Both the position numbers and the translations under genes were made by a program. Below the pieces are notes generated by a model that was not told where the DNA came from, made no database searches, and worked only from the letters and a program-made list of their open reading frames with translations. Source: Nereocystis luetkeana (taxonomy: Eukaryota; Sar; Phaeophyceae; Laminariales; Laminariaceae). From it: a DNA stretch of 64,000 bases. Shown piece after piece: positions 1-64,000 of this stretch. The stretch lies in NCBI GenBank assembly GCA_031213475.1, contig JARUPZ010000011.1, positions 682,001 to 746,000 on the forward strand, read 5' to 3'. The number at the start of each line of letters is the position of its first letter. Position 1 is the stretch's first letter.

Positions 1-126
1 TGCCATACCGTATCGTAACAAGAACTCATCGTATCGCGTCAGGTAAAGATGTACCATACCATCTCTCTCACATCATCCCACATCATGCCACATCATATCC
101 GTTGTGTCCTGTCGTCTACTGAGCAG

Positions 127-184
127 AACCATTGTCGCGCGGAGGGGCAGGGAGATAGTTCTGGCTACATACAACGGTCGAGGG
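127..184 (+). CDS. GTF3C1: TFIIIC exon (first one visible)
   Basis: Acceptor gagcag, donor gtaagt. Reads TIVARRGREIVLATYNGRG after one carried base and ends in phase 0, joining the next exon in frame. Earlier exons must lie left of the window. Too short to identify alone; assigned by phase and position. Confidence 0.55.
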
Positions 185-3100
185 GTAAGTCCAAACTGCT
201 CAACAGCCAACCACCAGCATATTTCTATGGTTATACAGCAGTACCCGGTGTATACACAGATACACACAATCGATGGGTTGTGCTCGGGAACCACGGTACT
301 TGTCGGGTGCTCCTTGGTGTACGAAATGTTTCATGCTTTCGCACTCCCTTGCCGGCGTTCAAACTCAAGGCTGATCACTGGGTGCTCTCCGTGTGCTGCA
401 ATGTGCTTTGATGCAGTCTGATGTACAGTACGCGGAGATGAAGGCAAGGTAAGGCCTCATCGAGCGATCTGCACGCGGGCTCTCGACCGCGTCTACATCA
501 CCTAAATGCATCGTTGCCCTTCGACCCGATCTTGCACCTTGGTGTACCTATAGTAATTCCGGCTTTCTTCACTCCAACCAATCAGACTGATACCGCTCTC
601 GCTTCACATTGTGTATGGTGGCAATGGTATCGCTGCCCTATTGCTACGGCTTTGCTGTGGCTTTGGTGCTGTTGTTCAATTGCTACGTACTGCTACGGCT
701 TTGGTGCTGCTGTTCAAATACTATTGGAATTGTGAGTCCATGCGGCGACCTCGGGGTTATTACCAGCATGCCTGCCTTATCGCTTGCCTTACTGCGTGCA
801 ATGTTGTTTGGCGCCCTCAGGTATCGCACAGTCTCAAGCGCGGCGACAAAGACGACTCTCGACTGGCAGCCATCAAGGACACCAGAGCCCTTGAACACGA
901 GCAGGTATGCGCAGAGGAAGCCTTGTGCTACGCCACGTCCGGACGCATGTAGTCGCTTGCTTTCTTGCCACTATACCAGTGTTACTGCCCCTACTATTAA
1001 TAGTAGGGGCAGATAGGGCAAAGGTGGAGTCATTGCTTTATTGGATGGAGCTACCACGGGCTCTTATGCTTTCAGTGGTAGCGGTCGATGGGCTCCATGA
1101 CGGTGGTTGTGCAACCCAACAAGGTGTGCTCTGATACTGTCGTTCTGCTGCAGTCGAGGGGTGAACCGAGGAGTGTCGCACGCGGCGACCCTTCGTCAGT
1201 CAGTTACCCTTGGCCTCGGTATCGATATCGGCCATGGAACAAATGGTAAGCTTTTGGGCATTTTGGTGTCAGCGCTGGGTGCGTTGCGGTAGCGAGGCTG
1301 AAGGGCCGTCATTTTTGTATGGGGGGGCATTTGTATGGAGGGATTGGACACTCGACCCCTTTATCGTGTAGCGGCAATAGCGACCGAATGAGCTGTAAGT
1401 GCGGTGATACTGCTATACCAGGTACCAGGTATTTATTAGCCTGCGAGGAAGAAGATAGAACAGTACGTGCTAAGCGCGTGTCTTACATCTCATTCCGTTA
1501 GTTGCGGCAAGGACACATCCCGTACTACTGCAACCCAGTAGGGTACTGTACCCCAGTAGCCTACTGTACCCCAGTAGCACAGCCCGGACTGCTTGGTGTG
1601 GCTGATGGCTGATGCTGGAATCATAGTATCCCTTGTTTTAGACGTTTCTGAGGTCCCGAAGGGGGTCTAAACCGATCATGTATCATGATATCTGTTTTTC
1701 ACTCGTCTTACGGTTTCCCTCTCACGCTGTGCCTCACGATCGACGGCCCTCTCACGGCTGACGGCTTTGCAGGATAAGGTGGGTGTCGTGGCCACCCAAA
1801 CCGTGAGGCTGAGAGCTTTGGGCTTGGACACGGCAACTTTAAAGAGCGTCACCCTTGTCAGCCCTGCTTACGTGCAAGTGCTCGAGGTACAGTTGGATTT
1901 TTCTCTGTACTAGTAGCGGTAACAACAGCAGGAGTAGTTCTACTGGAGTACTGTAGTAGTTCAGCTCTATGGTAGTAGTAGTTCAGATCTACAGTTGTTG
2001 TAGTAGCTCTAGCGCAGTACAAAACAGCATCGGGAGTTGTTTGTTATCCGTCTGTGACGTGGAGGAGTCCTCTTTCGCCGGTGAGCACTGGTTCTATTGG
2101 TAGAAGATGCCTTCTATCGAAGTGTGCTGTGGATAATTCCTTGCCAGCGTTTTTCCAGTTGCACCCCTCGTGCTGCTGAAGAGAGGGGGTACTACGGTGG
2201 GGCGGTGGGAACATGAAATACCCTGCTTTGTGAGTCGACCGAGCGACTTTTTTGCCCACCCCCTGCAGCCACTAAACGGCCATTACGGACCTCTAACCCT
2301 AATCCGGCTGTGCTCCTTGGCGCTTACTCTGGGCTTCCAAAGTCGCGCAAGCTGGCTCTTTTTGAAGGGATGTTGTTCCACCCCGACAAGCCGAGCAAGG
2401 CCATGGAAACCCTTTCTGTTTTGTTTTTTTGCTCTGGTGCTGATTCTGTTGTACCACATTGCGCTCAAACTCCTTGAATGCAGCTGGTGGGGCGAAATCG
2501 CGAGCGGGGCGCGACTATCTCCGAGATTCTGGAGGGCGTGAATAGTCTCAACAACTCCGACAAGAAGGACGACTTCGTGAGTAACAGCACCATTGTCACT
2601 GCTGCTACAGCTACGCGTTCATCCCGGCACTCGCTTCGCAACTCCCAACCCCGGTCCTCTTCCCTGCAGTAAGAGTACTCTCGCATACCTCGTTCTCCAG
2701 TCGCCGAAATGATTAGTTTGTAGATCTAAGTTGGCTCCGACCGACGTGATCTGTGTACCATGGAATGGCTGAGAACACGAGTGACTGCAGGATAATGCCG
2801 CTTCCCTGTGGCTATTTTAGTATTGATATCCGAAGTAGCAGCAATACGCACTGGTGTACGAGTCAGCAGGCATACTGGATAATTAAGGCCGCAAGACATC
2901 GAGAGTTAATAGCGAAAAGTGTCGGCGCCGGCGCACTCAAAGCAGAAGCAAGACGGTGTTTGCGTCTGTGCATATATATATATATAATGTCTATCATGTA
3001 CAAGACTACATGGCTACACGGCTACCCCATTGATCGGTCGCCGATTGGTCGTGGTTTCACAATTTTGCGACGTATTGCTCATTGGTCAGCCCACATGGGG

Positions 3101-6100
3101 ACCCTCACTCAGAAAATTCCACTGCTGTCTCTTGGTCAAGACCAACCTTCTATGGGCTATTCGCGATTCGCATTTGATCATGACGAGCGCCGGCTACACC
3201 GCGGTTATCACTGCTCGCCTTCCACCTATGTGTATGTAGTTGTGTCTGCGCGACCTGGTTGCTCGCGTTGTTCGGTTTGTGATGCGTTGCGGCGGTGCTT
3301 CCCCTTGTTCGTCGCGGGCTGGCTTTCAAGTTGGCTTGCCCATCGCTGGGACTTACCGACGATACGATTGCTCTTTGGTTGAAAAGTCCTTATTTCCGCA
3401 TGTACGTTTGTAGACATGCGCGTACTCGTACTGTGTTCGCCCGAATGAACGGTTGGTGTGGTACTGCGGCAGCTGTCGCGAACTCTGTTTCGGCTGTCGA
3501 TTTTTGTTCCGGCTTGCCCTGGTCTACGCCATGGTGGAGCGAACTGGAGCCCTCGTTGCCGTCGGGTGTTGTCACTGCTAGCAGTGCACGACGTTACTAA
3601 ATTGTACCAGTACATCGTTTTTTACGTGCTCTATGTTGCGCAAACCCATAGTACGCGAGATCGAGGTTCACACGCAACTCACAAATACGACTTTCGACGC
3701 AATTCTCGATCTCACAGCTGATGTTTTTTTTGTTTCAGAGGCAGTTGCCCCCGGCAGTACTCTTCCTTTCACCCCACGTTGTGGCCTCTGACTGTACGCT
3801 AGCGTTCTGCAACACTGGTATGATGCAGTGTTTTGAGATGGTTGATTAGGGTGATGTGCTGTGATGTAGGTGATGTGGGTGCGGTGCTGTCATGTGCTCC
3901 CGTGACTAGCGAGCGAGAGTAGGCTTAGGGTAGAGTCGGTACCGTTGCTGTTGTGTTTGTGGTGGCTGATGCAGTTACAGGTATACGAGTAGTTGATGCT
4001 GCAGTTGAAGTGGCAGTTGCAGCTGCAGGCGCCCTTCGAGATGCCCGCGCACGCGTTCTTCCCCGATCCGAGCTCGATGTCGACCTTATCCCTGACCCTC
4101 AGCCTGTCTTTGGAGTTCTGGTCGTTTGTTTTGTGCGCCCCTCGGTCGAGATGCTTTGATCAGTCTCCCCTTTTCCTTCGCCTTGTCCCGTCGTCCCTTG
4201 GGCGCCTTGTTTGTTTTCTTGGTGGGTGCTACAGAGCGAAGTGGTGGCCAACCAGACGATGAAAGGCCGCGGCCCTAATCGCTCCATTCCGGAGAGCGGG
4301 TCTCTAGGAAGCGGAGGCATGACTGTATCCCAGCTTTATCCGTTGTACGACAGGCTGGTGAGTGTAAGGGTTAGAACTCCGCGCTCGGCCGATGATGCTT
4401 ACCGGTGTGGTCGAGACGGATGGGGGATGGAAGGCGAGGGTATAAAGAGTATTGATGGCTGACGGATTCGTACCGGCAGCACCGTGGTGAACGTATGTTG
4501 TTCGTGATAATTACGGCGGTGGTGTAGCGCACGATGCGAACATTTTTGGAGAGGACCGCTGGGGCCCCATTTGGAGAAGTATCAATAGGATTAATGTGGA
4601 TATGAATGGTCCCTTCTCAGCTATTGTTCTGGGTATGAGATTTTATGCGAAACTTTTAGCATAACAGGCCTAGTTGAGCACCAATTGGCATACGGACACA
4701 ATGCTAGCTTCAGCGCTATTGATTTTGTGGCATAATGCTGTCCCGGGGGCATGATCCGGTACCATGTAAAGCGTTTCCCGCCATCTTGGGTGGTGCGTTG
4801 CGACTACTACGGGGGACCATAGTTAATAGGACCAAATATTGTTAGTAAAATTGGTTAAGTACATAGGTTTTTATGTATACCATAGGTCCTATTAACTATG
4901 GTCCCCCGTAATAGTAGTCGCAGCCCGTTCTTTTCGAGTCTGCAACTGAAATTTGGTCTCGCCATCGCGCGACTACTGCTGTGACCATATACCGCAACAA
5001 ACCTTCCAAGGCATTCACGGTAACAACTTCTGTAAAGCAGCTCGTGCTGGTCCGTCAACCTCTTCTAATGCTGCTCTAACACACGACGCAGCCGGCCCCA
5101 ATCTTCTAGTTGTTTTATTTCAACCGCAGATAGTACCTCCGAGCTACCGGTATACTGTAGTCTGACTCAGCAGTACTACGCACCGTTGGATCAGCGTGGC
5201 AGCATCTCTGCAGCAAAGCGACGGGTCCGGTTGTCGCAAATGCAACGTAGGAAAGTTAGCTAGCACTCGCGCTAACCCCCCCCCCCGCTGCCCTACGGGC
5301 CGTTGTGCTTGTGTTGGTGTGCTTGTGTACTTCTATACCCCATCGATAGGATACAGCCGTAGGTAGAGCAGCAGCACAGTATAACTCGTTGGATTTGGCG
5401 TGCAGCTGGAGGGAGTAGAGGGCGCTATCTGCCTTCCCTCATCCTCCTCTCTCGTGTTTGCACACCTCTGACAGGGCACGATTTGTATAATCTGCTCGTA
5501 GTCCCTGCCGTTATTTTTGGTGCAGCCCAGGATGATCTGTATGGTACGTACCAGCCCAAGGAAATATGTTCTATGTAGATCACCCGGCAACATGAGCAAG
5601 ATTATATATACAGAGGAGGAATCCATCTGCCCTGAAGGTCTATTGTGGATAATGAAGTAGGAATCGATTATCTGTCCGACGTGTAGATGTTTGTAAGCGT
5701 CTGGTGTTGCCGCTGTTTTCTTGTCTGTTCGTATGTTTGTTCCTATGTTTGTTCGTGTGTCTCATTTGTTTTGTCGCCGCCTACTGTTGTTTCGCGCCGC
5801 CTAACGTTGTTTTCCTTTGCCTTTTCGTCGTTTCCAATCCAAGGCCAAGACGGGTCTTATATTCAAGACGATAATCCAGGCGCCCATGCCAGCGGGGCAA
5901 AAGTGCCAAGACACGTCTGAGGGCGTGTTCCGCTTCGTCGTGCTCTACCTTACGCGGTTCAAGGACAGCATCCGCCTCCGCGAAGGCTCGCGCCTTGAGG
6001 TGACTCTCGCGGCGCCTTTGCTCCTGCTCTTCGCTGCTATACGTAGGGGTATGCCGCCTTCAAGGGATTCGCCTTCATTATTATCGCTGTCTGTATCAAT

Positions 6101-9100
6101 ACGCAAAGGACGCAGTGAAGCAAGGGCGTACAACGATACCTGTTGTGTTGTTTGTTACCATTCTGACTACTGTTGTAAAATCGCGTCGTACGTTTATTCG
6201 TATATAGTTTGGGATCAATGAGGGCTCCTGCTGCGACCAGCCGGAGACTCTCACCCAAGGATACTCTGCCAATCGACGCGGCACCTCGTCGCATAGAGTA
6301 GGTACCCCGGGAAAATAAACACTAACAAAACTGATGTCGTTGTCGACGGTAGACCTCGCTACCAACCATGGGCGGGCGGGATGGTCGGTTTTTTCTTAGC
6401 CTCTCTCTACTTTATCGTGCTGTTGTAGGACTGCGATGTCGCTCACGGAGTGATACTCAATCACTGTCTTCCCATGCAACAATGAATCTTTCTCGGAAAG
6501 GGATCCACCCTGCTGACATTCCCTCTTTTCTGTTCCAGATTACTACACAAATCTCTTTATGTAAGGACCGTTTGTACATTATTACTAGTATTCAATCAAA
6601 ATATTCCTTACTTTGTGGGACAAAATGTGGCTTCAGTATATGCTTCGCTTTGAGCGTAGGAGCTCGCAGCGAGCTGAGAGTGACAGAACATGACACGGCG
6701 TGGTATGACATGACGTGATTGCCGGGTATGATGACGGAATTGATCTTCAAACCAAATGGCGCGTTCTGTCAAGGTGGTGTGTCGTGCGGTCACCGGCCTT
6801 GCAGAGTCCCTGGGGAGGCGTGATCGAGTGGGCAAGCACAGCTATTTTTGTGGAGCCAGAGCCGCTTTTTTGTTTAGGAGTTGGAGAAAAACTAATTTAC
6901 AGCTCTCTGCTCGCGCAATCACCAGGTACTGCTGCTGGTGTATGTTGATTGTTACCCAAGAGCTGGTTTTTATTGCAACATGTGCTTTGCGCTGATTTTC
7001 AAACTCTACCTTTTGAGCGTGTCGCTGTCTTTGCCACGTACATCACCGCATCACCGAATATGTACAGCACGTGTTGTGCTACTCACCCGTCTCTCCCTAC
7101 GATCCCCACGTCAAATAACTAGCATCAAGCGTCAATGTCTGAAGTAGCCTGCCAGGCTTAGCGCGCTTCAGTGTCCGTGTTTCTCCCCCAGATTAAACGG
7201 CGCACTGGCGCGTTGCATGCTGCGCTGCTGTAGCAGCTACAGGGTGCTGGCTGCTCCATAGTTCCAACGCAGACCGCTAAAATTTCCGGCATTGTATCCC
7301 TAAGCAGCCTATCGGGTTAAGGTCGGAGTGCGTCCCTCAAATATTTCTCATCAATTATACCTCGTGCAAAGCGCGCTCTGCAACAGTTTTTTGTTGTGTG
7401 TCTTTCGTCGTGTCTCTGGAGCTCGACAGCACCGCCTCATGACTTACCCAGTCAGGCCCTGCTGAAAGTTTGTATACTTATCTATAAATACCCGTGTGAA
7501 TACGTGGTACTAGTAGCATATGCGTTGTGCTATTAATAACTAGCTAAGCTGAAATGTTGTAGTGTTGTTTCAGTTGCTGTTTTATCATCTTTTTTTACTT
7601 TGCTTCGCTCTCGATATCGGACTTCGGACGCGCAATTTCGCCGCACCCTATATACTTGTATTGGCATTTCGTGCTGTGGGAGATCGATACCAGAGTAGCC
7701 TCTCGTCGTGCGTGCTGTGTGTCGCTTTGCCGACCTTCGTGCACCGGGCCACGCAAGACTGACCCCGCCCGACGTATCACACGTGCACCGGAATGTGATC
7801 GCGCCATCATCTTGATTCCACCGACAACCTAAACAGCCCACAGCGAAGGAGGCGTTCCTGGAAACGATTGTTGATCACTTGTTGGAGGTTGGAGGGCCAC
7901 CAGGAGCCATCGTTCCGTGGCACAATTTGAGGAAAGACCTTCACCTCGGAAAGGTGAGGCAGTATTAGCCGACCGTCTGGCTTGCGCCTCGCGCTCAAAA
8001 CGTTGCGTTCCGGGACGGCCCGTAAGGTGTAACTACAGCAGTAGTCACGTATATATAACGTTCTCTCCACGCAAGACCTCGAGATGGCTACCGCCTTACC
8101 ATGTGCCAGGTTTGTCGTACTGTTAGTAGTTACGCGAGACCTCGAGATAGTCACCGTCTTACTAGGTTTCAGGTATGTCGTACCGTTATTGGTCGAAGGG
8201 GGGATGTTTGCCACGCACTGTATACCTACAACGTACCGTGTGCCGGAGGCCTTGTATGTCCTGCACGCGCGTCTCAATTGAAGATGCAGTCGATTAATTG
8301 ATTCGTACCGCTTGCGGGGCATGGCGGCCTTATATTTGCCCGCAAGTACGTCTTCCTGAAAAAAACAAATGAAATAACCCCCCTCCCTTTTCTTCATTTT
8401 GGATAAGAAAACCACATACCAGGCATCTTTCATCAAGAACCAGAGACACCTATTTCGCTGTTTTGTTTCGGCAGTTTTGATTTTCGTTGGGTCCAATAAC
8501 AATAGGGAGGAAGGCTACTGACTAATTCGTGACGCCCCCCCCCCTCCTCCCGAAACGGCGTTTACCTCTTTGCAGCGAGCGGCCGATCGATTGAAGAACT
8601 ATCTGGAGAAGGAGACCAGCAAGCCGGACTTCCCCATCCGGCTACAGATGCTGGACGCTCGTGCGATGGAGTTCAACCCTAGCCGTAGGAGTCGCGTCCT
8701 CGAACCCTGCATCTCTCTCAAGGTGACCACGCGAAGGAAAGCTGTAACTCCATCCGTTCTGCCGCGCTGCCAACGCTTTGCCGCCGCATGATGCCTTTCG
8801 TTCGTTCCTTCGCTGGTTTCATGATCTCGCTCGTTCGTGTCATCAGCAGAGGGGGGCGCGATGTTCGTTCTGCGAAATACTGCTGTAAGTATTGGTATTT
8901 ACTAACGCGGTTACCGTACCGCTAGTTGTGCTGATGCCGTGCACGGCCAGCGGTTGGCTGCCATGCTACGGGCTGGCACGGCAATCGACAGCATCAGACA
9001 GCAGTCGCGGCCTTGATCTGGCGGCGTGAGCGTTCTCTGTCCATCGTCCTTTCACCGGGAGTCGCCTGCCAAACCATGTCGCTCTCGGGTGATCGGACTC

Positions 9101-12100
9101 CGTTGGCTGCGTTCGATCGGAGCTTGTACAGTAAACTGCCGCGACTACCGCAAGTGGTGGTACCAAAATGCAGCAATGACATTCTATGCGTAAGTGCTGT
9201 GCTGCGAGCAACGTGCTGTGATGGTTGTGCTCGATTACACCTCTTCATACCCCCTGCAGTACGAGCTGCAAGCAATGGTACACGCATGCGGCAATCTAAC
9301 AAAGCGATTGTTTTGGAACTTATTTATAGACGTGCGGTGCGGTGGGCGACGTACGGTGATGGCTGCGTTCGATCAGAGCTTATACAATGAACGAATGCAA
9401 GCAATGGTACATAAATGCAACAACCTGACGAGTTACTTGTTTTTGGACATGCTTTATAGATGTGCTGAGCATCGGCCGTCCTGAGGTGATGGCTGCGTTC
9501 GATCAGAACTCGTACAGTACTGCAAGTAATGGTACTTAAGTACAACAATCTAATGCATGCTCTGTCTTTGGACATTCAATATGTGTACCGTTGTGCGGCG
9601 GGCGACGTGCGGTGGTGGCAGCATTCGGCGGAGCTGGAGCCTCCAGCTTTAAGGCGTCCCCTCGGAATAGGGCTGGTGCGCGCGATGGTTGGAATCATCA
9701 AGAGCAGGGGAGATGAAGGCACCAACCTTGAGCTCATGCAGTGAGTCAAACAACGAATCTGCAGTTACAGTAGGGGCGTGCGTGGAAGACTGATGTACCC
9801 GAACAGTTTTTCAGGGCCTGTGACTTCAACAAATATTCAGAGATAGTCCGCCGTACCTAATTCAATTGATACCATCTTGTGTACTGGCTATAGTACACCG
9901 ATCGCAGAACATATTCCTCTCGCATTAAATCGATCATGGGACTCAACGTTTGCGGTTCTGTGGGACACAATAATTCTGGCGCCCTTGTGTCTTTTCGAGC
10001 CGTTTCGCATTCCTAGCAATACCCGTAGCAGAGCAAGTTTTTTTCTTCCAGCAGCGACCCGTCCGACGTGCCTGACGAGCACGTCAAGAAGTATGGCGTG
10101 TCGAAGCGTTTTCCGCTGTGCAGCCTGCCCACTAACCGCCCGATGCGTGCGGTGCCCGTGAACAACGATCGCTCAGCCGGGTGCTGCATTGCTCCAAGAA
10201 ATCGGGGGCGAAGGTCGTCGAGCTCATGTTGAGGAGTCCAGACGTCTACGGCATCTGGAAAGGCTACACGAGGGTGGGGGCATGTCCTGTCTTGTCTAGT
10301 GTTGTCTTGCGAGTTTTTCAAACAGGAAGGACGAAGGGCTTGCCAAGAGGGTAGAATTATATACGCGGGAGTGCAGCTACTGATGTACACCCCGACTGTG
10401 CTCTTGTTCCTGAAACTTGTGTCTACGTGCCAAGGTGAAGCTGGCAGCATAGGGTTTGTGGCTGAACCGGTGCCATAAAGCTTCTGTAGTACGTGTTGCA
10501 ACCATAGTTCGAACACCGCGATACGTTTAGGGAGGGAGTACCCAACGATTGGAAGCAAGTTCGATCCCCTCGTAGGCCTAACTGTGTATAGCGCGTGCCT
10601 GTTGCTCCCGTTTCCCCTTGTTCTCGGGTAAGAGCTACCAGTACTGTAGTTATCTTCGTGGCAAGCATAGCGCACGGTAACTCTCTTCCTACCCTTCTAG
10701 ATCGTTTGTGTACTGTCAAATTTATCGTCAGTAGTAAGGGCCCCCCTTCGATTGCCAGCTTCCTCGGTGTATAGCTGTAGCAGCACTAGCACAGGTGTAG
10801 GACAGGGCGTATGTATGATTGCCACCTGGCGGCGCTGACAGACTGCGTGTGATTGTGCATATCTACCCTCTTCACTGCATAAGCATTACAGCAGGCAGTA
10901 GACGTGGCGTTTTGCATCACGGTAGCTATCACAGTCGGCATGAATTACAGTAGGCATGGCAGTAAGCATGGCAGTAGAAACCAACGACGTGTCAACACTA
11001 CAGTGCAGGGCCATCGCGAGTTCGACATCGACAGAGTAGCATAACCCCTTCCCACCACAAGACCTCCGTACGTACAGTAGCTTCCCGTGAAATGCAGACC
11101 CTCCAAAATGCGCAGGGCATATACGGAAACGCTTGGAAGGCCGTACCTCCACCGCTCTCTGCCTTTATTTGTTCCAGGTACCTGTAATATCCTCACATCG
11201 GCTTATTATAATGTATTCCTCGCTGTTTCTGGTCACGTATCACATCACTCCGTCCCTTCCACCCCGCTACCGCATGGACCCTTGTCCGTGTTGTTTGGCG
11301 AGTCGTGCGCGTTTCCTTATACCTCGCCATGTACCCCGTACCTTACCTTGAACCGTGCCCTTGCTCCCGTGTGTGCCTTGCGCCTTTGTAGGAGGGACGA
11401 AACGGGAAGGTTCAGGCCCTATTCTACGACAAAGACCTGCTGGGAGGAGGCAGCCGCAAACCCGCACCCACGTTGACCATGAAGACGGACCTCATCACCC
11501 CCTCCACAGTTGCTCCGAGTTGGCAAACGCCAACATTCCCCCGCAAGCCCGCCCCCGCTGGCGCCGCTAAAGCTGTTGGTCCACCACTTACCGGAGGTGC
11601 TGCTGCTGGTGCTCCTAGCAAAGTGGATGGTGGCGGAGGTGGTGGTGGAGCCGGAGATGGGAAGCAGACCCGGGGGGAAGGCGAAGGGGATCTGAATGAC
11701 GTCAATTGGAGCGACGATGAAGCGCTGGACGCCCTCGTGGATAAGCTGGCCGGGGAGGTTGGCGGTAAGAAAAACAGGCGCCGCCGCAGACGCACGCTAT
11801 AGTATGGCCATGAGGTAGGGATGGTACTCCCCTACAGTAGCAGTCTTCCTAATGCGTCTAACGCTCGTCGCTCGAGGAAAATGAAATGAGAATTTTTACA
11901 TCCCTCAACAACCGGCGTTGACGAACAATTTAAGCTGAGCCCGAAACACAATGGTGTGGGCTAGATACCCAACGAACAATGCTGCACATCTACTGTAGTA
12001 CAGACCATGATCTACCTATCTACAATATCTATCTATATTAGATCATCTAGTTCCTCGCCTGCCGCTGTGAGAGGTTGTGCACGATCTGCATACGTAGTAC

Positions 12101-15100
12101 AGATCCAACCCAGGAAACTTGCGTTGTAGATGATGCAGACTTTACCGCTACCACCCGGGGACATGACCAAGATTGTACAAGACCGGCAACATATCTGCCT
12201 TGAAGGGTCTAAATGAGGACGTCGTTATCGATTGTCTGTCCGAGATGTTCAATGCTGTGAAGCGTAGCATCGAGAGCCCAAATGTCGTAGGAACGTCCTC
12301 AGCTGCGATGGTTGCAACGGCTGCAACGGCTGCAATGGTTGACGAGCCCAGTTAGCGAGGAATTATCAATGCTTGGGATCAAAATTGCAAACCCTAGTAA
12401 TAGTTGCAATCCCTACAGTACTAATTGCAGCCCCTACAGTACTATTGATAGTTGCGACCCCTACAGTACTATTTGCAACCCCTACAGTACTATTTGCAAC
12501 CCCTACAGTATTATTTGCAACCCCTACCGTACTATTTGCAACCCCCACAGTACTATTTGCAACCCCTGCATTACTATTTTCAACCCCTAGTGTACTATTA
12601 CTATTTGCAGCCCCTCCTGTAGCACGGCTCCGCACCCTTATGAAACCTTGTGTATATACGTGCTTCACGAAACTCTACTCTCGAGTCTGGTCGTCGTTGA
12701 TACCCACGCCGAACGATTTAGCTGTACACGCTCGCGTCGCTTGTCGACCAGTGATGTCCCACTATATATATAAATATATATACATAACCACGTTGCTGTG
12801 GTGAGCGTAAGTTTTTCGTTTTTTTTCCCGATCAGCCGGAGGATTAAAACACATGAAATAAAATCCATGCTCTCCATCAGGGATGCACGGCTAAAAAACA
12901 GAACGACACCACACTTCTAAGAAGGCCATAATATGGAAACACTAACCAGCGGCGTGGGAGTTATGGGCGAATTTACTAAGTATTTTTTCTGTCAAGTGTT
13001 TTCTTGGGTTTAGTAACCCCCGCCCCTCCAATTTAAATCAATTAATTGAGGCTGTCATCCTTATATGCAAGAAAATCCGCCTCAAAAGTGGTTCTTGGCA
13101 GGATGCAGCTCACCCTTTATGCGACCCGCCCAACACCTCACGGCGCTTCGCGCTTGGTGCAAGCAATGTCTGCTTGGTCGGTGAAAACCCGACATGCTCC
13201 GTCCCGGCATTGTAGGGATGCGAGGGTCTATTGCCATACGACTACGGTCATGCATGAAATCGAGTACATCTCTCCTATCGAGTACACCCCCCCCCCCCCC
13301 CCCCCCCCCTTGCCTGGGTCTCCATAATGGGTCGTGGCGTGTCGGTTTTTTTCCCCGGTGCACTCCTGTTTCGGTGTTGGCTATGACAAGTAACGATAAG
13401 CAATACATGCGGTAAACCACTGCTTCGATACAGACTCCCGTTGGTCAGGAGGAACCCACATTCACCATGCCCAGAAGCAGACGATCTTCCCATCAACCTA
13501 TCGATGGCCAGCGCTGAGTGAGTACCATAGAGTAGTGTTATTATCCCTTCTAACTCTCTACAACTATGGGTAGAAACACAAGGACCGTTTGGACATGAAT
13601 GAAGACCAATCGGCTCTTAAATCTGTGTCCAAGGTGGCGAGTGGCAAGTATTACTGTTATGAATACCCACCATTATCGCCCGATGGTTGAAATTCTCTAC
13701 AAGTACCTTGGTGACGATGATTGAAATGCTCAAAAATAGGATGCCACCCCGGGGCACACGGGGTCGATTAGGGTACCTCCGGACATGTCCCAGTGATGAT
13801 GCGATCGTACTCGATGTGCTTACGTACAATTGTTTTAGTAGCTCCATAACCTCTTTTGTCGCGAGGTATTCCTACACCTCGTGCCGGTGCTTTCTACGAG
13901 CGTCGTTTCTGTTTTCCCGTATACGCCGTTTTTCAGCTTGTGCTTCGAGCATGAACATGTCAAGGACTTCAAAGCAAGCGGAATAGTCTGGGACTATCTA
14001 CCACACGCGGCAGCTCGATGGCGTGCTCGGTATCATGCTTACATAGGTCCGCGGACCAAAGACGATAGTATGGCTGTCGCCAGGGTTTCCAACGCAGCAG
14101 AATAGTTGTAGATGTCGTCAACTTTGTGCGTTGGGAGGTTTTGTTCAAATACGAAAGTCACCACTCCTGCTTCGGAGGCTATATCGCGATTGGTCGTAGG
14201 GTTTTAGCTTCGGCGATCTCCAAAGAGATAGTGCGCCTTGTGTTTGGCACCCGTGGAAATTTGAAACTCGCATTCGTTCGTAAGAACTTTCTGCATCGCG
14301 GATAACGCCAAGCCGGGGGAAGGGCACCGTTTGGCCGGCTCTTGTAGTATGCCACGAAACTCTGTCCCGCCCGGCAGCGGGCAGCTCTACGTACGGGCAA
14401 AGAACTTGTCTCATGTTGTGGGTACCGCGTCCCTCTGATGCCGCGTATTCGTTTTGCCGTGATTCTCTTATTATCCTTTCTTTTTTTTTCAGAAGCCAAG
14501 TTCGACCCTTTCAGGCAAATCGTGACTGCGCGGGTGAGGTTCGAGGTGAACCCTGTCTACCCCCCGGAGGGGTCTCCTGAGGCGACGAAACAGGCGTGGA
14601 TGCAGATGACCCCCAAGGACAGACGCAAGGCATTCATGCTGCAGGAGGTGGAGAGGTGCACGGCCTTAACCACGGTGAGTGAATAAGAGAGGAAGGGAGG
14701 AAGGGAGGGACCTAACTCGTCTAGTATAGCATGCGCCACCGTGGGCGAAACAAGAGTTCTGCATATTGGCGCCTTGCATCCCAACTCGTCCCTCCCGGCA
14801 TATGCCCCATTCGGGACGACGCCGTAGGCAAGGGATGTTGCATGTTGGCATCTTGTATCTCAGCTCGCCCCGCCCCGGATGCGTCGCGTTGGTTGGGACA
14901 AACTCGTGGGTGAAGCGAGAGTGCTGCATGTTGGGCATACTGCAACCCAACTCGTCCCTCACTGCACGTGGTGCCTTTGTGGCGAAGCTGCGGGTACGGG
15001 AGTGTTGCATGCTGTAATGTTTGCTTCTCACGGACTGTGCTAACCCCATTATTTGCTGGAGGACTTGCATGGACCTTTATATCTACTGCCGTATTTGGTT

Positions 15101-18100
15101 ACGTGTTAGGCGACCCGTAGGGATCGAGCTACACTGCGCAGGGCCATGTATGTACCCCCCTACCTCCCACTCCCCCGCCTTTTTTTTAGGGCCAACAGCC
15201 TTTCGTTTTCTGAGCTGCGTGCGAAGTGCTGTAGCGCAGTATAGTAGTTACAGTAGGAGCAGCTGGACTTGCTATTGCAACGGGAGCGACGGTTAAATTG
15301 ACACACGACACCTCTTTTGTTTTTTACAGTATGTGGAAGTGTGTTAGTGTGCTGAGCTGGAGCTTTAGTTTCTAGTACTGTAGTAAACCTAACCAGTCCG
15401 CCGACCGCGAGCAGTATATTACGAACTAAAATGGATCGTGGTTCGAGTAGCAGAACGTAGCGTTGTATTCGCCTCACCGCCGACAGCCTCGGTGTATTAT
15501 ATAGCCGAGTTAACCACTAAAGACGGCGCTGTCGCTGTGGGGACGACACACTCGATATTAGTATAGGGTTCAGGTCAGACGCGAGTCGGCGACGGAAGAA
15601 ATTGCGGAATAATTCCCGCGCTAAATCAAGGCACGTACCGTTGTGGGGAGAGGGGGGGAGGGCTCGCTATGTGACCCCGGATTTTGAGGTACTACTGGGA
15701 GGGAGCTGGAGAGTATGTAGGGCGAGAATAATAAATGGGATGGAGAGAAAAAAACAGTGCAGTAGTGAGGGGGTTAAGGGAGTATTCCCGGTAGGTATGA
15801 AACAGAGCATGTTCTCTTTCTTTGGTCGGTCTTCGTAATTTTTACGTGATAACTCCGCTGAGATTTATCACATGGCTAATTTGTCACGAGGAAAGCAAGT
15901 ATCGGTCCTTACATACAGCCTGTGAGTATGACCACAGGGCATAGGTACCAGGTGCGGCAGTGTATATACGTGGTGAGCACACACTGCTGTGTGCCCGTGT
16001 GTAGCTATACCGGGGCAACTCGAGACACACCAGCATCGCCACGCCCTCAGAACCACATGAGGCACGGTAGGGAGACTACAGAGAGGGATACGGTGTTCAC
16101 GTACCTACCGCGTACCAGTGCATGAGTCTTCTTTGCGAGAGTTCGAGTACGAGTACAATCGAACGTGTTTTCAACTCGAAGTGCTGCTGTAGACGAAAGT
16201 AAAAATATGATATGCCGGGTACGTGTCTGTATAGAAAGTAGGTGTACGGTTGTACGTACGAGTACAGTGTACGTTTCGTGTTGTATGACTTGCAGCTGTG
16301 CCGCCCTGAAAAAGGCAAGAACCGGTATCTAAAAGGCAAGAACCGGTATCTAAAAGTACAAGCAAAAGCGGGGGCATGGTGCACCGAGACTGGCGGACAG
16401 GCGCTGCGCTCGTACTTCCTTCGGGTGAACCACCACATACTCCTTGCCTAGCTGTGTTCTCCTGGGAGTAGGGTGATTGCAAGCCGCGATCGGCATTTGA
16501 CGGTATCAAATCAAAGCGGTGTTTTGTACGATGCATCCGATACGCACACGAAATTGACAATTATCAGCAGGCCAGTGTCATGGATCAAGCGAGGTCGATC
16601 CTGGGCTACCGCTCACGATTGCACTAACCCTATCCCAACTGAACACCCCGACGCTTGGAGTCCTGGACGGTGTCGGTGGGCCCGGTATGCTGGATATTCT
16701 CTATCGTACCTTGGCACAAAATGTACGAGAAAGCTCGGACAAACTCAAAGATGACCAAAGCATCGAATGGGCAGATATCTCCACACACAGCCCAGAAGAC
16801 GCCGATTCCTTCGGGATGCCGCCTACTTATGCGTATTTAGGACGATCAGTCCCGGACGATCGAAGCCAGCCCGCGTCCGAGAGCTTGGCTCGGAAGAGGT
16901 CGGGCAGGGTTGCTCAGCGCTGCTGACTGCTCGGCTAACTCTGGTTGCGATTTCGGCTCAGTTTCGGCGACCTCAGGCATCTGAGCTCCACATTATACGG
17001 ACGGCCCTCAAACGACCAAATTCAACCCGAATCATCATCGCAGTGGTTCGCATGCCTATATTTCTCTCCGTGATGGCCTGTACCTCCCGGTCGCCGACCT
17101 GAGTATCCTCCATCCCCTGATGGGCATTGGCTAGCAGCTGGAATTTTTTGCTGTTAACGCGGGTCGATGTTCTTTGTGAGGATTTCTATTGGCCCACAAT
17201 CGTACCAGAATAACAAAATCACAAGGAGTGCAGAAAACACACAGAAGAGAAGAAAATGTATGCTGTGCATCACTTTGGATTGCTCCCTTGAATCGCCGCA
17301 CACATGGCAGTGGGATATGGAAGTCTGGGGAGCTCAGGCTTTCTTCAGTTTTTCTCCCATCCGCGCGAGGACCATCAAATTGAAAAACAAAATACACTTG
17401 AAAACTAAAAAAAATGACCGCGTTGTCTTTCGCAACGAGTGCCACCACCTTTGTCGATGACATCTACTCTGTATGTATGATCCTCGATCTGTCGCTGTGT
17501 ATGTTGTTCTACCTCTCTCTCGCTGGCAGGCTAAGATCCGGTGCCTCATCAGGATGCTGGAGGGGCCGGGGCCCTCGCTGCACAAGCACACCCTCGACAA
17601 CCTCGCGAGCGAGTTGGTACTGGAGGGCAAGATCCAGAGGGCGACGGCTCCTGCACCGGCATGCTTGGAGTGGTGAGACAGGGGTGGGCAGACGAAAACA
17701 AAAATCGACACCCATTTTGTTTTTTGTTTCGAGACCCAGACAGGGGGGAGGAGTATACTATAACCAAGTATTACAAAGAGGACATACATGCGTTTGGATT
17801 TTGGTTTATTCGTACCGAAATCCCATCCCACTGATTTGTTTTCCTTTCTGACCTTTTTTAGGAGTGTCGCTTCGTTCGGTCTCGTTGTCGTGTAGCCCTG
17901 GCTGAGAGGATGACATCGCCGCGTTTGCTTTGTCGCCTCATGCATAGGGCGATTCCTTTGTTCTTGTGCCATCCTCTTTGGTCTGGTTTGGTTTCGCGTG
18001 GTGAGTGTGTTTGTGTGTTTTTTTTTCGACGCTTGTGTCTAAAAGAGGCCTGTCGTCGACATCAGTGTTTTACCCTTTTGTCATAGGTTCGACTCGGGCA

Positions 18101-21100
18101 CTGCCATGTACCAGGTACACCCGCTTGTTTTGCGGCAACAGCGGCAAGCGGTTTAGTGTACGTTGCAGCAGACGTCCAGTCTACCGATGATACTGTCTAG
18201 GGAGGAGGGGTTTTGGTTACGTGCAATTCTAGCGCGAATCAACACTTGTTAATGGTTGTATAGGCGGCATCTTACCACACGTTGTAGGCCCTGTGCTCTG
18301 AGCAACATTCCTCCCCCTGGCGCTCATGATCTGTACGTATGATCTGTCTGATCTGATCTGTCGGAAGTAGACAAATCGACGGCGTGAGCGGGGCGGCGGC
18401 GCTCTTCGCACAATGACCTTGTCTTGGCGCAATGTTATGTGTAAAACGTCAATACACAGGACAGATCAGATAGATCAGATAGGTCAGATAGGCGAGTTAG
18501 ACGAGATAGATCAGACACATCAGATAGATCGGATAGAGCAGACATATCAGATACATCATATTCCCACTTGATTATCTAGATATTTCAGAGCAGACATGGC
18601 CCTGGTCTATGTGATCTACAGCAGCTCGTATTGCCGGGTGGGAGTCGTACGATGTGCATGATTTTGCACCTGTTTCCTGAGTTGAATCTGAACTATACGA
18701 CAGATTATGTTCAACATCCCATGATGGCGGTTCGGGACCTAATGATCTATTAACATATCATGCTCTGTCCGACTGTTGTGTTGCGACAGTCGGGACGAAC
18801 GACCTGGTAGGCGTGCGTTTGTTTCTGGACTGGACTGTAATCATAACAGGGGGTGCGACCCGCTCGGGAAAGTATCCGATAGTCGCTTGGAGGTGCTTCT
18901 CTTGTGCTAGCCTGGCGTGCGGGTAGGGCGGTTGATTTGCCATCCTGTTTGTTGGTGTTGGTGTTGGTGTTTGCGTGTTGGTGTTGGTGTTGCACGCCAC
19001 ATATACCGGCAGTGGCATGAAGTGCTTGCCTGTTGATCATTCCTTTTGATTATCACCGTCTGTTGGTGGATGAACCCCATGCGGCGGCTGGAGCAGGAGG
19101 CGAACGCCGCTAAAATCCTTTGGGTCCGGAGATATGCTTATCCATGTTTCCGCCGGAACAGACGAGGCCTCCATGAGGGCCCACGCCGAGAGATACTACC
19201 GGACAGAGATGGCTGTATCCCGGGAGATCACCCTTATGAAAGAGGTGAGGAGGGTCCGAACGTTCTGCGCGTTTCCACTGCAATGTTTTGGGCCAGACTT
19301 CTCGCGCATGCGTAAGAGCATTCTGTTCAGAACAAATTCACGGTGGAAGCTTGAGGCTATTCAAAAGTAGTCAACAGGGGGGCATGTGCTCGGCCAGTTG
19401 GGGGTAGTACTGGTAGTACGTGAGGGGTAGTACATTGATGGAGTAGAAGTACGCGCGCATCCCCCACCCCTAAGTTGTAGTCAAAATAGGGGGTCTATGT
19501 GTGTGCATCCTCCTGCGCCACGGTGTCGCCTGCGCCAATAACGCGCCCGAACCAAAAACAAGGATGTGCGTCCTCGGCATGGGCTCTAGAAATCTTGGCA
19601 GCGGCGCGTCACAAGTTAATTTAATGCAGATTGAGGCATGCGCGGGCACCTACCGGTGGCGTGTTTTCCCTACCCCCCCCCCCGTGTCTCTGGAGATACC
19701 TGCACAAACTCATCAATATGCAAGTCCGCCTCACAAGCGATTCTTAGTAGGATGCAGCTCACCCTTCATGCGACTCGCCAGACACCTCACGGCGCTTCGC
19801 GCTTGGTGCAAGCAGTGTCTGCCTGGTCGGTGAAAACCCGACGTGCTCTGTCCCGGCATTGTAGGGATGCGAGGGTCTATGGTCATCACACGACTACGGC
19901 CATGCATGAGATCGAGTACATATCTCCCATCGAGCACACCCCCCCCTTCCCGTTGTTTCCGCTAAACAAGATGCGGGGGTCCATGCCCTCTTTTGACTAT
20001 TCCCTTTTTTTGTGTATATACAATTTCAACCCCAAATTAAATACCTGGTAGGATTGGTCACTGGCATTTGTTTTGTTTGTTTTTGTCCGATGGGAATCTC
20101 CTTTGTTTTTTTTCAGTCTGCCGATGGTGGTGACAACCCGTAGGAGGTATGTCATCGGCAGTGCCCACGTTGTAGGGTGACGCGATCTGCACCCCATACC
20201 AGACTTTATGTATGGCACAAAGGAAGCATGCCTATACCGGTATAGCACGTAAGATGACACACCACACACCCGTCGGACTACATAGAGTAATTTGTGTTAA
20301 TATTCATATTGCAGGGGGCCATAGTTAATAGGACCTATGGTATACATGAAAACCAATATATTTTACCATTTTTACTAACAATATTTGGTCCTATTAACTA
20401 TGGTCCCCCGTATTATTAATACTATGATCTCATCGACAACGGGGGGAGTGGGAATCGCCGAGCGACGCGCTTTTAGAAATTTCGACGAGATCTCCCCGAA
20501 GCCGCCATTTCCTTTTGTGTGCGCCACCCTGCTTCTGGAGAAAGTCATCCTGGGGGGGGGGGGGGGGGGGGGAGGTACTCATTATCATGCATGGCCGTAG
20601 TCGTATGACCGTAGACGTCATCCCAGGGGGGGGGGGGTTCTTGTGTTTGCTTATCGCCCCCCTGTGATACCGTATACCGGTATATATTAATGTATATAAT
20701 GGGCAGAGTAGGGGCCGGCGAGCACGATAAGGGAGTTGCGGGCCGAGAGGCGCACCTCATCGCGAGGTATCGCGAAAGTGGCTCAAAATGACGTCTGAAC
20801 AAACGAAGTTCGCTCACGGCGAAGCATCAATGACATCGTGCCTGTATTTATAGTGTGTGCAATAGTATATGCATATGTCGAGAGGGAATGAGAGAGCGTG
20901 GACACCAGACCGACTTTATGCGCTCCGCTGACTTGTGGTTTTGTCTTTTCACAGAGGGAAGCTCTCAGGGGGAAGCGATACAAGTGGGACGTGTCGAAGT
21001 CGAAGAGCCGCTTCCAGGTTTACAAGAGAAGGGTGCACCGCACCATGATGCTGCACAGGGAGCTGCTCCGGTGCCTCCCCAGGCTGACGTACCGCAGGGT

Positions 21101-24100
21101 GGGGTCCCGCGCCATCGATCTCGACCGGTAAGTACAAAACGATGTTTTTTATAGTATCGTGGTGTGTCTTACTCAAATAGTACAGTCGGCTGGTGGGTGC
21201 TGCTGTGATGCTTTCCTGTATCTTGAATTCGATTACTCGCACGTATGACGTGTGAGCAGCGGCGTTTCGGTTGAAACATACATGGTATAGATTGGTGTGG
21301 TATTGTTCGTAGGTTTTTTGCTTGCTGGTGTGATATACCTGGTAGCTTCTGCTGTGCGTCAGCAAATGCGGACATTGGTGAGTGCGATTCATATCAGAGA
21401 CACAGCAGTACGGTTTTATCCTGTTTTGTGATTGTTGAATCCGATTGTGCTTGTAGTGTTGTGGTGGGTTGTCGTGTTGGCATTAGTGTTGGGGGTTTCG
21501 GTTGTGGTCGCTGCTGCTGTTATGGCTGCGTGGTGGTGTTGTTCTGGATGTGGTTGTGCTCGTGTGTATGGTTAACTCCAAGCTCGTAGCGGTAGTTAAG
21601 ATGTCCGGGTTAGCACCACAAGCATCCTGACTCTTGTTCGATATGAGTAGAAGATGTGCCTCTTACGCACGGTGCGCGCAGCCTAGTGCTGTCCGATAGG
21701 TTCCTTCATACATCTGGTACAGCCGTACAGTTTACCGTCGAGTTGCCGGGTTACTGAATTGCTGGCCGCTATATGAGGCCTCTTGGTCCTGTCAGGCTTT
21801 CAACAGCCTTTCAAGAGCCCCCCCTCCAATGACTGGCCGATAAATATGCCTATATCGCATTCCAGTCCTGGACGTCAACATTTGTTTTTGCCCGCCGTTT
21901 TACTTTGAAGGCCACGCAGCGTTTCCTCGAACCGTTCTGCTCTTCTTTCTTTCTGCGTTGTTAACACCACGACGCGCCCTTACCCCGCTGTTGCTTGCTT
22001 GTTTCTTAAGGGTCATCCTCGACATCCCTCTGAGCATATTCCTGACCATGTTCGGTTTTCCCGCGGACTACCTCCATTCGGACGAGCTGCACAAGGTCAT
22101 CAAGGTGGCTGAGAAGAAAAAAGCCACCATTAGAAGGGCCCCAAGTGAGTTTAGCCCAGGCGTTGCCACCAATGACACGGTAGGGGCGGTGGCTTATTGG
22201 CTGATCTCCTCATGGGAGGCTCCTCATAGAAGGAGCTCTATACTTTTACTCTGATTGGAATGCTTGGTACAACAGTATTGACTATATACTTGCAACCAAA
22301 AGAATATTTGGAACAAGTTGAATCGCGCAACTCTACTAACATTTCTCTGCGCAAGTCCTAAGTTCATTAAAACAAAACAAAAACTGCACCTGTGCGATCG
22401 AGGATTTCGTCGACACTCATCTTTGCAAGCTATGTGTGGTACTTTGATCGCGCTACTACGGGTTTCATATGGCCTCGTGCGGGATATGCATCCGTACGTA
22501 CGAAGCATACCAAGCTAACGGGTATGGTGAAGGAATAAGTGCTCACTTGAAGGAGCCCAGCCGGTGAGAAATTATTGCCTAAGAGGGCAAAAACACTCCA
22601 ATCCCTACCGTGGGATGAGCGTTGGTTGGTTCACTTCTGCGATCGTAGCATGTGTTCATTGTATATCAGTATCTGCTTTGTGAACGATACTCCGTTGATG
22701 CTACTACTGTGGTAAGCTTTTTTGGTTGATTCGAGACTTTGTGGTGGGCACATGAGTACACCATGCCGTTATTATGGCAGCGCTCGTGATCGACTATTTC
22801 TTGGCCAATATTTGGGCACGGCGCTGTCATACTACAGTGTCTCAGTCATGACCTACAGTATTAGTCAACTGCAGTGTCCAGTAATTCAATACACACCTGG
22901 TACGATGTACTACCAGATACCGGTATACTGCTGTACCTGGTGGTGTATTCTGCTGTACTACTTTCTACCAAGAACACACTACTGCTGCACCAGATACGAG
23001 CGTGCGTCCGAACGAAGACTTTCCCTTGGTGTGCAGTCGTTGTTCTCTGCTCTGTCTGTGTGCTTGCGGCTGACACCTCCGACGCCGTTTCCCCCCACCT
23101 CGCCACCTCGTCTCCGTTAGGGGCTATCTGGGAACTGATTCGCGCCGTCCCCTGGTACAAGGCGAGGCTGGCAAGGTAAGTGTCGGATTGAGCCTTAGTT
23201 TTGCACAGCAGTGCAGTTTGAACGTTCGCACATATGTGCTGCAATGATGACCGTTCTAAGTAAGGGTCGGGGGTGGGGGTACTATTATTTTGCTTACCTT
23301 AGTTGATACCCTGGTAGACCACTGATCCCGTATACGCATCCCTTTCATGACAGCGCCGTTTCTGCTCCTATTGAAGACACACCTCCGACATTTGGGTGTT
23401 TCGTACGTTTTTTCCATATTTGGGAACGGGGGGGGGGGTGTACTCATTGGCATGCATGGCCGTAGCCGTATAACCATGCGGGGGGGTGTGTGCGTGGTGT
23501 GTGTCAAGCATGACCGTAGTCGTATGGCCATAGACCGGAGGTGTCGCGGCGAAAGCGGTGAAACCTTTTCTCATGCCGCTCATGCCGTCTAGCCGAGGTT
23601 GTCCTAAGAGTACGCAACATAAAAATGCAACTTTCCTGCAGAAAAAATAACAAGCAATCGTCGACCCGCGTGTAGTTTGTCAACTCACTAATTTTTTTTG
23701 TTCAGACAATAGTTGTTGGGTTGTTCGCCCGCCGTTCGCCCTTAAGGAAATCACTGTGGTCGCGGACGTCTACGTGTACCATATTTATGTGTGGTATGAC
23801 TTGTTCACCCCTGATCGCCGTCTCACGCCCGCCCGCCCAGACCACCAGCAATTCGGCGTTGCTTCGTATGGCGCGATGGCCCGGTTACTATTTATGACCC
23901 CGATCCCACAGCATCGACGCCCCAACGTGCCTCCACCTTAGTCCATGGCCGCGTTGTTCTCTCACACAGCGGAGGTGCTGAGCAATCGCCTTACTTACGG
24001 ATCCTACTTACGGTAGAAGTCAGGATCCCACGTCATCACCGCCCGTGATTAACCTCCTTGTTATGCTCTTCTCTCGCATGAATGCAAGTTTCTTACTTTG

Positions 24101-27100
24101 ACGGGCCTTTTTGGATTGCCTGAAGCGGTCCTCCATACGCTCGACTAACGCACAGAAGTTGACCACAGTTCCAGAATACGCTGCTTGCGCGAGTTCCTAG
24201 CGAGAGCTATACTGTACTTAAACCAGTACCTGGTACCTGGTACTGTACATCACACTTCGCCCGTGCACCTTCTCCGTCACTTTTTGTACTACTACCTACT
24301 ACCGGCAACCGGGGCAACGATGGCTGCGCAGCTCCCTGCAGGTCCTCCACGACATGAAGATCTTGACAAGGATAGACCCCCCCTCGCCCGCCACTAGCAA
24401 CGCCAACGGATCTACCGCTTTCCCAGCCCCAGACCCGTTGGCGTACTGCCACTACACTGTGGCAGCGGTGCCAACCGTCGGTGCGGCGCGCAGTGAGGGG
24501 GGGGAGGAGGCAGGGACGACGGAAGGAGAAGGAGGAGTGGGAGGAGGCGAGGTAGGAGGAGGAAGAGGAAGAGGAGGAGAAGAAGAAGGGGAAGGAGGAA
24601 GAGGGCGGGGGGGGGGGGGGAGGAGGAGGGGGAGGGGGAGGGGGGGGAGGAGAAGGAGATGGCGTAAGCGGTTCGGCGATAGAGACGTTTCGGAAGGCGA
24701 TGATGAAGGCTGCTGAAGTGCGCAAAGACGGGGCCGAGCTCAGTGCGGTGGAGACCGGGGCTCTGTATATGTCCTTGCGTGGTATGCGGAGAGACAAGAG
24801 GGCACGGACGGCGGCGACAGAGGCCCTGCTCAATGAGGAGAGCCCCCCGGCGGAGATCAAGATGGGCCTGGGGTGGGCGTGTCTTCACGTGGATGTGGCC
24901 GTGTACACCGAGGACAAGAAGGCGACGGTGTCGAAAAAGGTCTCCGATCACATACAGTGGTGTGACTTCTGGAGCACCTATCAGGTTGGTCGGCGGGTCG
25001 CCTCGGTCATCCTGCGCACTGTCGTGTAGCGTGTGTAGCGGCGTGGCGGTGCGGTCGGTGTCTGTGTGGGGACGGTTCAGGCGAATCGGCCGAGTCAGCA
25101 GCAGGCGGCGTGGGGGTCGCGCGGGCCTTCTAGTTGTTTGGTTGCCTTCATCGTTCATGAGTTGTGGATTCCGACGCATGTTGATGCATGGTTGTGATGG
25201 ATGCTAAGGTAATGCGTCGCCTGAGAAACACTGGTAAGGACTCTTACCGTTTCGGAGTATGTAAGTGGTGGTGATTGTCGCGGTCGGTGATGTTTTACCT
25301 GTAGCATACTAGAAGCGCCCCACTATTGCATACCAGTACCTGGTAGTTATTTTTGGCGTGAACAGTGTCTTCGAAGCGGCTCCAGCACTTCTTGCGTTTC
25401 TTGATGCCACCTCCCCCCAACCTGACCGCCATTCACGTGATTAGTTGCACTATCGTGTGTCTCGCGTTCGGCGATACTGCCTTTATGCCACATTTTTACC
25501 GTGTCAAATTAACACGTCGGCTGCAAACAGTTCTTCGGCACTAAGCGAAGGGAAGAGTACATGGGGAGTGGCGGCGACGGGGGGTCTCAAAAAGCTCTGG
25601 ATGTGGCGGAGGGGTTAGAAGTGGCTCATCCCATCGCTTCTTGGCTGCTTGCGAAGGTGAATTCTTGTTTATTTGTTTCGTTCTCTGGTGCGCGCGGGGT
25701 GGCATTGGGTGACAGACCTCCAGTCCTTTAGGAGTGATGCGTGTTGTACTCCGTCAATACTACCACCGGTATTGTGGTGGTTTGTGTCGATTATGTCTTT
25801 TGCGGTATTTTGTCTCGATTTTTTTCTCGTTTGTTAGTAAGTTACAGTAGTAAGTTAGTTATCTTGTATGTATTTACCTGGTAGTTTGTTTCCTTCGATT
25901 TGTTTGTTTCTGTTTGTTTTTGTGTGTGTTATTAGTTCTTGTCGTTTTGATCGCTTGTTTGCTCGTTTGTGTCATGTTGTTCGCTCGTTTGTAGCGACAT
26001 CGCCACAATTCTTCAAAGGTGGCGACATGACCACACAACATGACCACACCTCCTTATGGAATGGCGGCACGGTACGCTTCCCCTCCCCCCCCCTATTATG
26101 TAGGGTAGGTTAGCGTCGATTGGCAACGACACTGTAAAACATGCCGCTCACTACTTGAGCTAGACAACCAGCGTACCGCTTTTTTGTGTTTTCGACGGTC
26201 GATCACAACTGGTTTGTGCGAGGTGAATAATTTTTACTCCCCACACGTGGGAATAATCGTAGAACGTAGTGTTTATGGTAAGGCGCCCAAGAGGCAGTTA
26301 CATAGTACTCCCATTGCTGTCTCTGCAAATGCCTACACCGGAAATTCAATCAACCCATTGAAGCTGTCATCCATATGCAAGTCCGCCTCACATGCGATTC
26401 TTAGTAGGATGCAGTTCACCCTTCACGCGACTCGCTAGACACCTCACGGCGCTTCGCGCTTGTTGCAAGCAATGTCTGCCGGGTCGGTGAAAACCCGACA
26501 TGCTCCGGCATTGTAGGGATGCGAGGGTCAATGGTCATACGACTACGGCCATGCATGAGGTCGAGTACATATCTCCCATCGTCGAGTACACCCCCCCCCC
26601 CCCCCCATGCCCGCCGCATGTACTGTGTCTTGTAGCGGTATTGTGATTTAGTTATTATCTGACGGCTGTCTTGTGATGAGCATTATCGTCGCTGTTGAAT
26701 CGCTTAACTCCCTCTTATAAAGTGCCCGCTCCTTGCCAAACCGCTGACGAGCAATGGCCTGTGAAAGTTAAAACACGACGGCACTGCCCCGTAGCGTGCT
26801 TGCGCCCACCGCCGCTAGCCTGACGACGACGTGCTATTGTTCAACAGCGTTTTGATATTTTTGTTGTTGCTGGTTTATTTGCCGGGCAGCAGTGCTGAGC
26901 GCACGACCGGAACCATGGGACAGATAATCGAACGTCAAAACCTAATGCGTACGGCAAACGAACTGAATCTGCGACTTGACTTCGGTTTCACCGCCATTTG
27001 CCGATGCCGCTGCAGGTGCCATACCTCGCGGAGGTAGCGGAGTGGGGAGCCTCCGAGAACGACGTAGAGGTCGAGGAACGCAGCGCGTGGCACAGGCTGA

Positions 27101-30100
27101 ACAAGATGTGAGTCGTGCATGCATGCGTGCGCTCGTCGGGTTTGTCGCTGCACGGCGGGAGTGGCGCGGACGGCAGCTATTGCAGCCACAAGCGCGCTTT
27201 TCTTCGGCGCTCCACGTCCAGACTGTCGCCCTTCTCTCCCAGGGGGATCTATCTCTCTATCCCGTGCGGTGTTTGTTTGTATCTGAGAGGTTGCTCTCCA
27301 GTTTACCCCCTGAAGATTCCTTGAACTCAGACAGATAGATGATCGATTACGATTTGATCATCTAGCCCTTTTCTGGGTAGATGATCTGTATGATCTAACT
27401 TACGTTGCCGGGTGGGAGCTGTGTAATGATGTGCATGATCTATTTATTGTAGCGGGACATGCCTCCTACAGTAGGTCGGATCTATACGATACAGATCCTG
27501 CACCGCACGCCAGAACGGCCGGTGAGGATCTAGATGATCTAGATGATGCAGATGGTCTAGCGTTGGTTCAGCAGTACAGGGGGGCGTTGGCGTTGTGAGC
27601 GAGGTCGTCACGACGGCAACAATGGTGATGACGATGAGGATGATGACGAGGGGTTCATCTCGCGCAGATATAGGGTCGCCTGTCCGTTGCTGTTGAGGCG
27701 GACCTACCGTAGTGACTCCATCACCGCGGTAGTGATCGTTCTCTTCGTCTCATCCTCACTATCATCCTTATCGTCCTTGTCCTTATCGTTTTCATTTTCA
27801 CCCTCATCATGCCGTGCCTTGCCTTGCCGTACCCTTGCCTATGCCTTGCCTTACCTTGTCTTGCCTTGCCTTGCCTTGCGGTACCCTTGCCTTTGCCTTA
27901 CCTTGCCTTGATTTGCTTTACCTCGCCTTGCCTTGCCTTTCCTTGCCTTGCCTTGCCTTGCCTTGCCTTGCCTTGCCTTGCCTTGCCTTGCCTTGCCTCG
28001 CCTTTGCTTAGATGGACCTCGGAACAAGACATGGCGCTGATCACGGCTGTTCGAAGGTTCCAGCCCAACCCTACGTCAGTACCTGCACTGCTCGCGCACA
28101 TGTCGAATGACAGAGGCCTCCCAGAAGTACAGATACAATGCGCTGGGAAACGTTGCGGCAGTTGGGGTTAATGGAACCGCGTCGAGGCTAGTCAAGAAGA
28201 TGTTTCATTTTCATCTCTCGGTACCTGATTCGGCTTTGGGGTGCAATCTGACAGCACATTTCAAGCACGGTGGCGGCGCAAACGCAGTCTAAAGCCTAAC
28301 CCTACCCTGACCGCTCAAAGTGCTCATCACATCACATCACATCACAGCACAGTACATCACAGCACAGTACAACATACTGTAGTAGTTGCACGCATGCACC
28401 CTTGGATTCTGCCCACTCGATAAATCTGTTGGACTTCACCGCCCCTTTTATGACGCACCGCCACCCGTCGCCGGTTTTTTGTTCGACACCTGCTACAGGG
28501 GCGTGAAGCCACCGGCTTTTGCAATGTTGGCAATGCTTGGTTTGGTCACACAAAGAACAGAACAACTACGAGTATTACTATCTACATCCTCGACCAAAGT
28601 ACATAGGCCCTATATCGGCAGCTATGGTGGCCGTATGCTGTGCAGGATTTGTATATTTTGTTGAGATCCAACACGGAAGATGTGCAGATTGCACGGATTT
28701 TGGTATCACGTGTTACCATCCAATGTGTGCTTTTGAATACCTGAGGGGTGCATACCTAAGGAATACCGGCTTTTCTCTAGTCGCCTCTAGAGGGTCTGTC
28801 CTACGCTCCACATTCGTACTGACCAGCGACACTTTTTTTTTTCTCGCTGGGTCAGTCATCCCAAACGAACGCAACTAGTTAGGGTGCCTTCCAATAAATC
28901 ACCACTCGTGGTATTTGTCAATTGGCGTTACAATACATCACATTAAACAACAAATTCCCGATTTGTTGGCAAGAATCGCGACATCATTTGTTTCTTGAGT
29001 TTTTTCGAGTGCAAACAAAATTACACGTGATTCGTGACTAAGGTCACGATTCGCGAAAATCTCACGTTTTTTTGTTGGGTTGTCGCGACTCGTCACTATT
29101 CTTTCGTTCGTTCGTTTGTTTGTTACGAGTGTCCCCAATGTGCAAGGTAAGTCTACCAATCATCCTGTGTGCTGTGTACCACGCGGCTCTCACCCTGCGC
29201 TGTTCCCTCCTCGCTCCGCTGCTGTCGCATGCTGTAAACGATACCCACGTCACCCCTGTTTCTTCATGGTGTCAGCTACTCCAATACCAAGCCGGTACGA
29301 CCAGGCGCTGGCCGGGAAGAGTCTGTCAGCACGGTGCGGCACGCCCTTCGCCCTGTGGCCGAGTGGGTGGGAAAAACACCGGACGCCTGCTGGAAGCGCT
29401 ACAAAAAGCTTGCCAAAGCCCAGGCGAGATACGCAGGCGAGTTCGGGATAAAGGACGCCCCTGGCTGTGCTTAGTCAATGGCGTTGCCTTCAGCTGTGGC
29501 TGTGGATGTTGCTTTGGCACCATGCTTCTCGTGGGTTGTTTCTGTACTATGTTTCGTGCTGCGACCGGTAGAACATCACTCGTGTCATGCTCGGTGGAAT
29601 AACTACGTCCGGCTCTCGTTAGACACGCAGGGCGCTACCAGTACGCGTAGCTAGGTAGGGAGCGACTGCAGGCGGTAGACCATGTGCTGTAGGCTGATTG
29701 TGCTCCCAAAGCTGATGTTCCTGGTTCCCCGTAGGTTGAATTGGTTCGCTTCCGCTAATATCATCGGCCAGACACGGAAATGCATCGTCGCCCATCAACT
29801 CGCCCGAAGTGCTTCCGACAAATGGTAGAGTCGTACGTAGAGTGGTAAGAGTCTAGTGCGCTCAGAAGCAAAACCATACGGAAACAGCAACGCACAATAG
29901 CGCCACACGGTTGTTATTCATCGGCTGATTATGTTCTGGTCTGGCCAAGTCTGGCAAGCGCTACAATGGTAGTTTGGAAGTAATTTGGAGAGAGACGCGT
30001 TTAGGAAAGTGCGACGCACATTACCTCCACGCTACCGATGCTTTCGCCTGAGTTGACGTATCGTAGCGCTACCTGCCCCTTACCCTAAGGCCGGACTTAA

Positions 30101-33100
30101 CCTGGCCTAGTCTCATCTAGGCCGACTCCTTCAGCAACTCGGCTTCCCGTTCTAACCGCGCTTCTCGGTGCATTTACCCCAACAACAACAGCAACAACAG
30201 ATCAGTACCCCCCCCGCCCTTTTGGCCAATTCATCCGAAGCTTTCATCCATTGTAAACCCGCCTCACTGGAGGTCCTTGACACGATGCAGCTCAACCTTC
30301 ATGACGCAGCTCGCCTAACACCTCACGGCGCTTCGCGCCTGATTCAAGGAAAGGCGGCCTGGTCGGTGAAGACCCGACGTGCTCAGCCCCGGCATCGTAC
30401 GTAATGGTGCGAGGGAGGGTCTATGGTTATACGACTACGGCCATGCATGACATGGCATGAGTACCCCCCTCCCCCCGTTTTTGTCGATGCGGTTGTTGTT
30501 GCTTCTGGAGCAGAACACGGAGCAGCACTACCCTTGCCGATGGTGTCGGGAAAGCGCGGGAGGCCTTCTGTGAAGCCGAAAGGAGTGAAGCGCCCATTGG
30601 AGGGGGGCGGGGGCACCTCTGTTCGGAAGAGGAAGCCGAGGCACACCGGCCTGCTTGCGAGAGACGGCCCCCTCATCGTTGCGTGAGTACTAAAATTGAA
30701 AAGGTTTAAACCCTTTTGAGACTGTTACGACTGCAGTCCCGTTTTGGCGATAAACCAGTAAAATTTTACGTAGTTTGTCCCCAAGACGGGACTGCAGTAC
30801 TGCAAGGGTTAAAACCCTTTAGTGTAAGGCTGCACGCCCATTTCGGGGATGAATTACTTGAAATTGGACTCAGGTATATGTTCTTCTTTTGTTTTCGTGC
30901 GGTGCAGTATTGAAAGGAGTTAACCCGCTAGCGATGACGCACCCTATATCTGGCATGGAATTCCTAGCCGACTTTCTCCAGAACGAGAACAGGGGGGGAG
31001 CACACACGACCAAGTCGGCTGGTTTGGAAATATTTCGTCGAGAGCTTTCCATTGTAGACGTCTCATCTCGGTGTTTGCACTATCCTGATTGTGGAGACAA
31101 TCAACTGATCGTCCGATGGGATGTGTCATCATATCGGTTATCACCCTTGTTTTACGGTATTAGAGTAGCCTTCTAGGGCCGTTGTGTGACATTGCCTGCC
31201 ATTATGTGATGGTTGTTGAACGGGAATCGATTTCACGGGTGTATTTGGATAAGACACGTACATACGAAACACAAGCATCGACGCCATTTCGGTAGTTGTC
31301 GAGCGGGAATCGATTTGGAGGATGGGTTTCGATAAGACACCGACAAGCGGAAAACATAGATCGAAACCGAATCGACGCCTTTTCGATAGTCGTTTCGCCG
31401 ATTTATTTCGTTCGGTATAGGCATTTTCAGCCTAGGGGTGCCGGGGGCGGCAGGAGACATTAGTTACCACACTCGTACGATATATCGAAAATTCGGTGTT
31501 TCGGTGATCACGTGTGTATCGATATATTGTCCTGAGCGCCTTTCTACCGCTGCGCCCCGTATGATTGGTATCCTGCCCATGGTCAGTATATCGTGTACCA
31601 GGTAGCTTGCAAGATTGCTGTAGCAGAGCCAGGACGGGCCCAAGCGCCGCAGTAGAGCGGGCGCAGTAGAGCACGTACCTGCGTATGTGTGGGCCGATAC
31701 CACAGCTATAGGTTGAGGGAAGAGGACCTGATGATCGTTATAGCACGATGACTTGATGTGTCTCGTTCACCCCATGATAAAATCGAATAATTGGTACGCG
31801 AAGACAAATGCGATGTCGCTCGTCCTGTGCCAATGCAGCAGAGCCACTAGATGAAGCTAGACGGCGCAAGCAAGGAAAGGTAGACGAGGTATGGGTCATT
31901 CTCTGAGAAGGCGGCCGAAGAACTGAGGTTGATGTCCATCCAAGAAAATGGACTACTGTAGCAAATATCTAAATATATGTGTTACACGGAATATGCGGTG
32001 CATCCTAATCCAAATGCGGTGCAACCTCGACCAGTGAGCTTCAACACGTGTGGATGATAGCTTGAAGCGTAATACCTGACACCCGTCGCATTGGTTTCCG
32101 TTGCGCCGATGTGCGTTGGACCCATCCATGTTCGATATACTTCGGCGACTAACGTTATATTTTCATGTTGTGCTTTTTTAAAAGAGGTACGGACCCTGGA
32201 ATATTCAAAACGAGCGACCTCGACGAGGAGAGGACGCGAGCGAGGGAAGAGGCTGCCATAGCCAAGGCAGCGGGGTTCGAGTGGGTCAATGTAAGTGCTT
32301 TGTTTTTCACCAAGGGGCTCACGGTGAACGGTGAACAGTGAACCGGTGTCAACGCTCCCAGGAGCACAACGTGCGTGCAGTGATTCTTGCCATGCTGTAC
32401 TTTTAGGGCGGTCAAAATATGCAGAAGGGCGCTCGCCTATCGCCTTATCATTGATGTTGATGTTGTTGCCGAAGTTTAAGTTGGTGTTACTGCCCGTCCC
32501 ACGTAGATAACGGGCGTTTTATGTACGTTGTTGGCGTTGGAGTTGAAGCCTAATTTGATGTTTCTGGTCGTCCCATGTTGATGTTTTGCAGGAGGAGGGT
32601 TCGTGGGATGAGGATGGGCGAGGGGGGGGAGTTCTTCCTCGCTCGTTCGGCGCGTGGGGCTGGACCATCGAGGAGCTGGCGGCTTTCACGGCGGTCCGAC
32701 AGCTGATGCTTGTGCCAGAACGCGACTTCAACCCGGTATGGAAACCACCGCCCACGATGGCACGGAGTCGCGGTTTTGTTTTGTTCGGACTTGCCTGCTA
32801 TTAAAACATATTAGCGTATAAGACGCCATACTGCAGACACAGTGCACTGCAGTATTTCCAGCCGTCTTGAATTGTGCGTTCATCGTAAGGAACTTGAAAA
32901 AGTTATTCATAGTCTATACTGGTAGCGTACAAGTACAGTATTAAATAGTACTCTTGGGCAGTTGAGTGAAACATCGTCGCAGGAAGTTTGATTATTTGGG
33001 CGTGCCAGAGGCTTTAAACTCAGTGCCTAGTTGCTGATCAGGTATAGTAGGTCGGGCGGGGACTGGCTTGTGCGTGCAGGGTCTAGCCCGTGCTGCCCTT

Positions 33101-36100
33101 TTGTGGTACGTAGGAAAAGGAACGGGGAGCGCTCTCCTGCGCTGAAATTACAGCTCGCAGCAGACTGCCCTAATATGTGGCGTCGTCGCATTCATGGCGT
33201 CATCAGGTTGAAGCGGAGTAAGTGCCTCGGAAAGCGCAGCGTTCCGACCCTACTATGACGGGGGGCCATACTAAATAGGACCTACGGTACACACAAAAAC
33301 CTAGATATTTACCTATTTTTGCTAACAATATTTGCTCTTATTTACTATGCTCCCCCGTAATATTACTACGTTACTATAATACTGAGGGGAAGTAGTAGTC
33401 AGTACGTAGTCAGAACCGAATACTGGTTATAACCATTTGGGGATGCGTGTGTCTTTTCGGTTCAATGTGGGCGATGATTACTGTGGACGCCCATAACATT
33501 TTTTTTCTTTTCGAAAATCATAGTTTTTACTTTCTACCTTAACTCGTAGGAGGCTTTACCCTCGCCGATTTTCTTCTGGACAAGCGGTGGTCACAGGTGC
33601 CGCCCCTTCTACCCCCCGGTACGTACGTGCCTTTATTTTCGTCGCGTGTGTTGTTCATTCGGCATTCCCGCTGGTCGTCGCTAGTATTCGGCTGTAGCTA
33701 ACTCACGCTCTCGCGCTTTCCGCGGGTCAATTTTGATGCAAGAAAAAGTTGTTGCGAGTATACACTCGATGATACTCGAACCCACTAAGTTGATCTTAGT
33801 GGGCACGAGGACGACCTACCAAGCCACCGGGAACGCCGCAGTGCGACGCTGAAGTTGCCATTCTCTCCGACACATTTGTTTCAACGCGCCATACATGCGG
33901 TATGCCATACATGCGGTATGCCATACATGCGGTATGCCATACATGCGGTATGCCATACATGCGGTATGCCATACATGCGGTATGCCATACATGCGGTATG
34001 CCATACATGCGGTATGCCATACATGCGGTATGCCATACATGCGGTATGCCATACATGCGGTATGCCATACATGCGGTATGCCATACATGCGGTATGCCAT
34101 ACATGCGGTATGCCATACATGCGGTATGCCATACATGCGGTATGCCATACATGCGGTATGCCATACATGCGGTATGCCATACATGCGGTATGCCATACAT
34201 GCGGTATGCCATACATGCGGTATGCCATACATGCGGTATGCCATACATGCGGTATGCCATACATGCGGTATGCCATACATGCGGTATGCCATACATGCGG
34301 TATGCCATACATGCGGTATGCCATACATGCGGTATGCCATACATGCGGTATGCCATACATGCGGTATGCCATACATGCGGTATGCCATACATGCGGTATG
34401 CCATACATGCGGTATGCCATACATGCGGTATGCCATACATGCGGTATGCCATACATGCGGTATGCCATACATGCGGTATGCCATACATGCGGTATGCCAT
34501 ACATGCGGTATGCCATACATGCGGTATGCCATACATGCGGTATGCCATACATGCGGTATGCCATACATGCGGTATGCCATACATGCGGTATGCCATACAT
34601 GCGGTATGCCATACATGCGGTATGCCATACATGCGGTATGCCATACATGCGGTATGCCATACATGCGGTATGCCATACATGCGGTATGCCATACATGCGG
34701 TATGCCATACATGCGGTATGCCATACATGCGGTATGCCATACATGCGGTATGCCATACATGCGGTATGCCATACATGCGGTATGCCATACATGCGGTATG
34801 CCATACATGCGGTATGCCATACATGCGGTATGCCATACATGCGGTATGCCATACATGCGGTATGCCATACATGCGGTATGCCATACATGCGGTATGCCAT
34901 ACATGCGGTATGCCATACATGCGGTATGCCATACATGCGGTATGCCATACATGCGGTATGCCATACATGCGGTATGCCATACATGCGGTATGCCATACAT
35001 GCGGTATGCCATACATGCGGTATGCCATACATGCGGTATGCCATACATGCGGTATGCCATACATGCGGTATGCCATACATGCGGTATGCCATACATGCGG
35101 TATGCCATACATGCGGTATGCCATACATGCGGTATGCCATACATGCGGTATGCCATACATGCGGTATGCCATACATGCGGTATGCCATACATGCGGTATG
35201 CCATACATGCGGTATGCCATACATGCGGTATGCCATACATGCGGTATGCCATACATGCGGTATGCCATACATGCGGTATGCCATACATGCGGTATGCCAT
35301 ACATGCGGTATGCCATACATGCGGTATGCCATACATGCGGTATGCCATACATGCGGTATGCCATACATGCGGTATGCCATACATGCGGTATGCCATACAT
35401 GCGGTATGCCATACATGCGGTATGCCATACATGCGGTATGCCATACATGCGGTATGCCATACATGCGGTATGCCATACATGCGGTATGCCATACATGCGG
35501 TATGCCATACATGCGGTATGCCATACATGCGGTATGCCATACATGCGGTATGCCATACATGCGGTATGCCATACATGCGGTATGCCATACATGCGGTATG
35601 CCATACATGCGGTATGCCATACATGCGGTATGCCATACATGCGGTATGCCATACATGCGGTATGCCATACATGCGGTATGCCATACATGCGGTATGCCAT
35701 ACATGCGGTATGCCATACATGCGGTATGCCATACATGCGGTATGCCATACATGCGGTATGCCATACATGCGGTATGCCATACATGCGGTATGCCATACAT
35801 GCGGTATGCCATACATGCGGTATGCCATACATGCGGTATGCCATACATGCGGTATGCCATACATGCGGTATGCCATACATGCGGTATGCCATACATGCGG
35901 TATGCCATACATGCGGTATGCCATACATGCGGTATGCCATACATGCGGTATGCCATACATGCGGTATGCCATACATGCGGTATGCCATACATGCGGTATG
36001 CCATACATGCGGTATGCCATACATGCGGTATGCCATACATGCGGTATGCCATACATGCGGTATGCCATACATGCGGTATGCCATACATGCGGTATGCCAT

Positions 36101-39100
36101 ACATGCGGTATGCCATACATGCGGTATGCCATACATGCGGTATGCCATACATGCGGTATGCCATACATGCGGTATGCCATACATGCGGTATGCCATACAT
36201 GCGGTATGCCATACATGCGGTATGCCATACATGCGGTATGCCATACATGCGGTATGCCATACATGCGGTATGCCATACATGCGGTATGCCATACATGCGG
36301 TATGCCATACATGCGGTATGCCATACATGCGGTATGCCATACATGCGGTATGCCATACATGCGGTATGCCATACATGCGGTATGCCATACATGCGGTATG
36401 CCATACATGCGGTATGCCATACATGCGGTATGCCATACATGCGGTATGCCATACATGCGGTATGCCATACATGCGGTATGCCATACATGCGGTATGCCAT
36501 ACATGCGGTATGCCATACATGCGGTATGCCATACATGCGGTATGCCATACATGCGGTATGCCATACATGCGGTATGCCATACATGCGGTATGCCATACAT
36601 GCGGTATGCCATACATGCGGTATGCCATACATGCGGTATGCCATACATGCGGTATGCCATACATGCGGTATGCCATACATGCGGTATGCCATACATGCGG
36701 TATGCCATACATGCGGTATGCCATACATGCGGTATGCCATACATGCGGTATGCCATACATGCGGTATGCCATACATGCGGTATGCCATACATGCGGTATG
36801 CCATACATGCGGTATGCCATACATGCGGTATGCCATACATGCGGTATGCCATACATGCGGTATGCCATACATGCGGTATGCCATACATGCGGTATGCCAT
36901 ACATGCGGTATGCCATACATGCGGTATGCCATACATGCGGTATGCCATACATGCGGTATGCCATACATGCGGTATGCCATACATGCGGTATGCCATACAT
37001 GCGGTATGCCATACATGCGGTATGCCATACATGCGGTATGCCATACATGCGGTATGCCATACATGCGGTATGCCATACATGCGGTATGCCATACATGCGG
37101 TATGCCATACATGCGGTATGCCATACATGCGGTATGCCATACATGCGGTATGCCATACATGCGGTATGCCATACATGCGGTATGCCATACATGCGGTATG
37201 CCATACATGCGGTATGCCATACATGCGGTATGCCATACATGCGGTATGCCATACATGCGGTATGCCATACATGCGGTATGCCATACATGCGGTATGCCAT
37301 ACATGCGGTATGCCATACATGCGGTATGCCATACATGCGGTATGCCATACATGCGGTATGCCATACATGCGGTATGCCATACATGCGGTATGCCATACAT
37401 GCGGTATGCCATACATGCGGTATGCCATACATGCGGTATGCCATACATGCGGTATGCCATACATGCGGTATGCCATACATGCGGTATGCCATACATGCGG
37501 TATGCCATACATGCGGTATGCCATACATGCGGTATGCCATACATGCGGTATGCCATACATGCGGTATGCCATACATGCGGTATGCCATACATGCGGTATG
37601 CCATACATGCGGTATGCCATACATGCGGTATGCCATACATGCGGTATGCCATACATGCGGTATGCCATACATGCGGTATGCCATACATGCGGTATGCCAT
37701 ACATGCGGTATGCCATACATGCGGTATGCCATACATGCGGTATGCCATACATGCGGTATGCCATACATGCGGTATGCCATACATGCGGTATGCCATACAT
37801 GCGGTATGCCATACATGCGGTATGCCATACATGCGGTATGCCATACATGCGGTATGCCATACATGCGGTATGCCATACATGCGGTATGCCATACATGCGG
37901 TATGCCATACATGCGGTATGCCATACATGCGGTATGCCATACATGCGGTATGCCATACATGCGGTATGCCATACATGCGGTATGCCATACATGCGGTATG
38001 CCATACATGCGGTATGCCATACATGCGGTATGCCATACATGCGGTATGCCATACATGCGGTATGCCATACATGCGGTATGCCATACATGCGGTATGCCAT
38101 ACATGCGGTATGCCATACATGCGGTATGCCATACATGCGGTATGCCATACATGCGGTATGCCATACATGCGGTATGCCATACATGCGGTATGCCATACAT
38201 GCGGTATGCCATACATGCGGTATGCCATACATGCGGTATGCCATACATGCGGTATGCCATACATGCGGTATGCCATACATGCGGTATGCCATACATGCGG
38301 TATGCCATACATGCGGTATGCCATACATGCGGTATGCCATACATGCGGTATGCCATACATGCGGTATGCCATACATGCGGTATGCCATACATGCGGTATG
38401 CCATACATGCGGTATGCCATACATGCGGTATGCCATACATGCGGTATGCCATACATGCGGTATGCCATACATGCGGTATGCCATACATGCGGTATGCCAT
38501 ACATGCGGTATGCCATACATGCGGTATGCCATACATGCGGTATGCCATACATGCGGTATGCCATACATGCGGTATGCCATACATGCGGTATGCCATACAT
38601 GCGGTATGCCATACATGCGGTATGCCATACATGCGGTATGCCATACATGCGGTATGCCATACATGCGGTATGCCATACATGCGGTATGCCATACATGCGG
38701 TATGCCATACATGCGGTATGCCATACATGCGGTATGCCATACATGCGGTATGCCATACATGCGGTATGCCATACATGCGGTATGCCATACATGCGGTATG
38801 CCATACATGCGGTATGCCATACATGCGGTATGCCATACATGCGGTATGCCATACATGCGGTATGCCATACATGCGGTATGCCATACATGCGGTATGCCAT
38901 ACATGCGGTATGCCATACATGCGGTATGCCATACATGCGGTATGCCATACATGCGGTATGCCATACATGCGGTATGCCATACATGCGGTATGCCATACAT
39001 GCGGTATGCCATACATGCGGTATGCCATACATGCGGTATGCCATACATGCGGTATGCCATACATGCGGTATGCCATACATGCGGTATGCCATACATGCGG

Positions 39101-42100
39101 TATGCCATACATGCGGTATGCCATACATGCGGTATGCCATACATGCGGTATGCCATACATGCGGTATGCCATACATGCGGTATGCCATACATGCGGTATG
39201 CCATACATGCGGTATGCCATACATGCGGTATGCCATACATGCGGTATGCCATACATGCGGTATGCCATACATGCGGTATGCCATACATGCGGTATGCCAT
39301 ACATGCGGTATGCCATACATGCGGTATGCCATACATGCGGTATGCCATACATGCGGTATGCCATACATGCGGTATGCCATACATGCGGTATGCCATACAT
39401 GCGGTATGCCATACATGCGGTATGCCATACATGCGGTATGCCATACATGCGGTATGCCATACATGCGGTATGCCATACATGCGGTATGCCATACATGCGG
39501 TATGCCATACATGCGGTATGCCATACATGCGGTATGCCATACATGCGGTATGCCATACATGCGGTATGCCATACATGCGGTATGCCATACATGCGGTATG
39601 CCATACATGCGGTATGCCATACATGCGGTATGCCATACATGCGGTATGCCATACATGCGGTATGCCATACATGCGGTATGCCATACATGCGGTATGCCAT
39701 ACATGCGGTATGCCATACATGCGGTATGCCATACATGCGGTATGCCATACATGCGGTATGCCATACATGCGGTATGCCATACATGCGGTATGCCATACAT
39801 GCGGTATGCCATACATGCGGTATGCCATACATGCGGTATGCCATACATGCGGTATGCCATACATGCGGTATGCCATACATGCGGTATGCCATACATGCGG
39901 TATGCCATACATGCGGTATGCCATACATGCGGTATGCCATACATGCGGTATGCCATACATGCGGTATGCCATACATGCGGTATGCCATACATGCGGTATG
40001 CCATACATGCGGTATGCCATACATGCGGTATGCCATACATGCGGTATGCCATACATGCGGTATGCCATACATGCGGTATGCCATACATGCGGTATGCCAT
40101 ACATGCGGTATGCCATACATGCGGTATGCCATACATGCGGTATGCCATACATGCGGTATGCCATACATGCGGTATGCCATACATGCGGTATGCCATACAT
40201 GCGGTATGCCATACATGCGGTATGCCATACATGCGGTATGCCATACATGCGGTATGCCATACATGCGGTATGCCATACATGCGGTATGCCATACATGCGG
40301 TATGCCATACATGCGGTATGCCATACATGCGGTATGCCATACATGCGGTATGCCATACATGCGGTATGCCATACATGCGGTATGCCATACATGCGGTATG
40401 CCATACATGCGGTATGCCATACATGCGGTATGCCATACATGCGGTATGCCATACATGCGGTATGCCATACATGCGGTATGCCATACATGCGGTATGCCAT
40501 ACATGCGGTATGCCATACATGCGGTATGCCATACATGCGGTATGCCATACATGCGGTATGCCATACATGCGGTATGCCATACATGCGGTATGCCATACAT
40601 GCGGTATGCCATACATGCGGTATGCCATACATGCGGTATGCCATACATGCGGTATGCCATACATGCGGTATGCCATACATGCGGTATGCCATACATGCGG
40701 TATGCCATACATGCGGTATGCCATACATGCGGTATGCCATACATGCGGTATGCCATACATGCGGTATGCCATACATGCGGTATGCCATACATGCGGTATG
40801 CCATACATGCGGTATGCCATACATGCGGTATGCCATACATGCGGTATGCCATACATGCGGTATGCCATACATGCGGTATGCCATACATGCGGTATGCCAT
40901 ACATGCGGTATGCCATACATGCGGTATGCCATACATGCGGTATGCCATACATGCGGTATGCCATACATGCGGTATGCCATACATGCGGTATGCCATACAT
41001 GCGGTATGCCATACATGCGGTATGCCATACATGCGGTATGCCATACATGCGGTATGCCATACATGCGGTATGCCATACATGCGGTATGCCATACATGCGG
41101 TATGCCATACATGCGGTATGCCATACATGCGGTATGCCATACATGCGGTATGCCATACATGCGGTATGCCATACATGCGGTATGCCATACATGCGGTATG
41201 CCATACATGCGGTATGCCATACATGCGGTATGCCATACATGCGGTATGCCATACATGCGGTATGCCATACATGCGGTATGCCATACATGCGGTACGCAGG
41301 GTTCGGTTAATCCTGCTGTTGGTCGAGTGCGCGAGTGTACCTTCTTACCTCATGAGCCTATCCCGAACTCTGTCCCCGAGGGGTAAGCCTGTTACGGGGG
41401 AGCATAGTAATACAAATTGTAGTGATACATAGTAATACATAGCGATACGTATATACATAGCAATAGATCGTAATACATACTGTAGTAACAACATAGCATA
41501 ATAGTGCATAGTAATACATAGCAACACATAGCACTACACATAGTAATACGTACCTACTCTGTAGTGTTCAGAACCCACGAGGGACAAAATTCATGATGTT
41601 TCCCCATATGTTTACACAGCATATTTTGTTCTGGTTACTATTACGGGGGACCATATTAAATACCTGGTAGGACCTACGGTAAACACAAAAACATATATGT
41701 ACCTATTTTTACCAACAATATGTGGTTCTATTTACTATGGCCCCCGTAATATGATATGGTCCCCCGTGATAATAGGGTTACAGTAGTAGTATTACTGTAG
41801 TACCATTTGTACTACTGCTGTAGTACTGTAGGCCCTAACTCTGTATACACGTTGTTCTCTTTATGGCTACTGCTGTAACATACATCGCCCTGGTGCAGTG
41901 GTGCCCTCGAAGGAATGCCGCTGTTACTGTTACTGTTATTAATAATAGAGTTCATTCATTCGGTGGCTTCAAACCCCACCGTGGCGATAACTTGTTTGTT
42001 TTCAAAGATACAAGCATTACGGGGGACCATAGTACATAGGACCGAATAGTGCTCGTAAAAATAGGTAAATATACAGTTTTCCTGTGTACCTCAAGTCCTA

Positions 42101-45100
42101 TTTACTATGCCCCCCCGTAGCACTCGTAGTGAAGCAAAGAATCAGCTGCTGAGAGCGCGTACGTAGGGGGGTTAGGGTAAGGCGCAATGAATGAATGAAC
42201 GAATGAATGAAAGAGAGAATGAATTAAGAGGGAAGAACGGGCTGCATGCAGTCTCCTCGCGATAATGATGTCACTGAAGGCGCGAACAAGCCGTAGTGGG
42301 CAGGGGAGGGGAGAGGAGAGCCTGCCTGCCCTGCGACCCCGGATATTAGATACTATTGTTGTAGGAGGCAGAGAGAAACGAAGGGCAAAGATAAGAAGTG
42401 GGAAGAATAAAAACAAACATACATACCAAGTACATACATACATGGGTACATACGTACATAGATACATACATACACACATACATACAAACACACATACCTG
42501 GTACATACTAACATAAATACATACTGTAGACACATACACATATAATCACCCCTAGATCTGGTTGGGGAGTGCATCGTGGTTTGCAACCTATCGAGTTCTG
42601 CAAAAGTATCCGCCTCGCGGTTAGATACACGTCATAAGTACTGAGTGTTCGCTTCGTTTCGAGTGGGGTTCTGGCGCTATGCACATAGAGCTGTTGTTTA
42701 GCAAGCGTCGTGTTATGTGCTCTATGTCATTTCTGCCTCATCGCACGGCCGTCCCCGTCTCTTCTGATGTTGGTCGGTTTCCCTATGCCGGTGGCTACCC
42801 GCAGGAGGAAGCGTTAAACCGCATGAAGGCTTTTCGGCCACCGACACTCCAGAAGGCGTATCGCGCGCTGCTCTCTTTCAAGCAGATCGACATTGTGCAG
42901 GTATGGGATGGGATGGTGCGATAATGTCTATGGTCTATATGGTATTGCTGTTACAGCAGTAGCAACACTGCGCTCGCCCAGTCGGCTATGCCACACTCCC
43001 CAGAAAATTGTCGGCTCGCGTATCGAAAGATGCATATATCTGCCGCCCCATTACTATCTAATGTCTGTTGTAACCCGACGTTCATCTATCTGCCCAGTAT
43101 ACTTCCGACGTCGATCGCAAACTTCTGCGATGTGCCTGAACACGCACCGTGTCCTTGGCATAGGCTGACCATGCCGGGATTCGAACCGTCAGCGAAGAGA
43201 AGAGTCACGAACTTTTTCTGTCTGAATGTGCCAGAGTCTCGCGTGTAGCCGATTGTTGAGGTTGCACCCACTACTAACCGTTTTTTTCTTACAGTGGTGC
43301 AGCTGTTGTTCGTCTGCAGCGGGGTGCCCGTTTTAAGACCACCCTGTGATAAGCCCAAGAACGTGCTACTAATAGTATGCTATCTCGAAAAAAGTCTTAT
43401 CTTTTACTGCTGAGAAGATGATCGCAGACTGATCCCAAGTATTTTTTTCTCTTGACACGTCGATTCACCTGGTCTATGGCGTTAAACCGGGGGGTGTTAA
43501 AATTTTGAAATCGGTTGGTTCACCCCTAAATGCAATGTCCTTTATTGTCGTCGTGACGGCTGTTGTGCAGGTGGCGTGGGCAGCGAACGACTACTCTGTG
43601 CAGGACTGCATTGACCATGAGGTGTACAGCATCATCGGCAGACACGGGAGCAACATGGTGGCGAGGGGCATCATTGCCGCCGAAGCCTTCCACGCCTACG
43701 GCTTCGAACGTGAGATTATTCCTCTTTGCGGCATGCTTCGTTGATTGATTCTTGTTGCCTCCTTTTGAGGTAGAACTTTCATGGTCGTGGTTTTCGAAGA
43801 GTTGAGAGTTGAAATGTTTCGCTCGGCTTTTGCACAAAATATGAGAGAAACAAGAAAAATTATTTGAAAGTAGAGTAGTGTAGGACACGCCTTGCCTCGC
43901 ATAAGAACAAGGACATGGTACGAACGTAGTAATTAAAAAACATAATCAGAACACGGGAATAAGAACATGATACTAGGGCTACCAACATAATGCCAAGAAT
44001 GTAGTCGTGAGAACGTACGAATGAAAAATCACCTGGCAAGAAGAAATGAGAGCGCAATAAAAGAAACGTAAGAACTATAACATGGCAATGAAAACTTGAG
44101 ATCTGGCCCTTAATAAGAGTCTCTAAAGTGGTATCGCGTGCTGTGAGTTCGAACAGTTTTTGAACGCTTGGGACAGTTTTCAGAAGTTAGTCTTGGACAT
44201 GCCCAAACGGCACACTGGCCTACTGACTTGCTTGCTTTCACTTGAGCGGGTGACTTATTCTAGCATCAGCAGGCAGCGCTTGTCACGGCAGTATGCTTCC
44301 GGTAGGAGGGGCGCACGGTAGCTACACGCGGGTCTCACCGGCTTTTCTGGCTGCATTCATCTCTGGTGCCGAGACAGACCGATGGCGTCCCTTCCGACAA
44401 CTAGTCCTCCATCTTAGCCCAATCGTTCTTCAAGATGAAGCAGCAATCGCAATGTTTTTATTCTACTACGTAACCCTTTAACAACCGCTGGCTTTTCCTA
44501 CCCCAATTCCTGCTCTAATTATCTTATTTCAACTATTAATAATGTACAGTATGGAGTAAAAACGGGACTGCAGTGGTATCATAAAGGTATCCATGAAAAC
44601 GTTGTGTTAGAAATCGTGGCCTGTTGTGGTGTATTGCTTCTGTAAAGCAAATATTAATAGTAGCCTTAATAGCGCAGTTTGGTGTACCAGGTTTGTACTG
44701 TTCTAGTGTGTTGTCGCCGGTGTCGCTCCTTGAATGCTAGTTCGTGCTGACGTGTTGATCCGTCATCCCGCTCCTTGCCTTCCGCTGGTACTCCATTCGC
44801 TGGACAGCCGATCGTCTGAAGCCCCTTTTGGGGGTGGAGAGCGCGCATCACGGCAGCTTGGAGGGGTTGAGGCTTCAGCTTAAGCGCTTGTGCGGGTGAG
44901 CGAAGCCCAGGATTGCTAGTGGCATACTGATGGCATGCTTTTGCTTGTGCGCTTCACGAGAGAACGCTTTTCCAAGCATAAACTCCAACCTCTCGCAAAG
45001 ATGATTGTTTCCACTTGATCGTTCGCGAAGGGGCTGGTAGTGTTTTGAATGAGTTGCATTATTTTGTTTTGCCTTGTTTTTTTTTTTCAGGCGATGTAGA

Positions 45101-48100
45101 AGAGAATTAGCAGAATCTACTTCTACATGTTTTCTTTGTGTGCCTCGTGGCTTTTTTGGTTCGCAGCCTTTGTCGTCTTGGACTGAGTTGTTCTCTTCGT
45201 ACACTGTTGTTCACATTCTTAGCTTCCACCGCTGGACGATAAAATCAACCCTTAAGAGTTACGGTTACGGTGAGGTCACACCACTCTGCCTAAGCAGAGT
45301 GTTCTTACTGTTGACTGTTTTGGGTGGCGACAATGGTTGCAGCACTTCATGTGTGAGGGATCCAGCCGTCAGGTCTACGCTAGTCCTAGTAGTGTCACCA
45401 CAAGTTAAGCTAGATAAGGAACGTGCACCGCATGGTTTCTTGAGATAATCTTACCCATTATCGATCAAACAGATCTACTCATGGTTCCGTTTTATATTTT
45501 CTTTTTTCCGTCTTTTTTTTCTGGCTTTTCCAGAGCGTTTTCCCCTAGTTTTTTAGGCAAGCCGCTGTAGGATGTATTCCGTGGTGTATCAAGCGGTCGT
45601 TTGGGGTTTCCCTTGCGTTTTCCATACAGCGTGACCCCCCCCCCCCCTGCTCTTTTCCCCGCCGGCGACTGTTACTCCTGTTATAGGCCGACTAGTTCAT
45701 TGGTTGGACTCGAGAGAGAAGCAGATCCTCAAGACGTACGGCCCGACATTCTGGCCGTGAAAGATATCGGGCTTGAGCAAGGCATGGTAGACGCCGTGCT
45801 GGAGGCGATCGCTTTAGGAAGGGCGACGTTCTCGGTCAGGGCTCTCGTCGAGGACACCGCTGAAGAAACGACCGCTGGGGGCTCAGTGACTAGCGGTCCC
45901 CGCGAGGAAGAAACGCCTCTGCAGGGGAAGAAACCGTCCGGTGGACCGGCATCGACCGGGGCAGAGGCAGCTAGCGAGGGGAAGGAGAAAGCTAGTGCTG
46001 TGCAGGAGGCGAAAGCTGGTGCAGTCGTGTCACAGTCGGGCGGAGTGTTGGGAGGGGGTCGGCAAGGGAGCGAAGATGCTCGCGCTGCCGGTGGGTGGAG
46101 GATGAGGACGCCCGTTAATAATTTCCGATGCACGAGGCCCATCGACAACGACATCATGGGGACGCTGGTGGCGGAGGTGACCCCTATGGCCGAACCAGGA
46201 TGTGCCGAGGGAGCCGGCGGCGCCCATGGCTCCGCTGAAGATGCGCTTGAGGTTTATGGGCCGGAGATGGAGTGGGGATCGATGGGGGACGCCATGGAGG
46301 TCGACGATGCCGCGATGGAAGCGGTGACTGAGGCCTTGGGAAAAACAGAGGAGGAGGAGGAGGGGTTGACGTTGGTGCAGCTCAAACGGACTGTTCGAGA
46401 GGCAGCGCGCTCGGTCGGCGAACCCGCAGAGGAGGAGCGAGTGAGGGCGTTCATCGGAAAAATGTTGCGGAACGGAACGATTGTGGGTATGTGCGGTGCG
46501 CAAGACGCGAGGTACGTCGTGGTGGTATTGGTGGTTTACTTTGCTTGGGATACGTCGACTATACTAGTATATATATATATATATAGTCCGGTAGCCTCGA
46601 TGGTGGGATGTTTATGGTGTTCTCAGTCTGTAAGAGTGGTTCGTGACGGCGAGAGCAGCTCACTAGCGCGCGTATGGGGGGAGAGACGCAGGGTACCCGC
46701 TTCTCAAGGTACACTGCTTCTCCACTGATCGAAACGCTTAAGGCACTTGGTACGGCAAGCGATGTTCGAGAAAAGCCCCCCCCTGTCTTTCTGCATGGCC
46801 CCGTACATGCCGATGCCCCCCTGCTGTTGCGACTGCACCTTCTGCAGACAGGGACGCTGTCTCAAAACGCAAGTATCGCACGTGTCGCCCTCCACAACAG
46901 CAGGGGCAAGGACGTGTATAGATGGGGCTTGAGAGCACCGTTGAGCTTTCTCACCGCGAGCGAATTCTTAGGCGAGAGTGTACTTGTTGATCCCAACCTG
47001 CGCATTCCACCGATGATTGTGATTTGTGGCATGTAAAAGGTACATGCTCCAAGCCTACGCGAAGAGGTGGGGAGTTCCTTCAACACGCGCCACCGATCCC
47101 TCGGCGGTCGTGTCTGGTGCTTCTCCAACTCCCATGTTGACGGACACCACTGCCGAAGAGGAGGAAGACGCGCCCGATAGTGCTACTGCTGCAGCGAAGG
47201 GTTGGAAGGGAAAGGGAAAGCAGAGGGCAGGGAAGGCGCGCAGGAACCCCGCGGCGCCCAGGAGTCAGGTCAGTCCTACTGTAGCATGTATGCTTCTCTC
47301 TAGCGAGGCACCTGAGAGAGGTGGTGTAGAGGCGGCGGGGCAACTGTGTGCTCTCCTGCTGATAGCTAGCGAGTCAACCATTGGCATTCGAAGTAGATAA
47401 ACGAAGCGAAACAAGGTTGTCCGACAGCACGCGATCGGTACGAAATCAACAAGTGCTCCACATTTCGGAGTGCAGCAGAGCTGTATACGCTGCCCAACGA
47501 GGAGTGGCGAACTGGTTTGCCTCGTCTTGCTCAGGAGACAGGCGGGGGGCGTATGCTTGTCATGGTCACTGCACCCGTTTTGCACCCAAACTTCCTGGTG
47601 ATGTTTGCTGTCGTTCATCGTAAAAGTGAAGACAAAGCTACAGTAGAGGCCAAGGTGCTGTACATGCAATCCATCAATCCATCTACGGTAAGTAGTAGGG
47701 GGGCTTGGCTTGGCCCCTCTCCGCCCGTGTTTCTCTCTTGGTGCAGGCTCGCATCCCTCTTGGTTGGCCGTCGGCTGCGGCTGCGGCTGTGCCAAACACA
47801 GAAAGTAAAAAGTGATATGTACCTGCGCCGTGTTTGTTCGTATCCCCCTTTGGCCAATGCTGGTGTGTTTGTGTGCCTGGCTGCCAGAGAGGCGCGGATC
47901 AGAAGGAGCTTTTCCCGTGGATGAACTTCGGCGGAGAAGTAAATTTGCAGCTGCTCAACCGCATCCGGTATGGACTCTTGTCCTACACGAGAAAAAACCC
48001 TGGGTGCCTGGCCAGCAAGATCAGGTGACCGTTTCAGCCCACGCCTCGCTGTGACCGTATCTGGACGGCCCAGGTGCATTTAGTCCTTCAGTAGCGTCTT

Positions 48101-50864
48101 GCTAAGCTACACCGCCCCTAGCGACCGTGCTAGACTCTCACAAGGTATACGTTCGTTTCTGACAAGGTATACGTTCGTTGTGGATGTGACTGGAGAGGAC
48201 CGGTGTCGTGGAGACAGAGTGCACAGTGGTTTTCAAGGCCGGTCGATTTACACTCGCTGCGGGCAGAGGTGCACGGCTGTATGTAGGTCGGGTTTCGGGG
48301 AAATGCCGTGATTTACACCAGGTAGTTGTTTCTCTTTTTTTTTTTTTTTTTTTTTCCATCCCATTCATTATCTTCGCACATCTCATTCTCTCTCCTTCCA
48401 ACTCGTAACTCAGATCCGGGGTCACTATACACGTCTCAGTCGCCTGTTCCATCGTCGGTCTGGGCCCCTCTTCCGGAAAATCGAACACATTATCTGGTGT
48501 ATGATGCGCAAACTGTTTCAAAGGCGAATTGAAGGAGTTGCTGTTATTAAGTGCATGCTGATACAATGCTTGCCATTCCGTCGTTCGGTCGTGGTTTCTT
48601 TGTAGAGTAAAGGGATTTGCCTCCTGGGTAATTTTCTCGCCTGCGTTTTTTTGTAACTCTGGGAAGTGAAGTAGTAGGATAGTAAGCGACCGGGTACAAG
48701 CGAAGCGTGGAACTTTCGATGATTCGCACCGTCCTTTTCAGCGTCCAATCGGGCTCCCCTCACCGCACCGTACGTCAATGGTCCATGCGCCATGCAGTGA
48801 ATGAAGAGTGTGGTCAGGGGCGCAGGTTCGATCATTCAATCGATCCACCATGTGTCACGCGATACTCGTCCTTCCTCAAAGTTATCACTGGTTGACGCCC
48901 GTTGCTGTTCTTATCAGGAAAGCCGAGGTTCCGTTCCTGACCGAAGGAGAGACGAGGCTGCTGCTCAGGGATATGGTTAGGAGGAAAGTCCTTTGCGAGC
49001 AAACGGTGCCTGACGTTTCCACGGTGAGCGTCTGCAGTAGGTCTCACTCTCATTCTCACTTACTATCCACGTTGTGCTCTCGTCGATGCCACAACGAAAC
49101 AACCCCAACTAATGTGTTAATATATTGTCGAACGCGCAACATGGTGCCCAAACCTAACTCGAATACGACATAACTTATATATTTCGCTGTACAGGTAATT
49201 GTGCTTCTACAAGGCAAACACGTTCCGAGATCCACACCTATCATTTAAATACGAGACACTTCTATTGTTTGCTGGACAGCTAATTGTATTGATGTAAGCT
49301 AAAGTATTCCGACACCAAATTTAGTAGAGAGACTAACACCCGTCCATATAGTAGAAGGTATATATACCTGGTACTTGGACGCTTGTGGCCGTTTTTTTGG
49401 TGGGGAATGGGCGGCTTTGGTTCGCGGGCTAAACACCCGTCCATATAGTAGAAGGTACCTGGTATATACCTGGTGCTTGAACGCTTGTGGGCGTTTTTTG
49501 GTGGGGGATGGGCGGCTTTGGTTCGCAGGCCCACTCCGCTATCGCGTTTTTTACCGTCGCAGCCACCTTTGGTCGAACCGATCATATTATCTACTGTAGA
49601 TTGTACTACACGCTTATTGTAGGCCTGATCATTTACAGACTAATCATCTGCAGATGGGTCATCTACAGATAGATCATATACAGATAGATCATCTACAGAT
49701 GGATAATCCAAATCATGTACTTGGTACTGCACCAGGTAGTCCCTCACCTTTCATTGTGAGAGGCTGTGCAGGATATGCATACCAGAGGTATGAAGTACAG
49801 ATCTAACCCAGGGAAGACATGCGAGATCATGCAGATTGTAACGGAGCTATCAATAATGTGTAGGTCAGATCATACGAGATCAGGAAGAATAGAGTAGGTC
49901 TGCCTTCAACGACCCACGGTAGATGAAGTGAAAATCGATGTCTGTCTGAGGTGTGGAAACATGCCAAGTAGTGCAACAGTGGAACCGTGGGACAGTGAAA
50001 CGGAAACCCTTAGTCTAACGTGTTCATAAGATAACTTCGTGCATGCGAGTCGGTGCTTCCATTTGATGTATGCACGTATATACCTTGCATGCGGTTCGCG
50101 GGAGGAATTTTGTGCGATGGGCTATTTGGTTTTGTTGTACTTCTTCAGAATTGATCGGGCGACATGGGCCTGCTGGCGGATTGTAACTCGTTTCTTTATT
50201 TCTACGAGCATACCAGGTGTGATGGCGACCCACGCAGTGACACCATCCCCGTCGCTTGTCTGCTATATTCGACGGTGTCTTGCTCTATATGTTCGAGATG
50301 TAACTGCTATAATAGCTCGACGAACTACTGCTATTGACGTTGCGCTTGGAGTCAACCTCCGTTCATGTGCTCACCTGCTTCGTAATGGTGCCCTTCGCCC
50401 AATGGTCACCTCGCTTTATAATCGTGCCCGCCCCAAAGGCGACACTTTCTGGGGGCTGGGGAGTAGCGTGCACCAGCGCGATGTGGACGAAGGGGAGGGA
50501 TGGCGTTCTTGACCAAGAGGCGGAGGCTGGCTTAACTACGTCGTATTCCCCGACTGTGAACTGGGCGGACATGATTAAACGGATAAAGGGGATGCCACTA
50601 TCAAGCTTTAACTATTAACACAACATTACACTCGAAGTATTTTCGTTTTACTCGGGGTATTATACTGCTGTGCAGGAGGAGATGGTGTTTGGTTTTGTGG
50701 ATTGTTACCTTTACGACGGCGGGGACGTAGCGCGCTTTATTCAGTTTGAAGGTAAATGCCTCCGAGGCCTATGCAAGGTAGACCCTCCTACGGAAAAATC
50801 GACAACGGCAATTCGAAAGCTCATTGGCTCTCGTGCTTTGCGCTGGAGGAGAAGCTTTGGTTAA
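127..50864 (+). CDS. GTF3C1: TFIIIC largest subunit (B-block-binding), split over about 38 exons; 5' end outside the window
   Basis: Large subunit of TFIIIC, the nuclear factor that binds the B box of tRNA-type promoters and recruits TFIIIB and Pol III. I assembled exons by eye, requiring AG/GT borders and continuous phase; most junctions agree. Blocks matching human GTF3C1 as I remember it, in the same order: VATQTVRLRALG (exon 1773), a GLIF..APMPAGQ block (5844), a winged helix from LEEVGG-type sequence (7849), MVGIIKSRGDEGTNLELM (9622), ALTT-AKIRCLIRML (14493/17530), ILDIPLSIF (22011), SLQVLHDMKILTRI (24332), a WTSEQD SANT-like start (28012), a winged helix ending RNGTIVG (45687), the PW...GG..N block (47888) and VPFLTEGETRLLLRDM (48918). 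Summed exons give about 2,090 codons, near the human length. No start codon is expected here; the stop is TAA at 50,862-50,864. Exons at 10,052 and 24,332 contain frame breaks, and junctions around 32.7-33.1, 43.7-45.7 and 47.3-47.5 kb are not phase-perfect. The family call is secure; individual borders less so. Confidence 0.85.
821..904 (+). CDS. GTF3C1: TFIIIC exon
   Basis: Acceptor ccctcag, donor gtatgc; 28 codons, phase 0 at both ends. Charged peptide beginning VSHSLKRGDKDDSRLAAI and ending LEHEQ, leading into DKVGVVATQ of the next exon. Confidence 0.65.
986..1011. repeat. 26-bp perfect palindrome
   Basis: TGCCCCTACTATT followed by its exact reverse complement AATAGTAGGGGCA, in the intron 905-1,772. 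The centre TATTAATA is itself a common short palindrome in this window. Confidence 0.95.
1773..1886 (+). CDS. GTF3C1: TFIIIC exon: N-terminal VATQ...RALG block
   Basis: Acceptor tttgcag, donor gtacag; 38 codons, phase 0-0. DKVGVVATQTVRLRALG matches the human block with IVASQAMRYRALIG, followed in both by a YVQVLE / YCILER stretch. One of the anchors for the family call. Confidence 0.8.
2484..2576 (+). CDS. GTF3C1: TFIIIC exon: start of first winged helix
   Basis: Acceptor atgcag, donor gtgagt; 31 codons, phase 0-0. LVGRNRERGATISEILEGV corresponds to the human GRSRWQGELQRDL segment, with the charged NSDKKDDF end. Confidence 0.75.
2577..4234 (+). other. Intron 2,577-4,234
   Basis: No repeat family recognised. 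A strong T-rich acceptor at 3,739 and a coding-like stretch near 4,029-4,107 (APFEMPAHAFFPDPSS) are possible missed exons, but neither has a convincing donor. Confidence 0.4.
4235..4357 (+). CDS. GTF3C1: TFIIIC exon: winged-helix segment
   Basis: Acceptor gctacag, donor gtgagt; 41 codons, phase 0-0. Contains a Gly/Ser-rich linker, then GGMTVSQLYPLYDRL, a typical helix of a winged-helix fold, directly before AKTGLIF of the next exon. Confidence 0.75.
4810..4908. mobile_element. TA-flanked MITE, copy 1
   Basis: Near-perfect terminal inverted repeats: CGGGGGACCATAGTTAATAG at the left and its reverse complement at the right, flanked by TA on both sides. It is about 99 bp, AT-rich inside, with no coding capacity. 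TA duplication suggests mobilisation by a Tc1/mariner-type transposase (inference). Confidence 0.9.
5515..5690. repeat. GATC-rich interspersed repeat, copy 1
   Basis: Shares the order gatgatctgta..., catgagcaagatt, catctgccctgaaggtcta and atcgattatctgtccga with copies near 12.0, 18.4, 27.4 and 49.7 kb. Confidence 0.6.
5844..5999 (+). CDS. GTF3C1: TFIIIC exon: GLI...RLPTG-like block
   Basis: Acceptor tccaag, donor gtgact; 52 codons, phase 0-0. AKTGLIFKTIIQAPMPAGQ aligns with human NGLITMQSHVIRLPTGAQ, then VFRFVVLYLTRF aligns with SILLLLNRF. Strong anchor. Confidence 0.85.
6000..7848 (+). other. Intron 6,000-7,848
   Basis: A stretch at 6,220-6,310 (ctctcaccca...cggcacctcgtcgc) recurs at 53,370-53,460, so it is a dispersed repeat. 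Otherwise nothing recognised. Confidence 0.5.
7849..7953 (+). CDS. GTF3C1: TFIIIC exon: second winged helix
   Basis: Acceptor gcgaag (cag five bases upstream would break phase), donor gtgagg; 35 codons, phase 0-0. EAFLETIVDHLLEVGG then VPWHNLRKDLHLGK parallels human YDILMEKLSVML and ETLGKLREELGL. Confidence 0.75.
8070..8200. repeat. Tandem duplication of about 60 bp
   Basis: Two adjacent copies sharing gcaagacctcgagat / gcgagacctcgagat and tttgtcgtactgtta / tatgtcgtaccgtta, in the intron 7,954-8,575. Confidence 0.75.
8576..8722 (+). CDS. GTF3C1: TFIIIC exon
   Basis: Acceptor tttgcag, donor gtgacc; 49 codons, phase 0-0. RAADRLKNYLEKE continues the winged helix of the previous exon (human ERTFKRLYQYML); the rest, to LEPCISLK, is variable. 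Confidence 0.8.
9103..9640. repeat. Minisatellite of about 140 bp running into an exon acceptor
   Basis: About four diverged units sharing gtgatggctgcgttcgatca, a caagcaatggtac segment and an ttggac-type segment. The last unit ends at the real acceptor ggtggtggcag and the exon start cattcggcggagct, which corresponds to gctgcgttcgatcagagct in the upstream units. Confidence 0.8.
9622..9740 (+). CDS. GTF3C1: TFIIIC exon: RGDEGT winged-helix start
   Basis: Acceptor gtggcag, donor gtgagt; phase 0 to 2. LVRAMVGIIKSRGDEGTNLE aligns with human [21 protein letters not shown]. The upstream intron carries tandem copies resembling this intron-exon border. Confidence 0.8.
10052..10273 (+). CDS. GTF3C1: TFIIIC exon with an internal frame break
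   Basis: Acceptor tcttccag and donor gtgggg are both phase-consistent with their neighbours, but the two halves are in different frames. The first half reads SDPSDVPDEHVKKYGVSKRF; the second reads SLSRVLHCSKKSGAKVVELM to IWKGYTR. The switch lies near 10,150-10,170. This could be a sequencing or assembly indel, a real mutation, or an unrecognised mini-intron. Confidence 0.6.
10274..11391 (+). other. Intron 10,274-11,391
   Basis: Short gcagtag/ggcagtaagcatg repeats near 10,885-10,985; nothing else recognised. Confidence 0.5.
11392..11764 (+). CDS. GTF3C1: TFIIIC exon: GR.GK block plus disordered linker
   Basis: Acceptor tttgtag, donor gtaaga; phase 0 to 1. Begins EGRNGKVQALFYDKDLL (human [21 protein letters not shown]), then a Pro/Ala/Gly-rich linker with an acidic WSDDEALDALVDKLAGE stretch. 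Without splicing the frame would stop at 11,800. Confidence 0.8.
11990..12260. repeat. GATC-rich interspersed repeat, copy 2
   Basis: Contains tagatcatctag, gtgagaggttgtgcacgat, gtacagatccaacccagg and tctgccttgaagggtcta, closely matching the copy at 49,625-49,965. Confidence 0.75.
12398..12616. repeat. 21-bp minisatellite, about ten copies
   Basis: Imperfect tandem unit cccctacagtactatttgcaa. Diverged copies at the left carry tgatagttgcga, and the right end reads tttgcagcccctcctgtag. Because the unit length is a multiple of three, open frames run through it; these are not genes. In intron 11,765-14,492. Confidence 0.95.
13048..13309 (+). repeat. Poly-C-ended interspersed repeat, copy 1
   Basis: About 260 bp ending in a run of about 23 C. 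Diagnostic segments: aggatgcagctcaccct, acctcacggcgcttcgcgct, ggtcggtgaaaacccgac, catacgactacgg, catgcatga. Related copies lie at 19.7, 26.4 and 30.2 kb, with partial copies on the other strand at 20.6 and 23.5 kb. Confidence 0.9.
14493..14674 (+). CDS. GTF3C1: TFIIIC exon
   Basis: Long T tract and acceptor ttcag, donor gtgagt; phase 1 to 0. EAKFDPFRQIVTARVRFEV, later FMLQEVERCTALTT, which lines up with human RNLIIEAVTNLRLI. Confidence 0.8.
14735..15020. repeat. Minisatellite of about 85 bp, three to four diverged copies
   Basis: Repeating theme: g(t)gttgcatgttggcat, cttgtatctcagctcgccc / ctgcaacccaactcgtccct, then a variable spacer. It starts 60 bp after the exon ending at 14,674. Confidence 0.8.
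15607..15757 (+). mobile_element. SINE-like repeat, 5'-truncated copy
   Basis: Shares ggcacgtaccgt, tgaccccggat and gataataaatgggatgga then an A-rich tail with the longer copy at 51,909-52,265 (here the start of the last motif reads gaataataaatggga). Confidence 0.75.
16296..16424 (+). CDS. Candidate extra or alternative TFIIIC exon with a seven-residue repeat
   Basis: Acceptor acttgcag, donor gtgaac; 43 codons, phase 0-0, so it can be included or skipped without a shift. Basic peptide with GKNRYLK twice in tandem, then AWCTETGGQALRSYFLR. Skipping it gives the better match of the flanking exons to human GTF3C1, so it may be a cassette exon, lineage-specific, or spurious. Confidence 0.35.
16562..16926 (+). 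other. Unrecognised coding-like open stretch in a TFIIIC intron
   Basis: Open for about 120 codons with protein-like composition: PLTIALTLSQLNTPTLGVLD, DGVGGPGMLDILYRTLAQNV, then a hydrophilic acidic/Ser-rich part ending RSGRVAQRC. No start codon with context, no splice borders, and no family I know. It could be a remnant of a gene or of an inserted element. Confidence 0.3.
17530..17672 (+). CDS. GTF3C1: TFIIIC exon: winged helix
   Basis: Acceptor ctggcag, donor gtgaga; phase 0 to 2. AKIRCLIRMLEGPG then TLDNLASELVLEGKIQR aligns with human FTIQKMIMDQEKQEG and SIVRLVRNLSEEGLLRLYR. Confidence 0.85.
18330..18720. repeat. GATC-rich interspersed repeat, copy 3
   Basis: Opens with tgatctgtacgtatgatctg and contains a tandem gatagatcagatag-type array at 18,465-18,560, then gtgatctaca...ttgccgggtgggag shared with the copy at 27.4 kb. 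Confidence 0.6.
19097..19244 (+). CDS. GTF3C1: TFIIIC exon
   Basis: Acceptor ggagcag, donor gtgagg; phase 2 to 0, in frame with both neighbours. MLIHVSAGTDEASMRAHAER parallels human [20 protein letters not shown]. A competing open frame upstream is not in phase. Confidence 0.7.
19705..19946 (+). repeat. Poly-C-ended interspersed repeat, copy 2
   Basis: Same segments as the copy at 13,048 (acctcacggcgcttcgcgct, ggtcggtgaaaacccgac, catgcatgagatcgagt), ending in a short C run. Confidence 0.9.
20312..20410. mobile_element. TA-flanked MITE, copy 2
   Basis: GGGGGCCATAGTTAATAGGA at the left and its near reverse complement ending GGTCCCCCG at the right, about 99 bp. The left terminal bases are altered. 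In intron 19,245-20,954. Confidence 0.9.
20552..20637 (-). repeat. Poly-C-ended repeat, truncated copy on the minus strand
   Basis: On the + strand it appears as a run of about 21 G, ggtactcattatcatgcatg, gccgtagtcgtatgaccgta, then a second G run. Only the right-hand end of the family is present. Confidence 0.8.
20955..21127 (+). CDS. GTF3C1: TFIIIC exon: basic linker
   Basis: Acceptor ttcacag, donor gtaagt; phase 0 to 2. Very basic: REALRGKRYKWDVSKSKSRF, later RELLRCLPRLTYRRVGSRAI. It precedes the IPLSIF block as the corresponding linker does in human, without close identity. Confidence 0.7.
21128..22010 (+). other. Intron 21,128-22,010
   Basis: A T/G-rich stretch at 21,420-21,570 and one TACCTGGTA motif at 21,336. 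No other structure seen. Confidence 0.5.
22011..22144 (+). CDS. GTF3C1: TFIIIC exon: IPLSIF block
   Basis: Acceptor tcttaag, donor gtgagt; phase 2 to 1. VILDIPLSIFLTMFGFPADY aligns with human [20 protein letters not shown], followed by LHKVIKVAEKKKATIRRAP (human LNDPLKKHTLIRFLP). Best single anchor. Confidence 0.9.
22145..23036 (+). other. Intron 22,145-23,036
   Basis: Short TAC/GTA palindromic motifs cluster at 22,840-22,970 (ctacagtat, ataccggtata, gtacctggtg). No exon candidate. Confidence 0.5.
23037..23175 (+). CDS. GTF3C1: TFIIIC exon
   Basis: Acceptor tgtgcag, donor gtaagt; phase 1 to 2. Ends SPLGAIWELIRAVPWYKARL, leading into the next exon as human LLYKRRYIFSVVENL does. Confidence 0.7.
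23427..23545 (-). repeat. Poly-C-ended repeat, truncated and doubled copy
   Basis: G run at 23,427-23,438, then catgcatggccgtagccgta, a second G run, and again catgaccgtagtcgtatggc, so the right-hand end of the family is present twice in tandem. Confidence 0.75.
24332..24984 (+). CDS. GTF3C1: TFIIIC large exon with a purine-rich tract and frame change
   Basis: Acceptor ctgcgcag, donor gttggt. Begins SLQVLHDMKILTRIDP (human [20 protein letters not shown]), then an acidic/Gly-rich tract encoded by GGA/GAG/GGG runs at about 24,495-24,655, including a run of about 14 G. After the run the coding frame differs: ETFRKAMMKAAEVRKDG, ALYMSLRGMRRDKRART, DVAVYTEDKKATVSKKVSDH, ending DFWSTYQ (human QDVENYWFDLQCV). 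A homopolymer length error is the simplest explanation. Confidence 0.75.
25531..25656 (+). CDS. GTF3C1: TFIIIC exon
   Basis: Acceptor caaacag, donor gtgaat; 42 codons, phase 0-0. FFGTKRREEYMGSGGDGGSQ then VAHPIASWLLAK. Confidence 0.65.
26355..26606 (+). repeat. Poly-C-ended interspersed repeat, copy 3
   Basis: gctgtcatccatatgcaagt, acctcacggcgcttcgcgct, catgcatgaggtcgagta, ending in 16 C. In intron 25,657-27,015. Confidence 0.9.
27016..27107 (+). CDS. GTF3C1: TFIIIC exon before the SANT-like region
   Basis: Acceptor gctgcag, donor gtgagt; phase 0 to 2. VPYLAEVAEWGASENDVEVE to SAWHRLNK, in phase with WTSEQD of the next exon (human RMTRLRVTWSMQED). Confidence 0.7.
27310..27560. repeat. GATC-rich interspersed repeat, copy 4
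   Basis: gatagatgatcgatta, agatgatctgtatgatcta, gttgccgggtgggagct and a terminal gatctagatgatctagatga; shares order with the copy at 18.3 kb. Confidence 0.65.
27806..28000. repeat. CCTTG pentanucleotide repeat ending at an exon acceptor
   Basis: Interrupted ccttg/cccttgcctatg units become a pure ccttg array towards the right, then cctcgcctttgcttag forms the acceptor of the SANT-like exon. The repeat therefore sits where the polypyrimidine tract and branch region should be. Confidence 0.95.
28012..28126 (+). CDS. GTF3C1: TFIIIC exon: SANT-like first helix
   Basis: Acceptor tgcttag, immediately after a 200-bp CCTTG repeat; donor gtacag. WTSEQDMALITAVRRFQ matches human WSMQEDGLLVLCRIA and the usual Myb/SANT W..EED..L start. 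The donor is inferred from phase. Confidence 0.75.
28390..28770 (+). other. Cys-rich coding-like stretch of unknown origin in an intron
   Basis: One frame reads VGLHRPFYDAPPPVAGFLFD; an overlapping frame gives CADCTDFGITCYHPMCAFEY, a C-x2-C-x6-C-x-H-x2-C spacing loosely like the end of an extended PHD finger. No splice borders or start support it. Possibly a decayed fragment; identity unknown. Confidence 0.25.
29130..29146 (+). CDS. GTF3C1: Probable 17-nt TFIIIC micro-exon
   Basis: A pyrimidine-rich tract and acceptor tacgag, then 17 nt (CPQCA plus two bases), then a strong gtaagt donor. It converts phase 0 of the previous exon to the phase 2 needed by the next. Confidence 0.35.
29276..29471 (+). 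CDS. GTF3C1: TFIIIC exon: SANT-like recognition helix
   Basis: Acceptor ggtgtcag; open until TAG at 29,472. VRHALRPVAEWVGKTPDACW then KRYKKLAKAQARYAGEFG; the DACWKRYKKL stretch resembles a Myb/SANT third helix (human SVGRRARYIVK). The 3' border is not fixed; the coordinate given is the last open codon. Confidence 0.7.
30235..30477 (+). repeat. Poly-C-ended interspersed repeat, copy 4
   Basis: acctcacggcgcttcgcgcc, ggtcggtgaagacccgac, tacgactacggccatgcatg, ending ccccctcccccc. It ends about 36 bp before an exon. Confidence 0.85.
30514..30682 (+). CDS. GTF3C1: TFIIIC exon: AT-hook-like basic linker
   Basis: Acceptor ggagcag, donor gtgagt; ends in phase 2, matching the next exon. Contains SGKRGRPSVKPKGVKRP (AT-hook-like KRGRP core) and SVRKRKPRH. 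Likely a flexible DNA-contacting linker. Confidence 0.65.
30705..30813. mobile_element. Second MITE family (TTAACCCTTT ends), copy 1
   Basis: Left end tttaaacccttttgagac...ctgcagtcccgtttt, right end gtccccaagacgggactgca...agggttaaaa: inverted repeats of about 35 bp with gaps. Related elements at 30,809, 61,958 and 62,645. Confidence 0.8.
30809..30923. mobile_element. Second MITE family, copy 2, abutting copy 1
   Basis: Starts ttaaaaccctttagtg and ends tgcagtattgaaaggagtta; more diverged. It shares the ttaaaaccc junction with the preceding copy. Confidence 0.55.
31215..31398. repeat. Direct duplication of about 90 bp
   Basis: cgggaatcgattt, ggataagacac / cgataagacacc, then atcgacgcc(a/t)tttcg(g/a)tagt occur twice in tandem, in intron 30,683-32,184. 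Confidence 0.75.
32185..32290 (+). CDS. GTF3C1: TFIIIC exon: charged helix
   Basis: Acceptor ttaaaag, donor gtaagt; phase 2 to 0. GTDPGIFKTSDLDEERTRAR then AAIAKAAGFEWVN, an acidic/basic helix. Confidence 0.7.
32592..32735 (+). CDS. GTF3C1: TFIIIC exon: WTIEELAAF segment
   Basis: Acceptor ttttgcag, donor gtatgg; 48 codons, phase 0-0. SFGAWGWTIEELAAFTAVRQ then LMLVPERDFNP. The next exon needs phase 2, so a short exon may be missing between them. Confidence 0.75.
33114..33217 (+). CDS. GTF3C1: TFIIIC exon: RRRI helix
   Basis: Acceptor tacgtag, donor gtaagt; phase 2 to 1. KRNGERSPALKLQLAADCPN then MWRRRIHGVIRLKR, a basic helix. The 3' phase agrees with the next exon; the 5' phase does not agree with the previous one. 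Confidence 0.55.
33259..33357. mobile_element. TA-flanked MITE, copy 3
   Basis: cggggggccatactaaatag at the left, tttactatgctcccccg then TA at the right; about 99 bp. It lies in the intron between the exons ending at 33,217 and starting at 33,550. Confidence 0.9.
33550..33618 (+). CDS. GTF3C1: TFIIIC exon just before the satellite intron
   Basis: Acceptor ctcgtag, donor gtacgt; phase 1-1. GFTLADFLLDKRWSQVPPLL. It is the last exon before the 7.4 kb 16-bp array. Confidence 0.65.
33754..33803. repeat. Pair of hairpins upstream of the satellite
   Basis: CCCACTAAG-TTGAT-CTTAGTGGG at 33,781-33,803 is a perfect 9-bp stem with a 5-nt loop. Just before it, CGAGTAT and ATACTCG form a second inverted pair. 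Both lie about 85 bp before the first satellite unit. Confidence 0.8.
33888..41294. repeat. 16-bp satellite array, about 463 identical copies
   Basis: Unit gccatacatgcggtat, repeated head to tail for 7,407 bp with phase kept from end to end; I saw no deviating copy. Neither strand of the unit contains TAA, TAG or TGA in any phase, so all six frames stay open for about 2,470 codons. Because 16 is not a multiple of 3, each frame encodes the same 16-residue repeat (for example MPYMRYAIHAVCHTCG), only rotated. Each unit contains CATAC and GTATG, so one strand can pair with itself. Confidence 0.99.
41357..41382 (+). CDS. GTF3C1: Probable 26-nt TFIIIC micro-exon after the satellite
   Basis: Pyrimidine-rich tract and acceptor catgag, strong gtaagc donor. 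Its 26 nt turn phase 1 of the exon at 33,550 into phase 0 of the exon at 42,805, reading AYPELCPRG between LLPP and EEALNRM. The phase arithmetic is the main support. Confidence 0.5.
41410..41550. repeat. Degenerate catagtaata repeat
   Basis: Irregular tandem of acatagtaatac / acatagcaatag-like units in the intron after the satellite. Confidence 0.7.
41644..41746. mobile_element. TA-flanked MITE, copy 4, carrying a CCTGG insertion
   Basis: Same ends as the other copies, TA on both sides. Where copies 3 and 6 read aaataggacc or tataggacc, this one reads aaatacctggtaggacc, a CCTGG core with an extra TA. A lone right-end fragment ggtcccccgtg follows at 41,758. Confidence 0.9.
42020..42117. mobile_element. 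TA-flanked MITE, copy 5
   Basis: CGGGGGACCATAGTACATAG at the left and tttactatgcccccccg then TA at the right. The inner part is in the opposite orientation to copy 6 (aaaaataggtaaatata). Confidence 0.9.
42183..42232. repeat. GAAT microsatellite
   Basis: gaatgaatgaatgaacgaatgaatga-type tetranucleotide repeat. Confidence 0.85.
42246..42418 (+). mobile_element. SINE-like repeat, diverged copy
   Basis: tctcctcgcgataatgatgt, cgaccccggatat, gcagagagaaacgaagggc, aagataagaagtgggaagaa with an A-rich end; parallels the copy at 51,909-52,265. Confidence 0.65.
42418..42542. repeat. CATA microsatellite
   Basis: Interrupted acatacatacat tract, containing a TACCTGGTA motif at 42,495. Confidence 0.9.
42805..42900 (+). 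CDS. GTF3C1: TFIIIC exon: EEALNRMKAF helix
   Basis: Long pyrimidine tract and acceptor ccgcag, donor gtatgg; 32 codons, phase 0-0. EEALNRMKAFRPPTLQKAYR then ALLSFKQIDIVQ. Confidence 0.75.
43571..43709 (+). CDS. GTF3C1: TFIIIC exon
   Basis: Acceptor ttgtgcag, donor gtgaga; phase 0 to 1. VAWAANDYSVQDCIDHEVYS then GRHGSNMVARGIIAAEAF. The following exon as drawn wants phase 2, so an exon in the next 2 kb may be missing. Confidence 0.65.
43710..45686 (+). other. Intron 43,710-45,686
   Basis: A strong T-rich acceptor-like site ends at 45,091 but opens onto stops within 20 nt. A missing exon is suspected here from phase, but I could not place it. Confidence 0.5.
45687..46511 (+). CDS. GTF3C1: TFIIIC largest exon: acidic linker and winged helix
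   Basis: Acceptor gttatag, donor gtacgt at 46,512; phase 2-2. Starts PTSSLVGLEREADPQDVRPD with an ILAVKDIG..VDAVLEAIALG helix (human LTAALEILEAIIATG). A disordered Gly/Glu/Ala-rich middle follows, then GLTLVQLKRTVREAARSVGE and IGKMLRNGTIVGMCGAQDA, matching human FGIDKEELRRRF...LLEQHQVLEVGG. An alternative donor at 46,487 would break phase with the next exon. Confidence 0.85.
47040..47268 (+). CDS. GTF3C1: TFIIIC exon
   Basis: Acceptor gtaaaag, donor gtcagt; phase 2 to 0. YMLQAYAKRWGVPSTRATDP follows ..CGAQDAR as human RLVAMGSAWPWLL follows its winged helix; then an acidic stretch and a Lys/Arg-rich GKGKQRAGKARR tail. Confidence 0.75.
47476..47687 (+). CDS. GTF3C1: TFIIIC exon
   Basis: Donor gtaagt in phase 0, fitting the next exon. 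The acceptor is uncertain (gtgcag at 47,475 or gcagag at 47,480; only the latter keeps phase 0). LYTLPNEEWRTGLPRLAQET then GGRMLVMVTAPVLHPNFLVM, FAVVHRKSEDK. I know no direct human counterpart. Confidence 0.65.
47888..48024 (+). CDS. GTF3C1: TFIIIC exon: PW....G..N block
   Basis: Acceptor ctgccag, donor gtgacc; phase 0 to 2. KELFPWMNFGGEVNLQLLNR then TRKNPGCLASKIR aligns with human GRPWRVVDGHLNLP and TRPGIPESSLLR, the conserved C-terminal block. Confidence 0.9.
48025..48917 (+). other. Intron 48,025-48,917
   Basis: Contains the minus-strand SINE-like copy and a 20-bp duplication, acaaggtatacgttcgtt, at about 48,140-48,180. Confidence 0.6.
48335..48430 (-). mobile_element. SINE-like repeat on the minus strand, 5'-truncated
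   Basis: Run of about 21 T (the A tail read backwards), then ccatcccattcattatcttc, tctctctccttccaactcgt, aactcagatccggggtca: the reverse complement of 52,155-52,250. Confidence 0.85.
48918..49023 (+). CDS. GTF3C1: TFIIIC exon: terminal winged helix
   Basis: Acceptor cttatcag, donor gtgagc; phase 2 to 0. KAEVPFLTEGETRLLLRDMV then RRKVLCEQTV aligns with human [24 protein letters not shown]. Confidence 0.88.
49336..49531. repeat. Tandem duplication of about 97 bp; second copy has a CCTGG insertion
   Basis: Both copies start acacccgtccatatagtaga and end ggcggctttggttcgc. Copy 1 reads aaggtatatatacctgg; copy 2 reads aaggtacctggtatatacctgg, exactly five bases (CCTGG) longer at a TA step. Confidence 0.9.
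49625..49965. repeat. GATC-rich interspersed repeat, copy 5
   Basis: Tandem agatagatcatctacagatg-like units at the left, then gtgagaggctgtgcaggata, gtacagatctaacccaggga, gtctgccttcaacgaccca, aaaatcgatgtctgtctgag. The clearest copy of the family. Confidence 0.8.
50674..50864 (+). CDS. GTF3C1: TFIIIC terminal exon
   Basis: Acceptor tgtgcag, phase 0. EEMVFGFVDCYLYDGGDVAR then FIQFEGKCLRGLCK, ending in a basic ALRWRRSFG and TAA at 50,862-50,864. The DC.L....V pattern recalls the human C-terminal DCTLRLGRVF. Confidence 0.7.
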
Positions 50865-51717
50865 CTCTGTATTTAGGCTAGGAAATCGTAGCGTGCAAAC
50901 CGTATCGTATTCAGTATATACATGGCAGCTTGATATATAGGTCGCTGTTTAGTTTTACACTCCTGGTGTCCGTGCCAGTTCAAGGGAACGCTCGAATCTG
51001 ACCTGCAGACCGTGCTTACTGCGGGTGTTGCTGTACGGGGCTAGGGTCAGGGCGTCTCGTGTTACGTTGCGAACGCTAAATATATTATTGTTGGATGGAA
51101 GTCGCGCACAGTTTTATCCCTGCAGACATGTTTCCCAGGAGCAATGAATGTCGACGTGCCATCCTCTTGCCATGTCATTTATTCCAGGGCCGAGCGAATG
51201 CCGTCCGGTAAATGAGAGGCGCAGTTCTCACAACACTTTCTCCATCACTCATTGGTTGATTCGTCGACATAGTTTGTGACAGGCCCATGGGGGGCGTCCC
51301 TTGCCTGCCTCATGCCACTATACTACTGTATTAGTACGCAGCCCTGGCGGCGGTGGTCTCTGGTTCCGCGCAATTCAGCTCCCAATTCAGCTCGCTATTC
51401 AGCTCGTACCGGTAATGTCCCTGGGAGGTAGCGCGGGGTGTCGTTTCTAAGAGAGGTCTCTTGTAACACCCTAAAATATTGCAGTACCTGCCCGCAGTTT
51501 CCCTACTGGCCCGTTGTTCTAGGGAAAAGTGTCAATATTAACAGTTGTGGAATCTCCGTGTTGATAGCTGACACAGACAGTCATGCTCTAGACGTGGATG
51601 TAGATCACTCTGGTGCCATGGTATTATCGTAGAGGAACGACGACAGGGCAGCACGTAGGTGTGGGCATGCCGTGACTTAGAGCAGCTTTGGTGCGTTTCC
51701 TGCTGTTAGGCTCCACG

Positions 51718-51750
51718 CCCCCCCGCCCCCCCCCCCCCCCCCCCCCCCCA
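51718..51750. repeat. Long poly-C tract
   Basis: cgccccccccgcc then about 22 C. Other C or G runs of ten or more lie at 5,278, 8,535, 45,633 and 59,047. Confidence 0.95.
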
Positions 51751-51908
51751 GGACAATCTCTCTTTGGCACAAGCATCTGATGGATGCGATGGTTCGATGG
51801 TGTTTTTTTTTTGTGACCGCTGTGCACGGGTCACGCGCGACGCACGATGCAAACATAAATACCTATGTTGTACAGTAGGTCTAGACTACTATTTATAGGA
51901 AGCAGTAC

Positions 51909-51995
51909 CGGTTGCCCCGGTGGTTCAAGTGGTTAACCTCGAAGTCTACTTGTGTTTGAGTCCTGGGTTCGAGCCCCAGGTGGGTCGAATTTTTT
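51909..51995 (+). ncRNA. tRNA-like Pol III unit: A box, B box, T6; head of the SINE-like element
   Basis: A-box-like TGGTTCAAGTGGTTAACC at 51,921, B box GGTTCGAGCCC at 51,966-51,976 inside a perfect T-arm (CTGGG-TTCGAGC-CCCAG), and a T6 run at 51,990-51,995. The D-arm res embles serine or leucine tRNAs, but the acceptor ends do not pair and no 7-nt anticodon loop forms, so it is not a working tRNA. Confidence 0.55.
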
Positions 51996-52265
51996 ACCTT
52001 ATTTGGCAAGAATAAAAATCAAAGGGATTCAATTGTTGAGAGCGCCTTGCAGCCTGGGTAGGCACAATTCGATGCGAGTCGAAGAGGGAAGAAAAGGCTG
52101 AAATCTTCTCGCGGTAAAAATGAAGGCACGTACCGTAGCGGGAAGGGGGTAGAAGAGCCTGCTATATGACCCCGGATCTGAGTTACGAGTTGGAAGGAGA
52201 GAGAGAAGACGATGGGCGAAGATAATAAATGGGATGAGCAAAACAAGAAAAAACAAAAAAAAGTA
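51909..52265 (+). mobile_element. Possible full-length tRNA-derived SINE
   Basis: The tRNA-like head is followed by a body (ggcacgtaccgt, tgaccccggatctgagttac, gagttggaaggagagagaga, gataataaatgggatga) and an A-rich tail. The body recurs at 15.6, 42.2 and 48.3 kb without the head, as expected of 5'-truncated copies. The T6 run inside it is a weakness: it should stop Pol III. Confidence 0.5.
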
Positions 52266-55122
52266 CGATGTAGCCGTGGTCACAGAGGTTTGGACCATCA
52301 TTAACAAAAGGCTCTACCAGGTATATATTACCATTAATACCAGGTTGTAGTTATTATTGGTAGTTGTTTTTTGTCCAGATAGGGAGGTACCCCCGCGGAG
52401 CGTTTCATTACTGCCAAGTATGAATTGCTAGGTAGTTTTTTCCGGCTCGATTTCTCTTTCTGGTCGTGTTGGTGATCGAATCGAATCGCTCGATTGGCAG
52501 TACTACAGGTGATACAAAACACTACCAGGTACTATTTATAGTCCTAGGTACGGCATACTCTCCTGTGTCTCGAATGCGAAACCCGCACAGGTTCGGGTGA
52601 TCGCCTCTTAGAAATGGCAAGTGTGGATATTCCTCTGTGTTACTCGCGTAAAAGTATATGCCATGGTATCGTACGGCTACGTGATGATTTTTCATGGGCA
52701 GTACGATAGCGCTAGAGCTCTACCACGATGTTGTGGTTGCTACGTCTACGTAGCCCAAACGGTCTGTTTGTGTCACGCCCAAACAGTGAAGGGAAAAACA
52801 TATTATCAAATACACCACGCGGGTCTTCGCCCTGTTGCCACCTCGTGCCATTAATGTCTTCTATCGTTTTGGCAGACCGACATTTTGTTTGCGGTACATA
52901 CAGTGTGATTTCATTCATAGAGGGACGATATTGCTCTATGCTAAAGACGAGGCTCATGGCCGGTGTTACACGGTGTTCGTTCGCAGTTTGCACTAATGCG
53001 TCTCCCCTTCTCCTCCTTGGTGTTACTGCTGCAGTGCATTGAATGATATTTCTCTTCCATGGGTTTTGTCTCTGAAGCGGTGGTGCAGTCCTAACGGTCC
53101 TACAGGGTACATAAGGTGTTTAAACGTTGGATTCCATCATGTCACATTTTCACAATTTCACATGGACGGGTGCTAATAACTCGATATTTAGAATGATAAT
53201 ACAATCGCAACCACTTACTTGCGTACAGTTCGTAGTGCTTTTTCTGAGTACCGACACCACTTTGCGTGTACTGCACTAACATGTCGTCGTCGCTCTGACT
53301 CGTATTTAACTCGTATCACTATACTTAGTACCACCAGGAATAGTTTGGTATTGGTGAGGCCTCTGTGCTGCGATCAGCCGCCGACTCTCACCCAGGGCTA
53401 TTGCCGTACCCCCGCAATGATTCGATGTCAATCAACGCGGCACCTCGTCGCAGCACAACGTACAACTCGTGCCACACAACACAAGCGACGAGAGAAATAT
53501 GATTGTACTCAATCGGAAAAAAATCGCGATAATCGGGGTCACATGTATTCATTCGTTGTAATACAAGAGGGGTCAGCAATCGGGTCCAAACGTATTCCGC
53601 TGAAACACAGGAAGTTGCCTGCTATTAGCGTCAGGTATTCAAGCCAAAGGGCGCTTCACATTTATTTTCTGGTTTTGAAATTTAGTAGTCCAGACGGAAA
53701 ATCTAAGAGATCGACTCTTAGGAATTTTGCGTTTGGACCTTCAAAACCTAGGGAATACGTCGTGCAGAGGATCATGATGCTGTCGCCGAGCACCTACTGT
53801 AGTACGGCAGTACTGCGAGCGCGGCACAGACCGCAACATCAGTCCTGCAGAAACAGAACAGCAAGTACGTGTGATCAGAGCGTGACAACGAAAGCAAGCA
53901 GACGAAGTTGGCGAGAGCCAGCTTGCCGTCGAGCATTTCCAGTTGCTGCGTTATTTGTATGACCGAAGAAAGACATACAAAAACCTGCCCGGCATTCAAA
54001 AATGTACAACAAGCACTCACAGCAAGCAGCTGGTCTCCTACTCCAAGGATTATTTTTGCCTGAACTTCCAATGTCAATATGATCCAACACTACTCTTTCT
54101 CTCCGTCCGTTTTATTCCGCAAACACCTTGCAACGTCCGGGTTGTTTCTATGAACAGTGTAGCATGGAGCTCTTGACAATCGCAAGTTACCAGTTCTCAC
54201 AAAAAAGCATGGACCTCTGTGTCCGCTTCAGCCAGTAATATGTTGTTCCATTTGTCCTCGCGAGCAAGCGTAGCGGGCGGCCGAAGCCGCTCGCGGAGCG
54301 AAGCGCCTTGTACTCAAGTTTATCATTTCCAAATTGCGCTCACCAACTTTGGTTGCATGACATGACGTCGGCACACATATTCTACATACAGTACCTGATG
54401 CCTGGTAACGATCAGCCCGAGAGCATATTTAGAAAAGGAAATGTCCAACGATGGAGTCGTTTGTTTAAAGAAGCTAAAGACTCGTCCATTTGCCGAGTCG
54501 CGCGTGTTTGTAACGCTTGAACACACCAACTCTGACCTCCGAATCAGTTCCTTCAAGGAAAGCAGACGATAAAAACCAAGCTCGGGGCGATCAATGCAAG
54601 TATAGGTCATAATCTGTGGTGTACCGACACTGCCGTAGGAGTGCCATGTCTGATAACACCAATCCCTTCGCTCAAGGCGCTCAAGCACCAGTCAGTACCA
54701 AACGGATTATACGGCAAACACTCGCGTCAGACGCTACCTACAGTAGTAATAATAGTAGCTGCTGCACCTACGGCAGCAGTAGCCGCACTACAGCACTAGA
54801 AGCTGTACTAGGCTACAGGAGTAGTAGCTCTACTAGCCTACAGCAGTACAGTAGTAGCTGCACTTCGTCGAGGGCTGAGCCGGTAAGGAGCGAATACGTC
54901 CTCCATCCACGGCTGCTGCTCCAGCCTGCGCCCAGCCGCGTGCACCCCCACAGGGCAACCGGAGCTTAACCTGAGTGTGCCCCATGGAGCCGTCTCAATC
55001 TGCTCGCCGTATCGACCGCACCGCAACAACAAGCAACAACTGCTACCACACCACAACCCACAAGTTTAGGAACGCGCACGATCTCTCCTCGTTCAGCCTG
55101 GGCGACTACCCAAGAACGAACT

Positions 55123-55953
55123 TCACCGGCGTCTGCCGTCCCTGCGGTCATCTCTACCCCCGCCCCCCCCCGCATGGCCTCTCCTGTCCCCCCCCCGGTC
55201 CCTCTCGCGCTCGCCCCTCCTTTCTCCATCGCCACGCCGGCCATCCCTGTCTCTGTCACGCTCCCCCCCTCTGTGGTCCCTCCCGTTCCTGTCATCGCGA
55301 TGGTCCCGCTCGCGATGGTCACGGTCACGATGATCACGGTCACGATGATCATGGTCACGATCACCTCTGACCCCGCCGTTGGTGCGACGGTCACCAACTT
55401 TATCGGATCTCTCGGCTCGACGTCCGCCCTCGCCATTCTTATCAGACTTCGCCTTTTCCCTCCGGCGGTCCTGGCTGTCTCCCTTAGACCGCACCGGCGA
55501 CCGCACGGGGGACCGCGCCGGGGACTGAACCGGAGACCGCTCCGGGGAACGCTCCGGTGAAGCTGACGGGGAAGAGTCTCGGGGCGGGGAGTCATCGGGA
55601 GGCGGCGGCGGGGGCGGCGGTGTATCACCGCCATCGAAGTCGTCCATGTCGATGTCGTCGTCGTCATCAGGGTGAGGGGAGGAAGGGGGCGGGGGCGGCG
55701 GGGTAGAAGACGCGTCTTCCTCCTCGCTGTCAGCGCTGTTGACGCTGCCCGGGCTGTTAGACCTTGCTGCCGACCCACCGTTTTGTTGCTGTTCTTTGTC
55801 GTCGCTCTCTTCGGCCACCGCTGGCTCTGGGTCGGGCTGCTTGGGGACGTCAGGGAGGAGCGCCTCTAGCCGGTCTCGCTGGCGGGAGCCGGGACCGAGG
55901 TTGGCGATGTACTTCGACAGTACTGTCCGCACGTGCCCCAGGCTCCAGCCGTG
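55123..55953 (-). CDS. CTNNBL1: CTNNBL1 terminal exon with long RS/RD-rich tail
   Basis: Acceptor cggcag, phase 0. HGWSLGHVRTVLSKYIANLG then RQRDRLEALLPDV complete the armadillo fold. The tail follows: acidic SADSEEEDASS, runs of Pro with DDDDDIDMDDFDGGD, SPERSPERSPVQSPARSPVR repeats, then HRDRDHRDRDHRERDHRDDR and a Gly/Arg end. Composition resembles SR-protein RS domains. Confidence 0.88.
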   Translation of the reverse strand, partial: HGWSLGHVRTVLSKYIANLGPGSRQRDRLEALLPDVPKQPDPEPAVAEESDDKEQQQNGGSAARSNSPGSVNSADSEEEDASSTPPPPPPSSPHPDDDDDIDMDDFDGGDTPPPPPPPPDDSPPRDSSPSASPERSPERSPVQSPARSPVRSPVRSKGDSQDRRREKAKSDKNGEGGRRAERSDKVGDRRTNGGVRGDRDHDHRDRDHRDRDHRERDHRDDRNGRDHRGGERDRDRDGRRGDGERRGERERDRGGDRRGHAGGGGGRDDRRDGRRR

Positions 55954-58900
55954 CTGCCGTGCCGTGGGATCAGCGCAAAACGATAAAATAGGCAAACCGC
56001 CAGGCCATGCAGGTTGACAGTAATTATCAGTTGGTACAACAGCAGTACCAGGGCAGGGGCTGGTGTTGGAGGTGTGGGTAGCGGACTCTGTTGCGTCTTG
56101 TGCGGACCATACAGTAGGATGACTCGCCTTCGCATACGTTTACTTCCATCAATATAAATAGTGGCATACCTGGTACGCTACAACACATATCGTACCAGTA
56201 CATATCTACAAGGATACCGCCTCGACAAGCCTCGCTTTGAAGACATTGATGCATCACGCAGCTTGCAAAGCCGATGAATGTTCGGCCGCGAGAACTCGCA
56301 GCTGATGTTGAATGGTTGAATACATCAAACTCTTGCGTGCCAATACAAACGGGGCATACACGCATACACACACCTGGTGCAGTTTCTCGGCCACCCTTTT
56401 CGCTACCGCCGAGCTGTGCGCTGCGGTGACCACCATGACGACCGCCAACCGCTGCTGCGTGTATGCGCCCGCTTCCTGCCTGCGGAACTCCAGGGTCTCG
56501 GCATCATCGTCGCTGTCCCCCTCTTCCTCGTCCCTCGCAGCTCTCAAGTTATCGTTAGCGTCGAATTGAAGCACCCTGTCATAATCGACGAGCCAACGGA
56601 GACAGTCCGTTGGCACCAGAAAAGTGCACCAGAACGAAATTGGGAGCGTAACGTGCATCGTGTGGGGGCGGGGGCGGGGGTGGGGGTGGCGTTAGGATAT
56701 GCAGGGGAGTGGGGGTTGTTTCAAGATTCGTCACCGTATTTATTCCGTGTGTCAAGATTAAACCAAGTGAATGGAGCAAATGCCCTGAAAACACAAAAAA
56801 AAATCTACCATACCATGGGTGCAGTATAAATGGTATTAACAATAGTATGTGCGACCGACGTGATGTATGTTAAGTTTCTGTTTGAAGAGCAGCTAGATAC
56901 CCTTCCGGTATGGCAGCAAACGAGGATAAAACAGCAAGCATCCTCAACTCATTCTCGGCTCCATCGGCGGGGTCCCCTCTACCCTCTATCGGCCGCTATC
57001 GGCCGCTGAGCGAATGGAAATGCCGAGCGATTGTAGCAACAAGTTCCGAAGTCGCCGTATAAAAACACGCCAAACGCAACCGATAAAACCAATCGGCTAT
57101 GATCTCCCTTTCCTCACTTGCCTGTCTGAATATTCCATGTAGAGGTCCATGACTCGGTCCACCTTTTCCATGCCGGCCTCGACAAACTTAGACACGAAAC
57201 GGCTCAGGCACTCGTGCTCCGGACGGTCCTCGAGATGCACCGCGAAACTGCCCCCGCATCAAAGACGAAATGACAGGTCGGACGAGAGAACACGGCCCGA
57301 AAGGTCAGCCGAAGAAAATACACTCTCAAGGACACCTGTAGCTCATCGTATCGATCTACCACCCAGCGATACCCTTCCGAAATGTCTGGCCTGCTGAAAT
57401 CCTGCTGCTACACGGACTCAAGCCAACTATTAACAACCGTCTTACGTACTGCAGCAGCAGGTAATACATGGGTGTGTATTAATATACCAGGTACTAATTA
57501 CCAGGGTATTAAAAAGAATACCTGGTAGTATGTATAGAAACAAACGCGTCAGCCAGCTACTGTAGAAAGACGCAGGACTCTGCAAAATACCGCACGCACT
57601 TGCCTACTGCACTATTATACCACTACTTCAAGTATTATAACATCTACCCAACCAATGCTGACAATGAACGAGTCGCCGGTTTTTAGTTTAGCCAGTATAA
57701 TTACTCTACTGTGTTGTAGGTAGTAGTAGTGAAGCCTGGTTATGGCCATCATCAACAACAACAACAACAACAACAACAACAAAGTAGTGAATGGTTAAAC
57801 GGACCTGGTGACGATGGAGATGGCGTGCTCTTCCAGGGCGTTTCTGTCGCCTTTGGCCTTCCGCTTCTGACAGCACAAGAAACAGAAGAAACGGCAGGCA
57901 GGAAAGCACACCGGCACAAAAACACACCCGTGCAACGAGACAAGACGAAAGACAACTACATCAGGCGTGGAGGGTCGGGGAGGGGAGTACATCGACAGGG
58001 GAGTACATCGACAATGCCCATCCATTGCCTTCAATTCGACGGACAAAAACACCCCGTCGGGTCCACCGCTACTACACGTGGACGAGCACGTACTGCAAAT
58101 GCTGCATTAAATGTCACCGCCCGTCCGTGAGGTATTTGGGTGACAAAGAAGTTTGGTGGCACTAGAGTAGTTATGTCTGAGTCCAATATCCATATAGGTA
58201 GGCATAACACAAACCCAGCACAACACAACACAACACAACAAGTTGCATATTATCCTTGTATTCTCCTGTTGCTTGTATTATCCTGGAATATATTCCAGAC
58301 AGTCGCTTTCTGTCCTTCTATACTACAGCACTATTAATAGGACCTGGTGGTGCTTTTGGGTCGACGGCATAACAACATACCAAGCTAGATACAAAACAGA
58401 ACAAAACACCGAACCACAAGACAACGCACCGCACCAAATAACACCGATACCATTAATATGCCAAATACACCAGTACGTGCTTCGCGCTTCGAATTTAGTG
58501 GTAATTTGATGATTCGGCGTGTGCAAGGCTCCCTTATCACCTTCTGGCGCAGCTTGCGAGCGGCGCCCCTTCCCATGAAGACCGGCAGGACTGCCTTCAG
58601 CCCACCGACCTCAACCAGCCTGAAAACCCGCACGGCAGCAGCAGCAGCAACGACAGTAACAACAACAACGACAGTAACAGCAGCAACAGCCCCAATCGTT
58701 AGGGGTGGATATCTATTACGGGGGACCATATTATATAGGACCTACGGTAAACACAAAAAACTATATATTTCCCTATTTTTACTAACAATATTCGGTCCTC
58801 TTTACTATGGTCCCCCGTAATAGTGAAACAGTTAACAAGCGTCCGGCTCCATCAAAGCCGTTATCTGCTGCCAAAGCCGCAGCACCAACCACGCAACCGT

Positions 58901-61900
58901 ATTCTAGCGCGGCATTGAGTAGATAAAAGTAGGGAAGCTGTATGATATGCAACAAGGCAAGAGCATGCACAACTAACGGATCCCAACAAAAGTATGGGTA
59001 CCTTCGCTACTATGTGCAAATCGTCATCAGGCACAAAGCCGGGAGCCCCCTCCCCCCCCCCCCCCCCTTGCCGCAAGCCAACGGCACGGGCAGGCACGAT
59101 TACTACTGTACTACGGCACCTGGTACTATATTACGCCGTCGCCGATTGACCAACGCAAGTTATTGGATTGGATAAAGCCTCCTTCACCGAGGCGTTCCAA
59201 CTTTCAATGCAAATTCACTCTCAGCGCCGCGCCCACCCCTGGGATTGAAACGACCGTGTAGATTGCGACTATTGATACTAACCCTGCATGGAGGGTGGGT
59301 GCGAACGTCTGTTTTTTCTTCTCGCACCTAATGTCCTGTTCTCGCTGCTAAACTCGATTCAACCGAAATGGTTCGCCTGTGACTGCTGATGTCGGTACTG
59401 ATGTCTGCACTACTGACAGTATACTCTCCTGCCCAAAATCGAACCAAGTACTACAGTAGAACCACATAGTATCTCAATTCAGGGTTCCTCCCGGTGCTGA
59501 TTGGGTTACATTTCATAGAAGAGGTAGCACACGACGAGATGAGAATGGAGACAATAAATCATTCTGAGACACAAGTGCGAGAGCCTTGACAGTTGGTGCC
59601 GTTGTCTGTAAACCATAAAATATCATATAATAATACCATAAATATCATATAATAATATCATTAAATATAATATATAATACCAAGTATCCTATCATGTCAT
59701 AAATACCACGATCACATTAGACCATATCGTATCATGTGATAACTGTATCATACGGAATAATATAAAAGTACAACAGCAGTAGTATCCTAAAAACATTGCC
59801 ATACCTGATACGTACCAGTATGTTCCTACCTGGTACGATACTAATACCCCATCACACCCATATCCTATCATAATATCATATCCTATCCTATCTTGTACAA
59901 CGATTATTGTTGTAGTATTAATAGTTACCACAGAAAGAGTAGTATTCAGTTCCTGCTGACTACTATTGATAGTACTCTTTCCTTCCAGCAATACGCTAAC
60001 CCATTCCTCAAGTTTCCGCCAAGAACAGCTATTAGACGGGTGTTACCTGTCACTCGCTTTTCGCCTTGCGACGCCCCCGGGATTTCACGTTAGCCACATC
60101 CCGAAGGGGAGCCTTGTATTACAATACCATACCATCTCGTATCGTATAATATCCTATCGTATGTAATGATCATTGTCGAGGCAGATTTGGCCCACCTCTG
60201 GCAGTTGGTATCGTTGTCCGTCAGGGCGAAGTCCAACACCTTCACGGCGCACCAAGCCGCGTGCTTTTTCTCCCTGAGGCACCGAAGCATCAGCTCGAAA
60301 CCCTCCCCTGAGACCGAACCAAACCGGGGCATTTCATTTTTTTTTTTTCACCAAGGTACAGCGACGAGAATGTGGGGGGCATACTGTAATACTGTAGGCG
60401 TCATATAGTCTAAACATGCCGATAATTCTTACGGAGACTTGGTGTATGTGTTGTTCAAGTCATACAGAAGGGATACAGGCACTCATAAACATCACAGCTT
60501 AGAACCTTTCACTATTATACAATAGGCGATTCATGTGTCATACTATTGATGGTACGTAGGCAGCTTGCGAACATCGGTTCAGAGAAAATCCTCAATATAA
60601 TAGCTCGTATGTGTCTCACTATTCAATAGATAGGCTACTGATACGCAGAGTAGTCCCCAGCATCTCATTCGGGGACAAAATGGATACCCCAAAAACTGCC
60701 GATACCCGTTCAGACATAAAAAAGTCGTTCCTGCCTATTAATACCAGGTATTACTACCTACAGTGATGGTAGAGCTCGTTACCGCGCGACACCCACCCAC
60801 CCACCGTCGCGACGGTACGAGCTAACGATACCCACCCAGCACACCTATTAAATATCAAGAGCAGGCACAGATGATGTCCCTTGGACTGGTACTATGAATA
60901 CACCACGTGCGTATGTTTCAAAAAAAAAAAAAATAGGACACAGGCTCTCATGTATCCATAGTCAGTAGCTTGGCTTTCGAGGAGAGGACGTAAGGATTAC
61001 TTCTCCTTTTCACGATGCTGCACCGCAAGGTCCGAAGCATGAACACTATCGGTGCCTACCGAGGACAGTCTAGTGCATAACCTGCCCACGTTGTCAGATA
61101 AAAATTCTGCCTGACAGACACGACCAACACTAGACTAGACAGACACACACCAGTGCATTCACGTCATCCCACAGTCACAAAAAAAAAACGGTCCCCCTTA
61201 GTCACACCTCTGCGCGATAAATCATTGCGACCATGCCATTCTGGGGGTCACACGCGCGTAACGTTCGAGATCGGCTTGTCCTACCATAGGCTTGGCTTAT
61301 ACCAGCTGGTATTACAGTACAACTTGGCTTTTACAGCAGTAGCGAAGGGACCAAAGATCAAGAACAGACCAATAAATCGTGCCCGCTCCAGCAGTCAGAG
61401 ACATCACGAAGCTAAAACCCAAAACACAACGCCATCGTGTGGGCCACACGCGCGTCACCTCCGAGCGCCTCTTCCCTTGGCTCGCCCTCTACCATAGGCT
61501 CGCTCTACCGGTACATGCCACGAAAAACAAGCACCGGCTATTTTATGAGGCTCCTTCCTCGCTTGAGGCAACGTATGCTACCAGTACACTGGATACACCA
61601 GTACACTGGCTATACCAGAAAGTATACTGGCTATACTCCACTGACAATATTACATTGATGATAAACATGAAAGTGAAACCCTGAGGGCACTGCTATGCAC
61701 TACAGCAGTAGGTATATGCATACTTGTGCTTGATATATTTTAGATTTTTTTAACGTATCTCTTCGTACGCGCACCTTTAGACAGACAGGCCTGTACACTA
61801 TTAACAGGTACAAATCAAAACAAAGCGATTTTGCCATTCAAGCGTTATTGGGTCATTTGTAAGCTAAGGAGCCTCCCCAGTCACACATGTTTTAAAATAT

Positions 61901-63801
61901 TTTGGCCGAAAACAGCTACCCCTATACTAGGTATGTTATTAATAGTACAAATCCACCTTGACCCTTTCAAGGCTGCAGTCCTGTTCTGGGGACAAACCAC
62001 TTGAATTCCGAGTAGTTTGTCCCGAAAACTTTACCGAAGAGACCGCGGTCCTAATAGGGTTCATATCTCGGCAAACACACAGGTAGGTACCATAGGCTTG
62101 TCTTAGGCTAGTCTTACCGCATGCAAGGCTTACCGTAGCGGAAGCGGGACTGGTTGTCCGGGACAAGGAGAGCTGCCGCGAGGGCGTCGAACAAGTTCTC
62201 CACGCACTCCTCTTCCTGACAAGATTAACAGCAGTAGGTATATCGACATCAACAGCCGTGCGTGAGCCATGGGTACATCGTCGAACGATAAGAAAAGATA
62301 TCACCTCCGTAGAGCGACGAAGGCGCAGCTGAAGATAATCTTGGTAATGATTTTACTGTTGACAGTGCTTATAAGCCTTATTTTTACCAATCCGCCGGAT
62401 GAAAAAAAGAAGAAGAAGAAGAGAACAAACCAATCCGCCGGATGAAAAAAAGAAGAAGAAAACAAAAAAATCAAGGAAAAAATGAATAAACAAAGACAGA
62501 GTGATGTTACTGTTGCAGTCGCACTTACATTACAGTAAATTTCGTCAGAATACGCTCGTACGCAAATGCAATTCGAGCTGTACTTCACGGCCGTAGTCGC
62601 ATCTGCCTTCCTGAAACGGGTCGAGGTCGAGGTGCGGTACTGCCTTAACCCTTTTAGGACCCCAGTCCCGTTTTGGGGGCAACTTACTTGGAATTAGACT
62701 GGTTTGTCCCCATATCGGGACTGCGGTACTAAAGGGGTTAAAATGGCACCGCAGTAAAATCTCACCAAGATGACAGGAAACGGTGGCTAACCTCGAGTAC
62801 TACTATTCATAGCGTTGGTGTAGAGGGTGCGACTGTGGAATTTTTATGACAAGGCAACCAAGAACTGCCAAGAGCGGATAGCGTGGGTAGGCACAATGAC
62901 AACAGGTCGTTTTCACCGTCAACCATTGAATATTATTGGGCAACCTTGAGCGGAAGAAACACAACCCGCCATCTTAAGAGCCCACGATACCCCAGCAAGT
63001 CTTGCGACACCGCAAAAAAAGGGTCGGAGATCAGGCGCCACATCGTTAGCATATGCCCGATGCCCTTTGGGGCGGCATAGAATGTAGTGATACACCCCAC
63101 GAGCGTAGGCGCGCACACGTAGCGCACAGCCATCTCTCATTCCTCTCTAATCTTCACAGAGCGGACCAGCCCGGTGACAAGGCTCCACCTGCCCGCAAAC
63201 TCAACACGCTGACGTACTACAGCTGCAAGGGCAGACGTGAAGACGCACAGCAGGACATCCGTACCCTCATGGGACGCGTGCAGATAGTCCGCGTGCTTCC
63301 AACATCTGTAACGACTGCTACGGACCACGGTGTCTCCGCTCCCAACCGGTTGATTCTGTTCAACGTTCAAGACCGATCGATGGTCTGTTGGGGCGGTCTG
63401 TTGAAGTGGTCTGTCAGTAGATTCTTCTTGATTTTCTTCGTACAGTAAGTACCTCCAAATCACGAAACGGCCGTCGGCGATAGACAAAGGGTCTGGCCTC
63501 GCAACATGAACACGCAGCCACTTCGATAGCGTTAAACTCATCAAATACCCAACCATTCTGCCCATTCCGGCCGTTTGATCTTCAACAATAACCGTTACCT
63601 CCTGTGGCCAGGAGCGGGGGGGGGGCGAAATTCATGACTGCTTCTGCCCTTTGCCCCTTAAAGTGATAACAACAATAGCACTATTATTAATTAAAACATT
63701 TAGATGGTCTCAACAAAAAACAGCGTTCACCTCCGGAGACTGAGGCTGTCGTCGTCGATAGTAGGCCACGATCTGCAAAAGGCGGTCGATGCCGTCCATG
63801 C
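55123..63801 (-). CDS. CTNNBL1: Beta-catenin-like protein 1 (armadillo spliceosome factor); seven 3' exons, 5' end outside the window
   Basis: CTNNBL1 is a nuclear armadillo-repeat protein that associates with the CDC5L/PRP19 spliceosome complex. Seven exons run from right to left with every junction in phase: MDGIDRLLQIVAYYRRR, EEECVENLFDALAAALLVPD, EGFELMLRCLREKKHAAWCA, LVEVGGLKAVLPVFMGRGAA, ALEEHAISIVT, the FVSKFVEAGMEKVDRVMDLY exon, and a long acidic/helical exon leading into SLGHVRTVLSKYIANLG. All align in order with the human C-terminal half as I remember it (ELDGIDVLLQQLSVFKR; EMMENLFDSLCSCLM; GEGLQLMNLMLREKK; FVDILGLRTIFPLFM; EKVDRLMELHFKY; IVRHIIKEYAENIG). It differs by a GC-AG intron and by a disordered RS/RD-rich tail of about 220 residues where the human protein ends. 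The stop is TGA at 55,123-55,125 on the minus strand. The N-terminal half lies beyond 64,000. Confidence 0.93.
56374..56575 (-). CDS. CTNNBL1: CTNNBL1 exon
   Basis: Acceptor tatgacag, donor gtgtgt; phase 2 to 0. VLQFDANDNLRAARDEEEGD then ETLEFRRQEAGAYTQQRLAV, VAKRVAEKLHQ; aligns with human EEEFYLRRLDAGLFVLQHI and IRQRVHQIL. Confidence 0.9.
57122..57247 (-). CDS. CTNNBL1: CTNNBL1 exon with a GC donor
   Basis: Acceptor gggcag; phase 2-2. FAVHLEDRPEHECLSRFVSK then FVEAGMEKVDRVMDLYMEYS. Phase continuity requires the exon to end ...GACAG followed by gcaagt, a GC-AG intron; the nearby gtgagg would leave the wrong phase. Confidence 0.9.
57752..57782. repeat. CAA microsatellite
   Basis: About ten CAA units, 23 bp from the end of a CTNNBL1 exon, inside the intron. 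Confidence 0.95.
57805..57866 (-). CDS. CTNNBL1: CTNNBL1 exon
   Basis: Acceptor gctgtcag, donor gtccgt; phase 0 to 2. KRKAKGDRNALEEHAISIVT matches human TTEKEHEEHVCSILAS. Confidence 0.88.
58541..58619 (-). CDS. CTNNBL1: CTNNBL1 exon
   Basis: Acceptor ttttcag, donor gtgata; phase 2 to 0. LVEVGGLKAVLPVFMGRGAA then RKLRQK matches human FVDILGLRTIFPLFMKSPRKIKK. Confidence 0.92.
58719..58817. mobile_element. TA-flanked MITE, copy 6, 100 bp from a CTNNBL1 exon
   Basis: CGGGGGACCATATTATATAG at the left, tttactatggtcccccg then TA at the right; about 99 bp, in the intron 58,620-60,195. Confidence 0.92.
59610..59900. repeat. AT-rich atcata repeat
   Basis: Irregular taatatcat / accataaatatcat units, continuing as tcctatcat-type units; intronic. 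Confidence 0.75.
60196..60307 (-). CDS. CTNNBL1: CTNNBL1 exon: GEGFELMLRCLREKK
   Basis: Acceptor ggtctcag, donor gtgggc; phase 1 to 2. EGFELMLRCLREKKHAAWCA then VKVLDFALTDNDTNCQ matches human GEGLQLMNLMLREKK and ALKVLDHAMIGPEGTDNC. Confidence 0.94.
60308..62133 (-). other. CTNNBL1 intron 60,308-62,133
   Basis: Holds a TACCAGGTA at 60,742, an A tract at 60,920, a pair of similar segments near 61,245 and 61,440 (ccacacgcgcgtaac / ccacacgcgcgtcac), and a MITE at 61,958. Confidence 0.6.
61958..62060. mobile_element. Second MITE family, copy 3
   Basis: ttgaccctttcaaggctgca, ggggacaaaccacttgaatt, agtagtttgtcccgaaa, then gcggtcctaatagggtt; the right arm is diverged. Confidence 0.7.
62134..62215 (-). 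CDS. CTNNBL1: CTNNBL1 exon: EEECVENLFDA
   Basis: Acceptor cttgtcag, donor gtaagc; phase 0 to 1. EEECVENLFDALAAALLVPD then NQSRFRY matches human EQEMMENLFDSLCSCLMLSSNRERF. Confidence 0.93.
62645..62742. mobile_element. Second MITE family, copy 4
   Basis: ttaacccttttaggacccca at the left, gggactgcggtactaaaggggttaa at the right: well-kept inverted repeats, 98 bp. Confidence 0.85.
63169..63310 (+). other. Exon-like stretch on the opposite strand inside a CTNNBL1 intron
   Basis: Acceptor-like cttcacag, then SADQPGDKAPPARKLNTLTY-type sequence and GRREDAQQDIRTLMGRVQ, ending at gtaacg. No partner exons or family recognised; it could be chance. Confidence 0.15.
63731..63801 (-). CDS. CTNNBL1: CTNNBL1 exon: MDGIDRLLQ
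   Basis: Acceptor gtgttcag, donor gtgaac; phase 1 to 0, joining SPE to EEECVEN. MDGIDRLLQIVAYYRRRQPQ matches human LDGIDVLLQQLSVFKRHNPS. The preceding exon may lie near 63,900-63,945 on this strand (FRGELLEL), but its border does not fit phase. Confidence 0.92.
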
Positions 63802-64000
63802 CTGAACACCAACAAACATAAGCAGACGCACGAACCCATCATACAAAAATAACGTCAGACATTATACGGCATACGTTAGAGACTCGTACATAGCAGAAGG
63901 ACATAATGATATCGGCGTTTAGCTCGAGCAGCTCCCCACGAAACTGATAAACTACAGACTAAACATGAAGGCGAGCACCATCCTCACACATCACACTCTA

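Follow-up and report, generated by a model that had tools for sequence, protein, structure and literature searches.

How the genome of the brown alga Nereocystis luetkeana came to hold more than 7 kb of one 16-bp sequence, repeated without a variant inside what appears to be a gene, and whether the array does anything there, are the questions raised by this locus. In the window, by which the whole stretch of 64,000 nucleotides analysed is meant, the array was delimited by Tandem Repeats Finder and by an exact scan as follows:

33888..41294, no strand assigned: perfect array of GCCATACATGCGGTAT, 462.9 copies, the final copy one base short

Tandem Repeats Finder returned a period of 16, 100% matches, 0% indels and a score of 14814, and the exact scan recovered a single uninterrupted run of 7,407 bp with zero variants. 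The extent of about 463 units given in the first-pass annotation was thereby found to be exact to the base, and its remark that no variant copy could be seen was borne out. Both the array and its purity are read directly from the DNA. The runner-up among the 39 Tandem Repeats Finder rows in the window scored 294, which makes the 16-bp array a local outlier, and chance does not account for a perfect array so long. Minisatellites, or VNTRs, are defined in the account of PMC6857246 by head-to-tail units longer than 6 bp, and a period of 16 with 462.9 copies places the array among them; striking as it is in length and purity, it most likely belongs to a well-known kind. The preferred reading, to which a probability of about 0.8 was assigned, is that of a young or still unstable minisatellite in a plus-strand intron of about 10 kb, which would be spliced out and for which no function is evident. 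Under this reading the 16-bp unit would either have been amplified recently to about 463 copies, by slippage, by unequal exchange or in one amplification, or stay uniform through unequal exchange or slippage at high frequency. The array would be carried in the pre-mRNA and then removed with the intron, and its length would be expected to vary between individuals.

The splice context of the array is likewise present in the DNA itself. Exons and splice sites were chosen by eye from open frames, and phases were counted on the translated frames, giving the following putative features:

..32290, plus strand: end of an earlier putative exon, with a clear donor GTAAGT and phase 0 at its end
32592..32735, plus strand: putative upstream exon of 48 codons, phase 0-0, donor GTATGG, from splice sites and open frame
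32736..42804, plus strand: putative intron of 10,069 bp with GT-AG borders, from donor GTATGG to acceptor ACCCGCAG, both in phase 0
42805..42900, plus strand: putative downstream exon of 32 codons, phase 0-0, followed by GTATGG, from splice sites and open frame
43571..43709, plus strand: putative exon that follows, starting in phase 0, from splice sites and open frame

When 32592-32735, 42805-42900 and the sequence from 43571 onward were joined, the translation ran without a stop. The array therefore appears to sit inside an intron of about 10 kb in a plus-strand gene, to which these exons would jointly belong, in agreement with the intronic position proposed earlier, as the phase-consistent exons on both sides and the GT-AG borders suggest. 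It would begin 1,152 bp past the donor, end 1,510 bp short of the acceptor and make up 74% of the putative intron (7,407 of 10,069 bp). Just to the right of the array lies a second, much less regular repeat, with no evident relation to the 16-bp unit:

41420..41549, no strand assigned: degenerate 10-bp repeat TAGTAATACA, 63% matches by Tandem Repeats Finder

These flanks also bear on whether the array is real as assembled. Assembly errors are known to arise from tandem repeats (PMC6868369), and a consensus drawn over interchangeable units would produce zero variants in 463 copies, so that a real array of another length or purity might have been mis-sized or homogenised by consensus polishing. 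Against this, the array is bordered by non-array sequence and lies in a coherent phase-0 intron between two putative exons, which makes it improbable that unrelated loci were joined; the window holds zero N over the 64 kb scanned; and, as the longest run of identical bases in the unit is two, homopolymer read errors would be unlikely to scar it. Such an artefact, which would be compatible with a young or unstable minisatellite at this site, is thus regarded as fairly unlikely.

The edges of the array are abrupt. On the left, CAACGC is followed by a complete unit, and on the right the unit minus its last base is followed by CGCAGG, which leaves a short sequence in common between the two junctions:

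33884..33887, no strand assigned: ACGC adjoining the left end of the array, recurring at 41294-41297

The presence of ACGC at both junctions is possibly, and only weakly, indicative of a 4-bp target duplication or of microhomology. Together with the abrupt edges and with the lack of any unit copy with up to three mismatches outside the array between 17779 and 49777, it would suit a member of a dispersed satellite family that was inserted in one event as a ready-made array (for instance a rolling-circle product, perhaps through a circular intermediate), with ACGC as the target duplication and with too little time elapsed for variants to arise. This origin is considered improbable, for no further exact copy of the unit, in any rotation or on either strand, was found in the other 56.6 kb of the window, and a 4-bp repeat at the junctions would arise by chance about once in 50 cases by a hand estimate. 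If such a mobile, pre-amplified satellite were nevertheless the true source, satellite seeding would have been caught here at its start.

The unit was also sought elsewhere, in four collections that contain few eukaryotic nuclear genomes or none and are not expected to include the present one, and in a paper library, all of which provide weak tests. An exact 32-base pattern of the unit, which would miss variant arrays, gave zero matches in viral_contigs and zero in genome_contigs, and a BLAST search with four unit copies gave zero plasmid or phage matches, a result that a simple-repeat filter may blunt. In print, zero PMC papers were retrieved with three plus-strand and two minus-strand rotations of the 32 possible strings, sequences being often placed in figures or supplements. 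Within the window, the closest relative of the unit was found at 13400-13415 (GCAATACATGCGGTAA), two mismatches away and with 12 bases exactly shared. Six overlapping 16-base windows lay within two mismatches of the unit, all of them at 13397-13419, and none of three mononucleotide shuffles had any. The sole 12-base match to the unit in the flanks (ATACATGCGGTA, at 13403) belongs to the same site, and since 15 of 200 dinucleotide shuffles contained at least one such match, the site was treated as a chance resemblance and not as the seed of the array.

The composition of the unit was examined next to the properties claimed for it. It contains four of each base (50% GC), one CG, as had been stated, and one CATG, which gives 463 of each in the array; all 463 CpG are intact. 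The first-pass annotation had pointed to the lack of stops on both strands, and the array is indeed stop-free in six of six frames. The open frames follow from a stop-free unit with a length not divisible by three: as the remainder is one, the three frames of each strand give the same 16-residue peptide shifted in phase. When the unit was permuted 100,000 times, 33% of the resulting 16-mers lacked stops on one strand and 11.8% lacked them on both. The idea that the array encodes a repetitive protein of about 2,500 residues, for which the six open frames might be invoked, was rejected and is given next to no credence, as the frames of a strand encode one and the same peptide, the freedom from stops is at the level of chance (about 12% of such 16-mers) and the array lies within a putative intron with in-phase exons on either side.

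The claim that the transcript could fold on itself fared less well. The CATAC and GTATG arms on which it was based are present in every unit, but they are ordinary: among 30,000 permuted 16-mers, 41% had at least as many self-complementary positions as the unit and 33% had a paired run as long. When a 256-base piece of the array was folded as RNA, its energy was -115.8 kcal/mol vs a mean of -121.9 for dinucleotide shuffles (z = +1.21), 180 of 200 shuffles being at least as stable, and the same piece folded as DNA gave z = +6.26, none of the 200 shuffles being less stable than it. Neither the lack of stops nor the degree of self-complementarity exceeds what a 16-mer of such composition would show by chance, and stops, dyad symmetry and folding gave no indication that the unit is under selection. 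The idea of a structured RNA repeat or of special folding was rejected, the 256-base piece being less stable than the shuffle mean both as RNA and as DNA. A broader functional proposal, in which the array would act as a repeated protein-binding site or as an RNA structure formed by the transcribed intron, draws on the probable intronic position and on the two arms in each unit; it is held to be very improbable in view of the ordinary self-complementarity, of the fold energies and of the zero Rfam matches at gathering thresholds in the window. The window also yielded no tRNA genes with ARAGORN under bacterial settings. A telomere-type repeat was considered as well and rejected, the array being flanked on both sides by non-array sequence and by putative in-phase exons. 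GC skew and AT skew were both 0.000 in six 2-kb windows wholly within the array, with no telomere-like strand asymmetry.

The remaining question is what kind of history the purity of the array would imply. Recent expansion or active homogenisation had been proposed, which is reasonable, but homogenisation by the assembly consensus stands beside them as a third possibility. Zero differences in 7,407 bp correspond to at most about 4e-4 substitutions per site (95%), assuming no homogenisation. Turnover was explored with a toy model in which sister arrays undergo unequal exchange, with assumed blocks of up to 40 units, assumed lengths of 300-650 units and one run per rate; each rate counts the exchange attempts, including those then discarded, for every array-wide substitution, and a snapshot was called perfect when all units were identical to the majority unit. 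At 10 attempts per substitution, 0 of 899 snapshots were perfect, followed by 3.2% of 899 at 100 attempts, 82% of 2,249 at 1,000 attempts and 98% of 5,999 at 10,000 attempts. In terms of this model, the observed purity would need either a burst or strong turnover, in the order of 1000 attempts to one substitution. The model would thus accommodate a recent burst as well as a highly unstable array, but not an old array with slow turnover. Variants had been expected to persist at the edges, but at 1,000 attempts 10% of snapshots had a variant among the outer 20 units; as variants were not kept at the edges of the modelled arrays at high rates, the sharp edges of the array were dropped as evidence for a single burst.

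Arrays of comparable kind have been described in other organisms, the nearest being expanded minisatellites. One of these, the human ABCA7 VNTR, is intronic. As described in PMC6857246, it has a GC-rich 25-bp unit with frequent substitutions and insertions, and its length ranges from about 300 to >10,000 bp, with up to about 400 units. The present array is a minisatellite of similar size, but with a unit of 16 bp, 50% GC and no variation among its copies (PMC6857246). Drosophila Y genes such as kl-3 have introns of megabase size that carry 5-bp units (AATAT, for example) and, according to PMC6508621, a dedicated expression programme. They resemble the present case in that satellite DNA lies within introns, where theirs is transcribed with the gene, and differ from it in scale, the present locus having a single 7.4-kb array in a putative intron, where its transcription is presumed (PMC6508621). 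In Meloidogyne hapla, a 16-nt repeat (CCCAAGGTTTAAAAGG) occurs at 17 scaffold ends, where it was regarded as telomeric, and one scaffold carries internal arrays of >300 copies in each direction (PMC12643312). The 16-nt unit and the long arrays are shared features, whereas the sequence of the unit is another one and the present array lies inside a putative gene and not at a scaffold end (PMC12643312).

A long, variant-free array with both flanks assembled could shed light on the origin of tandem repeats and on the rate of their turnover. Should reads confirm its purity, the locus would be a good one for direct measurement of repeat instability and would bear on the tolerance of a host gene to sudden growth of an intron. 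The array alone changes no concept. The earlier interpretation of the locus is partly supported, as its structure was mostly right and its meaning was overstated.

The overstatement extends to the host, which had been called a housekeeping gene. No decisive family match was obtained among the plus-strand pieces submitted, which were chosen by eye, and the designation is therefore unproven. The best Pfam match was Myb-like (E = 0.0005, below the cut-off), obtained with two hand-joined upstream pieces, and the best PDB match of the plus-strand pieces was a chain named FD15 (8ugc, E = 0.0018); the remaining plus-strand matches had E values of 0.021 or worse. The order of the exons, which we take to be winged-helix-like, one Myb-like domain and winged-helix-like again, recalls the largest subunit of TFIIIC. 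This identity is not claimed, having zero search support. The Myb-like (SANT) pieces of the presumed host gene lie at about 28010-28110 and 29350-29470 on the plus strand, and the first of them is directly preceded by an impure 5-bp TGCCT repeat (27810-28004, 38 copies, 80% matches).

Several other features were observed in the window. Five MITE-like elements, 104-129 bp long and bearing terminal inverted repeats of the type TTACGGGGGACCATAGTA, were located at 4807-4911, 33256-33360, 41641-41769, 42017-42120 and 58716-58820, three of the five falling within the putative intron of the array. The TTACGGGGGACCATAGTA-type motif had 12 matches at up to three mismatches vs 0.04 expected, two of which, at 20396 and 41392, were unpaired, and the terminal motif had zero exact matches in viral_contigs. 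On the minus strand, at about 55100-57300, pieces of a homologue of CTNNBL1 (beta-catenin-like protein 1) were recognised, with a match to PDB 4cb9 (E = 1.5e-5) for hand-typed, joined pieces and to Pfam PF08216 (E = 0.0061, below the cut-off) for one piece. The open frame at 55126-56139, which contains the last CTNNBL1 piece, continues into serine/proline/arginine-rich and aspartate/histidine-rich repeats. The window also contains a 21-bp repeat at 12385-12599 (82% matches over 10 copies) and, at 49335-49530, a 102-bp duplication (88% matches).
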